Source of the DNA: Photobacterium sp. TLY01
GTDB lineage: Bacteria; Pseudomonadota; Gammaproteobacteria; Enterobacterales; Vibrionaceae
Assembly (NCBI RefSeq): GCF_021432065.1
Contig: NZ_CP090364.1
Coordinates: 3,300,601 to 3,364,600, forward strand
Direction of reading: 5' to 3'
Length of the DNA: 64,000 bases
Both the position numbers and the translations under genes were made by a program. Positions 1 to 64,000 of this stretch are shown here, piece by piece (positions within the stretch are counted from its first letter, which is position 1; the number at the start of each line of letters is the position of its first letter). The notes beneath the pieces were generated by a model that searched no databases, was not told the origin of the DNA, and saw nothing but the letters and a program-made list of their open reading frames with translations.

Positions 1-512
1 GACGGATTGTCACGGCCACCGGTCTCACCGCGCAGAATCGTTTTCAGATGTGCACCCAACTGTGCCTCCACTTCCTGCACATTCCGGCAAGGCGGCTCCC
101 CGGTCAGATTCGCACTGGTTGAGGTCAGCGGTTTACCGAAAGCACGACAAAGTTGCTGAACCAGCGGATGATCCGTCACCCGGACGGCAATGGTCGAAAA
201 CTGCCCGGTCAGAAAAGCAGGCACGCCAGGTTTGGTTGGCATCACCCAGGTGACGGGCCCTGGCCAGGTCGCGAATATGCGGGCTTTCTGCTCGTCCGAT
301 AACTGACTGTCATCTATATAGGGGGCGAGCTGGCTATAGTCGGCCGCAATTAGAATCAGGCCCTTCTCAACAGGTCGTTGCTTCAGCATCAGCAATTTAG
401 CAACGGCTTCTGCGTTATCGGGATCGCAACCGACCCCAAAAACGGCCTCGGTCGGATAGGCAATCACTTCACCTTGCGCTAACGCGGTGACCACTTGACT
501 TAGATTATCCAC
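1..512 (-). CDS. tsaC: L-threonylcarbamoyladenylate synthase TsaC (partial, C-terminus beyond window)
   Basis: YrdC-family enzyme that makes threonylcarbamoyl-AMP from threonine, bicarbonate and ATP, the first step of t6A formation at position 37 of ANN-decoding tRNAs. The reading frame runs from a GTG at 512 to the window edge without a stop. Visible signatures are [15 protein letters not shown] near residue 17, the KQRPVEKG loop that binds substrate, and [10 protein letters not shown] in the C-terminal half. The GTG start is preceded by TGAGGA and gives the N-terminus [20 protein letters not shown], close to other Vibrionaceae TsaC proteins. It is divergent from purE. aroE usually follows tsaC in this family and would lie outside the window. 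Confidence 0.93.
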
Positions 513-626
513 ATTGTCCTCAATGCATTGATACCGCACCAGACCCACTGGCAGCAGCTGTTCATTCTCTGGGGCGCTATTTTAACGCAATCTCAGCGAA
601 CTGCATCAATTACGCCTCAGACCGCG

Positions 627-664
627 ACGCAAACGTTTTCCTTGGGGAAAAATCTCCGTATAAT
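627..664 (+). promoter_or_regulatory. PurR operator and purE promoter
   Basis: ACGCAAACGTTTTCCT at 627-642 fits the PurR operator consensus ANGCAANCGNTTNCNT at every fixed position. A TATAAT -10 hexamer lies at 659-664, so the -35 region (about 636-641) is inside the operator. PurR with hypoxanthine or guanine would block RNA polymerase here, as known for purEK in enteric bacteria. Confidence 0.88.
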
Positions 665-712
665 GCGCGTCAAACCCTCTTGCCTGATTAACATAACCCT
701 AAGGAGTTCGGG

Positions 713-1201
713 ATGAAAGTCGGTATTATCATGGGCTCAAAATCTGACTGGCCAACCATGCAACATGCAGCTGAGATGCTGGATCGCTTCAATATTGCCT
801 ACGAAACCCGGGTGGTTTCCGCGCACCGGACTCCGCACCTGCTGGCCGAATACGCCGAAACCGCACATCAGCGCGGTATTTCGGTGATTATCGCAGGCGC
901 TGGCGGGGCCGCTCATCTGCCGGGCATGACCGCGGCGTTTACCAGCCTGCCAGTGCTGGGTGTTCCGGTTCAGTCTCGTGCCCTGAAAGGGTTGGACTCG
1001 CTGCTGTCGATTGTTCAGATGCCAAAAGGTGTGGCCGTCGGCACACTGGCCATTGGTGAAGCAGGTGCGGCCAATGCCGGTTTGCTGGCCGCACAAATCA
1101 TTGGCACACAAAATGCCGACGTGATGGCAGCCATTGATGCCTTCCGCAAAGAACAGACGGACACAGTCCTGAGCCAGCCAGATCCTTCAGAGGATGCGTG
1201 A
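713..1201 (+). CDS. purE: N5-carboxyaminoimidazole ribonucleotide mutase PurE
   Basis: Converts N5-CAIR to CAIR in de novo purine synthesis, working directly after PurK. The 162-residue protein has the class I PurE layout: [14 protein letters not shown] at the N-terminus (phosphate-binding GSxSD), VVSAHRTP with the catalytic histidine near residue 42, and the [12 protein letters not shown] loop. The ATG at 713 is preceded by AAGGAGTTCGGG. It is the first gene of the purEK pair, behind the PurR operator at 627-642, and its stop codon is 2 bp before the likely purK start. Confidence 0.97.
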
Positions 1202-1203
1202 TC

Positions 1204-2328
1204 ATGAAGAAGGTTCTGGTTTTAGGTGCCGGGCAATTGGCCCGCATGATGTCGCTGGCTGGCGCCCCGTTAAATATTGATGTGATCGCCTACGATGTGA
1301 ACAGCGAAAACATCGTGCACCCGCTGACCCAAAACGTGCTGGGTCACGGACTGGACAGCGCCATTGCTCAGTGCGACGTTATCACCGCAGAGTTTGAGCA
1401 CATCCCGCACAATATCCTGGATATCTGCGAAAAAAGCGGAAAGTTCCTGCCGACGACCGCAGCGATCAAAGCCGGCGGTGACCGTCGCCTTGAGAAAGCC
1501 CTGCTCGATACCGCCGGGGTAAAAAATGCCAGATATACCGTGATTCAAAGCCGCGAAGATCTGAACACCGCCATCGAACATGTTGGCGTCCCTATGGTGC
1601 TGAAAAGCGCACTGGGCGGCTATGACGGAAAAGGTCAGTGGCGGTTGAAAACCGCAGCCGATGCTGACCTTATCTGGCCGGAAATGGCACAATGCATCGC
1701 TGCCACCCCAACCCAGGCCATTGTGGCAGAAGAGTTCGTACCTTTTGATCGCGAAGTCTCTCTGGTTGGCGTGCGTAGCAAAAACGGTGATGTCGCTGTT
1801 TATCCGCTGGCGGAAAATGTGCACACCGATGGGGTACTGAGCCTGTCTACCGCAATCCATTGCCCTGAGCTGCAGCAACAAGCCAACAACATGTTTACCG
1901 CCGTAGCCAACAGTCTGGACTACGTCGGTGTCCTGGCGCTGGAGTTCTTTGACGTGCAAGGCCAGCTTTTGGTGAATGAAATTGCCCCGCGAGTCCACAA
2001 TTCAGGACACTGGACCCAGCAGGGAGCAGAAACCTGCCAGTTCGAAAACCATTTACGGGCGGTGTGCGGCTTGCCACTGGGCAGCACAGATTTGATTCGT
2101 CACACAGCGATGATCAATATTCTGGGGGAAGACACCCTACCTGAGGCCCTGCTGGCCATGGCGGGCTGCCATATTCACTGGTACGGCAAAGAAAAGCGCG
2201 CGGGACGCAAGATGGGGCATATTAATGTCTGCGCCGACAGCAACAGCCAGCTGGAATCACGCCTTGCTTCGCTGGCAGAGCTCCTAAACCCTCACACTTT
2301 CCCAGCCCTGCAGCAATACCGACACTAA
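1204..2328 (+). CDS. purK: N5-carboxyaminoimidazole ribonucleotide synthase PurK
   Basis: ATP-grasp enzyme that carboxylates AIR with bicarbonate to N5-CAIR, the substrate of PurE. The N-terminal Rossmann segment [13 protein letters not shown], the ATP-grasp core with [14 protein letters not shown], and [14 protein letters not shown] near the C-terminal third are all present. Length (374 residues) is normal. The frame opens at a GTG at 1198 that overlaps purE, but the ATG at 1204 (KKVLVLGAG) is better placed after GAGG at 1190 and matches the family start. It is cotranscribed with purE under PurR. Confidence 0.97.
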
Positions 2329-2403
2329 ACCTTGATACGCAGGCGGCAAGAGCCGTCTGCGTCCTTCTTTTGGCATTGAAGCTGGGTGAATACGGAAGTC
2401 CGC

Positions 2404-2964
2404 TCAGGACGACTGGATATGCTGGCACTTACGGTTTGCACACTGGTGCTTCTCGCCGCTGGCGAGTTTTTTTTGCACCAGCAAGGGATAGCCACAGGCT
2501 TCACATTCTCCTGCAACAGGCTGCGCATTGACGGCAAATTTACACTTGGGATAGCCATCGCAACCATAAAACGCCTTACCATAACGGCTGTTACGCTTCA
2601 CCAGATGACCCGTGCCGCATTCAGGACACAACCAGGGTTGCTGTTGCGGTTCAGCAGGCGCGCTGTTTTGCGTCTCAATATGATGACATTCAGGGTAATG
2701 GCTGCAGCCAATGAACATCCCGTAGCGCCCCTGGCGCAAAACGAGTTCATGCTGGCATTCAGGGCAGGGAACACCGAGCGCTTTGATGATGTGGCCGTCA
2801 TTCTGGTGCAGCGGTTTGATGTAATCGCAGTCAGGATAAGCACTGCAACCCAAAAAGGGACCGTGTTTTCCATGGCGCATCAACAGAGCCGCCCCGCATT
2901 GAGGGCAGGGCGTCTCTTGTTGAACCTGGTGGGAAAACAGATCAGGGTTAATTTTACTGGCCAT
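2404..2964 (-). CDS. YrdD-like protein with four topoisomerase-I-type zinc fingers
   Basis: Protein of 186 residues made of four C4 zinc-finger units of the DNA topoisomerase I C-terminal kind: CPQCGAAL...GCSAYPDC, CPECQHEL...GCSHYPEC, CPECGTGH...GCDGYPKC, and a final CEACGYPL...CANRKC. It has no topoisomerase catalytic domain. Family members (E. coli YrdD and Vibrio homologues beside smg-dprA) are thought to bind single-stranded DNA, but their role is not established. It lies downstream of smg on the same strand, in the dprA cluster, and converges on purK. Confidence 0.85.
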   Translation of the reverse strand: MASKINPDLFSHQVQQETPCPQCGAALLMRHGKHGPFLGCSAYPDCDYIKPLHQNDGHIIKALGVPCPECQHELVLRQGRYGMFIGCSHYPECHHIETQNSAPAEPQQQPWLCPECGTGHLVKRNSRYGKAFYGCDGYPKCKFAVNAQPVAGECEACGYPLLVQKKLASGEKHQCANRKCQHIQSS

Positions 2965-2998
2965 AATACGTCAGGCCTTGGCTTCAGTGATGTCGTAA

Positions 2999-3472
2999 TT
3001 AGTGAAGGTAGCCGTCCTCGGCACCATAAAGCAGCTCTTCCATCTGGCTGTAGGCGCTTTCATTACCCGGCGCATTAAATAACACCATCAGGATAATCCA
3101 CTTCAGATCATCCAGAATAAATTCTGTCGTTTCCAGTTCCATGACTCTGTCGATCACCATCTCCCGGGTTTCAGAGCTCAGGACATGGATTTGTTCCAGA
3201 TAAGTCAGAAAACCACGGCAAGTAACATCCAGACGGTTCATCTCATCCTGCGTATAAACACGGATCGAAGTGACAGCACTGGTGTTCATATAAGGGGTAT
3301 GGTCAGTATCTTGCAATGCTGCAAGCTTCTCTAGCCAGTTCAGAGCCTTATAAATGTCTTCCTGATGAAATCCTGCGCGTAGCAATTCTTCGGACAATTC
3401 GTCCTGATCAACCATTAATTCAGCGTCACTGTGAATATAGGTTTCAAACAGGTACATGAGTATATCCATCAT
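2999..3472 (-). CDS. smg: Smg family protein (DUF494)
   Basis: Acidic 157-residue protein of the Smg/DUF494 family, identified by its N-terminus [16 protein letters not shown] and C-terminal LEDLxWIxLMVLF-like segment ([15 protein letters not shown]). The family is conserved next to dprA in gammaproteobacteria. Its molecular role is not known. The gene starts 2 bp after the dprA stop on the same strand, so the two are probably cotranscribed and translationally coupled. Confidence 0.92.
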
Positions 3473-3474
3473 GA

Positions 3475-4569
3475 CTAGCCCCTCCTCGATCTGATATAGC
3501 CACCGGGCACTGAAGTGATAACCCCTTGCAATTCTAACTCCAGCAATTGCGTCATTACTTCATGGACAGGTTGATCACAACGTTCAGCAACCACATCTAC
3601 GGGTGTTGCTTCACTGCCTACGTTAGCCAACACCGCATTAAATGGCAATTGCTCATTTTCAGGATGTGGCAGCGATACGCTCATTTGACTACTTTTTGCG
3701 CAGTGGGTGAGTGCGCCAACCTCCTCAAAGATATCGACCGGGCTTTCCACCAGTTTAGCACCGGATTTAATCAGCGCGTTACAGCCTTTGCTCCCCGGCG
3801 CATAAATTGAGCCGGGGAGGGCAAACACATCGCGATCTTGCTCCAGCGCATAACGGGCGGTGATCAGCGAGCCGCTCTTCAGTGCAGCCTCCACCACAAG
3901 CACGCCGACAGACAAGCCACTGATGATACGGTTGCGACGGGGAAAATGCTGCGGCCTGGGCGGCTCTGACGGCCAGAACTCAGAGACCAGAGCTCCTTGC
4001 TCTGCAATCAGACCCGCCAGCTCCCGATGCGCTGCAGGGTAGATACGCCCCAGGCCAGAGCCCAGCACAGCAACGGTCGCCCCGCCATTTTTCAGGGCAC
4101 TGTCATGGGCATGGCCATCGACTCCCAGCGCCAGGCCACTGGTCACCACATAATCGGCTGCCACCATAGCCGCGGCAAACTCCCGGGCCGCTTCCCGGCC
4201 ATCCAGACTGGCATGCCGGCTGCCGACAATCGCCAGTTGCGGCTCACTGAGCCAGCGGGACTCTCCGCGGATAAAGAGGACTGGCGGCGGGGAGCTGATT
4301 TCCTTCAGCAGACGAGGGTAAGCCGGGTCACTTAAGACCAGCAAGTGTTGGTTATCCTGTTCGCACCAGTGCAGCGCTTCCTGTAACCGCTTGCTGTCCG
4401 GCCGGCGCAGCTGTGCGATTTGTGGTCCTTTCAGCCCCATCGCCATCAGGTGCGGTTCGGGCATGTTACGGATCTCCGCCACTGAGGCCTGCGCCAGCAA
4501 TTGCTGGATTCGCTGACCGCCCAGACCGGGGACCGCCGCCAGTGCCAGCCAGTCTTCTCTGTCACTCAT
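3475..4569 (-). CDS. dprA: DNA-processing protein DprA
   Basis: Loads RecA on incoming single-stranded DNA during natural transformation and protects it. The 364-residue protein has the SAM-like N-terminus, a Rossmann DprA core ([69 protein letters not shown]) and a C-terminal winged-helix (DML1-like) domain. The frame extends to 4593, but the ATG at 4569 ([15 protein letters not shown]) fits the family and overlaps the stop of the upstream gene by 8 bp (ATGAGTGA), showing translational coupling. With comM at 17.8 kb it suggests competence is possible in this organism. Confidence 0.96.
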
Positions 4570-5245
4570 GATGACGCTCAATGCGTTTGGCAATATCGCC
4601 GATTTTTATCGGCCCCTGGCTGCTGATGATCTGGGCGAGACTGAACTGCTCAACGGTATCACCGATTTCTACATCCGCGACCAGTCGCTGCCCCAGCATT
4701 TCATGCTCAATCCGCCAGCGCTGGCCGGGTTTCAGGCCATGCTCCGCACCATGGTCCAGTACCAGCCAGTCCTGCATATAGTGGTGATCCTGCAACCCTC
4801 CCAGCACTCTGACAGCTCTCGGGGGAACATCGGACTGTTCAGCTGAAGGAGGTGGGGTGGGCTTGAGCAGGCGATCACCCGGACGGATTTCCTGCATTCC
4901 TGCGGTCACGGCCAGCCGGCTGCCCTGATCATCATTGGTCACCACAGTGACGCTCGCCACCGGCAACATACCCCACACGTCCGCGGCGGAATGATAGGAA
5001 GGTTCAGTCGTGCTGAATGCCCGTGTCGGACGGTAGATATGCCAGGTACTGCCATGCTCAAGCACTTCTCTCACCAGCAGTTGATCATCACGGGTCAGGT
5101 ATTGGCGGCCATACATCACAGGGATGATTTTCGGGGCTAATCCCAGCTGCTCCGCGGTGACCAGGCGCCCCGGTAACCCGAACCCGGCGACGGCAGGCGT
5201 TAACGCAAACAACCACAGTACACTCAGCCATACACATAGACGCAT
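4562..5245 (-). CDS. Exported protein of the dprA-linked LysM family, lacking the LysM domain
   Basis: In Vibrionaceae the gene upstream of dprA encodes a periplasmic LysM protein with a long C-terminal region. Here the 227-residue product has a signal peptide (MRLCVWLSVLWLFALTPAVA) followed directly by matches to that C-terminal region: YGRQYLTRDDQLLV, WHIYRPTRAF, EIRPGDRLL, a proline-rich linker, RVLGGLQDHHYM, VLDHGAEHGLKPGQRW and IGDIAKR. I see no LysM repeat with its GDTLWDI motif. Start: ATG 5245 with AGGA upstream; a GTG at 5272 is less likely. Either the LysM module has been lost or the gene diverged. Function unknown; a cell-envelope role is inferred. Confidence 0.6.
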   Translation of the reverse strand: MRLCVWLSVLWLFALTPAVAGFGLPGRLVTAEQLGLAPKIIPVMYGRQYLTRDDQLLVREVLEHGSTWHIYRPTRAFSTTEPSYHSAADVWGMLPVASVTVVTNDDQGSRLAVTAGMQEIRPGDRLLKPTPPPSAEQSDVPPRAVRVLGGLQDHHYMQDWLVLDHGAEHGLKPGQRWRIEHEMLGQRLVADVEIGDTVEQFSLAQIISSQGPIKIGDIAKRIERHHE

Positions 5246-5506
5246 CGTAAATAGTCCTCTCGCTCCATTCACACCGCAGCCTGTCAGCCAAGGACGTCAA
5301 TGACTATTTGATGATTGGAACTTTGCGGCAGAATTCTCGCTTTCAGATTGGGGTTTCATGGTGCGAATAGGAGGACTGACGGCCGGTATCACAACCGCTT
5401 ATCCGGCAGACAAAGGCGTTGAAAGCTGTTCTTTGATGATGAAAATGACTAGAATTAGAGCAACTAAGCTATTGTCCTTTTTATACGCCAATATTTACGG
5501 GAATCT

Positions 5507-6016
5507 ATGTCTGTTTTAAACGTGTTAACTTTCCCTGATGATCGCCTGCGGACTGTCGCCAAGCCGGTCGAAGCGGTCACGCCTGAAATCCAGAAAATCG
5601 TCGATGACATGCTGGACACTATGTATGACGAAGATGGTATCGGCCTGGCGGCCACACAGGTTGATATTCATCAGCGAATCGTTGTCATTGATATCTCGGA
5701 AGAACGCAACCAGCCGATGGTGCTGATCAACCCGGAAATCCTGGAAAAGCGCGGTGAAGACGGCATCGAAGAAGGTTGCCTGTCTGTGCCTGGCGCCCGG
5801 GCACTGGTCCCCCGCGCCGCAGAAGTCACAGTGCGCGCTCTGGACCGTGACGGCAAGGAATACACCTTTGAAGCCGACGATCTGCTGGCAATTTGTGTCC
5901 AGCACGAACTGGACCACCTGGCCGGTAAACTCTTCGTGGATTACCTGTCACCTCTCAAGCGCCAGCGTATCCAGAAAAAGCTGGAAAAAATGAAGCGCTA
6001 CCAAGAGCAAGTCTAA
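5507..6016 (+). CDS. def: Peptide deformylase
   Basis: Removes the N-formyl group from nascent proteins using a bound metal. All three active-site motifs are visible in the 169-residue protein: GIGLAATQ (motif 1, near 43), EGCLSVPG (motif 2, metal-binding Cys near 90) and QHELDHLAG (motif 3, two His and the catalytic Glu near 132). It is divergent from the dprA cluster and is the first gene of a def-fmt pair, 15 bp apart; fmt makes the formyl-Met-tRNA whose formyl group def later removes. Confidence 0.97.
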
Positions 6017-6031
6017 GAAGCCGAGGTTATC

Positions 6032-6976
6032 TTGAGCCAACCCTTACGTATCGTATTTGCTGGTACGCCTGATTTCGCCGCCCGTCATCTGGCGGCGTTA
6101 TTATCTTCACAGCACGAAGTGATCGCCGTATATACCCGTCAGGATCAGCCTGCCGGCCGCGGCAAGAAACTCACCGCCAGTCCGGTCAAACATCTGGCGC
6201 TGGAGCAGAATATCCCGGTTTACCAGCCAAAAACCCTGCGCGATGAAACCGCCCAGCAAGAACTGGCTGCCCTGAATGCCGATATCATGGTGGTGGTGGC
6301 CTATGGCCTGATCCTGCCCAAAGTGGTCCTGGATACCCCGTGTCTGGGCTGTATTAATGTCCATGGCTCCATTCTGCCACGCTGGCGGGGCGCAGCACCG
6401 ATCCAGCGCTCTATCTGGGCGGGAGATGCCGAAACCGGCGTCACCATCATGCAAATGGATGAAGGCCTGGATACCGGCGACATGCTGAAAATCGCCTCAC
6501 TGCCGATCGCCGCAACAGATACCAGTGCCAGTCTTTACGATAAACTGGCCGGGCTGGGACCGGACACCCTGCTGAGCTGTCTGGACGATATCGCTGCTGG
6601 TCGCGCCGTAGCGGAAAAACAAAACGACGAGCGTGCCAATTACGCAGAAAAACTCAGCAAAGAAGAAGCGAAAATTGACTGGACCATGGACGCCGAAACC
6701 ATTGAACGCTGTGTTCGCGCTTTCAATCCATGGCCGATGAGCTTTTTTACCGTGGCAGAGCAAAACGTCAAAGTCTGGCAGGCCGAAGTGGAAGCCGATA
6801 ACCAGGGCCAGGCGCCTGGCACCATTTTATCAGCCGACAAACACGGCATCCTGGTTGCCACCGGAAAAGGCGCATTGCGTCTGGTACAACTGCAGCCGCC
6901 GGGCAAGAAAGCCATGGCCGCGCAGGATCTGCTGAACTCCCGCCGCGAGTGGTTTACCCCGGGTGCCGTGCTGTAA
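6032..6976 (+). CDS. fmt: Methionyl-tRNA formyltransferase
   Basis: Transfers the formyl group from 10-formyl-THF to initiator Met-tRNA. The 314-residue protein has the Rossmann-like N-terminal domain ([15 protein letters not shown]), the catalytic stretch [24 protein letters not shown] with the Asn/His pair, [11 protein letters not shown], and the C-terminal OB-like tRNA-binding domain. The start is TTG at 6032, preceded by GAGGTTATC; no in-frame ATG lies close, and [13 protein letters not shown] matches family starts. Second gene of the def-fmt pair. Confidence 0.97.
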
Positions 6977-6999
6977 ACAGCTGTGCCCCTGCAAATTTG

Positions 7000-7040
7000 A
7001 GCCAGTGAACAAGGCAGATTTGCTGTTGCGCTGGCTTTTT
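7000..7040 (+). terminator. Possible terminator after fmt
   Basis: AGCCAGTG at 7000-7007 pairs with CGCTGGCT at 7029-7036 and is followed by a run of five T. The loop is long (21 nt), so efficiency is uncertain. Confidence 0.45.
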
Positions 7041-7111
7041 CATTCGCCGCTCACGCGGCAACCATGGCAGTGAATAAACTGCCATAAGCACATCGAGTCA
7101 GGAATGCAATC

Positions 7112-8410
7112 ATGAATGTAAGAGCTGCTGCGGCCGAGGTGATCTATCAAGTGGTGGATCAAGGCCAATCGCTGGCGACTGCTCTGCCAGCGGCGCAACA
7201 GGGGATCAAACCCCGTGACCACGCCCTGCTGCAGGAAATCTGCTACGGCGTACTGCGCTGGCTGCCGCGCCTGGAATCCATCACGCAATCCCTGATGGAT
7301 AAACCGCTGAAAGGCAAACAACGCGTGTTTCATCATTTGATTCTGGTCGGTCTGTATCAACTCGGGTACATGCGTATCCCGGCGCATGCCGCTGTGGCCG
7401 AGACAGTCGATGCAACCAAGACACTGAAAAAGCCCCAGCTGCGTGGCCTGATCAACGCGATTTTACGTAACTATCAGCGTCAGCAAGAAGAGCTGGATCA
7501 ACAGGCGATGAGCCATGATGCCGGTAAATACGGCCATCCCGGCTGGTTACTCAAGCTGCTGCGCGAGCACTACCCGACGCAACTGGACGCCGTGACCACA
7601 GCCAACAACACCAAGGCGCCGATGTGGCTGCGGGTGAACCGCCGTCACCACAGCCGGGAGCAGTACCTGACCCTGCTGGACGACACGGAGATCAAGGCGA
7701 CTGTCCATCCGCAGGCCGGCGATGCGCTGAAACTGGAACGCGCCTGCGATGTTCAGCAACTGCCGGGTTTTGCCGAAGGCTGGGTATCGGTACAAGATGC
7801 CGCGGCACAACTGGCGGTCGATTACCTCAAACCGCAGGCCGGTGAGCTGATCCTGGATTGCTGCGCCGCACCGGGCGGCAAAACCGCCCATATTCTGGAG
7901 CGCGAGCCGAGCGCCAGTGTCGTCGCGATCGACTGTGATGAACAGCGCCTGCTGAGGGTCAAAGACAATCTGCAGCGGCTGAAACTGGACGCAGAAGTCT
8001 TGTGCGCCGATGCCCGTTATCCGCAGCAATGGTGGCAAGGCAGTGCCTTTGACCGGATTTTGCTCGATGCTCCCTGTTCAGCAACCGGGGTGATCCGCCG
8101 CCATCCGGATATCAAATGGCTGCGCCGCGCCGACGATATTGCGGCACTGGCGACCCTGCAGGCAGAAATTCTGGATGCCATGTGGCAACAGTTGAAACAG
8201 GGCGGCACTTTGGTGTACGCGACCTGCTCCATCCTGCCGCAGGAAAACCGCGAGCAAGTGAAGGCCTTTTTGTCGCGCACGCCGGACGCTGTGCTGACCG
8301 AAGGGGCGGACAACGGCACCGCGGACGCACCTGGGCGGCAAATTCTGCCGGGTGAAGAAGACATGGACGGCTTTTATTACGCGGTACTGGAGAAACGCCT
8401 GACGGCTTGA
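7112..8410 (+). CDS. rsmB: 16S rRNA (cytosine(967)-C(5))-methyltransferase RsmB
   Basis: Methylates C967 of 16S rRNA with SAM. The 432-residue protein begins with a NusB-like RNA-binding domain ([21 protein letters not shown]) and continues with the RsmB/NOP SAM-methyltransferase core: [16 protein letters not shown] (SAM-binding), [20 protein letters not shown] (first Cys), and [13 protein letters not shown] (catalytic Cys in TC). It belongs to the def-fmt-rsmB-trkA-trkH gene order conserved in gammaproteobacteria. Confidence 0.97.
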
Positions 8411-8556
8411 TCCCGTGGCGAGAGAAGTATCCGTTCATCGCACAAAGCCAAGTTAAGTCTTTGTGCAAACGGGTTGAAATTGCTGCTTCTCTCGCCAACT
8501 CAGTGTACCCTAACGACAAACAGCAAGGATCTGAGAACACTCATCAGGCATCAGCT

Positions 8557-9933
8557 ATGAAAATTATCATTCTTGGCGCAGGCCAGGTCGGCGGTACGCT
8601 GGCAGAAAACCTGGTTGGCGAGAACAATGACATCACGATTGTCGACTCCAACCCTGAACGCTTACGCGAACTGCAGGACAAATACGATTTGCGGGTAGTG
8701 CAGGGGTATGCCAGCCATCCCCGTACCCTCAGGGATGCCGGCGCGCAGGACGCAGACATGCTGGTCGCCGTCACCAATTCTGACGAAACCAACATGATAG
8801 CCTGTCAGATCGCCTTTTCTCTGTTCAACACCCCAAACCGGGTGGCCCGTATCCGCTCCCCGGAATACCTTAAAGAAAAACATCAGCTGTTCCATACCGA
8901 CGCAGTGCCGGTCGATCACCTGATTGCGCCGGAAGAGCTGGTCACTGGCTATATCGAACGCCTGATCGCCTACCCGGGAGCGCTGCAGGTAGTGGGCTTT
9001 GCCGACAACAAAGTCGGGCTGGTGGCGGTCAAAGCCTATTACGGCGGCCCACTGGTCGGCAATGCACTGTCCGCACTGCGTGAACACATGCCACACGTCG
9101 ATACCCGGGTTGCCGCGATTTTCCGCCAGGGGCGGCCGATCCGTCCGCAGGGAACCACCATAATCGAAGCCGATGACGAAGTGTTTTTCGTCGCCGCCAG
9201 CAACCATATCCGCTCCGTGATGAGTGAACTGCAGCGACTGGAAAAACCCTACAAACGCCTGATGATCGTCGGGGGGGGCAATATCGGGGCCGGTCTGGCC
9301 AAACGGCTGGAAAACAGCTACAGCGTCAAGCTGATTGAGCACAACCCGCAGCGGGCGGAAAGCTTATCGGAAATGCTGACCAACACCATCGTCTTCTGTG
9401 GTGATGCCTCGGATCAGGAGCTGCTGAGCGAAGAGCATATCGAGCAGATCGATGTCTTCATCGCCGTCACCAACGATGACGAAGCCAATATCATGTCGGC
9501 CATGCTGGCCAAGCGCATGGGCGCCAAAAAAGTCATGGTGCTGATCCAGCGCGGCGCTTACGTCGATCTGGTGCAGGGCGGCACCATCGATATTGCGATT
9601 TCGCCGCAACAGGCCACGATTTCTGCCTTGCTGACCCATGTGCGCAAAGCCGATATCGTCAACGTGTCCTCGCTGCGGCGCGGCGCGGCAGAAGCGATTG
9701 AAGCCATCGCGCACGGCGATGCCAGCACCTCGAAAGTGGTTGGCAAAGCCATCGGGGATATCAAACTGCCGCCGGGCACCACCATTGGCGCCATCGTGCG
9801 CGGCGAAGAAGTGCTGATTGCCCACGACCGTACCGTGATTGAACAGGACGACCACGTGGTCATGTTCCTGGTCGACAAAAAGTACATCCCGGATGTAGAA
9901 CGTCTGTTCCAGCCCAGTCCTTTCTTCCTCTGA
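8557..9933 (+). CDS. trkA: Trk potassium uptake system NAD-binding subunit TrkA
   Basis: Cytoplasmic gating ring of the Trk K+ channel/transporter. It is a duplicated RCK protein of 458 residues: RCK-N1 begins [23 protein letters not shown]2 at about residue 233 with [19 protein letters not shown], each followed by a TrkA-C domain ([37 protein letters not shown]). The frame opens at 8407 but the family start is the ATG at 8557. trkH follows 6 bp later, so the two subunits are made together. Confidence 0.97.
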
Positions 9934-9939
9934 GCAGCT

Positions 9940-11385
9940 ATGGTGAATCTTCGTCCGATCATTTTTGTCATAGGGCTGGTCTTGTCCAAGATCGCCCTGT
10001 TCATGTACCTGCCCACCCTGCTGGCTTTTCTGACCGGGACAGGCGGCTTCATTGATTTTGCCACCGCGGTCATCATCACCCATATTGTGGCCTTTGCTTG
10101 TCTGACATTCGGAAAAGTCACAGATTTCAAGCTCGGGGTCAGGGACATGTTCCTGCTGACCACCCTGGTCTGGACGGTGGCCAGTGCGTTTGCCGCACTG
10201 CCCTTTATGCTGATCAACCACATCAGCTTTACCGATGCCTATTTCGAAACCATGTCGGGCATCACCACCACAGGATCAACGGTACTGAGCGGGCTCGATG
10301 ACATGGCCCCCAGCATCCTCTTGTGGCGCTCAACCCTGCAATGGCTGGGCGGGATCGGCTTTATCGTGATGGGGGTCGCCATTTTGCCGATGCTGAATGT
10401 CGGCGGGATGCGCCTGTTCCAGACCGAATCCTCGGACTGGTCGGAAAAAAGCTCGCCGCGCACCAAAAACGTAGCCACCAATATTGTGATTGTTTATCTC
10501 AGCCTGACGGCGATGTGCATTCTCGGTTTCATGGCAGCAGGCATGAACACCTTCGATGCGGTCAATCATGCGTTCACCACCTTATCCACCGGGGGCTATT
10601 CCACCTCAGACGGCTCGATGAACCATTTCTCGCCAGCCGCGCACTGGGTAGCCATAGTGTTTATGTTTGCCGGCGGACTGCCGTTCTTGCTCTTTGTACA
10701 GATGCTACGCAAAAGGCAGCCAGCGTCATTACTGCGGGATGCGCAGGTCCGGGGATATACAGTCACGATACTGATCGTCAGCCTGATGGTGGCCCTCTGG
10801 CTGTGCTGGCAGGATGGCTATGACTTCAGTCATGCCATTCGGGTCGCCATGTTCAATATCGTTTCCGTGGTCACCACGACAGGGTTCGGACTGGAAGATT
10901 TTACCGCCTGGGGCGCGTTTCCGACCGTGGTATTTGCCTTCATGATGCTGGTCGGAGGCTGCTCAGGATCGACCGCCGGCGGCTTCAAAGTCTTCCGTTT
11001 TCAGGTTGCCATCGCCTTACTGCGCAAACAGCTGATGCAACTGATTCATCCGTCCGGGGTGTTTATTCAGCGGTATAACCAACGGCCGGTGACAGATGCG
11101 ATTGTCCGCTCTGTGGTGGCCTTCGCCCTGACCTTCATCATGACCATCATCATTATTGCCGCTTTACTGGCAATGCTGGGACTCGACCCCATCACCAGCA
11201 TCAGCGGCTCAGTGACCGCCGTGGCCAATGTGGGGCCGGGCATGGGCACGATTATTGGCCCGACAGGTAATTTCGCCGCCCTGCCGGATGCCGCCAAATG
11301 GATTCTCAGCCTTGGCATGCTGATGGGCCGGTTAGAGATCCTGACCGTACTGGTACTGGCATTTCCGGCTTTTTGGAAAAACTGA
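9940..11385 (+). CDS. trkH: Trk potassium uptake transmembrane subunit TrkH
   Basis: Inner-membrane K+-translocating subunit that works with TrkA. The 481-residue protein is hydrophobic throughout and shows the selectivity-filter loops of the TrkH/KtrB superfamily: SGITTTGSTV, TTLSTGGYSTSDGS, NIVSVVTTTGFGLEDF and TAVANVGPGMG, one for each of four M1-P-M2 repeats, plus GGCSGSTAGGFKVFR between repeats. It is the last gene of the rsmB-trkA-trkH run and faces the convergent trhA. Confidence 0.97.
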   Translation: MVNLRPIIFVIGLVLSKIALFMYLPTLLAFLTGTGGFIDFATAVIITHIVAFACLTFGKVTDFKLGVRDMFLLTTLVWTVASAFAALPFMLINHISFTDAYFETMSGITTTGSTVLSGLDDMAPSILLWRSTLQWLGGIGFIVMGVAILPMLNVGGMRLFQTESSDWSEKSSPRTKNVATNIVIVYLSLTAMCILGFMAAGMNTFDAVNHAFTTLSTGGYSTSDGSMNHFSPAAHWVAIVFMFAGGLPFLLFVQMLRKRQPASLLRDAQVRGYTVTILIVSLMVALWLCWQDGYDFSHAIRVAMFNIVSVVTTTGFGLEDFTAWGAFPTVVFAFMMLVGGCSGSTAGGFKVFRFQVAIALLRKQLMQLIHPSGVFIQRYNQRPVTDAIVRSVVAFALTFIMTIIIIAALLAMLGLDPITSISGSVTAVANVGPGMGTIIGPTGNFAALPDAAKWILSLGMLMGRLEILTVLVLAFPAFWKN

Positions 11386-11404
11386 TCGGAAGCACATAGC
11401 CGGG

Positions 11405-12073
11405 TTAACCCGGCAGCCCGGCCGTTGGTGTCACGTACCAGTAAATCGCCAGAAAATGGCACACCGTGCCGCCCAGCACAAACAGGTGCCAGATGGCGTG
11501 ATTGTAGGGGATTCGGTGATTGACGTAGAACAGCACGCCAAGGGAATACACCACACCGCCCACAGCCAGCCAGATCAGCCCGGCCGTCGACATCGCCATC
11601 GCCAGCGGATACACGGCCACCAGCGACAACCATCCCATCGCCAGATAGATCATCAGAGACAAGCGCTTGAAGTGGTAGATAAACACCACTTTGAACATGA
11701 TGCCCAGCAAGGCGACCGTCCAGATCACAGCCATCAACGTCAGTGCCAGCGGTGTCCGTAGGGTAATCAGCAAGAATGGGGTATACGTCCCGGCGATCAG
11801 CAGATAGATCGCGCAGTGATCCAAGGTTTTCAAAACGCGCTTAGCCCGCTCAAACGGAATGGCGTGATACAGGGTAGACGCAAGATACAATAAAATGATG
11901 CTGGCGCCATAAATGCTCAGACTGGCCACACTGAGCGCATCGGCATTCACCTCCACTGCCCGCATCAAGAGCATCACCAACGCGACGATGCCGAAAATCA
12001 TCCCGGCGCCGTGGCTGAGGCTGTTGGCGGTTTCCTCGGCTGCCGTGTAAGTGGTTTTTTGTGGTTCGACCAT
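11405..12073 (-). CDS. trhA: PAQR-family membrane homeostasis protein TrhA (YqfA, hemolysin III family)
   Basis: Inner-membrane protein of 222 residues with about seven transmembrane segments. Family motifs are the N-terminal [16 protein letters not shown], the central [31 protein letters not shown], and the C-terminal [25 protein letters not shown], whose His/Asp/Ser residues form the probable metal site of PAQR proteins. The family affects membrane fluidity and energetics. A perfect 18-bp palindrome at 12122-12139, just upstream, resembles a FabR site, which fits the known inclusion of yqfA in the FabR unsaturated-fatty-acid regulon. Confidence 0.9.
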
Positions 12074-12121
12074 GAAAGCTATCCGTTGTCTTCTGTACTT
12101 TCCAGCAGTATGGCACAGTTT

Positions 12122-12139
12122 AGCTTACACGTGTAAGCT
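12122..12139. promoter_or_regulatory. FabR-like palindromic operator upstream of trhA
   Basis: AGCTTACACGTGTAAGCT is a perfect 18-bp palindrome 49 bp upstream of the trhA start. The AGCnTACA-TGTAnGCT form resembles operators of FabR, the TetR-family repressor of fabA/fabB and yqfA in enterics. Assignment to FabR is inferred. Confidence 0.6.
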
Positions 12140-12193
12140 GAATTTTATGACGCTCAGATGACGAGATTGTTTGCTTCATTCATGAGTGATCGC

Positions 12194-12988
12194 TCAGAGA
12201 TCATCGACCTGCTCCAGATACCTCAGTACCCGTTCCCCGGCTTCTGACGGAGACAAATTCAGCGGCACACTGAGCTGGCGTTTGAGCTCGCTGCTGCCAA
12301 GCAGACCAGACAATAATCCGCCCACCCCACGCTGACGGCGATCAATCGAAAACCACAACCTGAGACAATCGTCATCACGCTGAGTGATCAGCTCCAGTTC
12401 ACGCCAACGGCCATGAAAGGGGCCAGACACAGGCACAAACTCAAACACCTGCACAAAGGGCAGCTCAAAACCACGCACTGCTTCACACTCCACCTGCAAT
12501 ATACGCAGTCCGGCATGCTCGAGGGCGGTAAACACGCCATCCAGCAACCGATCCGGCCGCACGGTCAGAGCGTCTTTATCTTTGGGATCCAAGGCCGAGG
12601 GCACATCCAGGTGCGTTTCCAGCCACACGCCCGAGTAGCCGATAGTGATCGGGGTGTTGAGCGGTAATTCGAACTGACAGTCAAACTGACGCTCTTCTCC
12701 GGCCCCCAGCGTAAAAGCCTGCGGCAATTGCCACTGGGCCAGAGTGTGCGTCCGGGTGACTTTTTCCATCCGCCGCTCGCTGTCACCCCGGCTGACCGCC
12801 TGCTCGTCCTCAAAGCTGCAGCACAGATACACATGCACATTATCCACCGCCTGTGCGACTTTTCCGCCTTTGACCTCAATCCGAACAGGCAGAGCCTGAC
12901 CCGGGATCAGCACTTCAGTTTCCAGCACTGTCTCGACTCTGGCGCCCCCCAGGCCTAAGCTGGCTAATGTTCTGTGAAAAAGCGACAT
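12194..12988 (-). CDS. Spo0M-family (sporulation control, arrestin-like) protein
   Basis: Spo0M/SpoOM family protein of 264 residues with two arrestin-like beta-sandwich halves. Recognisable stretches are the N-terminus MSLFHRTLASLGLGGARVETVL, then GQALPVRIEVKGG, and the C-terminal RGVGGLLSGLLGSSELKRQLSVPL. In Bacillus Spo0M affects sporulation; in gammaproteobacteria the role is unknown. Start: the frame extends to 13015, but the ATG at 12988 has AAGGAG at a suitable distance. It stands alone between trhA and the divergent yihD. Confidence 0.82.
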   Translation of the reverse strand: MSLFHRTLASLGLGGARVETVLETEVLIPGQALPVRIEVKGGKVAQAVDNVHVYLCCSFEDEQAVSRGDSERRMEKVTRTHTLAQWQLPQAFTLGAGEERQFDCQFELPLNTPITIGYSGVWLETHLDVPSALDPKDKDALTVRPDRLLDGVFTALEHAGLRILQVECEAVRGFELPFVQVFEFVPVSGPFHGRWRELELITQRDDDCLRLWFSIDRRQRGVGGLLSGLLGSSELKRQLSVPLNLSPSEAGERVLRYLEQVDDL

Positions 12989-13083
12989 CATGGCTCCTTG
13001 TCCGTCGTCATCCATTGTGAGTATGAAACCAGTTTATATAGCCAACTTGGGTTCAGCAAGGGATGGACGAAAACCAACCGGGT

Positions 13084-13113
13084 TTGGGTTCTGCCATCAG
13101 CGTCTGGTATAAT
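13084..13113 (+). promoter_or_regulatory. Probable yihD promoter
   Basis: TATAAT at 13108-13113 with TTGGGT at 13084-13089, an 18-bp spacer, 36 bp upstream of yihD. Confidence 0.45.
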
Positions 13114-13149
13114 CCACACGAAAAGTAAGCTTAACAAAGGAACCTGACC

Positions 13150-13416
13150 ATGGCTGAGCACCGTATCACTGAACTGCTGACACTGCTCCGGCCATACTGG
13201 CAGCAGTATCCGGACTTAAACCTGAGCAGCGTTCTGGCACAGCTGGCCAGTGAGGCCGGCTTTCAGGGGTCGCTGGCTGAAGTGAGCGATGATATGCTGA
13301 TTTACCAGCTGAAAATGCGACAGGAAAAGCCAGAGGCCATGATTCCGGGCCTGGCGAAAGACTGTGAGCCCGACTTCAAAACCGCCCTGCTCAAAGCCCG
13401 AGGGATCATCAAATAA
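13150..13416 (+). CDS. yihD: YihD family protein (DUF1040)
   Basis: Small 88-residue cytoplasmic protein of the YihD/DUF1040 family (MAEHRITELLTLLRPYWQQYPDLNL...). The family is conserved upstream of srkA-dsbA in enteric bacteria and Vibrionaceae, and the role is unknown. The start follows AAAGGAACCTGACC. Here ccoG is inserted between yihD and srkA. Confidence 0.9.
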   Translation: MAEHRITELLTLLRPYWQQYPDLNLSSVLAQLASEAGFQGSLAEVSDDMLIYQLKMRQEKPEAMIPGLAKDCEPDFKTALLKARGIIK

Positions 13417-13594
13417 CCCCCAAAAACCTTAAGCGCATTTTTTGAGCGAGGTAGAATATTCAACCAGTTAGATACGATATAATCCGAGCTTATTACTATC
13501 AGGAGCAATCGCACCTGAATTTATGATTGCCCAGGCGATGCACCCGGGCACACCTGCCAGCGTAGAGACTGGCTAGCCCAAGGAATGCAATGCC

Positions 13595-15025
13595 ATGAGC
13601 CAAGAGAGAATCAAAATCAAGGATGTCACTCCCAAAGAGTACAATCCGAAGACCCACAAAGGCGGCGACGACCGCTTCAACCCGAGCAACCGGATTTATG
13701 TGCGGGCCATGAAAGGGGTTTATCAGCAACTGCGCCAGCGGATGGGGTGGTTGATGATGGGCCTGTTCCTGATACTGCCGTGGATCACCTACAACGGCAG
13801 GCAGGCGATTTTGCTTGATATCGGCCGCCAGCAGTTCAACATTTTCGGCACCACCTTCTGGCCTCAGGATCTGATGTTACTGGCCAGCCTGCTGATGGTC
13901 GCGGCCTTTGCGCTGTTTTTTGTCACCACTTTTCTCGGCCGGGTCTGGTGCGGTTACATGTGCCCGCAAACAGTCTGGACCTTCATCTACATCTGGTTCG
14001 AGGAAAAGCTGGAAGGGCCGGCCAACAAGCGCCGTACTCAGGACAGCAAGGCACTGACCTCCGAACTGATTGTGCGCAAAACCCTCAAGCACATTGCCTG
14101 GCTGCTGGTCGCCCTGATCAGCGGTCTGACCTTCGTCGGCTATTTTCTGCCAATCCGTGAATTAGTTCCCGGTTTCTTCACCTTCAGTGCCAGCTTTCTG
14201 GCCGTGTTCTGGGTGCTGTTCTTCACCTTCTGTACCTATGGTAACGCGGGCTGGATGCGCTCTATCGTCTGCATTCACATGTGTCCGTATGCCAGATTCC
14301 AGTCCGCCATGTTCGACAAGGACACCTATATCGTCGGCTATGATGCGGCCCGGGGTGAGAAGCGTGGCCCGCGCTCGCGCAAAGCCGATCATAAAGCACA
14401 GGGGCTGGGTGACTGTATCGACTGTAACCTCTGCGTGCAGGTGTGCCCGACCGGCATTGATATCCGGGACGGCCTGCAGTATGAGTGCATTAACTGCGGT
14501 GCCTGTGTGGATGCCTGTAACCAGACCATGGATAAAATGGGCTATCCGCGCGATCTGATCACTTACACCACAGAGCACAAACTGGAAGGCAAGAAAACCC
14601 ATATTATGCGGCCGAAACTGATCGGCTACGGCGTTGTGATGCTGGCAATGTTCGGCCTGATGGCCTACCTGGTGGTTTCTGTACAGCCGATGGGACTGGA
14701 TGTGATCCGCGACCGTAACCAGCTGTTCCGTATCAATACCGAAGGACTGGTCGAGAATACCTACACCCTGAAAATCCTCAATAAGACTCAGCAAGATGCC
14801 ACTTATCAGCTGCAGGTTGAAGGTCTGGACAATGCCCAGTGGTATGGTCCGCAACAGGTGAATGTCAATGCCGGAGAGGTGTTCACCCTGCCGATCAGCC
14901 TGGGCGTAGACCCTTATGAACTGGAACGGCCGATTGTCGACATCCGGTTTATCATGGAGCAGCAGGGCAGCGAGGAAACGCGTCGTCTGGTCACCGACAG
15001 CCGCTTTATCGGCGAGTTACGCTAA
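13595..15025 (+). CDS. ccoG: Cytochrome c oxidase accessory protein CcoG (RdxA/FixG)
   Basis: Inner-membrane iron-sulfur protein needed for copper delivery to cbb3 oxidase. The 476-residue protein has N-terminal and central transmembrane helices, a CGYMCPQTVW motif, and a double ferredoxin motif CIDCNLCVQVCPTGIDI / CINCGACVDACNQ that holds two [4Fe-4S] clusters (about residues 272-310). A FixG-type immunoglobulin-like domain follows at the C-terminus. The start ATG at 13595 has AAGGAATGCAATGCC upstream. ccoG is more often beside the ccoNOPQ cluster; here it is followed by a clear terminator and then srkA. Confidence 0.95.
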   Translation: MSQERIKIKDVTPKEYNPKTHKGGDDRFNPSNRIYVRAMKGVYQQLRQRMGWLMMGLFLILPWITYNGRQAILLDIGRQQFNIFGTTFWPQDLMLLASLLMVAAFALFFVTTFLGRVWCGYMCPQTVWTFIYIWFEEKLEGPANKRRTQDSKALTSELIVRKTLKHIAWLLVALISGLTFVGYFLPIRELVPGFFTFSASFLAVFWVLFFTFCTYGNAGWMRSIVCIHMCPYARFQSAMFDKDTYIVGYDAARGEKRGPRSRKADHKAQGLGDCIDCNLCVQVCPTGIDIRDGLQYECINCGACVDACNQTMDKMGYPRDLITYTTEHKLEGKKTHIMRPKLIGYGVVMLAMFGLMAYLVVSVQPMGLDVIRDRNQLFRINTEGLVENTYTLKILNKTQQDATYQLQVEGLDNAQWYGPQQVNVNAGEVFTLPISLGVDPYELERPIVDIRFIMEQQGSEETRRLVTDSRFIGELR

Positions 15026-15047
15026 GCCTCTCACGCCAATCCGTAAA

Positions 15048-15073
15048 TAAAGGGCCGGTTACGGCCCTTTTTC
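15048..15073 (+). terminator. Terminator after ccoG
   Basis: AAAGGGCC - GGTTAC - GGCCCTTTTT: an 8-bp stem followed by a T run. Confidence 0.85.
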
Positions 15074-15120
15074 ATTATGCTGTATACTGATGCGACATTT
15101 ATAACCATGGCTGTAACACT

Positions 15121-16110
15121 ATGACAGCACTTGATGATTTCAGCTTTGCTGATCTGACACCGGACTTACTGCTCAATGCACTGGAGAGCACGGGCATTTA
15201 TGCCTCATCGGGACTCTTGCCCCTCAACAGTTATGAAAACCGGGTCTACCAGTTCAGCAGTGATGACGGCCGCCGCTACGTCGCCAAATTCTACCGTCCG
15301 CAGCGCTGGAGTGATGCCCAGATCCAGGAAGAGCATGACTTCGCCGCCGAACTGGCGGCGCAGGAAATTCCGCTGGCGGCGCCGCTGGCAATCAACGGCC
15401 AAACCCTGCACCACTATAAACACCACCGTTTCGCGCTGTTCCCCAGCGTCGGCGGCCGCCAGTTTGAAGTCGATAATGTGGATCAGCTTGAGCAGGTCGG
15501 ACGCTTTCTGGGCCGTATCCACAAAGTCGGCCAGCGCACCCTGTTCAGCCACAGGCCGACCATAGGTCTGGAAGAATACCTGGTTCAGCCCCGAGCCGTT
15601 CTGGAGCAGTCCGGGTTTATCCCTGCGCACCTGGAATCGGCCTTTTTCGGCGATTTGGACCGCCTGATCGCTGCCCTCAGCGAGCGCTGGCACAGCGACT
15701 GGCAATCGCAGCGTATTCACGGCGACTGCCATCCGGGCAACATACTGTGGCGCGACGGCCCGTTGTTTGTCGATTTGGACGATGCGCGAAACGGCCCGGC
15801 GGTGCAGGATTTATGGATGCTGCTCAACGGCAGCCGTCAGGATCAGCTGATGCAGCTGGACACCCTGCTGGAAGCGTATGGCGAATTTGCCGATTTTGAT
15901 CCCCGTGAATTGCAACTTATTGAACCATTACGCGGTCTTAGATTGGTGCATTACATGGCATGGCTAGCAAAACGCTGGCAGGATCCGGCTTTCCCGCGTG
16001 CATTCCCCTGGTTTGCTGATGCAAAATACTGGGAAGGTCAGGTACTCGCTATCAAAGAACAACTGGCAGCCCTTGAAGAGCCGCCACTGCAGCTGATGCC
16101 ACAATGGTAA
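15121..16110 (+). CDS. srkA: Stress response kinase SrkA (YihE/RdoA)
   Basis: Eukaryotic-like Ser/Thr kinase of the APH/choline-kinase fold, 329 residues, which in E. coli opposes MazF-linked death and acts in the Cpx response. Visible motifs are the ATP-site lysine in YVAKFYRPQRW, the catalytic loop IHGDCHPGNILW near residue 200, and the metal-binding VDLDDA. It lies 72 bp upstream of dsbA, the same pairing as in E. coli, where srkA-dsbA are cotranscribed under CpxR. Confidence 0.95.
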   Translation: MTALDDFSFADLTPDLLLNALESTGIYASSGLLPLNSYENRVYQFSSDDGRRYVAKFYRPQRWSDAQIQEEHDFAAELAAQEIPLAAPLAINGQTLHHYKHHRFALFPSVGGRQFEVDNVDQLEQVGRFLGRIHKVGQRTLFSHRPTIGLEEYLVQPRAVLEQSGFIPAHLESAFFGDLDRLIAALSERWHSDWQSQRIHGDCHPGNILWRDGPLFVDLDDARNGPAVQDLWMLLNGSRQDQLMQLDTLLEAYGEFADFDPRELQLIEPLRGLRLVHYMAWLAKRWQDPAFPRAFPWFADAKYWEGQVLAIKEQLAALEEPPLQLMPQW

Positions 16111-16182
16111 TCAGACTGACTTGAATCCGAACAGCCGTACCTGTAGAAGGTATTGTATTGATTTTTCAGGGAGAACCCTTAC

Positions 16183-16785
16183 ATGTTGAAAACACTTTTT
16201 GCGCTGGCAACAGCGGCGCTGCTATCTTTTTCCGCCCATGCCGCCAAATTTAGCGAAGGCGATTACTATCAGGTGCTGGAACTGCCGAAATCATCTACGC
16301 CGGTTGTGAACGAGTTTTTCTCGTTTTACTGCCCGCACTGCTACAACTTTGAACCGCTGATCCAGCAGCTGAAAACCAAAATCCCGGATAACGCCAAGTT
16401 CCAGAAAAGCCATGTCTCCTTCATGGGCGGCAACATGGGCACCTCAATGAGCAAGGCTTATGCGACTTCAGTCACCCTGGGGATTGAAGATAAAATGATC
16501 CCGGCACTGTTCAGCCAGATCCATCAGGCGAACAAACCGCCGCGCAACGATGAAGAGCTGCGCCAGATCTTTCTCGATAACGGCGTGAAAGCCGAAGACT
16601 TCGACGGCGCCTTCAACAGCTTCGCCGTCAACTCTATGGTCAATCGCTTCAACAAAGGTTTCCGCGACAGCGGCCTGACCGGTGTCCCAGCCGTGGTGGT
16701 CAACAACAAATACCTGGTGAAAACCGACAAAGTAAAATCCGCCGATGAATACTTCGAGCTGATCAACTTCCTGCTCAAGCAGTAA
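16183..16785 (+). CDS. dsbA: Periplasmic thiol:disulfide oxidoreductase DsbA
   Basis: Introduces disulfides into exported proteins. The 200-residue precursor has a signal peptide ([20 protein letters not shown], cleavage before AKF), the thioredoxin-fold active site FYCPHCYNF with the CPHC pair, and the cis-proline loop TGVPAVVVN. The start has GGGAGAACCCTTAC upstream. A strong terminator follows the stop codon. Confidence 0.97.
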
Positions 16786-16801
16786 GTTTACTTTCTTTGT
16801 G

Positions 16802-16828
16802 AAAAAGGGCCAAAAGGCCCTTTTTTGT
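16802..16828 (+). terminator. Terminator after dsbA
   Basis: AAGGGCC - AAAA - GGCCCTT followed by T6: a textbook intrinsic terminator, 16 bp after dsbA. Confidence 0.92.
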
Positions 16829-16858
16829 ATCTTGATGATGCATCCAGATAAACAACCA

Positions 16859-17209
16859 CTAGATCCTGAGCTGTTTGCAGAGCAAGTCACAGGTTCTTAG
16901 CGAGTAATAAATGAAAAATACAAACACAACGCAAACGACAGAAATAAAACCTATATTTAGCCATTTACTTTCCATTTCCGGAGCAGGTTGATTGACATCT
17001 ATCCCAAAATAAATCGGGACAGTATTAATAAACAACATGAGCAAAGCCATATCGAATAATGCTGCAACACCAACCACCACTGAACGCAGAAAACGATGGA
17101 ATTTAGTACGACCTTCAGCGATGGAAAATGGATAATCTTTCAGTTTCGATTTCTTCTCTCTATATATCATCCCCGCCAATATCCTTATAACCTCAGTGAT
17201 TTTTATCAC
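16859..17209 (-). CDS. Small two-helix membrane protein, function unknown
   Basis: Predicted 116-residue product with a charged N-terminal part (IYREKKSKLKDYPFSIAEGR) and two hydrophobic spans (about residues 42-66, VVVGVAALFDMALLMLFINT, and 86-104, IGFISVVCVVFVFFIYYSL). I do not recognise a family. It follows the DUF2059 gene by 4 bp on the same strand, so the two likely form an operon. Both are clearly AT-richer than dsbA and comM on either side, which suggests later acquisition. Confidence 0.6.
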   Translation of the reverse strand: MIKITEVIRILAGMIYREKKSKLKDYPFSIAEGRTKFHRFLRSVVVGVAALFDMALLMLFINTVPIYFGIDVNQPAPEMESKWLNIGFISVVCVVFVFFIYYSLRTCDLLCKQLRI

Positions 17210-17213
17210 AGCA

Positions 17214-17726
17214 TTAACGGTTACTGTCTCTCATTCTTTGTAATTCTTCTTTAAACTCGACCATAAGGCTATTAACTAGTGGTTGCGCTCGTTGCATTTC
17301 AGACATCAAAACAGGTTGCATTTTCTGTTGTAATCGAGGTATTTCATAAACAACTTTTTGACCTGCTGGCGTCAAATAAAAGGCAACAATTGTATCCAGC
17401 TCATCTTTAGTAAATACACCTTTATATAATTCAATTATTTCATCTTTTATTCTTTTAGAATGATAGATATCAGTCAGTAGTTTTTTATGCATATAACTAT
17501 AACTCACCGCTAATGAAGCTTCATCACCATTCTCGGCATCAATAAACTGTCCATATTGACTTAGCATCGCTGGTCGAAGATTTTCAGCCGTCACATCAAA
17601 TGACTCTTCAATCTTCAACACATCAAACAACTTTTCAGCTGATTCTGCATGAGCATCCGCTGATACTGAAAAAGGAAAAAAAAGAACAGCCCATACAAAC
17701 AAGTACTTCATCAAACCAAAAACCAT
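17214..17726 (-). CDS. Exported DUF2059-family protein
   Basis: Precursor of 170 residues (or 165 from the ATG at 17711, which gives the cleaner signal peptide MKYLFVWAVLFFPFSVSADA). The C-terminal half shows the DUF2059 pattern: IYHSKRIKDEIIELYKGVFTKDELDTIVAFYLTPAGQKVV. DUF2059 proteins are helical periplasmic proteins of unknown role. It is AT-rich relative to its neighbours and is paired with the membrane-protein gene at 16859. Confidence 0.75.
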   Translation of the reverse strand: MVFGLMKYLFVWAVLFFPFSVSADAHAESAEKLFDVLKIEESFDVTAENLRPAMLSQYGQFIDAENGDEASLAVSYSYMHKKLLTDIYHSKRIKDEIIELYKGVFTKDELDTIVAFYLTPAGQKVVYEIPRLQQKMQPVLMSEMQRAQPLVNSLMVEFKEELQRMRDSNR

Positions 17727-17796
17727 ATGAAATCAAAACCATATAATTTAACCATAATTAGCCTGTTTTACACAGCGTTTATTCTCTCTCAGATAA

Positions 17797-19329
17797 TCAC
17801 ACCACCTGGCTGGTGATCTGCTTCAGCAGGCGATCCATGGCACGGTAGCCTAAGGCTTCGGCCAGATGGGCTCGTTCAATGTCAGGTTTGCCGGCCAGAT
17901 CGGCGATGGTGCGGGCGACTTTGATGATCCGGTGATAAGCGCGGATTGACAGGCCGAGCTGGTGCAGGGCGGTTTCGAGGAACTCGGCGTCGGCTTTGGT
18001 CAGCGCGCAGTGCTGGTCCAGTTCGCGGGTACCGAGCAGGGCATTGATCTTGCCGCCGCGGCTGTGCATCCGGTCTCGTGCTTCCTGCACCCGTGCTTTG
18101 ATCACCCCGGTGGTTTCCCCTCTGTCGCCACCCTGAGCCAGGGTGCCACGGGGCAGGGCAGGGATCTCAATCGACATATCAAACCTGTCCAGCAAAGGGC
18201 CGGACAAGCGCCCCAGATAGCGCAGGATCGCCTGCGGATTGGTGCGGGTCTGGCTGCCTTCGTAGTAACCGGTCGGGCTGGGATTGAGCGCGCCAATAAG
18301 CTGAAACCGCGCCGGAAAGGTGGTTTTGCTGGTGGCACGGGAAATCACGATCTCGCCAGATTCCAGCGGTTCCCGTAAAGAATCCAGCACTTTGCGTTCA
18401 AATTCCGGCATTTCATCTAAAAACAGAATGCCGTTATGGGCCAGTGAAATTTCACCGGGGCGGGGGATGGAGCCGCCGCCCACCAGCGCCGCCATCGAGC
18501 TGGAATGGTGCGGGGCGCGAAACGGACGGTTGCGCCAATTGCCGGCATGGAGTGACTGCGCGGTCAGGGAGGTAATGGCAGCGGTTTCCAATGCCTCCTC
18601 GACATCCATCTCAGGCAGTAAATCGCACAACCGCGAGGCCAGCATAGTCTTGCCGGTGCCGGGCGGACCGACGAACAATAAGTTGTGACCGCCTGCTGCG
18701 GCGATCTCCAGTGCCCTTTTGCCCTGCTGCTGGCCTATGATGTCCTGCATATCGCGGCCGTTGGCCGTCGGCACCGCCTGACCGGGTGCGCGACAATGCA
18801 GCGACAGCGCTTCCTGACCACACAGATAGGCACACACCGCCAGTAAACTGGCTGCAGATTTGTGTATGTCTCTGCCGACCAGCGCTGCCTGATCGCCATT
18901 GGCATCGGGCAGCACCAGGCAGCGGTTCTGCTGCTTAGCAGCCAACGCCGCTGGCAGGGCACCCTTGACGGAACGTAACTCGCCAGACAGGGCCAGTTCG
19001 CCCAAAAATTCATGATCGTGCAGCTTCGTGTCGGGGATCTGGCCCGATGCGGCCAAAATACCCAGCGCAATGGGCAAATCAAAACGCCCGCCTTCTTTGG
19101 GCAGATCGGCCGGAGCCAGATTGACCGTGATCCGCCGCGACGGAAATTCGAAATTGGCATTCACGATCGCGCTTCTGACTCGGTCTCTGGCCTCCTTCAC
19201 TGTGGTCTCAGGCAACCCCACCAGATTAACCGCCGGCAGACCATTACTGAGGTGAACCTCGATGGTAACCGCCGGCGCATCCACCCCGACACAAGCCCTG
19301 CTGTGCACTATCGCCAGCGTCATTTTCAA
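17797..19329 (-). CDS. comM: ComM/YifB family AAA+ helicase (Mg-chelatase-like)
   Basis: Hexameric branch-migration helicase that extends heteroduplex during natural transformation. The 510-residue protein has the N-terminal Lon-protease-like domain (VDAPAVTIEVHLSNGLPAVNLVGLPE), the AAA+ core with Walker A GPPGTGKTMLASRL and Walker B ILFLDEMPEF, the HHS motif RAPHHSSSMAALVGGG, and the C-terminal Mg_chelatase_C domain (LSIRAYHRIIKVARTIADL). It lies immediately upstream of, and divergent from, the ilv operon, as in other gammaproteobacteria. Confidence 0.95.
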   Translation of the reverse strand: MKMTLAIVHSRACVGVDAPAVTIEVHLSNGLPAVNLVGLPETTVKEARDRVRSAIVNANFEFPSRRITVNLAPADLPKEGGRFDLPIALGILAASGQIPDTKLHDHEFLGELALSGELRSVKGALPAALAAKQQNRCLVLPDANGDQAALVGRDIHKSAASLLAVCAYLCGQEALSLHCRAPGQAVPTANGRDMQDIIGQQQGKRALEIAAAGGHNLLFVGPPGTGKTMLASRLCDLLPEMDVEEALETAAITSLTAQSLHAGNWRNRPFRAPHHSSSMAALVGGGSIPRPGEISLAHNGILFLDEMPEFERKVLDSLREPLESGEIVISRATSKTTFPARFQLIGALNPSPTGYYEGSQTRTNPQAILRYLGRLSGPLLDRFDMSIEIPALPRGTLAQGGDRGETTGVIKARVQEARDRMHSRGGKINALLGTRELDQHCALTKADAEFLETALHQLGLSIRAYHRIIKVARTIADLAGKPDIERAHLAEALGYRAMDRLLKQITSQVV

Positions 19330-19436
19330 CCTCTCAATAAATTAATTAACTGCCATATCACTGGATAAATACGTTTTATCAGCACAATGTACGCAAGATA
19401 TCCAAGGCGGATTGAAAATAACCACAACAAATTTCT

Positions 19437-19465
19437 TGTCATGCGACGAATGTCTGTGTTAAGAC
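19437..19465 (+). promoter_or_regulatory. Possible ilv operon promoter
   Basis: TTGTCA at 19437-19442 and TAAGAC at 19460-19465 with 17-bp spacing, 45 bp upstream of the leader peptide. The -10 match is poor. Confidence 0.3.
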
Positions 19466-19510
19466 TAAGGGCGAACAACACATAAACAAGAATTTTGGAC
19501 AGACAAGCCA

Positions 19511-19600
19511 ATGCTATTCAACGTTAACCTACTGGTCCTCATTATGAACGTCATCGTGGTGATTATTTCACCGCGACGGGGGCTGGCAGGCGTAAAATAG
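19511..19600 (+). CDS. ilvL: ilv operon leader peptide IlvL
   Basis: Open frame of 29 codons starting ATG at 19511, between comM and ilvG. The product, MLFNVNLLVLIMNVIVVIIS followed by PRRGLAGVK, is packed with Leu (5), Val (7) and Ile (4), the amino acids made by the operon. Its stop is 21 bp before a strong GC-rich hairpin with a T run (19622-19657). This is the classical attenuation layout: slow decoding when Ile, Val or Leu are scarce should prevent terminator formation. Too short for usual gene callers. Confidence 0.88.
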   Translation: MLFNVNLLVLIMNVIVVIISPRRGLAGVK

Positions 19601-19621
19601 CACAAACGCAAACACACGCAG

Positions 19622-19657
19622 AAAAAGCCCCCGCACCGACAAGGTCCGGGGGCTTTT
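19622..19657 (+). terminator. ilv attenuator
   Basis: AAAAAGCCCCCG at 19623-19634 pairs with the CGGGGGCTTTTT segment ending at 19657. It lies after the leader peptide and before ilvG, so it is the attenuation terminator. Confidence 0.88.
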
Positions 19658-19734
19658 TCATACCTGATGTCAGAAAGACTGCACTATTCCAATAAACCGC
19701 AGCACTGGCAGAGGTCATCAAGAAACAGGGAGCC

Positions 19735-21387
19735 ATGATGACAGGCGCAGAGTTAGTAGTAGAAGCCTTGAAACAACAGGGGGTGAGCACAGTCTTCGGA
19801 TATCCGGGCGGTGCCATCATGCCAATTTATGATGCTTTGTACGACGGCGGTGTCAGGCACGTGCTGTGCCGCCACGAACAAGGTGCCGCCATCGCCGCTA
19901 TCGGATATGCCAGAGCCAGCAAAGGCATCGGTGTTTGCCTGGCCACCTCAGGTCCGGGTGCCACCAACCTGATCACCGGGCTGGCCGACGCCATGCTGGA
20001 TTCCATCCCGCTCGTGGCTATCACAGGTCAGGTCGCCAGCCCGATGATAGGCACTGACGCGTTCCAGGAAGTCGATGTACTGGGGATGTCACTGTCGTGT
20101 ACCAAGCACAGTTTTCTGGTGACAGATCCGGCAGATTTACCCGCGGTCCTGAGCGAGGCCTTCGAAGTGGCGCAGAGCGGACGACCGGGCCCTGTGCTGG
20201 TGGATATCGCCAAAGATGTACAAATCGCCGCCATCGAACACCCGCTTGCCCCACTGCACGAATTACCAGCATTACCCGAGACCGATCCTGCACAATTTGC
20301 CCTGGCCCAGCAGCTTATTGCCGACAGCCAGCGTCCTATTCTTTATGTCGGTGGCGGGGTACAGCTGGCAGATGCCGTCGCCAGCGTACGCGAGTTTCTC
20401 GACATCACGCACATGCCGGCAGTCTCGACCCTGAAAGGGCTGGGCTGTGTTGAGAAAAACTACCCCTACCACCTGGGTATGCTGGGGATGCACGGCACCA
20501 AAGCGGCCAACCTGGCAGTCCAGGAAGCCGATTTGCTGATTGCGGTCGGCGCCCGTTTCGATGACAGGGTGACCGGCAAACTGGATACCTTCGCGCCGCA
20601 TGCCAAAGTGGTCCATCTGGATATCGATACCGCCGAGCTGGGCAAGCTGCGCCAGGCCCATGCCGCTTTGCGTTGCGATCTCAACACTGTGCTGCCGCAA
20701 CTGGCCCGTCCGCTCTCTCTCGCGCCCTGGCAACAACACATCAGCAGCCTGTTGGCAGACAACGGCTGGCGCTATGATCACCCGGGTGAGCGCATTTACG
20801 CACCACTGCTGCTGAAACAACTTTCCGAAAAGATGGACGATCAGACCGTCATCAGTACCGATGTCGGCCAGCACCAGATGTGGGTGGCGCAGCACATGAC
20901 CCACAGACAGCCGCAGAACCTGCTGACCTCCGCCGGGCTGGGCACCATGGGCTTTGGTCTGCCGGCCGCGATCGGCGCCAAGCTGTCGCGCCCGGATGAT
21001 CAGTCGATTCTGGTGTCGGGCGACGGCTCTTTCATGATGAATGTGCAGGAGCTGGGCACCATTCGCCGTCTCGGTCTGCCGGTCAAGATTGTATTGCTGG
21101 ATAACCAGCGCCTGGGCATGGTGCGCCAGTGGCAGGAGCTGTTTTTTGACGGCCGCTACAGCGAAACCAACCTGTCCGATAACCCGGATTTCGTCACCCT
21201 GGCCAGTGCCTTCGGCATTCCGGGCCAGACCATTACCCGCAAGGAAGAAGTCGGTCCTGCATTAGATACCCTACTGGCCAGCGAGACAGCCTATCTGCTG
21301 CACGTTGCCATTTCTGAAGCTGATAACGTCTGGCCGCTGGTTCCCCCCGGTGGTGCTAACCACGACATGATGGAGGAACCTGTATGA
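19735..21387 (+). CDS. ilvG: Acetolactate synthase II large subunit IlvG
   Basis: TPP- and FAD-dependent enzyme that condenses pyruvate with pyruvate or 2-ketobutyrate, the first common step to Val/Leu and Ile. The 550-residue protein is complete, with [14 protein letters not shown] and the catalytic Glu in [11 protein letters not shown], the FAD-domain segment [14 protein letters not shown], and the TPP motif [14 protein letters not shown]...[10 protein letters not shown]. It is not frameshifted as in E. coli K-12. The start is ATG 19735 or the adjacent ATG 19738 (GGGAGCC upstream). Its stop overlaps the ilvM start by 4 bp. Confidence 0.96.
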
Positions 21388-21644
21388 CCCAGCACACCCT
21401 GACTATCCAAGCCACCAGCCGCCCGGAATTGCTGGAACGTGTTCTAAGAATCACACGCCACCGCGGATTCATGGTAAAACAGTTTTCAATGGCGCATAGT
21501 GAAGATTGTCAATCCGTCGACATTGAAGTCACGGTCGACAGCGAGCGTCCCATCAGTGCCCTCTATCACCAGCTGGACAAACTGTGGGATGTCAACGGCG
21601 TCACCATTTTAGAGCAACAACAAAAACAACAAATCAGCGCATAA
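21384..21644 (+). CDS. ilvM: Acetolactate synthase II small regulatory subunit IlvM
   Basis: ACT-domain subunit of 86 residues that activates IlvG ([29 protein letters not shown]...). Length and sequence fit IlvM. It starts inside the ilvG stop (ATGA overlap), so expression of the two subunits is coupled. Confidence 0.95.
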
Positions 21645-21659
21645 CGAAAGGATTACACA

Positions 21660-22592
21660 ATGGCAAACACAGCAGATTACATTTGGTTTAACGGCGACAT
21701 GGTGCCTTGGGCAGACGCGAAAGTGCACGTGCTGACGCACGCGATGCACTACGGTACCTCAGTATTCGAAGGCATTCGTTGTTACGACACACCAAATGGT
21801 CCAGTAGTCTTCCGTCACCGTGAACACATGGCCCGACTGAAAGATTCTGCCAAGATCTACCGCTTCCCGATCCCTTACACGGTTGATGAGCTGATGGAAG
21901 CCTGCCGCGAAACCCTGCGCGCCAACAAACTCAACTCTGCCTATATCCGTCCGCTCGGCTATGTGCCGAACGTGGGTCTGGGCGTCTGTCCGCCAAACGG
22001 CACCGAAATGGATCTGATCATCGCCGCATTCTCCTGGGGCGCTTACCTGGGTGAAGAAGCACTGGCCAATGGGGTCGATGCCATGGTGTCGAGCTGGAAC
22101 CGCGCCGCACCAAATACCATTCCGACCGCTGCCAAAGCGGGCGGTAACTACCTGTCTTCCCTGTTAGTCGGTGGTGAAGCCCGTCGTCACGGCTATGCCG
22201 AAGGCATTGCGCTGGACGTGCGCGGCTACCTCTCTGAAGGGGCCGGTGAGAACATCTTTGTGATCCGCAACGGGGTGATTTCAACTCCACCGGCCACCAG
22301 CGCTATTCTGCCGGGCATTACCCGCGATGCCATCGTGACGCTGGCCAAAGACATGGGTTATGAAATCCGCGAAGAAAACATCGCCCGCGAGGCGCTGTAT
22401 CTGGCCGATGAAGTCTTCATGACCGGCACAGCGGCGGAAATCGTCCCGGTACGCAGTGTGGATCAGATCACCGTCGGCGAAGGCAAGCGCGGCCCGATCA
22501 CCGAGAAGATTCAATCGGCCTTCTTTGGCCTGTTCAATGGTCAGACTGAAGATAAGTGGGGCTGGTTGGATCCTGTCTATCCGGCAAAATAA
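21660..22592 (+). CDS. ilvE: Branched-chain amino acid aminotransferase IlvE
   Basis: PLP enzyme for the last step of Ile, Val and Leu synthesis. The 310-residue fold-type IV protein shows VHVLTHAMHYGTSVFEGIRCY, the Schiff-base lysine in NTIPTAAKAGGNYLSSLL (near residue 160), EGAGENIFVIRNGVI and VFMTGTAAEIVPVRSVD. It lies 15 bp after ilvM. Confidence 0.97.
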   Translation: MANTADYIWFNGDMVPWADAKVHVLTHAMHYGTSVFEGIRCYDTPNGPVVFRHREHMARLKDSAKIYRFPIPYTVDELMEACRETLRANKLNSAYIRPLGYVPNVGLGVCPPNGTEMDLIIAAFSWGAYLGEEALANGVDAMVSSWNRAAPNTIPTAAKAGGNYLSSLLVGGEARRHGYAEGIALDVRGYLSEGAGENIFVIRNGVISTPPATSAILPGITRDAIVTLAKDMGYEIREENIAREALYLADEVFMTGTAAEIVPVRSVDQITVGEGKRGPITEKIQSAFFGLFNGQTEDKWGWLDPVYPAK

Positions 22593-22670
22593 GCCACACT
22601 TAAAAGCAAGAGAAGCAATGTCCCCGCTGGTGTCAGACGGCACCGGCGGCCAAAAAAGGAATTTCACGTT

Positions 22671-24512
22671 ATGCCTAAGTACCGTTCAGCCACCACCACC
22701 CACGGCCGTAATATGGCGGGTGCCCGCGCCCTGTGGCGTGCCACCGGCGTCAAAGATGAAGATTTTGGCAAACCTATCATCGCCGTCGTCAACTCCTTCA
22801 CCCAGTTCGTACCCGGTCATGTTCACCTGAAAGATCTGGGGCAGTTGGTTGCCGCTGAAATCGAGAAAGCCGGTGGGATTGCCAAAGAATTCAACACCAT
22901 TGCCGTTGATGACGGGATTGCCATGGGCCACGGCGGGATGCTCTATTCGCTGCCGTCGCGCGAGCTGATTGCCGACTCGGTCGAATACATGGTCAATGCC
23001 CACTGTGCCGACGCCATGGTCTGTATCTCCAACTGCGACAAAATCACCCCGGGGATGCTGATGGCGTCCATGCGCCTCAATATTCCGGTGATCTTCGTCT
23101 CCGGCGGCCCGATGGAAGCCGGCAAGACCAAACTGTCAGATCAGATCCTGAAACTGGATCTGGTAGACGCCATGATCCAGGGCGCCGATCCCAAAGTCTC
23201 TGACGAGCAGAGCGAGCAGATCGAACGCTCAGCCTGCCCGACCTGCGGATCCTGCTCAGGCATGTTCACCGCCAACTCGATGAACTGTCTGACCGAAGCT
23301 CTGGGCCTGAGCCAGCCGGGCAACGGTTCGTGCCTGGCCACCCATGCCGATCGGAAAGCGCTGTTTATCACCGCCGGTCAGCGCATTGTCGGTCTGACCA
23401 AGCGTTACTACGAGCAGGACGACGACAGCGTGCTGCCGCGTAACATCGCCAGCAAGAAAGCCTTCGAAAATGCCATGGCGCTGGATATTGCCATGGGCGG
23501 GTCGACCAATACTGTGCTTCACCTGCTGGCAGCAGCGCAGGAAGGCGAGATCGATTTCACCATGGAAGACATCGACCGCATGTCACGCCGCGTGCCGCAC
23601 CTGTGTAAAGTGGCGCCGTCGACGCAGAAATACCACATGGAAGATGTTCACCGCGCCGGAGGCGTATACGGCATTCTGGGTGAGCTGGACCGTGCCGGCC
23701 TGCTGCATTCAGACGTTCCGAACGTGCTGGGCATGACGCTGTCAGAAGCGCTGGCCCGTTACGACATCAAACAAACTGATTCTGAGGAAGTTGCCACCTT
23801 CTTCCGCGCCGGTCCGGCCGGTATCCGGACCACTCAGGCTTTCTCACAGGACTGCCGCTGGGACACTCTGGATGACGATCGCGAGAACGGCTGTATCCGC
23901 AACAAAGCGCACGCTTTCAGCCAGGACGGCGGTTTGGCTGTGCTGTCAGGCAACATGGCGGTCGACGGCTGTATCGTGAAAACCGCGGGCGTTGATGAAA
24001 GCTGCCTGACCTTCAAAGGCCCGGCTGTGGTGTTCGAAAGTCAGGAAACTGCGGTGGAAGGGATTTTAGGCGGCAAGGTCAAAGCCGGTGATGTGGTGGT
24101 GATCCGCTATGAAGGCCCGAAAGGTGGCCCGGGCATGCAGGAAATGCTGTATCCGACCACTTATCTCAAGTCGATGGGACTGGGCAAAGAGTGCGCCCTG
24201 ATCACCGACGGCCGTTTCTCCGGCGGCACCAGCGGCCTGTCGATTGGCCACGTATCACCAGAAGCGGCCAACGGCGGCACCATCGGCCTGATTGAAGACG
24301 GCGATCTGATCACCATCGACATCCCGAATCGCAGCATCGAGCTGAATGTGGACGATGCGACGCTGGCCCAGCGCCGTGCCGCCGCCGATCAGCGCGGCTG
24401 GAAACCGCTCGACCGTCAGCGCAGCGTCTCCTTTGCCCTGCGTGCCTACGCCAACCTGGCGACCAGCGCCGATAAAGGCGCAGTCCGCGACAAATCCAAA
24501 CTGGAAGGGTAA
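22671..24512 (+). CDS. ilvD: Dihydroxy-acid dehydratase IlvD
   Basis: Iron-sulfur dehydratase for the third step of the pathway. The 613-residue protein contains the cluster-ligand motifs [12 protein letters not shown] (near 122) and [19 protein letters not shown] (near 195), plus [19 protein letters not shown] at the C-terminal domain. Family length is normal. It is in the middle of the ilvGMEDA operon, 2 bp before ilvA. Confidence 0.97.
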
Positions 24513-24514
24513 GT

Positions 24515-26071
24515 ATGATGAGTGAGGTGACACAGGCCAGGGCTGCTGAGTTTCTCAGCGGCGCTGACTATTTAAGGGAAACCCTGCGTGCCCCGGTATA
24601 CGAGGTGGCGCTGGTCACGCCGCTGCAAGACATGGAGCGGTTATCCAAGCGTTTGGGGAACCGTATCCAGATCAAGCGTGAAGACCGCCAGCCAGTGCAC
24701 TCATTCAAGCTTCGTGGCGCCTACAATATGATGTCTCAGCTGAACTCGGCACAACGCCAGGCTGGTGTGATTGCCGCATCCGCGGGCAATCATGCGCAGG
24801 GCCTGGCCTTGTCAGCCCGCCAGCTGGACGTCAAAGCCGTGATTGTGATGCCGCGCACCACCCCGGATATCAAAGTGGAAGCCGTCAAAAGCTTCGGCGG
24901 CGAAGTGGTGTTGCATGGCAGCAACTTTGATGAAGCCAAAACCTACGCCATTGAACTGGCCGAGAAGCACCAATTCACCTTTATTCCGCCGTTCGACCAC
25001 CCGGCAGTGATTGCCGGGCAGGGCACCATAGGGATTGAGCTGGTGCAACAAAACGGCCACCTCGATTATGTTTTTGTGCCCGTCGGCGGCGGTGGCCTGG
25101 CGGCCGGGGTGTCGGTGCTGCTCAAACAGCTGATGCCGGAAATCAAGATCATCGGTGTCGAAGCTGAGGATTCGGCCTGTCTGCGGGCCGCGCTGGATGC
25201 CGGTGAGCCGGTCACTCTGGATCAGGTTGGCCAGTTTGCTGACGGTGTGGCGGTGAAACGGATCGGTGATGAGACCTTCCGGCTGTGCCAGCAGTATCTG
25301 GATGATGTGATTACGGTCAGCAGTGACGAAATCTGCGCCGCCGTCAAAGATATTTTTGAAGACACCCGGGCGATCGCCGAGCCGTCTGGCGCGCTGTCGC
25401 TGGCCGGTCTGAAGAAATACAGCGAGCAGCATCAATTGAAAGGCCAGCAGCTGGCCTCGATCTTGTCGGGCGCCAACCTGAACTTCCACGGCTTGCGCTA
25501 TGTATCTGAGCGTTGCGAACTGGGTGAAAAGCGCGAAGGCCTGCTGGCCGTCACTGTGCCGGAGCGTCCGGGCGCGTTTCTTGATTTCTGCCACCTGCTG
25601 GGCGGCAGGGCCGTGACTGAGTTCAACTATCGTTACAACGACGATACCCTGGCTAATGTCTTTGTCGGCGTCCGTTTGCTGCAGGGGCAGGACGAGCTGG
25701 AAAGCATCATCAGCGATCTGCGCAAAGGCGGCTATCCTGTGGTGGATCTGTCGGATGATGAAATGGCCAAGGTGCACGTGCGCTATATGATTGGCGGCCG
25801 CCCGTCCAAGCCACTGCAGGAACGCCTGTACAGCTTTGAGTTTCCGGAATACCCGGGCGCACTGCTGAAGTTCCTGACCACATTGGGCACTCACTGGAAT
25901 ATCAGCCTGTTCAATTACCGTAACCACGGTGCTGATTACGGCCGGGTGTTATGCGGCTTTGAACTCGAAGAGCATGATTTGCTGTCCTTCACCAGCCACC
26001 TGCGTGAACTGGGTTACCAGTGGAAAGACGAAACCGGTAATCCGGCCTATCAGTTTTTCCTCGCCCAGTAA
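24515..26071 (+). CDS. ilvA: Biosynthetic threonine deaminase IlvA
   Basis: PLP enzyme converting threonine to 2-ketobutyrate, the committed Ile step, inhibited by isoleucine. The 518-residue protein has the PLP-lysine motif [12 protein letters not shown], the PLP phosphate loop [10 protein letters not shown], and two ACT-like regulatory domains at the C-terminus ([31 protein letters not shown]), so it is the long, feedback-regulated form. It closes the ilvGMEDA operon and is followed by a terminator. Confidence 0.97.
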
Positions 26072-26115
26072 GCGAATGCGTCCGTCAGTCGGGTCCGATG
26101 CCGGCCGGAAAAACA

Positions 26116-26148
26116 CAGCCCCGTCTCAAACGGGGCTGCTTTCTTTCA
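26116..26148 (+). terminator. Terminator of the ilv operon
   Basis: CAGCCCCG at 26116-26123 pairs with CGGGGCTG at 26131-26138 and is followed by a T-rich tract. Confidence 0.78.
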
Positions 26149-26182
26149 CCTGTATCCCTTTTCACTTCCCTTTCTCCCCCCG

Positions 26183-26563
26183 TCAGGGCTTATCTTTCTG
26201 AGTCAGCGCCCGGGTGTATTCCGCCATGAAGCCGGCCAGATTGATACTCTGCTGCAAAATCACATTCCGGGCCGAGTGGGGCAGGCGGCTGAAATACTGT
26301 AATAAGCGATCAATTTCTTCTTTGTATTCGCTTTCCAGAATTTCTAATCCTTCATCCCCGTACACGAACCAGGTCAGCGGCCGCTCGGTGATTTCTGAAA
26401 TCGCCGACAGCAAACGCACTTTCGGCTCGGTTTTTCCTGTCTCGAGGTCCAGATAGGTTTGCCGGGCAACCCCCAGTTGCTGAGCCATGTGTACCTGAGT
26501 CAGGCCTTTCCACTCTCGCGCTTCCTTGATCCGCGAGGCGATTGTCGCTTTAGGATCTGTCAT
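26183..26563 (-). CDS. XRE-family helix-turn-helix regulator
   Basis: Protein of 126 residues with an N-terminal Cro/CI-type HTH (SRIKEAREWKGLTQVHMAQQLGVARQTYLDLETGKTEP) followed by a helical tail. The start is chosen as ATG 26563 because GGAGGTATTG precedes it; the frame extends to 26578. It stands alone between ilvA and glmS. Target unknown. Confidence 0.82.
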   Translation of the reverse strand: MTDPKATIASRIKEAREWKGLTQVHMAQQLGVARQTYLDLETGKTEPKVRLLSAISEITERPLTWFVYGDEGLEILESEYKEEIDRLLQYFSRLPHSARNVILQQSINLAGFMAEYTRALTQKDKP

Positions 26564-26800
26564 CAATACCTCCACCACTGCAATATATTCCGACCAAACA
26601 GGTCAGCATAAAATCAGCCAACTCAGGTGTTATTGTTTTTATAAAAATATCAACAAGTTAAAGAAGACGACATTTTGGGATTGCAAAGCGCAATGCAAAA
26701 CAGGAAAAATTCAACCAAAGCATCTGATTTCGCAAACAAAAAACGTCACTTCTGTACTAGATCATAGACGCTGGGAATAGGGGCGAGGGGCAAAACGAAC

Positions 26801-26824
26801 AAAGGCGCCATAATTGACGCCTTT
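26801..26824 (-). terminator. Possible terminator after glmS
   Basis: AAAGGCG and CGCCTTT form a 7-bp stem around a 10-nt loop, 26 bp after the glmS stop. The T run on the minus strand is weak. The rest of 26564-26849 shows no gene I can support. Confidence 0.45.
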
Positions 26825-26849
26825 ATCTCAGGGCTAAGACAGCCGTGTC

Positions 26850-28685
26850 TTATTCTACGGTCACCGATTTAGCCAGGTTGCGCGGCTGGTCAACATCCGT
26901 GCCTTTGATCAGCGCCACATAGTAAGACAGCAACTGCAACGGCAGGGTGTAGAGGATCGGGGCGATAAACTCGTCACAATGCGGCACGTTGAGTACCGTC
27001 ATGGTGTCATCGCTGGCGAAGTGGGCATTCACATCGGCAAATACATACATCAGGCCGCCACGGGCACGCACTTCCTCAACATTCGACTTGAGTTTTTCCA
27101 GCAGCTCGTTGTTCGGCGCCACCACAATCACAGGCATGTCAGCATCAATCAGGGCCAGCGGGCCGTGTTTCAGCTCACCGGCAGCATAGGCTTCTGCATG
27201 GATGTAGGAGATCTCTTTGAGCTTGAGCGCACCTTCCATCGCAATCGGCGACTGCTCACCGCGGCCCAGGAACAGGGCGTGGTGCTTGTCGGCAAAATCT
27301 TCTGCCAGCGCTTCAATATCATCAGCCATGGCCAGCGTCTGCTCAATTTTGGCCGGCAGGCTTTGCAGCGCGGCCACCAACTGAGCTTCCTGAGCTGCAT
27401 CCATTGTCTGATTACCGCGGCCAATCGCTCCCACCAGCATCAACAAACCGGCCAGCTGGACGGTAAAGGCTTTGGTGGAGGCCACACCGATCTCCGCCCC
27501 GGCTTTCATCATGTAAGCCAGATCGGATTCACGCACCAACGACGAGCCGGGGACGTTGCAGATGGTCAGGCTGGCCATATAACCCATTTCCTTGGCCAGA
27601 CGCAGCGCGGCCAGGGTATCAGCGGTTTCACCGGACTGAGACAGGGTGACCAGCAGACTGTTTTCATACACGTGAGATTTACGGTAACGGAACTCGGAAG
27701 CAATCTCGACATTGCACGACACACCGGCCCACTGCTCCAGCCAGTATCGTGCCACCAGACCGGCGTGATAACTGGTCCCGCACGCAATGATCTGGACATG
27801 TTTCACTTTCTGCAGCAAGTCTGCGGCATCTTCTCCAAAGGCGGAAGCCAGGACTTGGCCATTTTTCAGGCGACCTTCCATCGTACGTTGCAGGGCAATG
27901 GGCTGCTCATAAATTTCTTTCAGCATGTAATGGCGGTACTGACCTTTGTCACCGGCATCGTGTGATACTTCCGATTCTTTGATCTCGCGCTCAACCGGCT
28001 CACCCTGCTTATCGAAGATGTTGACGGCAAAACGGGTCACTTCCGCGACATCCCCTTCTTCCAGGAACGCAAAACGGCGGGTCACCGGCAACAGGGCCAG
28101 CTGGTCGGAGGCAACAAAGTGCTCATCAACACCATAGCCGATCACCAGCGGGCTGCCGGAGCGGGCCACCACAATCCGGCTCGGATCACGACTGTCCATC
28201 ACGACGGTGCCGTAGGCGCCTTCGAGCTGGGACACTGTCTTCTGCACCGCTTGCAGCAGGCTGTCGGCGCTGCGCAGCTCCCAGTCCACCAGGTGAGCAA
28301 TCACTTCGGTATCTGTCTGTGACACGAAGGTGTAGCCGCGTTCGGTGAGCACCGCACGCAGCGATTCGTGATTCTCAATGATGCCGTTATGAACTATCGC
28401 GATGTGCTCGCCGGACACATGAGGATGCGCATTGGTTTCGGAAGGTTCACCGTGTGTCGCCCAGCGCGTATGGGCAATGCCAGTGCCGCCTGACAGAGGA
28501 CTGGCAGCCACGGCGTCAGCCAGCTCCTGTACCTTACCCAGACGGCGGACACGCTGCAGTGTCTTATCGCTGCCGACCACGGCCACACCGGCAGAATCAT
28601 ACCCCCGGTATTCCAGACGGCGCAGACCTTCAATCAGAATGCCAGCCACATCACGTTGGGCAACCGCCCCGACGATTCCACACAT
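26850..28685 (-). CDS. glmS: Glutamine-fructose-6-phosphate aminotransferase GlmS
   Basis: Makes glucosamine-6-phosphate from fructose-6-phosphate and glutamine, the entry to UDP-GlcNAc for peptidoglycan and LPS. The 611-residue protein starts [17 protein letters not shown], with the nucleophilic Cys at position 2 after Met removal. It has the class II glutaminase loops ([25 protein letters not shown]) and two SIS isomerase domains ([27 protein letters not shown]), ending in [15 protein letters not shown]. The DeoR gene lies 26 bp upstream; glmU is further upstream, so this is an amino-sugar locus. Confidence 0.97.
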
Positions 28686-28711
28686 AGAAAATACTCCTGA
28701 AAAATTAAGAT

Positions 28712-29485
28712 TTATACTTTGGCGGCGGCGCAGATCACCTGCACCCCTTGCTGTTCGATTTCTGCTTTTGCGGCCGAATCCAGACCTTCATCGGTGATCA
28801 AGGTACTGATGCTCTGCCACGGCAGTTCAAGATTGGGGATTTTTCGGCCAATTTTGCTCGATTCGACCATGACCACCACTTCACGGGAGACTTCCGCCAT
28901 CACCCGGCTCAGGCCGATCAGTTCATTGAAGGTGGTGGTACCGCGCGTGATATCAATGCCGTCGGCACCGATAAACAGCTGGTCAAAATCATAGGATCGC
29001 AGGACAGACTCGGCGACCTGGCCCTGAAACGCCTCGGAATGCGGATCCCAGGTGCCGCCCGTCATCAGCAGGGTCGGCTCGTTTTCCAGCTCATTGAGGG
29101 CATTGGCAACATTGAGTGAATTGGTCATCACGATCAGACCCTGCTTGTCACCGAGCAGACCAATCAGTGCAGCCGTGGTACTGCCACTGTCGATGATAAT
29201 GCGGTTATGATCGCGGATACGGGCGGCGGCGGCCTGAGCGATCGCTTGCTTTCGAATCGAAACTTCTGGTTCATGACCCGCCGCCACAATCTCTGAAGGC
29301 ATGGCAATCGCGCCGCCATAACGGCGCAGCAACAGACCGGTTTTCTCTAAGGCAGCAAGATCTTTACGAATCGTCACTTCGGAAGTGGCAAATTGATGCG
29401 CCAGTGCATCGACACTGACTTCGCCCTGTTCATTGACCAGAGCAACAATGGCGTGGCGTCTCTGCTGGGTGTTTCGTTTCGACAT
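28712..29485 (-). CDS. DeoR/GlpR-family transcriptional regulator upstream of glmS
   Basis: Regulator of 257 residues with a DeoR N-terminal HTH ([47 protein letters not shown]) and a C-terminal sugar-phosphate sensing domain ([36 protein letters not shown]). It sits between glmU and glmS on the same strand, as in other Vibrionaceae, so an amino-sugar phosphate effector and control of glmS are likely. That role is inferred from position. Confidence 0.88.
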
Positions 29486-29605
29486 GTAAGTTTTTCTTGT
29501 GATTTAAGTTTCGAACTGAAACCAAATATAGCAAACCAAAAGAAGTAAGATCAAGAAAATACCAACAAGACAGCCAATCCGTACAGCGGCAAGGGGAGTT
29601 TACGG

Positions 29606-29632
29606 CAAAAAAAAGCAGCGCGTGAGCGCTGC
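29606..29632 (-). terminator. Terminator after glmU
   Basis: GCAGCGC - GTGA - GCGCTGC hairpin with eight T on the minus strand, just downstream of the glmU stop. Confidence 0.88.
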
Positions 29633-29653
29633 CTGTCTGTTCATCGGTCCGGA

Positions 29654-31015
29654 TTATTTTTGCTTTTCCGGACGCTTCCAGCCTTTGATGGTCCTGGCCG
29701 GAACACGAGTGATCACTAACTCACCCTCACCGACATCACGGTTAATAGTCGCACCGGCCCCGATAGTCGCCCCCTTACCGATTTTCACCGGGGCGATCAG
29801 CTGCGTGTCTGAGCCGACAAAAACATCATCTTCGATTTCAGTCCGGAACTTATTGGCGCCGTCATAATTGCAGGTGATGGTACCGGCGCCGATATTGACC
29901 CGATCACCAATCTGCGCATCACCCAGGTAGGTCAGATGACTGGCCTTAGAGCCTTTGCCGAGACGGGACTGCTTCATTTCGACAAAGTTACCGACATGGG
30001 AATCCCCCACCAGCTCAGCGCCCGGGCGCAGACGGGTAAATGGTCCCACAGTACAGTCTTCGCCGACCGTGGCCCCTTCGATAATGCTGTAAGGGCGAAC
30101 CAGGGTGTTATCATCGATTTCGCAGTCAATCAGTACCGAACCCGCCCCGATCACCACATTGTCGCCCAGGGTAACATTGCCTTCGATGATGACATTGACA
30201 TCAATTTCGACATCCTGGCCGCATTGCAGGGTGCCGCGCAAATCAAAACGCGCCGGATCACGCAGCATCACGCCCTGAACCAGCAAACGCTCAGCCTGAA
30301 GAGACTGGTAAGCACGCTCAAGACGCGCCAGTTGCAGGCGGTTATTCACGCCTTCCACTTCAACGGCTAACGCCGGGTGCACCGCCTGGATATGACGGCC
30401 TTCCGCATGGGCCATGGCAATCACATCGGTCAGATAGTATTCGCCCTGCGCATTGTCGTTTTTCAGCTGGCTCAGCCAACGCTTGAGATCACCGCCATTG
30501 GCCACCATCACACCGGTATTGATTTCACGAATTTGCTGCTGGGCTTGCGTCGCGTCTTTTTGCTCGACGATGGCAACGACCGCCTCATTTTCACGCACAA
30601 TGCGGCCATAACCGGTTGGATCATCCAGCAGCACCGTCAGCAGGCCAATGCCGCCTTCCGGCTGGGCCTCGAGTAATTTCTCCAGGGTTTCGCCACTGAT
30701 CAGAGGGACATCGCCATAGAGGATCAGGACCTGCTCATCATCCCCCAATTCGCCCGATGCCTGATTCACGGCATGACCGGTGCCAAGCTGCTCAGCCTGA
30801 AGCACCCAATTGACAGATTCTTCCGCCAGACGTGCCTGCATCAGTTCACCACCATGGCCATACACCAGATGAATATTTGCAGCCCCCAAATCACTGCAAG
30901 TGTCGATTACGTGTTTTACCATCGGCTTACCTGCCAGCGTATGCAGTACTTTCGGCAGAGCAGAATACATGCGGGTGCCTTTACCCGCGGCCAGGATCAC
31001 AGCGCTGAAGCTCAT
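29654..31015 (-). CDS. glmU: Bifunctional GlcNAc-1-P uridyltransferase / GlcN-1-P acetyltransferase GlmU
   Basis: Carries out the last two steps to UDP-GlcNAc. The 453-residue protein has the N-terminal pyrophosphorylase domain ([35 protein letters not shown]) and a C-terminal left-handed beta-helix with hexapeptide repeats ([21 protein letters not shown]...), including RLRPGAEL and NYDGANKF. It lies downstream of the atp operon on the same strand but behind a terminator, as in E. coli. Confidence 0.97.
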
Positions 31016-31192
31016 GAATCAGTGTCCCTTCTTATCAATGTGGTGGATATCTGGATGCATTGTATCGGCTCGCTGCATCCGATATAAGTCTTTGTCGATC
31101 ATTATTGACACAGCAGACACAATCAAGCGGCGGCTTTGTGAGCTCAGCCAAGACATTTCACTGCGCTCAGAAGCGCCGTCACCCGTCGGCAG

Positions 31193-31227
31193 GCAAAAAA
31201 AAAGCGACCCTGAGGTCGCTTTTTTGC
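31193..31227 (-). terminator. Bidirectional-looking terminator after atpC
   Basis: Near-perfect inverted repeat: A9-GCGACC - CTGA - GGTCGC-T6. It ends the atp operon (minus strand) 13 bp after atpC. The rest of 31016-31192 shows no gene I can support. Confidence 0.92.
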
Positions 31228-31239
31228 ACAGATACCTGA

Positions 31240-31662
31240 TTAACGCTTCCGCTTGGTCAGCTCGATCACTCGCAGCTGTGCGATTGCTTTAGCCAGGTCA
31301 CTGGCCGCTTGGGCGAAGTCGATGTCGCCATGCTGATTGTGGATACGCTCCTCAGCCTGACGTTTCGCTTCTTCAGCCTTGGCTGCGTCCAGATCAACAC
31401 CACGGATTGCCGTATCAGCCAGGACAGTCACTGCACCCGGTTGTACTTCCAGCATACCACCGGAGAGGTAAATGACTTCCTCGCCACCGTGTTGTTTCAC
31501 GATCCGAACCATTCCTGGCGTGATAGCGGTCAGCAGCGGGGTGTGGCCTGCGTGAATACCCAGTTCACCTTCGCTACCGGTCACCTGGATGTTTTCAGCA
31601 CGGCCAGAGAAAAGACTCTTTTCCGCGCTTACTACGTCCAGATGGAAAGTTATCGCTGCCAT
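31240..31662 (-). CDS. atpC: ATP synthase F1 subunit epsilon
   Basis: Central-stalk subunit that couples rotation and inhibits wasteful hydrolysis. It has 140 residues: an N-terminal beta-sandwich ([40 protein letters not shown]) and a C-terminal two-helix domain rich in Ala, Lys and Glu. Last gene of the atp operon, directly before a strong terminator. Confidence 0.97.
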
Positions 31663-31679
31663 ATCGCCTCCTGTTCAGC

Positions 31680-33985
<2,306 letters not shown>

Positions 33986-34029
33986 CGTTACTCTCCTTGA
34001 GCTGGTGATCGCATGCGATCACCAACCAA

Positions 34030-35571
34030 TTACCAAGTCTGGGTCGCTTTGAAATCTTCAACCAGTTTCGCGAACTGGGCTTCAATTTCGTTGTTCCACG
34101 CACCCGTTTCATCAATTTGAGCTACCAGCTCAGCAAATTGACTCTTGGCGTAAGACAGTAACGCAGCTTCGAAATCTGCCAGCTTCGTCAGCTCAACATC
34201 TTTCAGGTAACCTTTCTCAGCAGAGAAAATCACCAGCGCCTGCTCGAAGACAGACATTGGCGAGTACTGCTTCTGCTTCATCAGCTCGGTAACTTTCTGA
34301 CCGTGGTCCAGCTGACGCTTAGTCGCGTCGTCCAGATCAGAAGAGAACTGAGCAAAGGCCGCCAGTTCGCGGTACTGAGCCAGTGCAGTACGGATACCAC
34401 CAGACAGCTTCTTGATGATCTTGGTCTGAGCAGCACCACCAACACGCGATACAGAGATACCTGGGTCAACCGCAGGACGGATACCGGCGTTGAACAGCTC
34501 TGTTTGCAGGAAGATCTGACCATCAGTGATCGAAATTACGTTGGTCGGTACGAACGCAGAAACGTCACCCGCCTGAGTTTCGATGATTGGCAGAGCCGTC
34601 AGAGAACCGGTTTTACCTTTCACTTCACCGTTGGTGAACTTTTCTACGTACTCTTCGCTCACGCGCGCAGCACGCTCCAGCAGACGGGAGTGGAGGTAGA
34701 ATACGTCACCAGGGAAGGCTTCACGGCCCGGTGGACGACGCAGCAGCAGAGAGATCTGACGGTAAGCAACAGCCTGCTTAGACAGGTCATCGTATACGAT
34801 CAGGGCATCTTCACCGCGGTCACGGAAGTATTCACCCATGGCACAACCAGAGTATGGCGCCAGGTATTGCAGTGCCGCTGCTTCAGAAGCAGACGCAACC
34901 ACAACGATGGTGTTCTTCAGTGCACCGTGCTCTTCCAGCTTACGTACCACGTTGGCGATCGTAGAAGCTTTCTGGCCAATTGCTACATAGATAGAGTAGA
35001 TACCAGAGTTTTTCTGGTTGATGATGGCATCGATCGCCAGGGCAGTTTTACCAATCTGACGGTCACCGATGATCAGCTCACGCTGGCCACGGCCGATTGG
35101 GATCATTGAGTCAACCGCTTTGTAACCAGTCTGAACAGGCTGATCAACAGATTTACGGTCGATAACACCCGGTGCGATCACTTCAACAGGAGAGAAAGTA
35201 TCGGTCTCAATCGGACCTTTACCATCAATCGGCTCACCCAGAGTGTTGACCACACGACCCAGCAGGGCAGGGCCGACTGGTACTTCCAGGATACGACCGG
35301 TTGCGGTCACTTTCATGCCTTCCTGAAGGGTGGCATATGGGCCCATGACAACAGCACCAACCGAGTCACGCTCAAGGTTCAGTGCCAGTGCGTACAGGCC
35401 GCCTGGTAGTTCAATCATTTCACCTTGCATGACATCTGCAAGGCCGTGGATACGAATGATACCGTCGCTGACAGAAACGATAGTACCTTCGTTACGCGCT
35501 TCACTGGCAACGTTGAAATTTTCAATCCGTTGCTTGATCAGTGCGCTAATTTCCGTGGAATTAAGTTGCAT
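34030..35571 (-). CDS. atpA: ATP synthase F1 subunit alpha
   Basis: Non-catalytic nucleotide-binding subunit of F1, 513 residues. Visible motifs are Walker [15 protein letters not shown] (near 169), [47 protein letters not shown], and [17 protein letters not shown]. The frame extends to 35586, but the ATG at 35571 gives the family N-terminus [17 protein letters not shown]. It lies 16 bp after atpH. Confidence 0.98.
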
Positions 35572-35587
35572 GCTCCAATTCCCCAAA

Positions 35588-36121
35588 TCAAGACTGCAAA
35601 GTATCGTTCAGACGGGCAAGTTTGCCACGTACTGACTGATCGATGACTAAGTCTCCGGCTCTAATTACAACCCCGGCAATCAGGGTCTCGTCTACACTGC
35701 AGTTCAGCTTAACCTTGCGCGCCAGACGCTGTTCCAGCTTACTGATGATTGCACTCATTTGACCTTCGTCCAGAGTGACCGCAGAGATCACATTGGCTTC
35801 GATGGTTTTTTCCAGCTCATCTTTCAAGAACAGGAACTGAGTACAGACTTCAGGAAGAATTTTCAGGCGTCCGTTTTCTGCCATCACCTTAATCAGGTTC
35901 TGGCCGGCGTCGTTGAGTTGCTCGCCACACACTGACAGAAAGATTTCCGTCAGCTTGTCCGCCGCATAACCGCCATCCAGTACATCCTGAATGGTGTCGT
36001 TTTTGGCGACTTCCGAAGCAAAGGTGAGCATTTCTGACCACTGGGCCAGCTCACCTTTCTCAACCGCATAATCAAAGGCTGCTTTAGCGTAGGGGCGTGC
36101 GATAGTAGTCATTTCCGACAT
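35588..36121 (-). CDS. atpH: ATP synthase F1 subunit delta
   Basis: Links F1 to the peripheral stalk. The 177-residue protein has the family start [24 protein letters not shown] and the C-terminal [33 protein letters not shown]. Standard position between atpF and atpA. Confidence 0.97.
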
Positions 36122-36138
36122 GGTGCTTGCCCCTTCTA

Positions 36139-36609
36139 TTACAGTTCTGCAGTGACTTTGTTAAGAACATCAGCGTGAGCGTCTTTATCGATAGTACGCC
36201 CAATGATTTTCTCAGCACCAATCACAGCCAGAGTTGCAACTTGTTTTCTTAGGTCATCGCGCGCGCGATTCCGTTCTGCATCAATTTCAGCACGACCTTG
36301 ATTCAGAATTTTTTCACGCTCGGCCGTCGCTTCCGCTTTGGCCTCTTCGATGATTTGAGCTTTACGCTTGTTCGCTTGCTCAATCAGTTCAGTTGCAGTA
36401 CGTTTTGCTTCTTTCAGTTGATCAGAAGCATTAGCCTGCGCCAGGTTGAGATCTTTGGCAGCGCGATCCGCTGCTGCCAAACCGTCAGCAATTTTTTTCT
36501 GACGCTCTTCAATCGCTTCCATGATTGGTGGCCATACATATTTCATGCAGAAGACCACAAACAGGAAAAACGCGATAGCCTGACCCAGTAATGTTGCATT
36601 CATATTCAC
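36139..36609 (-). CDS. atpF: ATP synthase Fo subunit b
   Basis: Peripheral-stalk subunit: one N-terminal membrane helix ([22 protein letters not shown]) followed by a long charged coiled coil, 156 residues. A GTG start at 36609 is chosen because AAGGAG lies 8 nt upstream; E. coli atpF also uses GTG. The next in-frame ATG at 36603 would shorten it by two residues. Confidence 0.97.
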
Positions 36610-36658
36610 AACGGCATCTCCTTAAACAGGGTAGCTATGGGTCCGTTACGTTCGCGGA

Positions 36659-36943
<285 letters not shown>

Positions 36944-36980
36944 CTAAATGCCAGTAAATAAAAATAAAATTGTTTACGTA

Positions 36981-37790
<810 letters not shown>

Positions 37791-37795
37791 TCATC

Positions 37796-38185
37796 CTATT
37801 TGTTGTTGTTAATGAATAAAACCGGCGCACAGATATTAATACCCAGAGCCAGCAAATAGGTCAGCTTGAGGGGAACAAGTTCCACCTCGACATACAGGTA
37901 GACAAGGGAAAACAAGATGACTGTAATGAGGATTTTCAGCACTTCTCCGCCGTAAAAGGACGCCATCACCAGACGGGCCTTCGTGGCCCCGCCGAAGAGA
38001 AAAGCGCACACAGAAAAAGCGGCGTTAGCGATCACAAAGATGCCGCCACCGATCAGTGCAGAGATTCCCCAGTCAACATTGACAGCAAACACTGCCATGA
38101 TTGCCGTTGTCAAAACGACGCCAGATTGTAGTAACAACAACCGCTTCGCCAGTTGGCGACCCGGTCTGACTAGCGTCGAAACCAT
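37796..38185 (-). CDS. atpI: ATP synthase accessory protein AtpI
   Basis: Small membrane protein (129 residues, four hydrophobic spans) that starts the atp operon and helps c-ring assembly or Mg2+ supply in other bacteria. The frame extends to 38257, but the ATG at 38185 (MVSTLVRPGRQLAKRLLLLQ) has GAGGA upstream and fits the family. The predicted operon promoter is about 60 bp upstream. Confidence 0.9.
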   Translation of the reverse strand: MVSTLVRPGRQLAKRLLLLQSGVVLTTAIMAVFAVNVDWGISALIGGGIFVIANAAFSVCAFLFGGATKARLVMASFYGGEVLKILITVILFSLVYLYVEVELVPLKLTYLLALGINICAPVLFINNNK

Positions 38186-38244
38186 GTATTCATTCCTCGA
38201 GTCCGTTCCACTACACATACGTCGTGCTGGGAAAACTGCGAAAA

Positions 38245-38278
38245 TTATACGGTTCATTAGATTGAATGCAATCTAATC
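38245..38278 (-). promoter_or_regulatory. Predicted atp operon promoter with overlapping inverted repeat
   Basis: On the minus strand TTGCAT (38272-38267) and TATAAT (38250-38245) are 16 bp apart, upstream of atpI. The -35 lies inside a perfect inverted repeat, ATTAGATTG - AATG - CAATCTAAT (38257-38278), which could be an operator. No regulator is known to me for this site. Confidence 0.6.
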
Positions 38279-38362
38279 ACAATAAAAAAACAGTTAGAAT
38301 TTATAACACATTATCCCGATCACGCAGTGGTCATTTTTACGGCAAAAATAGTAAGAAACCGG

Positions 38363-39265
38363 TCACACTTCTGAACTTAACATTGCCAAAAGTTGCTGTA
38401 ACTTCTGGGGCTCGTCAAAATTTATGACTATTTTACCTTTGCCGCTTTTGCTTTGATTAATCGCAACCTGAGTGCCAAATTGCTCACTCAGACGATTTTC
38501 CATCGCTTCAACCTTGGGATCGACAGAGACAGGGGCCACCTCAGGGGCAGGGTTGAGCAGTTTTTTTACCAAACGCTCGGTATCCCTGACCGTCAGAGAT
38601 TTCGCCACAACGGTGTGAGCCGCTTCCAGTTGCTGTTCAGCAACCAGTGACAGCAAGGCACGGGCGTGACCCATTTCCAGCTGACGCTGGGCCAGCAACC
38701 GTTTCACCTGAGGTTCCAGCTGATTCAGACGAAGCAGGTTGGACACCGCAGCACGGGATTTGCCGAGTGCTTCGGCAATTTGCTGATGGGTGAGGGAGAA
38801 TTCATTCTGCAGTCGCTCCAGCGCCTGAGCTTCCTCAATGGCATTGAGATCTTCACGCTGGATGTTTTCAATCAGGGCAATCGCAACGGTGGCGCGATCA
38901 TCCACGTCTTTGACCAGACAGGGGACCTTTGACAGACCTGCCTGACGCGACGCCCGCCAGCGGCGTTCGCCGGCGATAATTTCATACTGTTGCGGGGCCA
39001 GTTGGCGAACCACAATCGGCTGGATCACCCCCTGAGCACGGATAGAGTCAGTCAGCTCCGCCAGCGCTTCTGCTGACATATCCTGACGTGGCTGATACTG
39101 ACCCGGTTGCAGCTGACTGACCGGCAGTTCGCGCAGCGCGCCTTCGGCCGGTACCGTTTCTTCCTTGCTGACAGCCTCTGCGGCCTGTTGTCTTTCACGG
39201 GCCACCGAACTGGTGGCCAGCAGTGCATCAAGGCCTTTTCCCAGGCCTCGTTTATTCATGGTCAT
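38363..39265 (-). CDS. parB: Chromosome partitioning protein ParB
   Basis: CTPase and parS-binding protein of 300 residues. It starts MTMNKRGLGKGLDALL, has the ParB/Srx box (QPGQYQPRQDMS, IIAGERRWRASRQAGL, ALIENIQREDLNAIEEAQAL), a central HTH (LTHQQIAEALGKSRAAVSNLLRLNQL) and a C-terminal dimerisation domain. It forms a parA-parB operon beside oriC. I did not find a parS sequence (TGTTTCACGTGAAACA type) in the window. Confidence 0.96.
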   Translation of the reverse strand: MTMNKRGLGKGLDALLATSSVARERQQAAEAVSKEETVPAEGALRELPVSQLQPGQYQPRQDMSAEALAELTDSIRAQGVIQPIVVRQLAPQQYEIIAGERRWRASRQAGLSKVPCLVKDVDDRATVAIALIENIQREDLNAIEEAQALERLQNEFSLTHQQIAEALGKSRAAVSNLLRLNQLEPQVKRLLAQRQLEMGHARALLSLVAEQQLEAAHTVVAKSLTVRDTERLVKKLLNPAPEVAPVSVDPKVEAMENRLSEQFGTQVAINQSKSGKGKIVINFDEPQKLQQLLAMLSSEV

Positions 39266-39271
39266 GTTGCT

Positions 39272-40063
39272 TTACGCCTCTACCTGAGCAGTTTCCCGCG
39301 CGGTTTCCTCACGACGAATCATCTCCCCGGCCAGTGCCAGGTAGGCCTTGGCACCGCTGGAGGTCTTATCGTAGTACATGGCCGGACAGCCATGACTCGG
39401 GGCTTCGGCCAGACGCACATTGCGTGGGATCACGGTGCGGTACACCTTATCACCAAAATGCTTCTTCAATTGCTGGGACACTTCATTGGCCAGCCTGTTG
39501 CGTGGATCATACATGGTGCGCAGCAAGCCTTCTATCTTGAGATCGGCATTGACAACGGCTGCCAGCTTGCTGATGGTGTCCATCAGGGCCGTCAGGCCTT
39601 CCAGGGCGAAATATTCGCACTGCATCGGCACCAGAACAGAATCCGCCGCTGTCATCGCATTGATGGTCAGCAGGTTGAGAGAAGGGGGACAGTCGATAAA
39701 AATAAAATCGTATTGATCCCGCACCGGTTCCAGCGCGGTCCGTAACCGCACTTCACGGGCAAACACTTCCATCAGTTTGATTTCGGCAGCAGTCACATCA
39801 CCGTTGGCAGCCACCAGGTGGTAGCCACCGGCATTTTCGGTGATCACAACGTCTGAAAACGGGGTTTCTTCGACCAGAAGCTCATAGGCCGTAGCATCAA
39901 CCTGATACTTGTCGACACCGCTGGCCATGGTGGCATTCCCCTGCGGGTCGAGATCAATCACCAGCACTTTACGCTGGGTGGCGGCCAGTGACGCAGCTAA
40001 ATTGACACAGGTTGTGGTTTTACCCACACCACCTTTTTGGTTGGCAACAGCGATGACTTTTCC
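39272..40063 (-). CDS. parA: Chromosome partitioning ATPase ParA (Soj family)
   Basis: Deviant Walker ATPase that moves ParB-parS complexes; 263 residues from a GTG at 40063. Motifs are VIAVANQKGGVGKTTTCVNLAASLA (deviant Walker A), VLVIDLDPQGNATMASG and FIFIDCPPSLNLLTINAMTAADSVLVPMQCEYFALEGL. The frame extends to 40087, but the GTG follows GAGGG by 7 nt and gives the family N-terminus. It is 20 bp after rsmG and 6 bp before parB. Confidence 0.95.
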   Translation of the reverse strand, partial: GKVIAVANQKGGVGKTTTCVNLAASLAATQRKVLVIDLDPQGNATMASGVDKYQVDATAYELLVEETPFSDVVITENAGGYHLVAANGDVTAAEIKLMEVFAREVRLRTALEPVRDQYDFIFIDCPPSLNLLTINAMTAADSVLVPMQCEYFALEGLTALMDTISKLAAVVNADLKIEGLLRTMYDPRNRLANEVSQQLKKHFGDKVYRTVIPRNVRLAEAPSHGCPAMYYDKTSSGAKAYLALAGEMIRREETARETAQVEA

Positions 40064-40083
40064 CACGAAACACCCTCGTTCAT

Positions 40084-40707
40084 TCATTCCTTTGCCGTCA
40101 AGCGTACTAAATGACGCGCCCCTTCCAGGTCGGGGACATGCAAAGATTTGACCTCACTCACAGAACACCAGCTGGGGAGTTCTGCAAGCTCCTCTTCCGT
40201 TACCTGGCCCTTGAGCGCCATAAACTCACCTTCCGCAGAAGGCAGGTGACGGCACCAGTTAACCATATCAGACATGGACGCAAATGCCCGGCTCAGCACA
40301 GCATCAAACCCCTGTTCTGGGATAAAGGCCTCGACCCGGCTTTGCACAGGTGTGACATTGTCGATTTTCAGCTCATGAATCACCTGGCGGATAAAACGGA
40401 TTCGCTTCCCCAGACTGTCAAGCAGGGTAAACTGCTTCTCGGGCAACATGATGGCCAGCGGAATGCCTGGTAAGCCAGGGCCGGTGCCGACATCAATAAA
40501 CCGCGTTCCCTGCGACAGGTAAGGACTGACGGCCAGGCTGTCCATGATGTGCTTGACCAGCATCTCATTGGGATCACGCACAGAAGTCAGATTATACGCT
40601 TTGTTCCACTTGTGCAGCAGGCTAACATAGCCCACCAGTTGCTCAAGTTGTTGTTCTGTGACCTTGAGTTCAGTTTTTGCAATCAGCTGTGCCAGACGTT
40701 CTTTCAC
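40084..40707 (-). CDS. rsmG: 16S rRNA (guanine(527)-N(7))-methyltransferase RsmG (GidB)
   Basis: SAM-dependent enzyme that methylates G527 of 16S rRNA; loss gives low-level streptomycin resistance in other bacteria. The 207-residue protein has the SAM loop [33 protein letters not shown] and the segment [19 protein letters not shown]. It overlaps the mnmG stop by 4 bp, the usual gidA-gidB coupling. Confidence 0.97.
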
Positions 40708-42608
40708 GCGGCCACCTCCGAATCGCCTTTTTTCAGCAGACCGTGCTTTTTCAGGTACACCAGCAGCAGCGAAATCGCCGCCGGGGTGATCCCGGAGATA
40801 CGCGATGCCATGCCGATCGTCGCCGGTTTGGCATCGTTCAGTTTGGCAATCACTTCATTGGACAGACCTTTCACTTGCTTGTAATCCAGATCCGCCGGCA
40901 GTTTACTCTGCTCATGACGCAGAGATTTTTCCACCTCTTCTCTTTGGCGGTCGATATAGCCCTGGTATTTAACCTGGATTTCAACCTGCTCGCTGGCTTC
41001 GGCATCGGCGCTGGCCGGACCAAACGGCGCCAGAGTCGTCAGTTGCTCGTAGGTCACTTCCGGGCGGCGCAGCAGATCCTCACCACAGGCTTCACGGGTC
41101 AGCGGGGTTTTCAGAATCTCATTGATCGTCGCCGCGTGCTCTGAGCCCGGGTGGATCCAGATCTCTTTCAGACGCTGACGCTCTTGCTCGATCATGTTCA
41201 TTTTTTCATTGAAACGTGCCCAGCGCGCATCATCCACCAGGCCAAACTGGCGACCCAGCTCGGTCAGACGAATATCGGCGTTGTCTTCACGCAGCAACAG
41301 ACGGTATTCAGCGCGTGAAGTAAACATGCGGTACGGTTCTTTGGTGCCCATGGTCGACAAATCGTCAATCAGTACGCCCAGATACGCCTGATCACGGCGC
41401 GGGCTCCAGCCTTCTTTGTCCTGTGATTGCAAAGCAGCATTCATCCCGGCCAGCAGCCCTTGAGCCGCGGCTTCTTCGTAACCTGTGGTGCCGTTGATCT
41501 GGCCGGCAAAGAACAGACCACTGATAAATTTGGTTTCCAGCGTCGGTTTCAAATCACGCGGATCGAAGAAATCGTATTCAATGGCGTAGCCCGGGCGAAT
41601 AATGCTGGCATTTTCAAAGCCTTTCATTGAACGGACAATTTGCATCTGCACATCAAACGGCAGGCTGGTGGAGATCCCGTTCGGATACAGCTCGTGCGTC
41701 GTCAGACCTTCCGGCTCAATGAAAATCTGGTGACTGTTCTTGTCCGCAAAGCGCATCACCTTGTCTTCAATCGACGGGCAATAACGGGGACCAATCCCTT
41801 CAATCACCCCGGAATACATCGGGCTGCGATCCAGGTTATTGCGGATCACATCATGGGTTTTTTCATTGGTATGGGTGATAAAACATGGGATCTGGCGTGG
41901 ATGATCCGAGCGCTGACCCAGGAAAGAAAATACCGGGGTCGGATTATCACCATGCTGGGCTTCCAGCTGACTGAAATCAACCGTACGGGCATCAATGCGC
42001 GGCGGGGTTCCGGTTTTCAGACGATCCACGCGAAACGGCAAGGCCCGCAAGCGATCCGCCAGGGCGATCGACGGCGGATCACCGGCACGGCCGCCGCTGT
42101 AATTTTCCAGACCAATGTGGATCTTACCGCCCAGGAAGGTCCCGACGGTTAACACCACGCTACGGGCGCGGAATTTCAGGCCCATTTCGGTCACCACGCC
42201 CACAGCACGATCCTGCTCAACGATCAGATCGTTCACTGCCTGCTGGAACAGCATCAGATTTGGCTGATTTTCTAACGCCTCGCGAACCGCAGCTTTGTAA
42301 AGTGCGCGGTCGGCCTGTGCGCGGGTCGCACGGACGGCAGGACCTTTAGATGAATTCAGGGTCCGGAATTGAATACCGCCTTTATCAATGGCTTGCGCCA
42401 TCAAACCACCCAAAGCATCCACTTCTTTTACCAGATGGCCTTTGCCGATCCCGCCAATCGCCGGGTTACAGGACATCTGACCCAGGGTATCGATATTATG
42501 GGTCAGCAGCAGGGTTTTCTGACCCATGCGTGCTGCTGCCAATGCGGCTTCCGTTCCGGCATGACCGCCACCAACGACGATGACATCAAAATTTTCCTGG
42601 TAAAACAT
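40704..42608 (-). CDS. mnmG: tRNA uridine-5-carboxymethylaminomethyl modification enzyme MnmG (GidA)
   Basis: FAD enzyme that, with MnmE, makes (c)mnm5U34 in tRNAs. The 634-residue protein starts [23 protein letters not shown] (FAD Rossmann), has [35 protein letters not shown] and [19 protein letters not shown], and a C-terminal helical domain that binds MnmE. Its partner mnmE is now 18.5 kb away because of the inserted island. The gene is transcribed away from oriC. Confidence 0.97.
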
Positions 42609-42689
42609 GAAATTACCTCAGGTGATCAATTAGCCATTCAATTTGCTTGAAGCAAAGGGGGGATATTCTACCTCGTTTCCAGGCAAGAA

Positions 42690-42990
42690 AGAATCTCTCT
42701 TGGCGATCAAATGATCAGGCACTGAGATCCTAAATATATATAAGATCTTTTTAAGAAGATCTCTTATTGGATCTACTATTAGGATCGCCCGATCGTGTGG
42801 ATAAGTCACTTTTGATCTGAATGATCATGGTGTTAGTGAGGATCATTTCTTGTGATCTGTACGGGATCTCTGCAGGGACTACCTGGGGTCTAAATGGGGT
42901 TTTATCCACAAGGGGGGAATGGTGATCAAGTTGTTCATTGGATAACAAGGGGTTGATCACCGTTTAGATCTATAGTTATACACAGAAGAA
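42690..42990. other. oriC: Chromosomal replication origin oriC
   Basis: Between mnmG and mioC, the usual oriC position in gammaproteobacteria. I count 17 GATC (Dam) sites from 42623 to 42970, where one or two are expected. DnaA boxes are TGTGGATAA at 42796-42804, TTATCCACA at 42902-42910 and TTATACACA at 42976-42984. An AT-rich unwinding segment at 42730-42782 carries three 13-mer-like units beginning GATCT (42744, 42758, 42770); GATCTCTTATTGG is nearly identical to an E. coli 13-mer. No gene is seen in 42609-43039. Confidence 0.95.
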
Positions 42991-43039
42991 AAATAAAAAA
43001 CTGGCGTAATTGGGAGTAATTTTCGCCAGTCGAGATGGT

Positions 43040-43480
43040 TTAAAGGAAGTTTTTCCAGCCGTCCAGCCAGATTTCAGCCGGGTCTTCCGGTACAGGATCC
43101 TGAGAAACATCGATATCGAGCCGATCACCGAGACGCTGAGCGCCCAAATCGGCCAGCAGTTGATCCAGCTCTTTGCCTGCCTGGCAGAAAGTGTCGTAAC
43201 TGCTGTCGCCAATGGCCACCACACCGTATTTCAGCGCGCCGAGGTCGGGCTGCTGATCCTTCAGCTGGTTGACAAAAGGCTGAATATTATCGGGAAATTC
43301 GCCTGCACCATGGGTTGAGCAAATCAGCAGCCAGATATGGTCTGTATTCAGCTCATTCAGGGCGGCCTGGTTGAGGGTTTCGGTGTCGTGACCGGCGTCG
43401 GTGAGCAGTTCGGCCAAATGATCGGCGACATATTCTGCGCCGCCGAGAGTGCTGCCGGTGATTAGGGTAATGGTCGCCAT
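43040..43480 (-). CDS. mioC: Flavodoxin-family FMN-binding protein MioC
   Basis: Flavodoxin-like protein of 146 residues adjoining oriC; in E. coli its transcription runs into oriC. The FMN phosphate loop is in TLITGSTLGGAEYVADHLAELL near the N-terminus, followed by LLICSTHGAGEFPDNIQPF and VVAIGDSSYDTFCQAGKELDQLL. The frame extends to 43621, but the ATG at 43480 follows AGAGGCCCCT and gives the family start. It normally follows mnmE; the island now separates them. Confidence 0.95.
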   Translation of the reverse strand: MATITLITGSTLGGAEYVADHLAELLTDAGHDTETLNQAALNELNTDHIWLLICSTHGAGEFPDNIQPFVNQLKDQQPDLGALKYGVVAIGDSSYDTFCQAGKELDQLLADLGAQRLGDRLDIDVSQDPVPEDPAEIWLDGWKNFL

Positions 43481-43857
43481 AGGGGCCTCTTTATATAGAC
43501 AATTGTCAGAATGGCTGAATTGTACTCTGAGTTGGCGATAAGAAAACCCCGGGAAAAGTGTGTCTGCGGTCTGAATTTTAGACTTGCTGTGCCGCTGCGC
43601 GAAGTACGCAGACACAGCCATCTTCCGGACCAGGGGGCATGCGGAGTGATAATCGTTGAGTGAAAAATATATCTACTTAAATTTCAGTAGATTAAATGCT
43701 TTGTTCACAGGCAATCCCAAGGATCCTCTGTGCTTGATCATCCTCATAATGGCAGTTATCAACGGCTTTTGATCGTTGCCGGCCCCCAGGATCTTGTACT
43801 CGCAGCACTGGTCACGGTTGCTGAACAGGATCACCGTACTGAGCATTGCTGTGAGGT
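43481..43857. other. Remnant mnmE-mioC spacer, no gene seen
   Basis: Host sequence between mioC and the stranded mnmE terminator. It contains five GATC sites between 43722 and 43832, consistent with being close to oriC. The only longer frame here is judged spurious. Confidence 0.5.
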
Positions 43858-43886
43858 GAAAAAAAGCCCCGCCAGTCTGGCAGGGC
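43858..43886 (-). terminator. Original mnmE terminator, stranded by the island
   Basis: AGCCCCGCCA - GTC - TGGCAGGGCT hairpin (one G-T wobble) with a T run on the minus strand. It lies 23 bp beyond the distal FCIGK-stop remnant of mnmE, so it should be the native terminator of that gene. Confidence 0.8.
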
Positions 43887-43908
43887 TGTGTGGTTGGCGC
43901 AGTCGGCT

Positions 43909-43926
43909 TTATTTTCCGATACAGAA
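43909..43926 (-). repeat. Distal attachment core (duplicated mnmE 3' end)
   Basis: On the minus strand TTCTGTATCGGAAAATAA, which reads FCIGK-stop, the last codons of mnmE. It matches the core at 61120-61137 at 16 of 18 positions, the two differences being synonymous (GGA/GGG, AAA/AAG). It marks the end of the island away from the integrase. Confidence 0.9.
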
Positions 43927-43964
43927 AGTGAAGTTTCCCATAATATCTGGCCTCGCGCGACGTC

Positions 43965-43983
43965 TTGGGGACCGATTGGGGAC
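43965..43983 (+). repeat. Paired TTGGGGAC boxes (putative recombinase arm site, distal end)
   Basis: TTGGGGAC at 43965-43972 and 43976-43983, repeated with an 11-bp period, 39 bp inside the distal core. Equivalent pairs occur at the other island end. Confidence 0.6.
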
Positions 43984-44073
43984 CAAATTGCAATTTATGG
44001 TCAAATACTAACTTCCCAAGATGACTTCCATCATAGATCAGGATGGGAAAAGTGGGAATGGTGGGAAACCGGA

Positions 44074-44931
44074 TCAGCTTTCACTATCTTTCTCTTCAGC
44101 AACGACAAACAAGAGAGGTTTTCCACTCTCTAGCAGGTAAGGGGCGATGATCGTTTCCTTACCAAAGTGAATCTTCCCTTTTGCTATATAAATAAAGATC
44201 CAATCGGGCAACTTACTACTAATAGCAGCATAAAGTGCATCAGAAGGGATGTCACTATTCCTGCCTGGCGAAATTCTAAATCTCTGGTAGTAGACGTGAT
44301 GGTTGGATTCAAATGCAAAACTTTCCTGTCCATCGTTGACGAAAGACGGTGACATCGTTCTTCTCGGTTCGAAAACTTCTGCGGTGATATAGCATAGGTC
44401 CTGGTTTGTCATACCAGCTTGGTATTTTGGACATTGGTAGTCTGCACTATGGAAGTAGAACTCTATCTTTTGTTCTGAATTGCCATTAGTGCGCTCATAG
44501 TGAATAGATTGTTCTTGAAGCACGGTTTCGATGGCTGCGGTGAAGTGGTAGAGCAACTTTTGCTGTGCGTCTCGAACGGATGTCGCTTCTTGTATAGGCA
44601 TCCAAGCAATAATGCTGTTTCGTGAAGCGGTATCAGGCTGTTCCAGCAATGACGTTAGCAAACCAAGGCTTAGTCATTCACTTAACTCAAGTCCCGCGCC
44701 TACTGAAGACGTGAGTAACAATGTATTTCCTGCGGCAGCTTTCGCGAGCTTAAATGCCTCAAAGTCTCTCATTGGAATGACTTTGTCTTCTGTTTGGTAG
44801 AGCCCACCTGCATGAGCAATGTTATGAGCACGGCAGTGGCTGTTTTCATATTGGATAGGAGTTGATGTAGAGGCACATCCAGTGAGCAAAATTAGTAACG
44901 ATAACCGAGTGAACCTAGCCTTCGGTTTCAT
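44074..44931 (-). pseudogene. Lipoprotein gene interrupted by one in-frame TGA
   Basis: The first part (44931 to 44677) encodes MKPKARFTRLSLLILLTGCAS..., a lipoprotein signal with lipobox LLTGC, preceded by AAGGAAA. It stops at TGA 44676-44674. The same frame then stays open for 199 more codons to 44074 (LSLGLLTSLLEQPDTASRNS..., ending EEKDSES), with no shift. The intact product would be about 285 residues, and a TGG-to-TGA change restores GAGLELSEWLSLGLL. Function unrecognised. A start inside the second half (TTG 44661) would lack any export signal. Translation of a short lipoprotein (85 residues) remains possible. Confidence 0.7.
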
Positions 44932-44975
44932 GAGAAATTTCCTTGTCAAAACAATTTGATTTTGCAGTTATTTAT

Positions 44976-45120
44976 CGGGTGATCACCGAGTTGATTCATT
45001 GTGGATAAGCAGGAGATATCTTTTGATCTTTAAACTCACCAGTTGTTGAACGGGGGCTTTGCTATGGATCGTGGATCATTTTGTTATTACGATCCTTCCC
45101 TGTAGGAGCGAGGGTGATCA
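44976..45120. other. GATC-rich segment with a DnaA box inside the island
   Basis: Noncoding gap between two minus-strand genes. It contains six GATC sites between 44980 and 45119 and a consensus DnaA box (TGTGGATAA, 45000-45008). This resembles a small replication origin or a Dam/DnaA-controlled promoter. Confidence 0.4.
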
Positions 45121-45133
45121 TCACCTACCTATA

Positions 45134-45517
45134 TCAATCACTCTTCCAGCCATAAGCATTACCTGCGATATCAAAGTGCCTGTTCTTCATCAATAAACCA
45201 GTGCTTGGGTTGATACGTCGAGGCGTTCGCTTGGATCTAGATGAGTAATTGGTCGGAATGTTCTGTTGGTGCAAATGCCAGACATGAATGAAGAAATAGG
45301 TGAGGGCGGCGGCGGTGGCGAACAGACAGTTCAAATAAAGGATTACCAACCAAAGTAACAACGCGATGTACTTATTTGTGTGGATAACACCTAAAGGCTT
45401 ATGTAGCCAAATAACGCTTGGGAAGGCCATCAACATCACTCCCCAGCTTTGATATACAGTTACTAACGCACCAAGACAAAAAACGCAAAAGAGTGCGAAC
45501 TTTTTTAGTGTTTCCAT
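45134..45517 (-). CDS. Island membrane protein, function unknown
   Basis: From the ATG at 45517 (GGAGACTAAG upstream) the product has 127 residues: METLKKFALFCVFCLGALVT, then a second hydrophobic span near YIALLLWLVILYLNCLFATAAALTYFFIHVW, and a basic C-terminal tail (SSRSKRTPRRINP). The frame opens at 45610, but that extension runs through the operators and promoter. It is divergent from the XRE regulator; two CTTAG-N5-CTAAG operators lie between them. No family recognised. Confidence 0.65.
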   Translation of the reverse strand: METLKKFALFCVFCLGALVTVYQSWGVMLMAFPSVIWLHKPLGVIHTNKYIALLLWLVILYLNCLFATAAALTYFFIHVWHLHQQNIPTNYSSRSKRTPRRINPSTGLLMKNRHFDIAGNAYGWKSD

Positions 45518-45535
45518 CTTAGTCTCCATTTGGTA

Positions 45536-45550
45536 CTTAGTTATCCTAAG
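45536..45550. promoter_or_regulatory. Operator 1, CTTAG-N5-CTAAG
   Basis: CTTAGTTATCCTAAG, a palindrome in the divergent region. A TATAAT (45559-45564, plus strand) follows it toward the regulator gene, so the operator covers the expected -35. On the minus strand TATACT (45554-45549) points at the membrane-protein gene. Confidence 0.7.
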
Positions 45551-45569
45551 TATACAGGTATAATTAAAA

Positions 45570-45584
45570 CTTAGAAAATCTAAG
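45570..45584. promoter_or_regulatory. Operator 2, CTTAG-N5-CTAAG
   Basis: CTTAGAAAATCTAAG, centred 34 bp from operator 1, about three helical turns. It lies just upstream of the XRE gene and overlaps the -35 position of the divergent promoter. Confidence 0.7.
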
Positions 45585-45610
45585 CATCGTAGGTTGATGA
45601 TGATTCTCAC

Positions 45611-45931
45611 TTGTCTAAAACAAATCCATTTCCACAGCGCCTTAAACAGGCAAGAAATCGCGTTGGTATCAGCCAGAGGGAGCTTGGTATCCGTTTGGGT
45701 ATGGACCCAAGTTCAGCGAGTGGCCGTATGAATCATTATGAAAAAGGGCGTCATATGCCCGATATCGGTACGCTACAAAAGCTTGCTCAGGAGCTTGGTG
45801 TGCCTGTTGCGTTTTTCTTTTCAGATTCCGACAGCTCAGCAGAACTGGCGTGTTTGATTGAAAAGCTCAGTGAAACTAAAAAGCAGGCGCTTATTGAGCA
45901 GATCAGGCAGGAACTCGATAACATCGACTAG
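45611..45931 (+). CDS. XRE-family island regulator
   Basis: HTH protein of 106 residues: FPQRLKQARNRVGISQRELGIRLG begins a Cro/CI-type domain, followed by YEKGRHMPDIGTLQKLAQELGVPVAFFF and an acidic helical tail. Start is TTG at 45611; no ribosome site is obvious and no ATG is in frame nearby, so the mRNA may have a very short leader. Two palindromic operators lie directly upstream and a third lies beyond its 3' end, so it is the likely repressor of itself and of two small membrane genes. Confidence 0.85.
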   Translation: MSKTNPFPQRLKQARNRVGISQRELGIRLGMDPSSASGRMNHYEKGRHMPDIGTLQKLAQELGVPVAFFFSDSDSSAELACLIEKLSETKKQALIEQIRQELDNID

Positions 45932-45939
45932 TAATAAAG

Positions 45940-46026
45940 CTATCGCTGTCGTCCTGAATACCAAAATACCCCACCGACTGCGGCGACGGTCAGTAATAAA
46001 CCGCCCAGCCAAATCCAAAGTTCCAT
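45940..46026 (-). CDS. 28-residue single-span membrane peptide
   Basis: Short frame converging on the XRE gene. CAGGAGGTGAAT directly precedes the ATG at 46026, one of the best ribosome sites in the island. The product starts MELWIWLGGLLLTVAAVGGV and ends FWYSGRQR: one membrane helix with a basic C-terminus, as in small regulatory peptides or type I toxin-like peptides. Operator 3 (46063-46077) lies 37 bp upstream, so it is probably controlled by the same XRE protein. Too short for standard gene callers; function unknown. Confidence 0.6.
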   Translation of the reverse strand: MELWIWLGGLLLTVAAVGGVFWYSGRQR

Positions 46027-46062
46027 ATTCACCTCCTGTAAGTATCTTCTATCTCTATTTAG

Positions 46063-46077
46063 CTTAGCTTTCCTAAG
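46063..46077. promoter_or_regulatory. Operator 3, CTTAG-N5-CTAAG
   Basis: CTTAGCTTTCCTAAG, upstream of the 28-codon gene on the minus strand. It overlaps the last codons and stop of the 46073 gene. Confidence 0.6.
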
Positions 46078-46774
46078 CATGAATTTCATCGAAAGCATGC
46101 GTCATCTGAGAAAAAACCGTCACAACCAACTTGTGTTCAGCTAAGGATGCAATTTGAAAGTAAAGATTGCCTGTAGGGTTGGCCCAAATTTCATGTTGCT
46201 CGCTTCCGTAACGGAGTAGCTTTTGAAAGCGTGTTCTTGATGTCAAAGTCAGTCTTTCTAGATTTGGGTGGGAGAGTTGCTTCTGTAAGCTGTGCCATGG
46301 ATTGCGAATATCACCTTGCCTGTGCCTTTGTTGGTAGCGTTGCATTGCATGGTTGCTGATGGCGATGGTGCCAAGTTTTGCAACCTCAAACGTCGGATAG
46401 GGTGAAGCATAAGGCGTAATAATGTCTTTTGTTTCTGGATGTGTGATATCAACAATCTCGTCAGAATAAAGTTTGATACCGCATAGACGGTTGGACAAAA
46501 ACAGTGCGGTTGTTTTGAGAGCTTCATTCTTGGCCGCTAAAATGGTTTCTTTGGTTAGGCTGAGTGCGAGACCTTTACCGCTGTTTGGTACGCGCCCGAA
46601 TACCTGTTTGTCGAGTAGTAAGAACCTTGCCGCCGTTAACTCTGCGATAGCGCACCGGAACTCACTTTGAGCAATTTGAACCGTAACGATACCGTGATTG
46701 TTCAACCCCGTGAACCACGCGACTTCGACGCTTTCAGCATTGATTTTTTCAACCTGAACTTTCAATCTCATCAC
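46073..46774 (-). CDS. Island protein of 233 residues, function unknown
   Basis: Starts at GTG 46774 or the adjacent ATG 46771, after GAGGAG. The C-terminal half contains ISNHAMQRYQQRHRQGD and then a run that looks like a small mixed alpha/beta domain (RFQKLLRYGSEQHEIWANP... LVVTVFSQ). I do not recognise a family. It follows the 46879 gene on the same strand with a gap of 104 bp. Operator 3 overlaps its stop codon. Confidence 0.6.
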   Translation of the reverse strand: MMRLKVQVEKINAESVEVAWFTGLNNHGIVTVQIAQSEFRCAIAELTAARFLLLDKQVFGRVPNSGKGLALSLTKETILAAKNEALKTTALFLSNRLCGIKLYSDEIVDITHPETKDIITPYASPYPTFEVAKLGTIAISNHAMQRYQQRHRQGDIRNPWHSLQKQLSHPNLERLTLTSRTRFQKLLRYGSEQHEIWANPTGNLYFQIASLAEHKLVVTVFSQMTHAFDEIHA

Positions 46775-46878
46775 AGCATTTTCTCCTCACTTTACTACCA
46801 GCGTATCATCGATTTTGAAAATGCAAACTGTGGGGAGAAGCTTCATTTCACTGCATGAAGCTTCCTGATTGGATAGAA

Positions 46879-47388
46879 CTAAATTTGCAGTTTTTTTATC
46901 GCTCGCATCGTTTTTCTCACCTGGCTAGACAGCTCTCTTATTGGATTCACACGCTGTTCCAGTCGGTTGATCTGGTCTAGCAAATGAAGATAGAGAGGGA
47001 TTTCCCAATCCATTGCATGTGAAAAACGGCGTAACACCCCATTTGAAACTTCTTGGGTTTCAAGCTCAGGATACCAACCTCCACGAGCGATCATGCGGTG
47101 CCATTTGATTTTAGGTAAGCGCTGTTCACTCGTAACAATGAACTCATAGCGAAATGGGTACTCGACGTTGTACTCTTTTGACAAGGCTTCCTTTAGTTTA
47201 TCCATTTGTTTCTTCAGTTCTTTTGCTGCTGCCATCAAGTGCTTTGACTCTGTCGCAACGAAATCAGATAAACCATCGATTCTTTCTGGCAAAGGAACTG
47301 GCTCAGGCAGCTTCAACTTGAGATTACTTAACTCAATTTCCTTGCTTAGTTGCACGATGCCGACATTGGGTGTGGTTTTCTTAGCCAT
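46879..47388 (-). CDS. Helical island protein coupled to the MobI-like gene
   Basis: 169 residues from ATG 47388 (TGGAGAAGCAGA upstream), whose ATGGCTAA overlaps the upstream gene's stop by 8 bp, so the two are translationally coupled. Long charged helices dominate (FVATESKHLMAAAKELKKQM, INRLEQRVNPIRELSSQVRK), with an aromatic segment in between (KWHRMIARGGWYPELETQ). No family recognised. By position it may be an accessory factor of the mobilisation protein; that is inferred. Confidence 0.65.
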   Translation of the reverse strand: MAKKTTPNVGIVQLSKEIELSNLKLKLPEPVPLPERIDGLSDFVATESKHLMAAAKELKKQMDKLKEALSKEYNVEYPFRYEFIVTSEQRLPKIKWHRMIARGGWYPELETQEVSNGVLRRFSHAMDWEIPLYLHLLDQINRLEQRVNPIRELSSQVRKTMRAIKKLQI

Positions 47389-47959
47389 TCTGCTTCTCCA
47401 TTTTTTGAAAGTGTTCACGAAGCTTGTTAAGTCGTTTTGTACAAATTTGCGCTTTTTGTTTGATGGTGAGGATTTCATGCCGCACTTCGCGGATCAGTGC
47501 GAAGGCATCTTCTGTGTACTCAATAAGATCGGATTCCCATTCCGAGTTTGCTTTTGAAAATCGGCCAGGTGGGTAACGAAAGCCTTTGCCTTTCGATAAA
47601 TGCTTAGAACGAACACGTTGTTCTTTGTTGTTTCTCAGTGACATTTGATTGGTACTGAGATACCAGTTGTAATACCAAGCCGCTTCAAAGCGATGGTTGC
47701 GAACCCGAACACGACAGCCGTAGCGGCCAGGTGAGGTTTCCTTATGGGCTCTATGGGTTCGCCAAAACTGGTTAGCGTAGTAACTGGCTAAAAACTCCAG
47801 TAGATAGGGTTCCTGCATTGCAAAGTTTTCGATATCAGCAAGGGCTTTGAGCGATTGTGATAGAGCGAGTTCAAAGCATTCTTGCTCATTTTCGGTGTGT
47901 CGTTGCTGGGATCGTTGATGCCATTGATAGGCGGCGGAATGTTCACTTAATACTGTCAT
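47381..47959 (-). CDS. MobI-like conjugative mobilisation protein
   Basis: 192 residues from ATG 47959 (AAGGAGCCACC upstream). The core ANQFWRTHRAHKETSPGRYG with CRVRVRNHRFEAAWYYNWY, followed by GFRYPPGRFSKANSEWESDL and IEYTEDAFALIREVR, resembles the MobI family of SXT/R391 elements and related mobilisable islands, which acts at oriT. This is recalled similarity, not a search result. A 550-bp noncoding region upstream is where oriT would be expected. Confidence 0.5.
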   Translation of the reverse strand: MTVLSEHSAAYQWHQRSQQRHTENEQECFELALSQSLKALADIENFAMQEPYLLEFLASYYANQFWRTHRAHKETSPGRYGCRVRVRNHRFEAAWYYNWYLSTNQMSLRNNKEQRVRSKHLSKGKGFRYPPGRFSKANSEWESDLIEYTEDAFALIREVRHEILTIKQKAQICTKRLNKLREHFQKMEKQNG

Positions 47960-48516
47960 GGTGGCTCCTTGATTATTTTGCTCAAGGTAGCGCAAACACA
48001 TTCTTACTTACGCATCTGTAATTGCCCTTTTGGGGTGCATAATTTTCCTCGTGTCCCACCGCTGATTGGCAAGCATGGCAGCAATTCCTCTCCTGGGACC
48101 TATCCCTGTACTTTCCAGATACCTATCTTTGTGGGACGTAGCTAAGGATTATTTTCGTTGCTTTATTGTTTTGGCGGGGATGTAGGGAGTCGTAGTCCAG
48201 TCATTGTGGGACCTGAGCATCCATTTTTTATTCTGATGGGGTTGTGACGGTAACTTTCTAGATTATTGTGGGATTTTGCCTGTTTGTAGTGATTGAGGGC
48301 TGATGTACTTTCACATTTGAAAGCCCTAGATAGCAGTTCAACTAGTAAAATGGTGGTATTCTCTTATTAGTGTTAGGAATCATTGTAATATCAATATCAA
48401 TATCATAATCAAAACAGAAATTCTAAATTACCAACGTTTTTGGTCTCCAGTAAGTGATTAAAGATATTCATGCAAGGCTGTGGATCGTGGTAAGCAATGC
48501 GTAGGAAGTGATTAAT
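47960..48516. other. Noncoding region, candidate oriT and promoters
   Basis: No gene seen in 557 bp between the divergent MobI-like and STAND genes. The motif TGGGAC occurs at 48054-48059 (inverted), 48094, 48132 and 48207, with TGGGAT at 48269. Three tandem AATATC units lie at 48387-48404, and part of a 21-bp sequence shared with 53159-53179 is at 48308-48328. It is upstream of mobI, the oriT position in SXT-type elements. Confidence 0.4.
48308..48328 (+). repeat. 21-bp repeat copy 1, upstream of the STAND gene
   Basis: Identical at 20 of 21 positions to 53159-53179. Contains CTTTCA - CATT - TGAAAG followed by CCCTA, with GAGGGCT at 48295-48301 able to pair with AGCCCT. Confidence 0.7.
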
Positions 48517-51500
48517 ATGTCAATAATGGTTAGTCAGGAGTTTATTGAGCCATCGGATATTGAGCAGGAAATAGCAGGGCAACAACAGACTAGTGTTATT
48601 GAAGTTGGCGCTCAATCTCTGCCCTATCAAAATTTAGACCCAGCGCAGTTCGAATGCTTACTTTGGGATCTGTTTCGCAGCGGTTTTGAAACAGATCTTG
48701 GGCATGACTATACGCGACTGATGCTCACAGGAGCAGATCAGGGGCGCGATGTATGGATGACCTCGCACGAAATCCCGGTCGGCTTAGTTCAGTGCAAACG
48801 CTATAGCGAGAAGATTACCCTAAGAGAAACAATAAAAGAGATCGTTAAGTTTCTTCTTTACGCAGACCTGAATAGGAAATTGTTACCAAAACCCGACTGT
48901 TTCACTTATTACTTAGCTCTTAGTTGTGACCCAACGGGTGAGGTTGATGAGTTTTTCAACACACCAAGTTCATGGCTGAGAGATAACCCTGAAGAAATCG
49001 AGACAGCAGCCAAAGCTGTAATTGCTAAGTATGCTTCTCTAAAGATGGTTGATCTAAGCTGTGCAATGTTACCTCTACGAGAGCGATTTCAAGCATTGAA
49101 CTATAGGTTGTTAAGGCCTCATGAACTGGATAGAGCTCTTAGTATCCATACAGATGTAAGAGAGCGGCACTTTAGGATTCCGGTTCATTCACTGCAACTG
49201 TCCAGAGCTCCGTTTTCTGGTAATACTACCGCTGTTCCAAACGACTTGGCTCAAGCTAGCCGACATCTTGCCTGTTGGCAAAAGACTATTGAAAATCGAT
49301 TTATAGAACGACCTGAGCTACAAGATTTGCTTCAACTGGTTCATTCAAATGAGAGTAGTTGTCATATTCTGACTGGCGTATCAGGCAGTGGGAAATCGTC
49401 ACTACTATCTGCTCTTTATGAACGCTTACCTGACGACGATTTTTCTGTTCTGGCAATTAAAGCGGATGAGTTAGATGCCAAGGTTAACGATCTGACTGAG
49501 TTGGCAGAAAGTCTCAAACTAAGTGGAAATCTTACCAATACTTTGCTTGGGGCTTCACAAACCAAACCAGTGGTATTGCTAATTGATCAAATGGATGCAG
49601 TTAGTGAGGTCATGGATCAAAGCTCAAACCGTTTTAGAGTGCTTGTAGACCTGGTTGTTTCTCTAAAAAGTCGGTTTGAGAGCATTAAGTTAAGCGGTAA
49701 AAAGCCCGTTCATATCATCGTGACTTCTCGCCCCTTTGAGGCTAGTTTTGATACTCGTTTTACTCAGTTGGAAGCAAAGCATATTGAACTGCCATTGCCT
49801 GAAAAGTCAGCTGTTGAAGCACTTTTAACTGACTTGGGGATAGAAATATCATCGATCCCGCCATCTATGTATCCAGCAATTCAAGTTCCTTTCGCTTTAA
49901 ATCTGTATGTAAGCCTTATTAAGGCTGGAGAACACCCTAGTCAGATTACGTCAAAGAATTTGTTGCAGCGATGGCTGGATAAGAAACTGACAGACAGAGC
50001 AAGTCGAGCTGAACAGATGCTTTTTTTAAAGCGTCTGGCTCAGGATATGGTGAGTAACGAAGTACTCAGGCGTCCTGTTGATGCTTACCAGTTTGAGAGC
50101 GGCCACGTTATTGCAGCGCTAGAGGCGGCTGGTATTTTGGTGCGGTATGATAAGAATATAGGCTTTAGCCACCAAGCCTGGCTTGATGATTTTCAGGCTC
50201 AGAGCTTTAGTAATTCAGATGATTTGTGTAGTTTCGTCTACCAAAAACAAGATGGCCTTTTTTCTAGAAGCACGATTTTGCGAGGACTTGAATCTTTGAG
50301 GGAAAGAGATCCTATGGGGTATCAGTCCACTCTTGACTCATTACTCTTCGGTGGTCGATCACGACGTCATATCCTTCACCTGCTAGTAGATATCCTGGCT
50401 ATTTCACCAACCCCAAGTGCATCCGATGCTGAACGAGTTATTCGATTGATTAATGATGACGTAGTTTTAGCTAAAAGAGCAATATCTAAAGTAGCGGCAA
50501 ACTGGAGCAATTGGCGAGATCATTTGATAGCTAGCATACCAGATATAATGGAAAAAGCTGAATATAGTAGTCACGTGGTGGAATGGTTGATCGCTGAGTC
50601 TAAACACGATGAAGAGCATGTCATATCACTACTTAACAGGCTTTGGTTTGAGCCAACTTATGATGAGATGGTCCTCAATGTATTATGGCGATCCTCGGCA
50701 AACTCAGAGGCCGCTTTGCGGCTTGTTGAGCAGTTAATATCCAGAAATAATGTTGATTCCTCCTATGTAGGAAGATATCTATCCGGTTTATGTAAGAAAG
50801 GGCACGGCAAGCCAGCGTTGACTATTCTTGTTGCTTGGTTGAACTCGGTCGATGACAAAACAGCATTAGAACAACACATCTACGGCTTCGAGAAACTTGC
50901 TAGAAAGCATTCTCTGGAATGTATCGAAGCGATATTGCCATGGGTAGTGCAGCTAATAGAAAAAGAAAACAGCAGCGCAAAACTTGGTTACTCTTACCGT
51001 CGTACAATCAGGTCTGTTATTGAGTGGAATGAACAGTCGGATAATAGCTACCTTTTAGGTGGTCTTCGTCTTGCGATAGCTGTTTCAGCCAAAAATACTC
51101 CAAACGAGTTGCTTCATTTAGTCAGGCCATACATGGCCGTTGATATTGATGATGTACAGGTCATTGTTGCATCAGCTCTATTGTCTAATGGAAAACATTA
51201 TGCGCAGGACATATATGACTATCTGCTTGGTGACCGTTGTCGCTTACAGTTAGGTTCTGGTTACTTCAAAGATGAAGATAATGTCGGTTATACATTTAAT
51301 GGCAGTATTACCCTGGAACTGATAGAAGAAGCGGTCTCATTTTGGGATGATAAGCAAGTTGCTGGTATTAGAGATGCTATTGAGCAGTTCAGTTCGCATC
51401 AGCCAAGCGCTGATTATCCTGCTGATATGAAGCTAAGGTGTATGCATTACAGCGAGGGTTACCGACTGGCATTACTTTCGAGGTTGCCATCAAAAGCTTT

Positions 51501-53073
51501 GTCCCCGAGAAGAAATAGACAGGTATCAGAAAGACATATAAGGCTAGAGCCTGCTATTGGTGAGCGTTCCAGAGGAGTTGGCATGGCTTCTGTCGTTAGG
51601 TCACCAATGTCCTCAGAACAGATGGGGAAAGCCCGTAAAGAAGATATATTAAATTTGCTCAATGAGATAACTGATCAGCATAAGCGTCATGGTGGGGGAC
51701 GGCGTTGGCTTTCTGGTGGAGTAATTGAGTTGTCTAGATCTTTCGGTTCGTATGCTGCCAACAACCCTGAGCAGGCAATAGAGCTTATTACGGATGAGTT
51801 CCGTCAGGGCTTGCACGAATATGCGGCCTCAGAGGCAATTGAGAACTTAGCGAAGTCTGAAGTTGTAGCTACAAAGGAAATAGTGAATCTTATCATCCAA
51901 CTCAATCAGCGTGGGTTTAACTCGAAAGAGTGGATAACCGGCGTTGCTAGAGCATTCCAGGCAATAGCAGGACGAGAATATGGATTAGATGATCAGTGTA
52001 TTCAAATACTTTTGGGTTACTTAAATTCAAATTTAGATACAGGGTTCGAACTTGAGGGTGATCGCACGGAGGCTGAACCAGGACAGGCACTGCTTTTTGG
52101 TCATGATAACGGCTTTCGTACAGTTCCTGCTGGAAATTACACTATCATGTCTGCCATACATTACGGTTTGCTTTGTCGCCAGCCCCCGAGCTGCGATGCT
52201 TGGGCTGATGTCTTATTGCAGTTTTTGGATACATCACAAGACACTGAAACTTGGAAGTGTCTATTGCTGTTTCAATTTCGCCATTTACGTTGGGCTAGTC
52301 AAGATAAGTGTAATGAGTTGGTTCATCGGCTGGTTGATGAACATACCCATGTATTTTCGTTACCAACAACTGCTATGACAATCTGGGAATTAGCTGATGT
52401 ATTACAGCCTGAAACACTGCTAAAAATTGTTAGATACTGGCTATCTTCGAAATCATCAGCCTTGATTCAAGTTGCTGGAGAGTTTATTACAGGACAACTG
52501 ATCATTGGTAACGAGAATAATGAACTACATCAGATTTGGAACCAGCATTTCAGTCTAAAAGAACCTCATTTCATGCGTGGCATTATCCATGCGGCATGTT
52601 CTGGTTGGCAGGAAACGGGAAAAGTTCGAGGCGATTCCCACAAAATGCTTATGGCGTGCCTTCAGGATGACACAAAGGAGCTGGTCACCGCATTAAACAG
52701 TTTGTTTTCATATAGCAAGCAGATGCCAAATGATGAACTGACTTATGAGGTAGTTGATTGGCTTGCTGGTCATCCTGAAGCTGTATCTGAGTTAAACAGG
52801 CACTGTCTGATTAGCAACCTGGTCAAAATTAATTTTTCTCCTAAACTTCAGCTCTCAATACTTGATATTGCTAAGAACTTAGTAATATCGCAGCAGAAAG
52901 AAAATCCAGAGCGCCAATATTTTGAACACAGCGAAGAGTTGGTTCAGCTCGCAGTTACTTTACAGAGAGGAGCTGGAGCGATAAAAGAAGGAGCAATAAC
53001 GTTGTACGAAACCTTATTGGATGCAGGTAACTATCAAGCAGAAGAAGCAGCACAAGAAGCTTTGAGGCTTTAA
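48517..53073 (+). CDS. Mrr-type nuclease / STAND NTPase, putative antiphage effector
   Basis: Protein of 1518 residues from ATG 48517 (GGAAG at 8 nt; a GTG at 48508 is also open). Residues 40-200 form a PD-(D/E)xK nuclease of Mrr type: FECLLWDLF with Glu46, GADQGRDVWM with Asp78, and VGLVQCKRY with Gln92/Lys94. A NACHT/STAND-like NTPase follows: Walker A TGVSGSGKSSLL at 286-297, Walker B PVVLLIDQMD near 351-360, and VTSRPFE at 402. The last 1000 residues are helical, repeat-like, without cysteine-rich or membrane segments. This nuclease-STAND-repeat layout is that of Avs-type prokaryotic sensors, in which phage-protein binding triggers DNA cutting. Function here is inferred. Composition is AT-rich. 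Confidence 0.75.
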   Translation: MSIMVSQEFIEPSDIEQEIAGQQQTSVIEVGAQSLPYQNLDPAQFECLLWDLFRSGFETDLGHDYTRLMLTGADQGRDVWMTSHEIPVGLVQCKRYSEKITLRETIKEIVKFLLYADLNRKLLPKPDCFTYYLALSCDPTGEVDEFFNTPSSWLRDNPEEIETAAKAVIAKYASLKMVDLSCAMLPLRERFQALNYRLLRPHELDRALSIHTDVRERHFRIPVHSLQLSRAPFSGNTTAVPNDLAQASRHLACWQKTIENRFIERPELQDLLQLVHSNESSCHILTGVSGSGKSSLLSALYERLPDDDFSVLAIKADELDAKVNDLTELAESLKLSGNLTNTLLGASQTKPVVLLIDQMDAVSEVMDQSSNRFRVLVDLVVSLKSRFESIKLSGKKPVHIIVTSRPFEASFDTRFTQLEAKHIELPLPEKSAVEALLTDLGIEISSIPPSMYPAIQVPFALNLYVSLIKAGEHPSQITSKNLLQRWLDKKLTDRASRAEQMLFLKRLAQDMVSNEVLRRPVDAYQFESGHVIAALEAAGILVRYDKNIGFSHQAWLDDFQAQSFSNSDDLCSFVYQKQDGLFSRSTILRGLESLRERDPMGYQSTLDSLLFGGRSRRHILHLLVDILAISPTPSASDAERVIRLINDDVVLAKRAISKVAANWSNWRDHLIASIPDIMEKAEYSSHVVEWLIAESKHDEEHVISLLNRLWFEPTYDEMVLNVLWRSSANSEAALRLVEQLISRNNVDSSYVGRYLSGLCKKGHGKPALTILVAWLNSVDDKTALEQHIYGFEKLARKHSLECIEAILPWVVQLIEKENSSAKLGYSYRRTIRSVIEWNEQSDNSYLLGGLRLAIAVSAKNTPNELLHLVRPYMAVDIDDVQVIVASALLSNGKHYAQDIYDYLLGDRCRLQLGSGYFKDEDNVGYTFNGSITLELIEEAVSFWDDKQVAGIRDAIEQFSSHQPSADYPADMKLRCMHYSEGYRLALLSRLPSKALSPRRNRQVSERHIRLEPAIGERSRGVGMASVVRSPMSSEQMGKARKEDILNLLNEITDQHKRHGGGRRWLSGGVIELSRSFGSYAANNPEQAIELITDEFRQGLHEYAASEAIENLAKSEVVATKEIVNLIIQLNQRGFNSKEWITGVARAFQAIAGREYGLDDQCIQILLGYLNSNLDTGFELEGDRTEAEPGQALLFGHDNGFRTVPAGNYTIMSAIHYGLLCRQPPSCDAWADVLLQFLDTSQDTETWKCLLLFQFRHLRWASQDKCNELVHRLVDEHTHVFSLPTTAMTIWELADVLQPETLLKIVRYWLSSKSSALIQVAGEFITGQLIIGNENNELHQIWNQHFSLKEPHFMRGIIHAACSGWQETGKVRGDSHKMLMACLQDDTKELVTALNSLFSYSKQMPNDELTYEVVDWLAGHPEAVSELNRHCLISNLVKINFSPKLQLSILDIAKNLVISQQKENPERQYFEHSEELVQLAVTLQRGAGAIKEGAITLYETLLDAGNYQAEEAAQEALRL

Positions 53074-53149
53074 TCTAGTGCATTTTATTGTGGGGTATTG
53101 CGGGAAGGTGTACCACTTTGGGTAAATCGGTACAGTTGTTCGTGTTGTC

Positions 53150-53183
53150 AGAGTAGGGCTTTCACATGTGAAAGCCCTACTCT
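53150..53183. repeat. Perfect 34-bp palindrome between the two cargo genes (repeat copy 2)
   Basis: Arms are AGAGTAGGGCTTTCACA and its exact reverse complement, with no spacer. It includes the second copy (53159-53179) of the 21-bp sequence found upstream of the STAND gene. No T run follows, so a protein-binding site is at least as likely as a terminator. No gene is seen in 53074-53228. Confidence 0.8.
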
Positions 53184-53228
53184 GAAGTGTTTGATAATTT
53201 TTAGGTTAGAGATTAGATGGATAGATAA

Positions 53229-55211
53229 GTGGCATCGAACATGTTTCATATTCAAGATCAAATGGATTTACAGGCTCTGTCTGAGTCTGCGGAGTTAGAG
53301 TTTAAGCTTGCCCAGGGTAAGGATGGAAAGGGAAAGCTCCCAGATGATTTTTGGCCTACCTATAGTGCGATGGCTAACAGTCGTGGTGGCTATGTGGTAT
53401 TGGGTGTTCGCGAAAGAAAGGGCAAATTGACACTTGCGGGTATAGAAGATATTGAAACAGTTCGTAAGCAACTTTTTGATATTGCTGGTAATAACGCCAA
53501 GGTGAACATTAACTTGTTGACTAATGACAGTGTGCAAGCTGTGACGGTAGAAGGCAAGCAACTGCTGGTTATCGCGATCCCGGCTGCTCGTAGAGAACAA
53601 AAACCTGTCTATCTGAAGAATCAGCCAATGAAAGAGACCTTTGTGCGTTTACATGAGGGGGATCACCGCTGTAGCGAAGAACAAGTTAAACGTATGATGG
53701 CTGAGCAGGTTGAAAGCAGTAGAGACGATAAAATCCTTAAAGGGTTTAATTTTAGTGATATTGATCCTGATAGTCTCAGCGCATACAAGAATTTGTTTGC
53801 TGCGGCTAAGCCTCAGCACCCATGGTTGGAACTCGATCTATTCGAGATGTTTAAGAAGATTGGAGGATGGCGAAAAGATCGCCAGGCTGGTGAGGAGGGA
53901 ATTACGTTAGCAGGCGTCCTCATGTTTGGAACATGGGAAGCGATTCAAGAAGCCGCTCCAAACTATTTTGTTGACTATCGAGAGAGAGATGAAGCCAATA
54001 CGCAGCGCTGGATTGATCGTGTTTACCCTGATGGATCTTGGTCTGGAAATGTATTCGACTTTTATCGACGTACATACAGAAAATTAATCACGGACTTAAA
54101 AGTTCCTTTCGAGCTGCAAGAAGGAATACGGCTGGATGAATCCAAGGCTCATGAGGCAATTCGTGAAGCTTTGGTTAATACTCTTGTTCATGCTGATTAC
54201 ACTGGACGAAGCTCAATACTCATCGTTAAACGGCCGGATCTGTTTGGTTTTCGAAATCCAGGATTGATGCGTATACCACCGGAAATTGCAGTCAAAGGTG
54301 GAGAAAGCGATTGCCGTAACCGACGCATGCACCAGATGTTTTTGATGATCGGTGCTGGTGAGCGAGCTGGCTCAGGTATACCGAAGATTTACAGTGGTTG
54401 GGAGGCTGCTAAATGGCGAACTCCAAAACTGTATGAGAAGCAATCGCCCTCTGAACAGACACTTTTAGAGCTATCAACAGCAAGTTTAATTCCTAATGAA
54501 GTTACAGAGCTACTTGGTTCTTTATTCGGTGATCGTTTTTATACGCTTGATGAACTTGAGCAGATGATTGTCGCCACGGCGGCTATTGAGGGATGGGTTA
54601 ACCATGAACGGGCATGCCAGTTAACAAGCAAGCACTCCCGTGACGTAACATTGACCTTGCCTAGGCTAGTAGATAAAGGCTTTTTGGTTGCAAGTGGTGT
54701 AAAGAAAGATAAGTCCTATAGTTTACCTGGTATGGAACCCCCTTCTCCCGAAGATGTTTTCTCAAATGCGTTAACCCCTCTTGACAACTTAACGCATAAC
54801 GTCGACAACTTAACGCATAACGATACCAACTTAACGCATAGTGGCTTGGTAGAGAATGTTACTAAAGGCGAGGAAAGGGACTCAAGAGGCCGTTTTATAA
54901 GTGAAAAAATCGATAAGCCATTTGTTGATGAGCTAAGCGTATTGACTGAAGAGTTCCGTTTGGAGCTTAACGCATTAGGTTCTCAAGCTAGAGAGCAGCG
55001 TCGCTTGGATACTGATACAATGAAGCAACTGATAATCGATCTTTGCAAAGGACATTATGTATCAGTTGCGGTGCTTGAGGTTCTGTTGGATCGTAGAGCA
55101 CAAAGCTTACGCCAAAACTATCTGAAACCAATGGTATCTACTGGGGAGCTTAAAATGGCCTTTCCTCATAAACCTAATTCACCAATGCAGGGTTATACGA
55201 CTTCGGAGTAG
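53229..55211 (+). CDS. AlbA_2/Schlafen-type and HATPase domain protein
   Basis: Protein of 660 residues from GTG 53229 (ATG 53241 is also possible; no clear ribosome site). Residues 15-145 match the AlbA_2 (Schlafen/AAA_4) domain: ESAELEFKLAQG, NSRGGYVVLGVRE, TFVRLHEGDHRCSEEQV. Residues 300-390 show the GHKL-type HATPase_c_4 domain: EAIREALVNTLVHADY and MIGAGERAGSGIPKI. A C-terminal winged-helix part follows, split by a NLTHN tandem repeat. Such proteins bind nucleic acid or act as ATP-dependent regulators, often in defence regions. It follows the STAND gene by 155 bp, with a palindrome between. Confidence 0.8.
   Translation: MASNMFHIQDQMDLQALSESAELEFKLAQGKDGKGKLPDDFWPTYSAMANSRGGYVVLGVRERKGKLTLAGIEDIETVRKQLFDIAGNNAKVNINLLTNDSVQAVTVEGKQLLVIAIPAARREQKPVYLKNQPMKETFVRLHEGDHRCSEEQVKRMMAEQVESSRDDKILKGFNFSDIDPDSLSAYKNLFAAAKPQHPWLELDLFEMFKKIGGWRKDRQAGEEGITLAGVLMFGTWEAIQEAAPNYFVDYRERDEANTQRWIDRVYPDGSWSGNVFDFYRRTYRKLITDLKVPFELQEGIRLDESKAHEAIREALVNTLVHADYTGRSSILIVKRPDLFGFRNPGLMRIPPEIAVKGGESDCRNRRMHQMFLMIGAGERAGSGIPKIYSGWEAAKWRTPKLYEKQSPSEQTLLELSTASLIPNEVTELLGSLFGDRFYTLDELEQMIVATAAIEGWVNHERACQLTSKHSRDVTLTLPRLVDKGFLVASGVKKDKSYSLPGMEPPSPEDVFSNALTPLDNLTHNVDNLTHNDTNLTHSGLVENVTKGEERDSRGRFISEKIDKPFVDELSVLTEEFRLELNALGSQAREQRRLDTDTMKQLIIDLCKGHYVSVAVLEVLLDRRAQSLRQNYLKPMVSTGELKMAFPHKPNSPMQGYTTSE
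54783..54845 (+). repeat. In-frame 21-bp tandem repeat (three units)
   Basis: Three units of 21 bp encode DNLTHNV, DNLTHND and TNLTHSG in the linker between the HATPase region and the C-terminal domain of the AlbA/HATPase protein. The first two units are nearly identical, so slippage could change the linker length. Confidence 0.85.
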
Positions 55212-55405
55212 GTCTTGAAGAAGCCAGTTATGTTCTGGCTTCCCATCCATTTATAGCATCACAATTTACTAAGCAAAGGCATAGAGTCGACCTTTGATGG
55301 TATTTTCTGCTCAATGTGCCCAAAATGGGCCTGAGCACCGCGCGCCTTTGCGTTGCTCACCCTGCAAACTACTTCTTGATTATTCATTAGCTATCAGGAG
55401 TAGTT

Positions 55406-55597
55406 ATGACCGCACAAAAACAATCAAATCAGCTATTAAGCTATCAAGAAGTTTGCAAACTAACGCAACTATCTCAAGCGACGATTCGCCGCTATGTAAA
55501 AAGCGGTTCTTTTCCTTCTCCAGTGAATTTATCGCCTGGCTCCCGAGCTGTGAGGTTTCGAGTTGAAGATGTGCAGAAGTGGCTTTTGAGCCTGTGA
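55406..55597 (+). CDS. AlpA-family regulator/excisionase
   Basis: Small 63-residue protein with a MerR-like HTH: LLSYQEVCKLTQLSQATIRRYVKSGSFPSPVNLSP followed by VRFRVEDVQKWLLS. This is the AlpA (phage regulatory) pattern, proteins that activate integrase genes or act as directionality factors in islands and satellites. The ATG at 55406 follows AGGAGTAGTT. It is the first gene of the replication/integration module, 12 bp before the DUF927 gene. Confidence 0.85.
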   Translation: MTAQKQSNQLLSYQEVCKLTQLSQATIRRYVKSGSFPSPVNLSPGSRAVRFRVEDVQKWLLSL

Positions 55598-55609
55598 TAG
55601 GGAGGTCAT

Positions 55610-57283
55610 ATGAAGTTTCGTCATCACCATGATCAACTACAGTATTTCTGCCGTGAGCGAGGTTGGCGTTCGTTGAGCTCTTCGGTCAAGGTTCTTGCTA
55701 GAACGCGTTCACCTGATCGGAAGTCAGGTTTCAGTGCTTGTATTGAAATCATCAATATGGACAAGCAGACGATTCGAATGATAGTGCCTGCCAGAAAGAT
55801 CATGGGAGGGACCAACTATCAATTAAGAGATGAATTATTCGATACCGGTTTCTGGCTGGAGCCTGAGCAAACTGCATGGAATATGGTCCAGCGCTATTTG
55901 CGGGAAGAGCTCAAAGCGGCGGACACGGCCTTTTGTGTTACAAGAACAGGTTGGCATGACAAGGTGTTCGTTACTCCGGAGAAAAGTTTCGGACGGTCAG
56001 ATGAGTCCTACTACTTTTCTGGTGGGATGGCAGACTCACTCTGTTTGGCAAAAGGGAGCTTAGCGGAATGGCAAAGCGAAGTCGGTTCTTTGTTGGTCGG
56101 CAATCCCTTGCTTATATTTTCTGTTGGCGTCGCTTTGGCCGCGCCGCTGCTCAAGCCAGTAGGGATGGAAAGTGCGGCATTCCATGTGATGGGGCCGTCT
56201 TCGTCGGGTAAGTCTGTCACATCGTTTGTCGCTGCGTCTGTTTATGCTGATAAGTCTTATATCAAGTCCTGGAAAACAACCGCTAACGGTATTGAGGCGG
56301 TTGCATCAGAGCATCATGACATGTTGCTTGTGTTAGATGAGCTAGGGTTGTGCTCGGCGGAAGAAGCCAGTTCTGCGGCTTATCAAATCGTCAACGGATG
56401 TGGGAAGCTGCGAGCCACCGAAACAGGCGGCCTGGCGAATATAGCCAATTGGCGAACGCTGACATTGAGTAATGGAGAGGTTGGCCTGACAGAGCTGATG
56501 GAGTCCTCTGGTTATCAAGTGAAAGCAGGTCAGCTCATTAGAGTAATCGAAATTCCTGCCGAAGAGCGCTTTGGCTGTTTTGCGGATCTACACCGCTTTT
56601 CCTCACCATCTCAGTTTGCTGAGCACTTAGAAAAGCAGACTCAAAAGTACTTTGGCACTTTGTTCACGGCGTGGATGACGCTTATTTCAGATAAGCCCGA
56701 TCTGGAAGTCGTTTTACAGCGTGAAATCGAAACGTTGAGGCAGCATTGGTCTAAAAGCAATTATTCCGGCCAGGTTCATCGGGTATTGAAGCGCTTTGTC
56801 CTTGTTGGTGTCGCGTTGTCTGTTGCGTCACGAAACCAGTTAGTGCCATGGTCTGAAGAAGAGTCACTGTATTCCGTATATAGCGTTTTTAGCCGCTGGT
56901 TATCTCACAGAGGGCACCAGCACAATCAAGAAACGTATGAGGTGTTAAGTGCTTTGAAGCAAGCGATTCGGTATTGGGAAAATAAGCTTCCTGAATTCTG
57001 CACGAGCAGACTTTCAAAGTTTGGTTACTGGCGGCAGGATGGTGATGATGTCCAGTGGCTTATCCACAAACAAGAGTTTATTAAGCAGCTTCGACTACGG
57101 CGTCAATATAAGAGTCAATTGAGCCCTTTAATTCATAAAGGGTGGTTTGAAACCAATGAAGATCGTAGAGGAACACTTCGGATTATCGAGAAGAAAAACG
57201 GTACTGAGTTTGATCATCGTTTTTTCGCTTTCTGGCCGGAAAAGATCCTCTCTGAATTGAAGGAGATGGGCATCGATGAATAA
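55610..57283 (+). CDS. DUF927-family P-loop ATPase (putative replication helicase)
   Basis: Protein of 557 residues, start ATG 55610 after GGGAGGTCAT. It has Walker A MGPSSSGKSVTSFVAASVY at 194-212, a preceding SVGVALAAPLLKPVGMESAAFHV, Walker B MLLVLDELGL at 238-247, and downstream LRATETGGLANIANWRTLTLSNGE. These are typical of DUF927 proteins, which are found in phages, satellites and integrative elements, usually as the replication helicase or primase-helicase. With the GATC/DnaA-box region, it suggests the island may replicate when excised. That is inferred. Confidence 0.8.
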   Translation: MKFRHHHDQLQYFCRERGWRSLSSSVKVLARTRSPDRKSGFSACIEIINMDKQTIRMIVPARKIMGGTNYQLRDELFDTGFWLEPEQTAWNMVQRYLREELKAADTAFCVTRTGWHDKVFVTPEKSFGRSDESYYFSGGMADSLCLAKGSLAEWQSEVGSLLVGNPLLIFSVGVALAAPLLKPVGMESAAFHVMGPSSSGKSVTSFVAASVYADKSYIKSWKTTANGIEAVASEHHDMLLVLDELGLCSAEEASSAAYQIVNGCGKLRATETGGLANIANWRTLTLSNGEVGLTELMESSGYQVKAGQLIRVIEIPAEERFGCFADLHRFSSPSQFAEHLEKQTQKYFGTLFTAWMTLISDKPDLEVVLQREIETLRQHWSKSNYSGQVHRVLKRFVLVGVALSVASRNQLVPWSEEESLYSVYSVFSRWLSHRGHQHNQETYEVLSALKQAIRYWENKLPEFCTSRLSKFGYWRQDGDDVQWLIHKQEFIKQLRLRRQYKSQLSPLIHKGWFETNEDRRGTLRIIEKKNGTEFDHRFFAFWPEKILSELKEMGIDE

Positions 57284-57342
57284 TATATTCCCAGTTTTCC
57301 CACTCTTCCCAGAGACATTCCAATGGGCGAGGAGGTGATGTG

Positions 57343-57678
57343 ATGACAACCAACGAGCAAGTTATTCTTCAGTCCATTCTCGCCAAGATTGACCGTGTTG
57401 AGCGCGCTATTCTGGAGCAGCGTTTGCAGCAACAAAAGGTGGAGTTGCTTGGAAAGGACATTCTAACCGTTGATGAATGTGCTGCTTTGCTGGGTTTATC
57501 AACCAATCAACTTTATAAGCTAACGAGCTCGGCAGAGATCCCTTACTTTAAGCTTGGCAAACACCTCCGATTTGAGCGTCAAGCAATCATGGATTGGGTT
57601 GAGGAGCAGCGCGTTTCATCTCGCCATGAGATAGAAAAAAGGGCAGCAAACTATGTCGCCACCACTTATCGTAAGTAA
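57343..57678 (+). CDS. Excisionase-family HTH protein
   Basis: 111 residues from ATG 57343 (GAGGAGGTGATGTG upstream; a GTG at 57340 is also open). The N-terminal helix LAKIDRVERAILEQRLQQQ is probably a coiled coil. A winged HTH of the excisionase type follows (ILTVDECAALLGLSTNQLYKLTSSAEIPYFKLGKHLRFERQAIMDW). It could be the recombination directionality factor or a replication regulator. It is followed by a terminator. Confidence 0.8.
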   Translation: MTTNEQVILQSILAKIDRVERAILEQRLQQQKVELLGKDILTVDECAALLGLSTNQLYKLTSSAEIPYFKLGKHLRFERQAIMDWVEEQRVSSRHEIEKRAANYVATTYRK

Positions 57679-57689
57679 TACCTTCATAG

Positions 57690-57718
57690 CAGCGGCCTAA
57701 GGCCGCTGAGTCTTGTCT
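57690..57718 (+). terminator. Terminator after the excisionase gene
   Basis: CAGCGGCC - TAA - GGCCGCTG, an 8-bp stem, followed by the T-rich tract TCTTGTCTTT. Confidence 0.75.
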
Positions 57719-57843
57719 TTAAATTAACGTCGCCAAAAAGCCCAGTGTTAGCAATGAACCTTTTGATTAAATTTGTATTGTCAGTGCAGAGTTATGTTTT
57801 GCACTTGATTCGAGCAAACCAAAATCATTAAAGGAGTAACATC

Positions 57844-57969
57844 ATGGCAAAAGGTTCAAGTAAATCAGGTGGCCGTCCTCAATCATCGCATCCAGGGCCT
57901 GGTGGAAATTGGCCATCCACGACAGGTCAAAAATCAGGTGGTGGTCGTGGAAATGCTAAAGGTAAGTAA
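57844..57969 (+). CDS. 41-residue Gly/Ser-rich basic protein
   Basis: Small gene with AAGGAGTAACATC before the ATG at 57844. The product starts MAKGSSKSGGRPQSSHPGPG and ends GGRGNAKGK; it is low-complexity, basic and without hydrophobic segments. No family assignment. The strong ribosome site and its position at the start of a run of three genes (57844-59706) support it being real. Confidence 0.6.
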   Translation: MAKGSSKSGGRPQSSHPGPGGNWPSTTGQKSGGGRGNAKGK

Positions 57970-57992
57970 TTGATATTTGGTTTGGAGTTAAT

Positions 57993-58142
57993 ATGTACGA
58001 AAACCAGATTCAATGTGCAGAGTGCTATTGCACTCTGTACTTCACTGGAAAAAATGGACCATTAGGGGTTACAGGCGAACTTTGTTACGACTGTCAGAAG
58101 GAAAAAGACTCAATGGATGAATATGATGACGACGATGACTAA
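57993..58142 (+). CDS. 49-residue zinc-ribbon-like protein with acidic tail
   Basis: Small gene starting ATG 57993 with TTTGGAGTTAAT upstream. The product begins MYENQIQCAECYCTLYFTGK and has CYDCQKEK further on: two CxxC pairs likely to bind zinc. It ends in a run of five Asp. Its end overlaps the start of the 529-residue gene by 26 bp in another frame. Function unknown. Confidence 0.6.
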   Translation: MYENQIQCAECYCTLYFTGKNGPLGVTGELCYDCQKEKDSMDEYDDDDD

Positions 58143-59706
58143 GGTTTCTTTCCCAACTCTTGGTGAAGCGGTGAAGTTAGTCTTCAACAGCACTGGGTTG
58201 TTGGCCCAAAAGCACAATAAATCGGCGATATTGGCTGATGAAACAAAGAAAAAGACTATCCAAACCAAGTTGAATAGGCTGGCTAAGGAGGACGGTGATC
58301 TTGATAAAACACTTGCTGATTTAGAAGTCTATTTTATTGGCTTGGTGTATGAAGCGACTCAAGACCCGCGGATTAGCGAGGCACTTCTAGCAAGCGTGAG
58401 AGATTTGTACCAATCTTACAGGGCTACTTTAAGTGATGAAGGGACTTACCTTTCAAAAGAGGAAACGGTCAAATGGCTTATTGAGTACCGTTTGGCTGAT
58501 CTCATTATTAAGTCCGCACATAAATATGCGTTAATGTATGGCGCAGCTGTGAGCAGTTTAAAAGCACCTTGCAAAATTGATTGGTGGTTGCCCACATTTT
58601 CGGGAGAGCAAGTTTGCTGGCCTGTAGAAAAAGCTTGGCGTTGGATTTATCAAGAATGCGGAACGAATCAAAGTCGATTTCATAATCCTTTAGATTTAGA
58701 TGGCAGGGCAAGCCAAAATTTGGAAAACGTATCTCGCTGGTTTAACCGAGGACGATTACCCAGTTGGGGAGAGCTACAGACGAACTTTGAGTATTCTGTT
58801 GAGCAACTGGCAAGTTGCGGTGACCAGCGATATTGTAGAAAACTGAGTGCAGAAGATGTCCATAGCTTCACATGTATTCTGTTTCTTGCTCGACTATCGA
58901 CTGATATTTTTCAGCAGATAAGTTCTGCTTTTGGGAGTAGCTTTATTCAACGCTTGGTTGTTCAAATGAAAGCTCAAAACCGTAGAATGGTTAAGTTTAA
59001 TCAAGAGCTTAAAAAACAGATTTCCGTTGAGTTGTTTGAAGTTGGCCCTCTAATTTCACAGCGATACTACGAGTTTTGGTTTCAAGAGGTGGATTTATAT
59101 TGGTGGCAGTATGCTCAGCATCTAGGCCAGGACGCACATATATTTCAGTCTATATTGATAGAGCGAGACGGCTCACCGTTTTCACTCTCAGAAGTTAAAA
59201 AGCTTAGGAGGCGATTTGATGCTTATTTTCTTGCCATGTGCCTAAGAGTGCATCACAAACAAATAGACTCAGATAAGAAAAGCTTCATGCTGAATTATAT
59301 GGATGGTAAAAAGCAAAGAAAGTCATTAACGTTATCACTCACGGATATTCAAGACTATCAGCGTAGTATCGATGAAGCTGGACATGGTGATACTTTGCGG
59401 TGGATGGTTGAATGGATGTTCGCAACATATTTTTACCGAAAAGACGATCATCGGTCAGCGTTAGGGCACTATAAAAAAGCGTTTGAGCTTTCAAAGCATA
59501 GCGTGGGTCATGATACGTACCTACTCGTGAACCAATTTGCTGAGTGTTGTGCAAAAAATGATAAATGGCGCGAGTTTAAGAAGTTAGTCGCCTGGGCTTG
59601 TCACCAGAAGGTAGAGATTCGCTGGCATAGAGGATTTGATGAATCCGAAGATGCTGTGAAGGGAGCCTTTGAAATGTTAAAAATCGCTAATTATCCAATC
59701 CTATGA
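58117..59706 (+). CDS. Island protein of 529 residues, function unknown
   Basis: Long, mostly helical soluble protein starting at ATG 58117, or at 58123, 58126 or 58135 within the same MNMMTTM run. It has Trp-rich stretches (KIDWWLPTFSGEQVCWPVEKAWRW, VDLYWWQYAQHLGQD) and a C-terminal part reminiscent of tetratricopeptide helices (ATYFYRKDDHRSALGHYKKAFELSKHSVGH). I do not recognise a family. It overlaps the zinc-ribbon gene and precedes the convergent integrase, so it belongs to the backbone module rather than the cargo. Confidence 0.7.
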   Translation: MNMMTTMTKVSFPTLGEAVKLVFNSTGLLAQKHNKSAILADETKKKTIQTKLNRLAKEDGDLDKTLADLEVYFIGLVYEATQDPRISEALLASVRDLYQSYRATLSDEGTYLSKEETVKWLIEYRLADLIIKSAHKYALMYGAAVSSLKAPCKIDWWLPTFSGEQVCWPVEKAWRWIYQECGTNQSRFHNPLDLDGRASQNLENVSRWFNRGRLPSWGELQTNFEYSVEQLASCGDQRYCRKLSAEDVHSFTCILFLARLSTDIFQQISSAFGSSFIQRLVVQMKAQNRRMVKFNQELKKQISVELFEVGPLISQRYYEFWFQEVDLYWWQYAQHLGQDAHIFQSILIERDGSPFSLSEVKKLRRRFDAYFLAMCLRVHHKQIDSDKKSFMLNYMDGKKQRKSLTLSLTDIQDYQRSIDEAGHGDTLRWMVEWMFATYFYRKDDHRSALGHYKKAFELSKHSVGHDTYLLVNQFAECCAKNDKWREFKKLVAWACHQKVEIRWHRGFDESEDAVKGAFEMLKIANYPIL

Positions 59707-59769
59707 CATCAAATGAAGGTGATAGTGAGCAATGTCACCATCACCAGAATAACTGAGAATATACGAGTC

Positions 59770-60948
59770 TTAGGCCGCTGAATCCTTTCCAGAAGAAGCA
59801 AGAATATCAGGGAATGTCAGCATCGCTTCCATTCGGCGTTGTTCAATGATGTCAGCGTAGATCTCGGTTGTCTTGAGTTCGCTATGACCGAGCAATCGAG
59901 ACACTGAGTAAATATCCACACCTCTGCTTAGCTGGATAACGGCAAACGTATGGCGGCCACTGTGGAATGTAACGTGCTTACTTATCCCAGCAGCCAGAGC
60001 CCACCTAAGCAGTTCTACATTTATATAAGAAGAGTATTTCAGTCCCTTGAATACACGCTCGTGAGAGGCTTTAGGGTTGCCCAGAAGAGATTCTGCGAAC
60101 TTTGGTAGGTCGAGGTATTGGAGGCTTTTAGCATCGCCGTGAGAGAGTTTGACTTGGTCGAATATAATTCGCTTGTGATTATTAAATGTCTCTATTTCTG
60201 ACCAAGTAAGTCGATGGATATCGCACCAACGCATCCCCGTTGCACATGAGAACAAAAACGCACGTTTAAGGACTGGGTAGCGACATTCTGTGTGAGCTAA
60301 AGCGTTGACCTCATCCAATGTTAGATAAACACGCTTAGTCGTTTTCGCTTTGATACTGGTCACTTGTGAAAGCGGGTTATCACGAATAATACCTTCTCGA
60401 TGAGCTTCGTTGATCGCCGCGCGAACTTTATTGAAGTAGGAGCTTTGTGTGTTGCGAGATAACGCGGTATCACTTTTGGTTTTCGCTTCATTGGTCAGGT
60501 AATACTTAAACCCATCTAACCAGTCTTTATCCAGCTCATCAAAGCTAAGATCATGTTTCCCGCAGTAGAACAGCAGGTGCTTACGAGCTGAAAGCCAGAT
60601 CGAATGGTTGGAGGTTGAGGTGGTTTGTTCTTTGATGTCAATTTGCCGTTGAAAGTAATCAATGAAGCTAGCTGAACGTTTGGTTCGATCCTCAAAACCG
60701 TGCTTTTGGGATTGCCACTCAACCAGTCGTTTACTCTTAATAGTTTCGGCTAGGAGAAGGTGCTCTTTGTTATGTTTTCGCTGAGCTGGTGTTTTGGGTT
60801 TGTCATAGATAAACAGATCCAGCACTTCGTGTTCACGTTTTCGCTGACGAGATCCGTTTGATTTAGTGGTATAACCGTGGTCATAAATGAGACGCAATGT
60901 TCGCGTTCCATCTGCTTTAAGTGTCCGTTTTTCAATGAAAATTTTCAT
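59770..60948 (-). CDS. int: Tyrosine recombinase (island integrase)
   Basis: 392 residues from ATG 60948 (a TTG at 60960 is also open). The N-terminus, MKIFIEKRTLKADGTRTLRL, looks like an arm-binding domain, and a SAM-like core-binding domain follows (SFIDYFQRQIDIKEQT). Catalytic residues are Arg240 in CATGMRWCDIHRLTW, His329 and Arg332 in TFHSGRHTFAV, His355 in LLGHS and Tyr364 in TTEIYADI. The layout resembles Bacteroidetes-type integrases. The gene lies 170 bp inside the mnmE-side core and reads away from it, with arm-like boxes in its upstream region. Confidence 0.93.
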   Translation of the reverse strand: MKIFIEKRTLKADGTRTLRLIYDHGYTTKSNGSRQRKREHEVLDLFIYDKPKTPAQRKHNKEHLLLAETIKSKRLVEWQSQKHGFEDRTKRSASFIDYFQRQIDIKEQTTSTSNHSIWLSARKHLLFYCGKHDLSFDELDKDWLDGFKYYLTNEAKTKSDTALSRNTQSSYFNKVRAAINEAHREGIIRDNPLSQVTSIKAKTTKRVYLTLDEVNALAHTECRYPVLKRAFLFSCATGMRWCDIHRLTWSEIETFNNHKRIIFDQVKLSHGDAKSLQYLDLPKFAESLLGNPKASHERVFKGLKYSSYINVELLRWALAAGISKHVTFHSGRHTFAVIQLSRGVDIYSVSRLLGHSELKTTEIYADIIEQRRMEAMLTFPDILASSGKDSAA

Positions 60949-60952
60949 GTTT

Positions 60953-60971
60953 GTCCCCAATTGGTCCCCAA
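60953..60971 (-). repeat. Paired TTGGGGAC boxes, inverted (putative arm site next to int)
   Basis: On the minus strand two TTGGGGAC copies (60971-60964 and 60960-60953), 11 bp apart. They cover the ribosome-site region of the integrase gene, so binding could also control its expression. Confidence 0.6.
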
Positions 60972-60990
60972 TACGGCATTTATCATGTCA

Positions 60991-61009
60991 TTGGGGACCA
61001 ACTGGGGAC
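60991..61009 (+). repeat. Paired TTGGGGAC/CTGGGGAC boxes (putative arm site)
   Basis: TTGGGGAC at 60991-60998 and CTGGGGAC at 61002-61009, 11 bp apart, in the same orientation as the distal-end pair at 43965. Confidence 0.6.
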
Positions 61010-61119
61010 TAGATTTGGCAATTAACGGCAACGGATGGAAACAAACGGCAAATGACGATCTAATAAAATCAGTGTGTTATCTACCGTTGCTTGCTGTTGT
61101 TTTCCGTTATTTGCCCACT

Positions 61120-61137
61120 TTACTTCCCGATACAGAA
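61120..61137 (-). repeat. Integrase-proximal attachment core in mnmE
   Basis: On the minus strand TTCTGTATCGGGAAGTAA, the last six codons of the current mnmE (FCIGK-stop). It matches the distal core at 16 of 18 positions and strongly resembles the known SGI1 attachment sequence in thdF/trmE. Confidence 0.9.
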
Positions 61138-62490
61138 GGAGGTAAAGATGCGGCCCAGCAAATCATCGGAGGTAAATTCACCGGTGATTTCGCTCAGGTG
61201 TTGTTGCGCCAGACGCAGTTCCTCAGCCAGAATTTCACCGGCCATGTAACCTTCCAGCTGCGATTTTCCTGTGTCGAGGTGCATGGCGGCACGCTCCAGG
61301 GCATCCAGGTGGCGGCGACGGGCCATGAAGCCCCCTTCTGTGGTGCCGGCAAAGCCCATGCAGGCTTTGAGGTGATCGCGCAGGTCGTCAACCCCTTCGC
61401 CGGTGCGGGCCGACAGCCGGATCAGGGTCGGCTGACTGACATGGCAGATCCCGGTTGATTCACCGGTCAGCTCCACTTTATTGCGGATTACGGTCAGGCC
61501 CATGGAGTCGGGCAGGCGTTCAATGAAATCCGGCCAGATCTCAGCCGGGTCCGTGGCATCCGTGGTGGTGGCATCGACCATAAACAGCACCCGGTCCGCC
61601 TGGCGGATTTCATCCCACGCCCGTTCAATGCCGATGCGCTCGACTTCGTCACTGGCGTCGCGCAGGCCGGCGGTATCAATGATGTGCAGCGGCATGCCGT
61701 CGATGTGGATGTGCTCGCGCAGCACGTCCCGGGTGGTGCCGGCAATGTCGGTCACGATGGCGCTGTCTTTGCCGGACAGGGCATTGAGCAGGCTGGATTT
61801 ACCGGCATTGGGGCGGCCGGCAATCACCACTTTCATCCCCTCGCGCATAATCGCGCCCTGATTGGCTTCGCGGCGTACCGCATTCAGTTCTGCCATCACT
61901 TTATCCAGATCCGCGCTGACTTTGCCGTCACTGAGAAAATCGATTTCTTCTTCCGGGAAGTCAATCGCAGCTTCCACATAGATACGCAGGTGGATCAGGG
62001 CTTCCACCAGCGCATTGACCCGCTGGGAAAAGGCGCCCTGCAGCGATTGGAAGGCACTCTTGGCGGCTTCCTCACTGCTGGCGTCAATCAGATCGGCAAT
62101 GGCCTCGGCCTGGGCCAGATCCAGTTTGTCGTTCATGAAGGCGCGCTCGGAAAACTCGCCCGGACGGGCCGGACGCACGCCATCGATTTGCAGGATGCGT
62201 TTGATCAACATGTCCATCAGCACCGGACCACCGTGGCCCTGCAGCTCCAGCACATCTTCACCGGTGAAAGAATTCGGGTTCGGGAAATACAGGGCGATGC
62301 CCTGATCGAGTGCGGTGCCGTCTGCGGCCCTGAAGGGCAGGTATTCGGCGTAACGTGGCTTGAGGCTGCGTCCGGTCACGGCTTCGGCCACCAGGCCGGC
62401 CAGTGGGCCGGATACGCGGATAATGCCGACTCCGCCACGGCCCGGAGGGGTGGCCTGAGCGACGATAGTGTCCGTTGTCTGAGTCATCAT
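61120..62490 (-). CDS. mnmE: tRNA modification GTPase MnmE (TrmE/ThdF), 3' end rebuilt by the island
   Basis: GTPase that with MnmG adds the cmnm5 group to U34 of tRNAs. The 456-residue protein is full length: N-terminal formyl-THF-binding domain ([21 protein letters not shown]), inserted G domain ([50 protein letters not shown]) and the C-terminal helical domain ending FTSFCIGK, which holds the conserved cysteine of CxGK. The final codons lie in the attachment core, so integration kept the gene intact. Start ATG 62490 or 62487. Confidence 0.97.
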
Positions 62491-62565
62491 GATAGCTTTC
62501 GTCTTTGAGCGTGGGCGCTATTGTAATCAGTGTTGTTCAGGATAGCCAACTCTGCGAGCGGGCAA

Positions 62566-62592
62566 CAAAAAGGCGGCCATACAGGCCGCCTT
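62566..62592 (-). terminator. Terminator after yidC
   Basis: AAGGCGGCC - ATACA - GGCCGCCTT hairpin with a T run on the minus strand, between yidC and mnmE. Confidence 0.85.
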
Positions 62593-62617
62593 GTCATCTT
62601 ACATCTCAGAAGCAGGC

Positions 62618-64000
62618 TTACGCGTTTTTGCTGTGCAGGCCTTTCTTCTCCAGTTGTTTGAAGATGATGTACTGCTGAATCAGGGTGACGATATTCGACA
62701 CCAGCCAGTACAGGACCAGACCTGCCGGGAAGAACAGGAAGAAACCGGTAAACAGCACAGGCATGAAAGTCATGATCTTCTGCTGCATCGGGTCGGTCAC
62801 TGTAGTCGGGCTCATCTTCTGGATCAGGAACATAGTGACACCCATCAGAATCGGCAGCACATAGTAAGGGTCCTGAGCAGACAGGTCGTGAATCCAGCCA
62901 AAGAAAGGTGCGTGACGCAGTTCCACCGACTCCATCAGAGCCCAGTACAGGGCGATGAAGATCGGCATCTGCAGCAGCAACGGCAGACAGCCACCCAGCG
63001 GGTTGACTTTCTCTTTCTTGTACATCTCCATCATTTCCTGGCTCATGCGCTGGCGGTCGTCGCCGAAGCGCTCACGCATGGCCTGCAGTTTTGGCTGCAA
63101 CATGCGCATTTTGGCCATGGAGGTGTACTGGGCTTTGGTCAGCGGGAACATCACACCACGGACGATGAACGTCAGGATGATAATGGCGATGCCCCAGTTA
63201 GCCACGAAATCATGGATAATGGACAGCAGTTTATGCAGCGGGCTGGCGATGAACCACAACCAACCGTAGTCTGCGGTCAGATTCAGGTTCGGCGCTGTTG
63301 CTTCCAGCTTGTCCTGCAGTTTAGGACCTGACCACAAGGTTGCTGTCAGCGTCTGCTCTGTACCCGGTGCCACAGTGGCACTTGGCAGGCGAACGCCAAT
63401 GTAACCTTGGCCCTGGCTGGTGCGGGAGAACAGATTGCTGGTGTCATCGGTGCGCGGGATCCACGCTGACACGAAGTAATGCTGCATCATGGCCGCCCAG
63501 CCCTGAGTCATGCTCAGGTTGAGGTTTTTATCAACCATGTCGTCAAAGCTGTATTTTTTGTATTTCTCGTCGTCCGCTGAGAAGGCACCGCCGCGGTAAG
63601 TCGGCATGGTCAGGCTGCCACCGTCATCGAGCAGGGTTTGTTTCAGCTGGGCGTACATTTGTACTGTGGCAGGTGCGTCAGACTGGTTGTTGATGGTGTA
63701 AGACACGTCCACTGCGTAGCTGTCACGCTGCAAGGTGAAGGTTTTGGTGTATTCAATGCCGTCTTTGCTGTAGGTCAGCGGGACAACCAGTTCGTCCTGG
63801 CCGTCGGCCAGCACAAAGTCAGTCGCTGTTGCGGTCAGTTGGGCACGGCCGGCGGTCGAGTCGATACCGTTGGCGCCGATCAGGCCAGACTGGGCAATGT
63901 ACTGGTGTGCCGGTTCGTTTTTCAGCAGTACGAACGGGTCATCTGAATTGAGTTCATTGTCATAAGCCAGCAGTTTGGCTTCAACAATGTCGCCACCCAG
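62618..64000 (-). CDS. yidC: Membrane protein insertase YidC (partial, N-terminus beyond window)
   Basis: Inserts and folds inner-membrane proteins, including Fo subunits of ATP synthase. The frame stays open to the window edge, where it reads [20 protein letters not shown], part of the large periplasmic beta-domain. The conserved 60KD_IMP core has [34 protein letters not shown] (conserved Arg), [27 protein letters not shown] and [22 protein letters not shown]. The C-terminus is the usual basic tail. It lies upstream of mnmE on the same strand but is separated by a terminator. Confidence 0.97.

Follow-up and report, generated by a model that had tools for sequence, protein, structure and literature searches.

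On a genomic island inserted at trmE, Photobacterium sp. TLY01 carries three copies of the palindrome CTTAG-N5-CTAAG, which are probably the operators of the small XRE-family protein encoded beside them. According to this reading, relatives of plasmid exclusion genes and a gene for a short membrane peptide would be switched on when the MobI-type island arrives in a cell and repressed while it resides there. The three-operator arrangement is real and conserved, and it belongs to a new combination: a controller of the type found with restriction-modification systems and in CRISPR-associated transposons (CASTs), relatives of both tiers of exclusion, a novel peptide and a mobilizable island. No description of such a controller together with exclusion relatives and the peptide was found in the literature searched, which mostly excludes subscription papers.

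Exclusion by mobilizable islands has become known only recently, and for Sfx only (PMC11493245). A puzzle posed by such elements is how one that depends on a helper can keep plasmids out and yet not starve itself. The puzzle becomes testable here, where one dedicated switch lies beside relatives of both exclusion tiers, and the switch offers a possible explanation of how the island could block entry while the helper plasmid that it needs is not kept out permanently. The locus also points to a natural change of operator specificity within a class of controllers whose DNA complexes have been solved, and it extends the gene set known for MobI islands by a conserved membrane peptide of 28 residues.

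The features of the window (that is, the whole 64-kb stretch of DNA that was analysed) are as follows.

43916..43926, unstranded: distal copy of the putative att core, CCGATACAGAA, read directly
44074..44949, minus strand: gene for an Sfx-like surface-exclusion lipoprotein, with an in-frame TGA at 44674-44676 that interrupts it
45134..45517, minus strand: Eex-like membrane protein, 127 aa, homologous to the traG-adjoining gene of IncC and pAQU1 plasmids
45536..45550, unstranded: operator 1, CTTAGTTATCCTAAG, XRE-distal and OL-like
45549..45578, minus strand: divergent promoter (-35 TTTTCT, 18 bp, -10 TATACT at 45554-45549), predicted from the sequence and a 74-locus comparison
45570..45584, unstranded: operator 2, CTTAGAAAATCTAAG, XRE-proximal and OR-like
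45611..45931, plus strand: XRE controller of the C.Csp231I/RtbC class, 106 aa, recognition helix ASGRMNHY, HTH_3 match at 5.3e-11
45940..46026, minus strand: 28-codon single-helix membrane peptide, MELWIWLGGLLLTVAAVGGVFWYSGRQR, with AGGAGG upstream
46063..46077, unstranded: operator 3, CTTAGCTTTCCTAAG, 36 bp 5' of the start codon of the peptide gene
46073..46774, minus strand: 233-aa open reading frame (ORF) upstream of the peptide gene, with relatives on 893 plasmids, mostly conjugative
47381..48001, minus strand: MobI mobilization protein, PF19456 match at 1.3e-24
55406..57678, plus strand: HTH-DUF927-excisionase string (DUF927 8.9e-58; excisionase TIGR01764 5.6e-12)
59770..60960, minus strand: tyrosine integrase adjoining the mnmE end of the island, Phage_integrase match at 9.5e-20
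61127..61137, unstranded: second copy of the putative att core, CCGATACAGAA, within the 3' end of mnmE

An earlier note on this DNA had placed three CTTAG-N5-CTAAG sites at 45536, 45570 and 46063, and had described a 106-codon XRE gene, a divergent membrane-protein gene and a convergent 28-codon gene. A scan of the window sequence found all three palindromes to be exact and at these positions, and the genes are as described. Operators 1 and 2 are separated by 19 bp. By dinucleotide shuffling, 0.01 exact sites are expected in the 64-kb window, and none of 100 shuffled sequences contained at least three. The same note had proposed a whole-genome scan, which located five such palindromes in the entire 4.7-Mb genome, including the three at the XRE locus. 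Of the other two, one forms the stem of a terminator-like hairpin and one lies in a hairpin upstream of an rsd-like gene; both look unrelated to the XRE regulon. A genome-wide regulon was therefore rejected, and the regulon, if real, appears to be confined to the island. When the tandem-site pattern was sought in 369 genomes of the class, it was found in the TLY01 genome only, and viral contigs yielded three matches, one of them with a relative of the XRE regulator.

Two of the sites had been said to overlap promoters, and this agrees with the predicted promoter of the divergent gene, in which operator 1 overlaps the conserved -10 element TATACT and operator 2 covers the -35 region. The -35 element reads TTGTCT in most relatives versus TTTTCT in the window.

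Conservation of the motif beside homologues was evaluated with a sample of 80 XRE homologues from public genomes. An exact operator pair with a 19-bp spacer lies upstream of the XRE gene in 74 of the 80, spanning several families. Nearly all of the remaining six have one exact site, and some have a one-base variant of the second. In every locus row displayed, the first site is followed directly by TATAC, which on the opposite strand is the divergent -10 element TATACT, and in the 74-locus comparison the second site holds the -35 region of the divergent gene. The genes surrounding the 80 loci vary: Hyp175 is present in 62 and is usually divergent to the regulator, tnsABC in about 30, Cas8f in seven and MobI in eight. 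The third site is retained in each of the eight islands that share the window's type. In a second type of MobI island (L017 and L018), the controller and operator pair are kept and the divergent gene differs; in L017 (5389-5877) it encodes 162 aa with an apparent signal peptide and a faint Rap1a-like match, and L018 has a matching place.

The XRE protein matches the PADLOC Control_protein family (3.5e-25) and, over residues 9-99, C.Csp231I structures (3LFP and related entries; 3.8e-19). Judged by homology, its membership in the C.Csp231I/RtbC class of controllers, which occurs in restriction-modification systems and CASTs, is well supported. Like C.Csp231I from Citrobacter sp. RFL231, which binds a pair of CTAAG-N5-CTTAG sites with an 18-bp gap (PMC4321490), it is a single-domain XRE protein of about 100 aa, with tandem 15-bp palindromes upstream of its own gene, each made of two 5-bp half-sites and an N5 spacer, and with 18-19 bp between sites. 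However, the half-site is CTTAG on the island rather than CTAAG, and the corresponding recognition residues are G/R/H rather than A/R/Q. The island also differs from the C.Csp231I locus in having a third operator and exclusion-gene relatives instead of adjoining restriction-modification genes, none of which were found among the scanned genes adjoining the XRE gene. On the grounds of its operators and these neighbours, the XRE protein is not a restriction-modification C protein in the strict sense.

The altered helix positions fall among A33, R34 and Q37, residues that were mutated in C.Csp231I (PMC4824078). The helix ASGRMNHY occurs in all 80 homologues. Among homologues on plasmids, L086, L114 and L115 have the helix SARMNQ or SPRINQ and CTAAG-N5-CTTAG sites, and L120 has STRINR and a CTACG-N5-CGTAG box. 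A G..H helix is thus paired with CTTAG sites and an A/P..Q helix with CTAAG sites. In a tree of the regulators, the CTTAG proteins form one side of a supported branch (98/93), so the CTAAG/CTTAG switch counts as a single evolutionary change. Even as a single event, it ties this class of XRE protein to the CTTAG site. As a separate observation, the boxes and recognition residues of L086, L114, L115 and L120, taken together, outline a possible recognition code for the controller class.

CASTs provide a second comparison. Xre regulators of Shewanella I-F3b CASTs are reported to cluster with C.Csp231I (PMC12452197), and RtbC/VpxR (VPA1391), which we compare by its published description, belongs to a type I-F3b CAST. 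The relatives of the island controller in Tn7-like and Cas8f loci share its helix and the operator pair with a divergent gene, and often have a third operator, at tniQ. Wherever tniQ was in range (nine loci), a further CTTAG operator precedes its start by 12-19 bp. These Tn7-like/CAST loci are L029, L049, L055, L056, L062, L070, L075, L080 and L087, and the operator has one mismatch in L055 and L056. The sites suggest that tniQ in these nine loci is under Xre control, and because of them we consider a remote third operator to be a recurrent design in this regulator family. The island itself is not an I-F3 CAST with tnsABC, tniQ and cas genes, and no Tns, TniQ or Cas families were detected among the scanned island proteins. 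Also unlike RtbC/VpxR, its regulators are in their own clades, and their putative targets are exclusion-gene relatives and the peptide.

The island extends from 43.9 to 61.1 kb (about 17.2 kb), between mioC (43040-43621) and mnmE/trmE (61120-62490). It shares with MGIVchHai6-like islands a mobI gene, a tyrosine integrase, the HTH-DUF927-xis string and insertion at the 3' end of mnmE (trmE), the site used by such islands, whose prototype is mobilized by IncC plasmids (PMC7449626). It differs from them in that their published description mentions no Xre controller with exclusion genes (PMC7449626). No prophage genes were found among the scanned island proteins. Three further island proteins, all encoded on the plus strand, are a 529-aa protein (58117-59706) without a match in Pfam, NCBIfam or PADLOC; a 1521-aa protein (48508-53073) that has an Mrr-type nuclease domain and a STAND/AAA NTPase and weakly matches the candidate defence families PDC-M54A, LmuA and Avs4; and a 660-aa AlbA_2/Schlafen-like protein with a RecG-C-like part (53229-55211), whose gene follows the candidate defence gene and precedes the DUF927-xis genes.

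The first gene of the divergent unit encodes the Eex-like protein, which is homologous to the small membrane protein whose gene adjoins traG in the IncC/pAQU1 group. Its identity to the traG-adjoining protein of pAQU1 is only 23%. The comparison uses a hidden Markov model (HMM), built from four plasmid proteins only: the traG-adjoining proteins of an IncC plasmid and pAQU1, a pAQU1 paralogue and that paralogue's close counterpart. This model matches the window's protein at 1.1e-15, as against 0.085 for the next non-member and 0.68 for the best reversed decoy, and among 5036 ORFs its strong matches are the eight island proteins only. In addition, the relative in L011 finds the plasmid proteins at 7e-9 in a search against all plasmids. 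In the literature, eexC is paired with traG (PMC11493245), and from their position the traG-adjoining plasmid genes would be EexC and its equivalent on pAQU1. Modelling the Eex-like protein with AlphaFold from seven sequences gave two long helices and a pLDDT of 65, too weak for a fold search. The Pfam family TraS resembles only the tail of the divergent membrane protein (E 0.035) and was set aside in favour of the plasmid Eex comparison. Mem195, a membrane protein of L017, was likewise rejected as an Eex relative, with a clear match at its C-terminal tail only (HMM E 0.085).

The next gene on the same strand, absent from the earlier account, is Sfx-like. It is broken in the TLY01 genome by one nonsense codon, the TGA listed above. 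In related islands it reads through, with 291 aa in L006 and 282 aa in L011, and alignments with the copies in L007-L010 and L142 cover its full or nearly full length. The L006 copy is 33.6% identical to the IncC sfx beside traN (95% coverage, 3e-37), in agreement with the published Sfx (PMC11493245), and 58% identical to the pAQU1 gene. It carries an LTGCAS lipobox, so that both full-length homology and a lipoprotein signal are present in L006. The unit thus resembles EexC/Sfx of IncC plasmids and SfxAQU1 of pAQU1 in having a homologous membrane protein and lipoprotein. Unlike the plasmids, the island has the two genes adjacent and under one putative controller and has no transfer apparatus, and sfx of IncC is constitutive. 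As homologues, the two genes represent both tiers of conjugal exclusion, and we infer exclusion activity from this homology. Some integrative mobilizable elements (IMEs) are already known to have a functional Sfx (PMC11493245).

The 28-codon gene in the window and its counterpart in L011 differ in 20 of 28 codons, with 16 synonymous and four non-synonymous changes. Because 16 of the 20 changed codons are silent, the peptide is very probably translated and under constraint. A relative in L017 and L018 (64% over 25 aa) is encoded directly after a 195-aa membrane ORF, in the string of genes running in the mobI direction, and has no CTTAG site. Weak matches in other genomes are mostly hydrophobic stretches within long reading frames. 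Operator 3 contains the stop codon of the 233-aa ORF. In L142, this ORF is missing and the N5 spacer is different, and both half-sites are nonetheless intact; operator 3 is retained across three sequence contexts. A promoter-like TAAAAT lies a short way upstream of operator 3 in L011 and L142, and the promoter of the window's peptide gene is not clear.

The proposed mechanism follows two studied relatives. In C.Csp231I, experiments established that the left site (OL) activates the controller's own promoter and the right site (OR) represses it (PMC4824078), and VpxR, the Xre regulator of a V. parahaemolyticus CAST, activates itself and represses a divergent gene in vivo (PMC12150760). By analogy with these proteins, we infer binding, the direction of control and its timing, namely self-activation followed by self-limitation, with repression of the divergent genes. 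Operators 1 and 2 would act as a left/right pair, through which a low dose would turn the controller's own promoter on and a high dose would turn it off. The controller bound there would block the divergent promoter, because the operators cover its -35 and -10 elements, and at operator 3 it would silence the 28-codon membrane peptide, which is encoded separately. Upon entry into a naive recipient, expression of the exclusion and peptide genes would last only while the controller is accumulating, giving a post-entry pulse of Eex, Sfx and peptide, and in the resident state these genes would be off. With the exclusion genes off, a helper plasmid could enter and mobilize the island. The appeal of this timing is that permanent exclusion of a helper plasmid would not serve an element that requires it. 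Repression at each operator cannot be assumed, because VpxR at its native dose produced no measurable repression of one promoter with a box (PMC12150760). More tentatively, the island may have recruited a timing controller of the restriction-modification/CAST type for two-tier Eex and Sfx exclusion during establishment only, along with a new 28-residue peptide, so that competitors would be blocked on arrival and the helper admitted later.

The timing could instead be flat. If the controller merely maintained itself homeostatically, the exclusion genes would be held at a constant low level in residence, there would be no entry pulse, and the island would permanently filter incoming plasmids. 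The authors who found IncC sfx to be constitutive propose that Sfx-bearing IMEs use Sfx as a standing defence (PMC11493245), and repression by VpxR is partial for some of its targets (PMC12150760). However, both operators overlap the core of the divergent promoter, and regulators of related I-F3 CASTs have been described as giving zygotic induction; a constant level is therefore somewhat unlikely, and we prefer a pulse on entry. For operator 3, peptide control can be compared with a transcriptional roadblock. The peptide and XRE genes are convergent and about 8 bp apart, and the genes in the mobI direction point toward XRE, so a protein bound at operator 3 might prevent antisense read-through into the XRE gene. 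Such a role is unlikely in view of the clear coding constraint on the peptide and the TAAAAT that precedes operator 3 in L142 and L011.

The note had read the locus as one regulator acting on itself and two membrane proteins, and had likened it to lysogeny switches or toxin control. The first part stands, insofar as sites lie by the regulator's own gene and by both membrane-protein genes; the comparisons do not. A small XRE regulator, divergent genes, palindromic operators and a mobile element do recall an SOS-inducible switch, in which DNA damage would inactivate the XRE protein and release the membrane proteins. This is very improbable, since the 106 residues comprise the HTH alone, with no LexA/CI peptidase domain, the closest families are restriction-modification and CAST controllers, and the setting is a MobI island rather than a prophage; the regulator is not a phage-type or SOS-cleavable repressor. 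Toxin control is at odds with the divergent genes, which are homologues of plasmid exclusion factors. The peptide itself, being short, hydrophobic and single-helix and having its own operator, could be a small toxin or growth brake restrained by the controller, with exclusion incidental. We consider this quite unlikely: searches of the peptide against Pfam, NCBIfam, PHROGs and plasmids gave no toxin-family match, and the gene order of the L017 type, without a CTTAG site, fits better with a role linked to mobilization.

Another possible link between C.Csp231I-like regulators and exclusion occurs on an IncX4 plasmid (L119, 734-1830), where the gene for such a regulator has as neighbours another XRE gene and one for an EexN lipoprotein.

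What the first reader, a model, noticed from the sequence alone, without database searches (positions are those of the whole stretch)
48517..53073. Very large nuclease-STAND-repeat protein: candidate new antiphage sensor
Seen: a Mrr-like nuclease signature (Glu46, Asp78, Gln92-x-Lys94), then Walker A GVSGSGKSS, Walker B LLIDQMD and a TSRP sensor, then about 1000 residues of helical repeats, in one 1518-residue frame on an integrase-bearing island. Known: Avs/NACHT-type STAND proteins combine a variable N-terminal effector, an NTPase and a C-terminal repeat sensor, and several use Mrr or Cap4 nucleases. Inference: this is a phage-protein sensor that degrades DNA on activation. The C-terminal repeats do not remind me of a named Avs group.
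Basis: partly seen in the sequence, partly recalled or inferred. Interest (0 to 1): 0.75.

Follow-up and report, generated by a model that had tools for sequence, protein, structure and literature searches.

The report
NLR-like bacterial immune sensor with nuclease
This is a large bacterial alarm protein, built like the Avs phage sensors and the animal NLR receptors, that most likely recognises an invading phage with its long helical tail and then cuts DNA with its front end; it belongs to a little-studied family that fits about a dozen different weapons to the same sensor.

Summary
The frame 48517-53073 (+), 1518 aa from an ATG with a Shine-Dalgarno site, encodes an Mrr-type PD-(D/E)xK nuclease, a STAND/NACHT-type NTPase and about 920 residues of helical solenoid. 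AlphaFold gives confident folds. Foldseek ranks Avs4 and Avs3, then NLRP3, closest to the first 687 residues. The four predicted catalytic residues are invariant in 14 relatives. Best explanation: a single-gene, NLR-like antiphage protein whose solenoid detects an invader protein, whose NTPase oligomerises, and whose nuclease cuts DNA. The anatomy is shown; ligand and activity are inferred. The STAND+solenoid module recurs from cyanobacteria to Bacillota and Planctomycetota with SEFIR, DUF4062, death-like, HNH, CHAT, PNP or helical N-termini, and in a sister group with Cap4, TIR or EAD5: effector swapping on a conserved sensor. Its solenoid does not match Avs4's, no PADLOC or NCBIfam Avs model is met, and its NTPase forms a clade apart from Avs4. 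A full-length sister-group protein is already solved (PDB 9n00, 9n01, 9yix). The gene rides a 17.2-kb MobI-bearing island at the 3' end of mnmE (trmE), a class of island known to carry antiphage genes. Verdict: a real, well-supported new member of a known kind.

The parts
48503..48508 (+). Shine-Dalgarno-like AGGAAG, 8 bases before the ATG
   Evidence: sequence
48517..53073 (+). CDS, 1518 aa: Mrr-type nuclease + STAND NTPase + helical solenoid
48604..49161 (+). N-terminal effector, Mrr-type PD-(D/E)xK nuclease domain (about residues 30-215)
   Evidence: Pfam Mrr_cat; model; E46, D78, Q92, K94 invariant in 14 members
48652..48798 (+). stretch from E46 to K94 holding the predicted catalytic residues (E46 48652-48654, D78 48748-48750, Q92 48790-48792, K94 48796-48798)
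49249..50316 (+). STAND/NACHT-type NTPase with winged-helix part (about residues 245-600)
   Evidence: AAA_16, nSTAND1; Avs4, Avs3, NLRP3 NACHT
49375..49401 (+). Walker A GVSGSGKSS (residues 287-295)
49576..49596 (+). Walker B LLIDQMD (residues 354-360)
49723..49734 (+). sensor-1-like TSRP (residues 403-406)
50161..50175 (+). GFSHQ motif of the winged-helix part (residues 549-553), G, F, H and Q invariant in the family
50305..53070 (+). C-terminal HEAT/ARM-like helical solenoid, predicted sensor (residues 597-1518)
43916..43926 (+). left attachment repeat CCGATACAGAA
   Evidence: 2 matches in the window, 0 in 100 shuffles
61127..61137 (+). right attachment repeat CCGATACAGAA, inside the 3' end of mnmE (trmE)
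59770..60960 (-). tyrosine integrase of the island
47381..48001 (-). MobI mobilisation protein
   Evidence: Pfam MobI 1.3e-24
53229..55211 (+). neighbouring SLFN_AlbA_2 / HATPase_c_4 gene; probably a separate passenger
   Evidence: also beside the Motilimonas copy but not the other copies examined

Best explanation
A single-gene, NLR-like antiphage protein carried as cargo on a mobilisable genomic island. At rest the HEAT-like C-terminal solenoid holds the STAND NTPase inactive. On infection the solenoid binds a conserved invader protein; the NTPase exchanges nucleotide and oligomerises; the N-terminal Mrr-type nuclease domains are brought together and cut DNA, stopping phage replication, probably at the cost of the cell. 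Shown here by sequence, model and comparison: the three-part anatomy, intact active-site and NTP-binding residues, conservation with swapped effectors, the mobile island, and defence genes near relatives. Inferred from Avs and NLR knowledge: ligand binding, oligomerisation, DNA cleavage, abortive outcome.
For: Nuclease core with E46, D78, Q92-x-K94 invariant in 14 members. Structure match to Avs4 (6e-12), Avs3 (3e-10) and NLRP3/NLRC4 NACHT. Solenoid sensor. The same NTPase+solenoid module joined to SEFIR, DUF4062-like, bDLD1, HNH-like, CHAT, PNP or helical N-termini, and in the sister group to Cap4-like, TIR or EAD5, with Mrr carriers not forming one group in the NTPase tree: the hallmark of effector swapping. 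The same nuclease domain also heads Lamassu-like LmuA proteins. In four loci examined, known defence genes lie within 7.5 kb: GajAB, a CBASS cyclase plus OLD protein, a type IIG restriction-modification protein, a PtuAB-like pair. dN/dS is below 1 in all but one measured block against Motilimonas and low across Pseudomonas copies, so the gene is kept functional. No partner gene is conserved across loci. The island is of a class whose cargo is mainly restriction and antiphage genes (PMC7449626).
Against: No phage challenge, ligand or nuclease assay exists for this family in what I could read. The Mrr_cat Pfam score is only just above its cut-off. The four neighbourhoods with defence genes were chosen because their neighbours looked promising, without a control set. 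Foldseek TM-scores to full-length Avs chains are low (0.20-0.27 by query length), so the domain folds match better than the overall arrangement.
Confidence: 0.72

Rival explanations
1. A modification-dependent (type IV-like) restriction enzyme: the solenoid or N-domain reads modified DNA and Mrr cuts it directly, with the NTPase as motor or switch.
For: The N-domain is Mrr-type, and Mrr proteins are classical type IV enzymes (general knowledge).
Against: The NTPase is STAND/NACHT-like rather than a DNA translocase, and the same NTPase+solenoid carries SEFIR, DUF4062-like, death-like, CHAT and nucleosidase-type N-termini, which need no DNA substrate.
Confidence: 0.1
2. A defence protein against other mobile elements (plasmids, competing islands) rather than phage, protecting the MobI island from rivals.
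For: It is cargo of a mobilisable island, and some bacterial defence proteins act on plasmids (general knowledge).
Against: Relatives lie beside phage-defence genes such as Gabija and CBASS, though this does not exclude plasmid targets.
Confidence: 0.12
3. A two-gene system with the downstream SLFN_AlbA gene (53229-55211).
For: The two genes are adjacent, on the same strand, 155-160 bases apart, in the window and in Motilimonas.
Against: The gene is absent beside the other copies examined, including the 50% identical one in the same genus.
Confidence: 0.05

Closest known systems
Avs4 (AVAST type 4)
   Same: N-terminal Mrr-type nuclease, STAND NTPase, long helical C-terminus, similar length; best Foldseek match 8dgf; NTPase homologous by profile comparison (97% probability)
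   Different: NCBIfam Avs4 16.6 bits against a cut-off of 1500; sensor profiles do not match; the NTPase tree puts it outside the Avs4 group
Avs3
   Same: nuclease-STAND-solenoid plan; Foldseek match 8dgc
   Different: no PADLOC or NCBIfam Avs3 hit among those listed; not in the top 50 of the C-terminal Foldseek search
PDB 9n00/9n01/9yix, 'AAA family ATPase' (1523 aa)
   Same: homologous NTPase (profile E 4e-42); this solved protein belongs to the sister group over its full length, whose solenoid aligns with ours over 883 columns
   Different: N-terminus is Cap4-like rather than Mrr; no paper for it found in the held library
PADLOC candidate PDC-M54A
   Same: NTPase region matches at 2.7e-19
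   Different: only profile positions 318-608 of 1621 match; effector and sensor do not
Lamassu effector LmuA
   Same: related Mrr-type nuclease domain
   Different: LmuA works with SMC-like LmuB; no such gene here
NLRP3/NLRC4-type NLRs
   Same: NACHT-type NTPase fold; effector-NTPase-repeat order
   Different: solenoid is HEAT-like rather than leucine-rich; nuclease effector

Membership tests
Avs4 | full-length match to the curated Avs4 model (cut-off 1500 bits) | tested here: not met
   16.6 bits; true Avs4 proteins in related genomes score 1734-2088
Avs4 | Avs4-type sensor | tested here: not met
   hhalign of the sensor profile against an Avs4 alignment: probability 0.1%
Avs4 | N-terminal Mrr-type nuclease plus STAND NTPase | tested here: met
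Avs4 | activation by phage portal protein | not testable with these tools
   needs a co-expression assay
Avs1-Avs5 as curated | full-length hit to a PADLOC or NCBIfam Avs model | tested here: not met
   only short P-loop-region hits (Avs4); other family members likewise give weak hits
STAND/NLR-like proteins | Walker A/B, sensor, winged-helix part and NACHT-type fold | tested here: met
STAND/NLR-like proteins | C-terminal superstructure-forming repeats | tested here: met
STAND/NLR-like proteins | variable N-terminal effector on a conserved core | tested here: met
STAND/NLR-like proteins | ligand-induced oligomerisation | not testable with these tools
   needs purified protein
Mrr/PD-(D/E)xK nucleases | core fold with E, D and QxK in place | tested here: met
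Mrr/PD-(D/E)xK nucleases | DNA cleavage | not testable with these tools
   needs an assay
MobI genomic islands at trmE (MGIVchHai6-like) | insertion at the 3' end of trmE/mnmE with flanking repeats | tested here: met
   CCGATACAGAA at 43916 and 61127
MobI genomic islands at trmE (MGIVchHai6-like) | mobI gene and integrase | tested here: met
MobI genomic islands at trmE (MGIVchHai6-like) | AcaCD-type binding sites, xis-86-85 operon, oriT | not tested
   not searched; the HTH_17 gene at 57340-57678 may be xis

The most novel reading that the evidence does not exclude
The STAND + HEAT-solenoid module is a separate pan-bacterial class of NLR-like receptor that recognises an invader pattern not covered by Avs1-Avs5, and evolution has fitted it with about a dozen interchangeable effectors; the Mrr form in the window would found a new Avs-like type.
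Probability: 0.35. Interest if true: 0.65.

Novelty: new member of a known kind. Interest (0 to 1): 0.47.

Why it matters
It gives one conserved sensor with many natural effectors, so the ligand question can be asked once and read out with different outputs. The sensor family carries no name in PADLOC or NCBIfam, spans several phyla, and has a solved sister-group structure, which makes ligand finding and domain swaps practical. It also shows a MobI island at trmE carrying an NLR-like receptor, beside the restriction systems already reported for such islands.

Tried and rejected
Viral contigs and phage records hold no relative. E. coli genomes hold no similar DNA. Literature searches for the PDB codes and for PDC-M54 found nothing in the held library. 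I considered filing the protein as Avs4 because domain order and effector agree; the curated model and the sensor comparison rule it out. I considered a two-gene system with the SLFN_AlbA neighbour; it is not conserved. I looked for positive selection in the solenoid: dN rises in patches (residues 721-780 against Motilimonas; about columns 900-1200 in Pseudomonas), but dS rises with it, which points to recombination rather than selection. I looked for att repeats around the Motilimonas copy and found no convincing pair.

Full report
What is there. The frame at 48508-53073 (+) is open over 1521 codons. The likelier start is the ATG at 48517: AGGAAG stands 8 bases before it, the GTG at 48508 overlaps that site, and the close homologue aligns from the same residues. 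Residue numbers below count from that ATG. The gene is 43% G+C and the island 44%, against 54% for the 43 kb to its left.

Anatomy. Residues about 30-215 match Pfam Mrr_cat just above its cut-off. The AlphaFold model of residues 1-687, built on 26 sequences, has mean pLDDT 82.5 and shows the helix-strand-strand-strand-helix-strand order of a PD-(D/E)xK nuclease, with E46 in the first helix, D78 in the second strand and Q92-x-K94 in the third. These four residues are invariant in 14 Mrr-type members. Residues about 245-600 are a STAND-type NTPase with Walker A, Walker B, TSRP and a winged-helix GFSHQ motif. Foldseek ranks Avs4 bound to portal (8dgf, 6e-12) and Avs3 bound to terminase (8dgc, 3e-10) first, followed by NLRP3, NLRP9, NLRC4 and NOD2 structures. 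Residues 597-1518 are almost entirely helical (mean pLDDT 83.2) and resemble HEAT/ARM solenoids such as MMS19, karyopherins and CAND1. Avs proteins are not among the top 50 of that search.

Relatives. The family is rare. In about 1260 sampled genomes, full-length Mrr-type matches outside the window's own genome were found in only two. A scan of 84,980 species genomes with two conserved motifs, hence a lower bound, gave 40 loci. Mrr-type copies occur in Motilimonas (92%), Photobacterium alginatilyticum (50%), Pseudoalteromonas and Vibrio (43%) and Pseudomonas (33-34%). The Photobacterium contig has the same length as that of the same-genus hit, so the window most likely comes from a Photobacterium species (inference). 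Other members keep the NTPase and the solenoid but have other N-termini: SEFIR, DUF4062-like, bacterial death-like domain 1, HNH-like, CHAT, nucleoside phosphorylase-type, or helical domains without a Pfam match. In the NTPase tree these 27 proteins form one group, in 96% of bootstrap trees when Avs proteins are included. Mrr carriers are split by members with other N-termini. This is the effector swapping expected of NLR-like proteins.

Sister group. A sister group carries Cap4-like, TIR or EAD5 N-termini. Its profile aligns with our solenoid over 883 columns at 100% probability. The solved chain 9n00_A, 1523 aa, named only 'AAA family ATPase', matches that sister group over its full length and our family's NTPase at 4e-42. 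I found no paper on it. So the fold has been solved, but its biology is unknown to me.

Is it an Avs? It works like one, but it is not a member of the curated Avs families. The curated Avs4 model gives 16.6 bits against a cut-off of 1500, while true Avs4 proteins from related genomes score above 1700. Profile comparison finds the NTPases homologous (97%) and the sensors not related at this sensitivity. PADLOC's closest model, the unnamed candidate PDC-M54A, matches only the NTPase stretch.

Setting. The gene lies on a 17.2-kb island between two copies of CCGATACAGAA at 43916 and 61127; the right copy is within the 3' end of mnmE, also called trmE. Two copies in the window compare with none in 100 shuffles. 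Copies of TTGGGGACC lie at both ends, plausible integrase arm sites. The island has an integrase at the mnmE end and a MobI gene. A family of IncC-mobilised islands with mobI at trmE is described, and its cargo is predominantly modification, restriction and antiphage genes (PMC7449626). I did not test for the other marks of that family. In Motilimonas the STAND gene and its SLFN_AlbA neighbour also sit beside mnmE. Several Pseudomonas copies follow guaA directly, and the Pseudoalteromonas copy lies between genes that look like ttcA and uspE (by eye). No partner gene is conserved across these places, so the gene is probably self-sufficient. Four loci that I picked because their neighbours looked promising hold Gabija genes, a CBASS cyclase with an OLD protein, a type IIG restriction-modification protein and a PtuAB-like pair. 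There was no control set.

Mechanism. The most economical reading is that the solenoid recognises an invader protein, the NTPase oligomerises, and the nuclease cuts DNA. Anatomy, active-site conservation and swapping are shown. Ligand, oligomerisation, cleavage and cell fate are inferred from Avs and NLR proteins. The main rival, a type IV-like restriction enzyme, is disfavoured because the same core also carries effectors that need no DNA. A role against plasmids or rival islands cannot be excluded.

Novelty. The general kind, NLR-like antiphage STAND proteins with swappable effectors, is known, and conflict systems built on NTPases with swapped effectors have been surveyed (PMC7159879). What is new is the assignment of this protein to an unnamed family with its own solenoid, the list of effectors that family carries, and its presence on a MobI island at trmE.

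Noticed in passing
53229-55211 (+): 660-aa SLFN_AlbA_2 / HATPase_c_4 gene 155 bases downstream, in the same position in Motilimonas (L013:13318-15321), with weak PADLOC pAgo-model matches; probably a separate passenger, function unknown.
   Followed up: partly
43965-43984 and 60963-60999: Four TTGGGGACC copies (0.54 expected), two near each end of the island; likely integrase arm or excision sites.
   Followed up: partly
55610-57283 (+) and 57340-57678 (+): DUF927 helicase-like gene related to the SCCmec Cch1 helicase, and an excisionase-like HTH_17 gene, suggesting the island can replicate or excise.
   Followed up: no
58117-59706 (+): 529-aa ORF beside the integrase with no Pfam, PADLOC or NCBIfam assignment apart from marginal TPR matches.
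   Followed up: no
L019:9120-14842 and L020:9294-14986: Three-gene Lamassu-like operons whose first protein carries a relative of the window protein's Mrr-type nuclease domain.
   Followed up: partly
window 50668-50847 (about residues 718-777): This block is only 68% identical to Motilimonas against 92% overall; both dN and dS are raised, suggesting a recombined patch near the start of the solenoid.
   Followed up: partly
L007:873-8732: In Sinorhizobium a sister-group STAND protein lies a few genes from a multiubiquitin/ThiF cluster.
   Followed up: no
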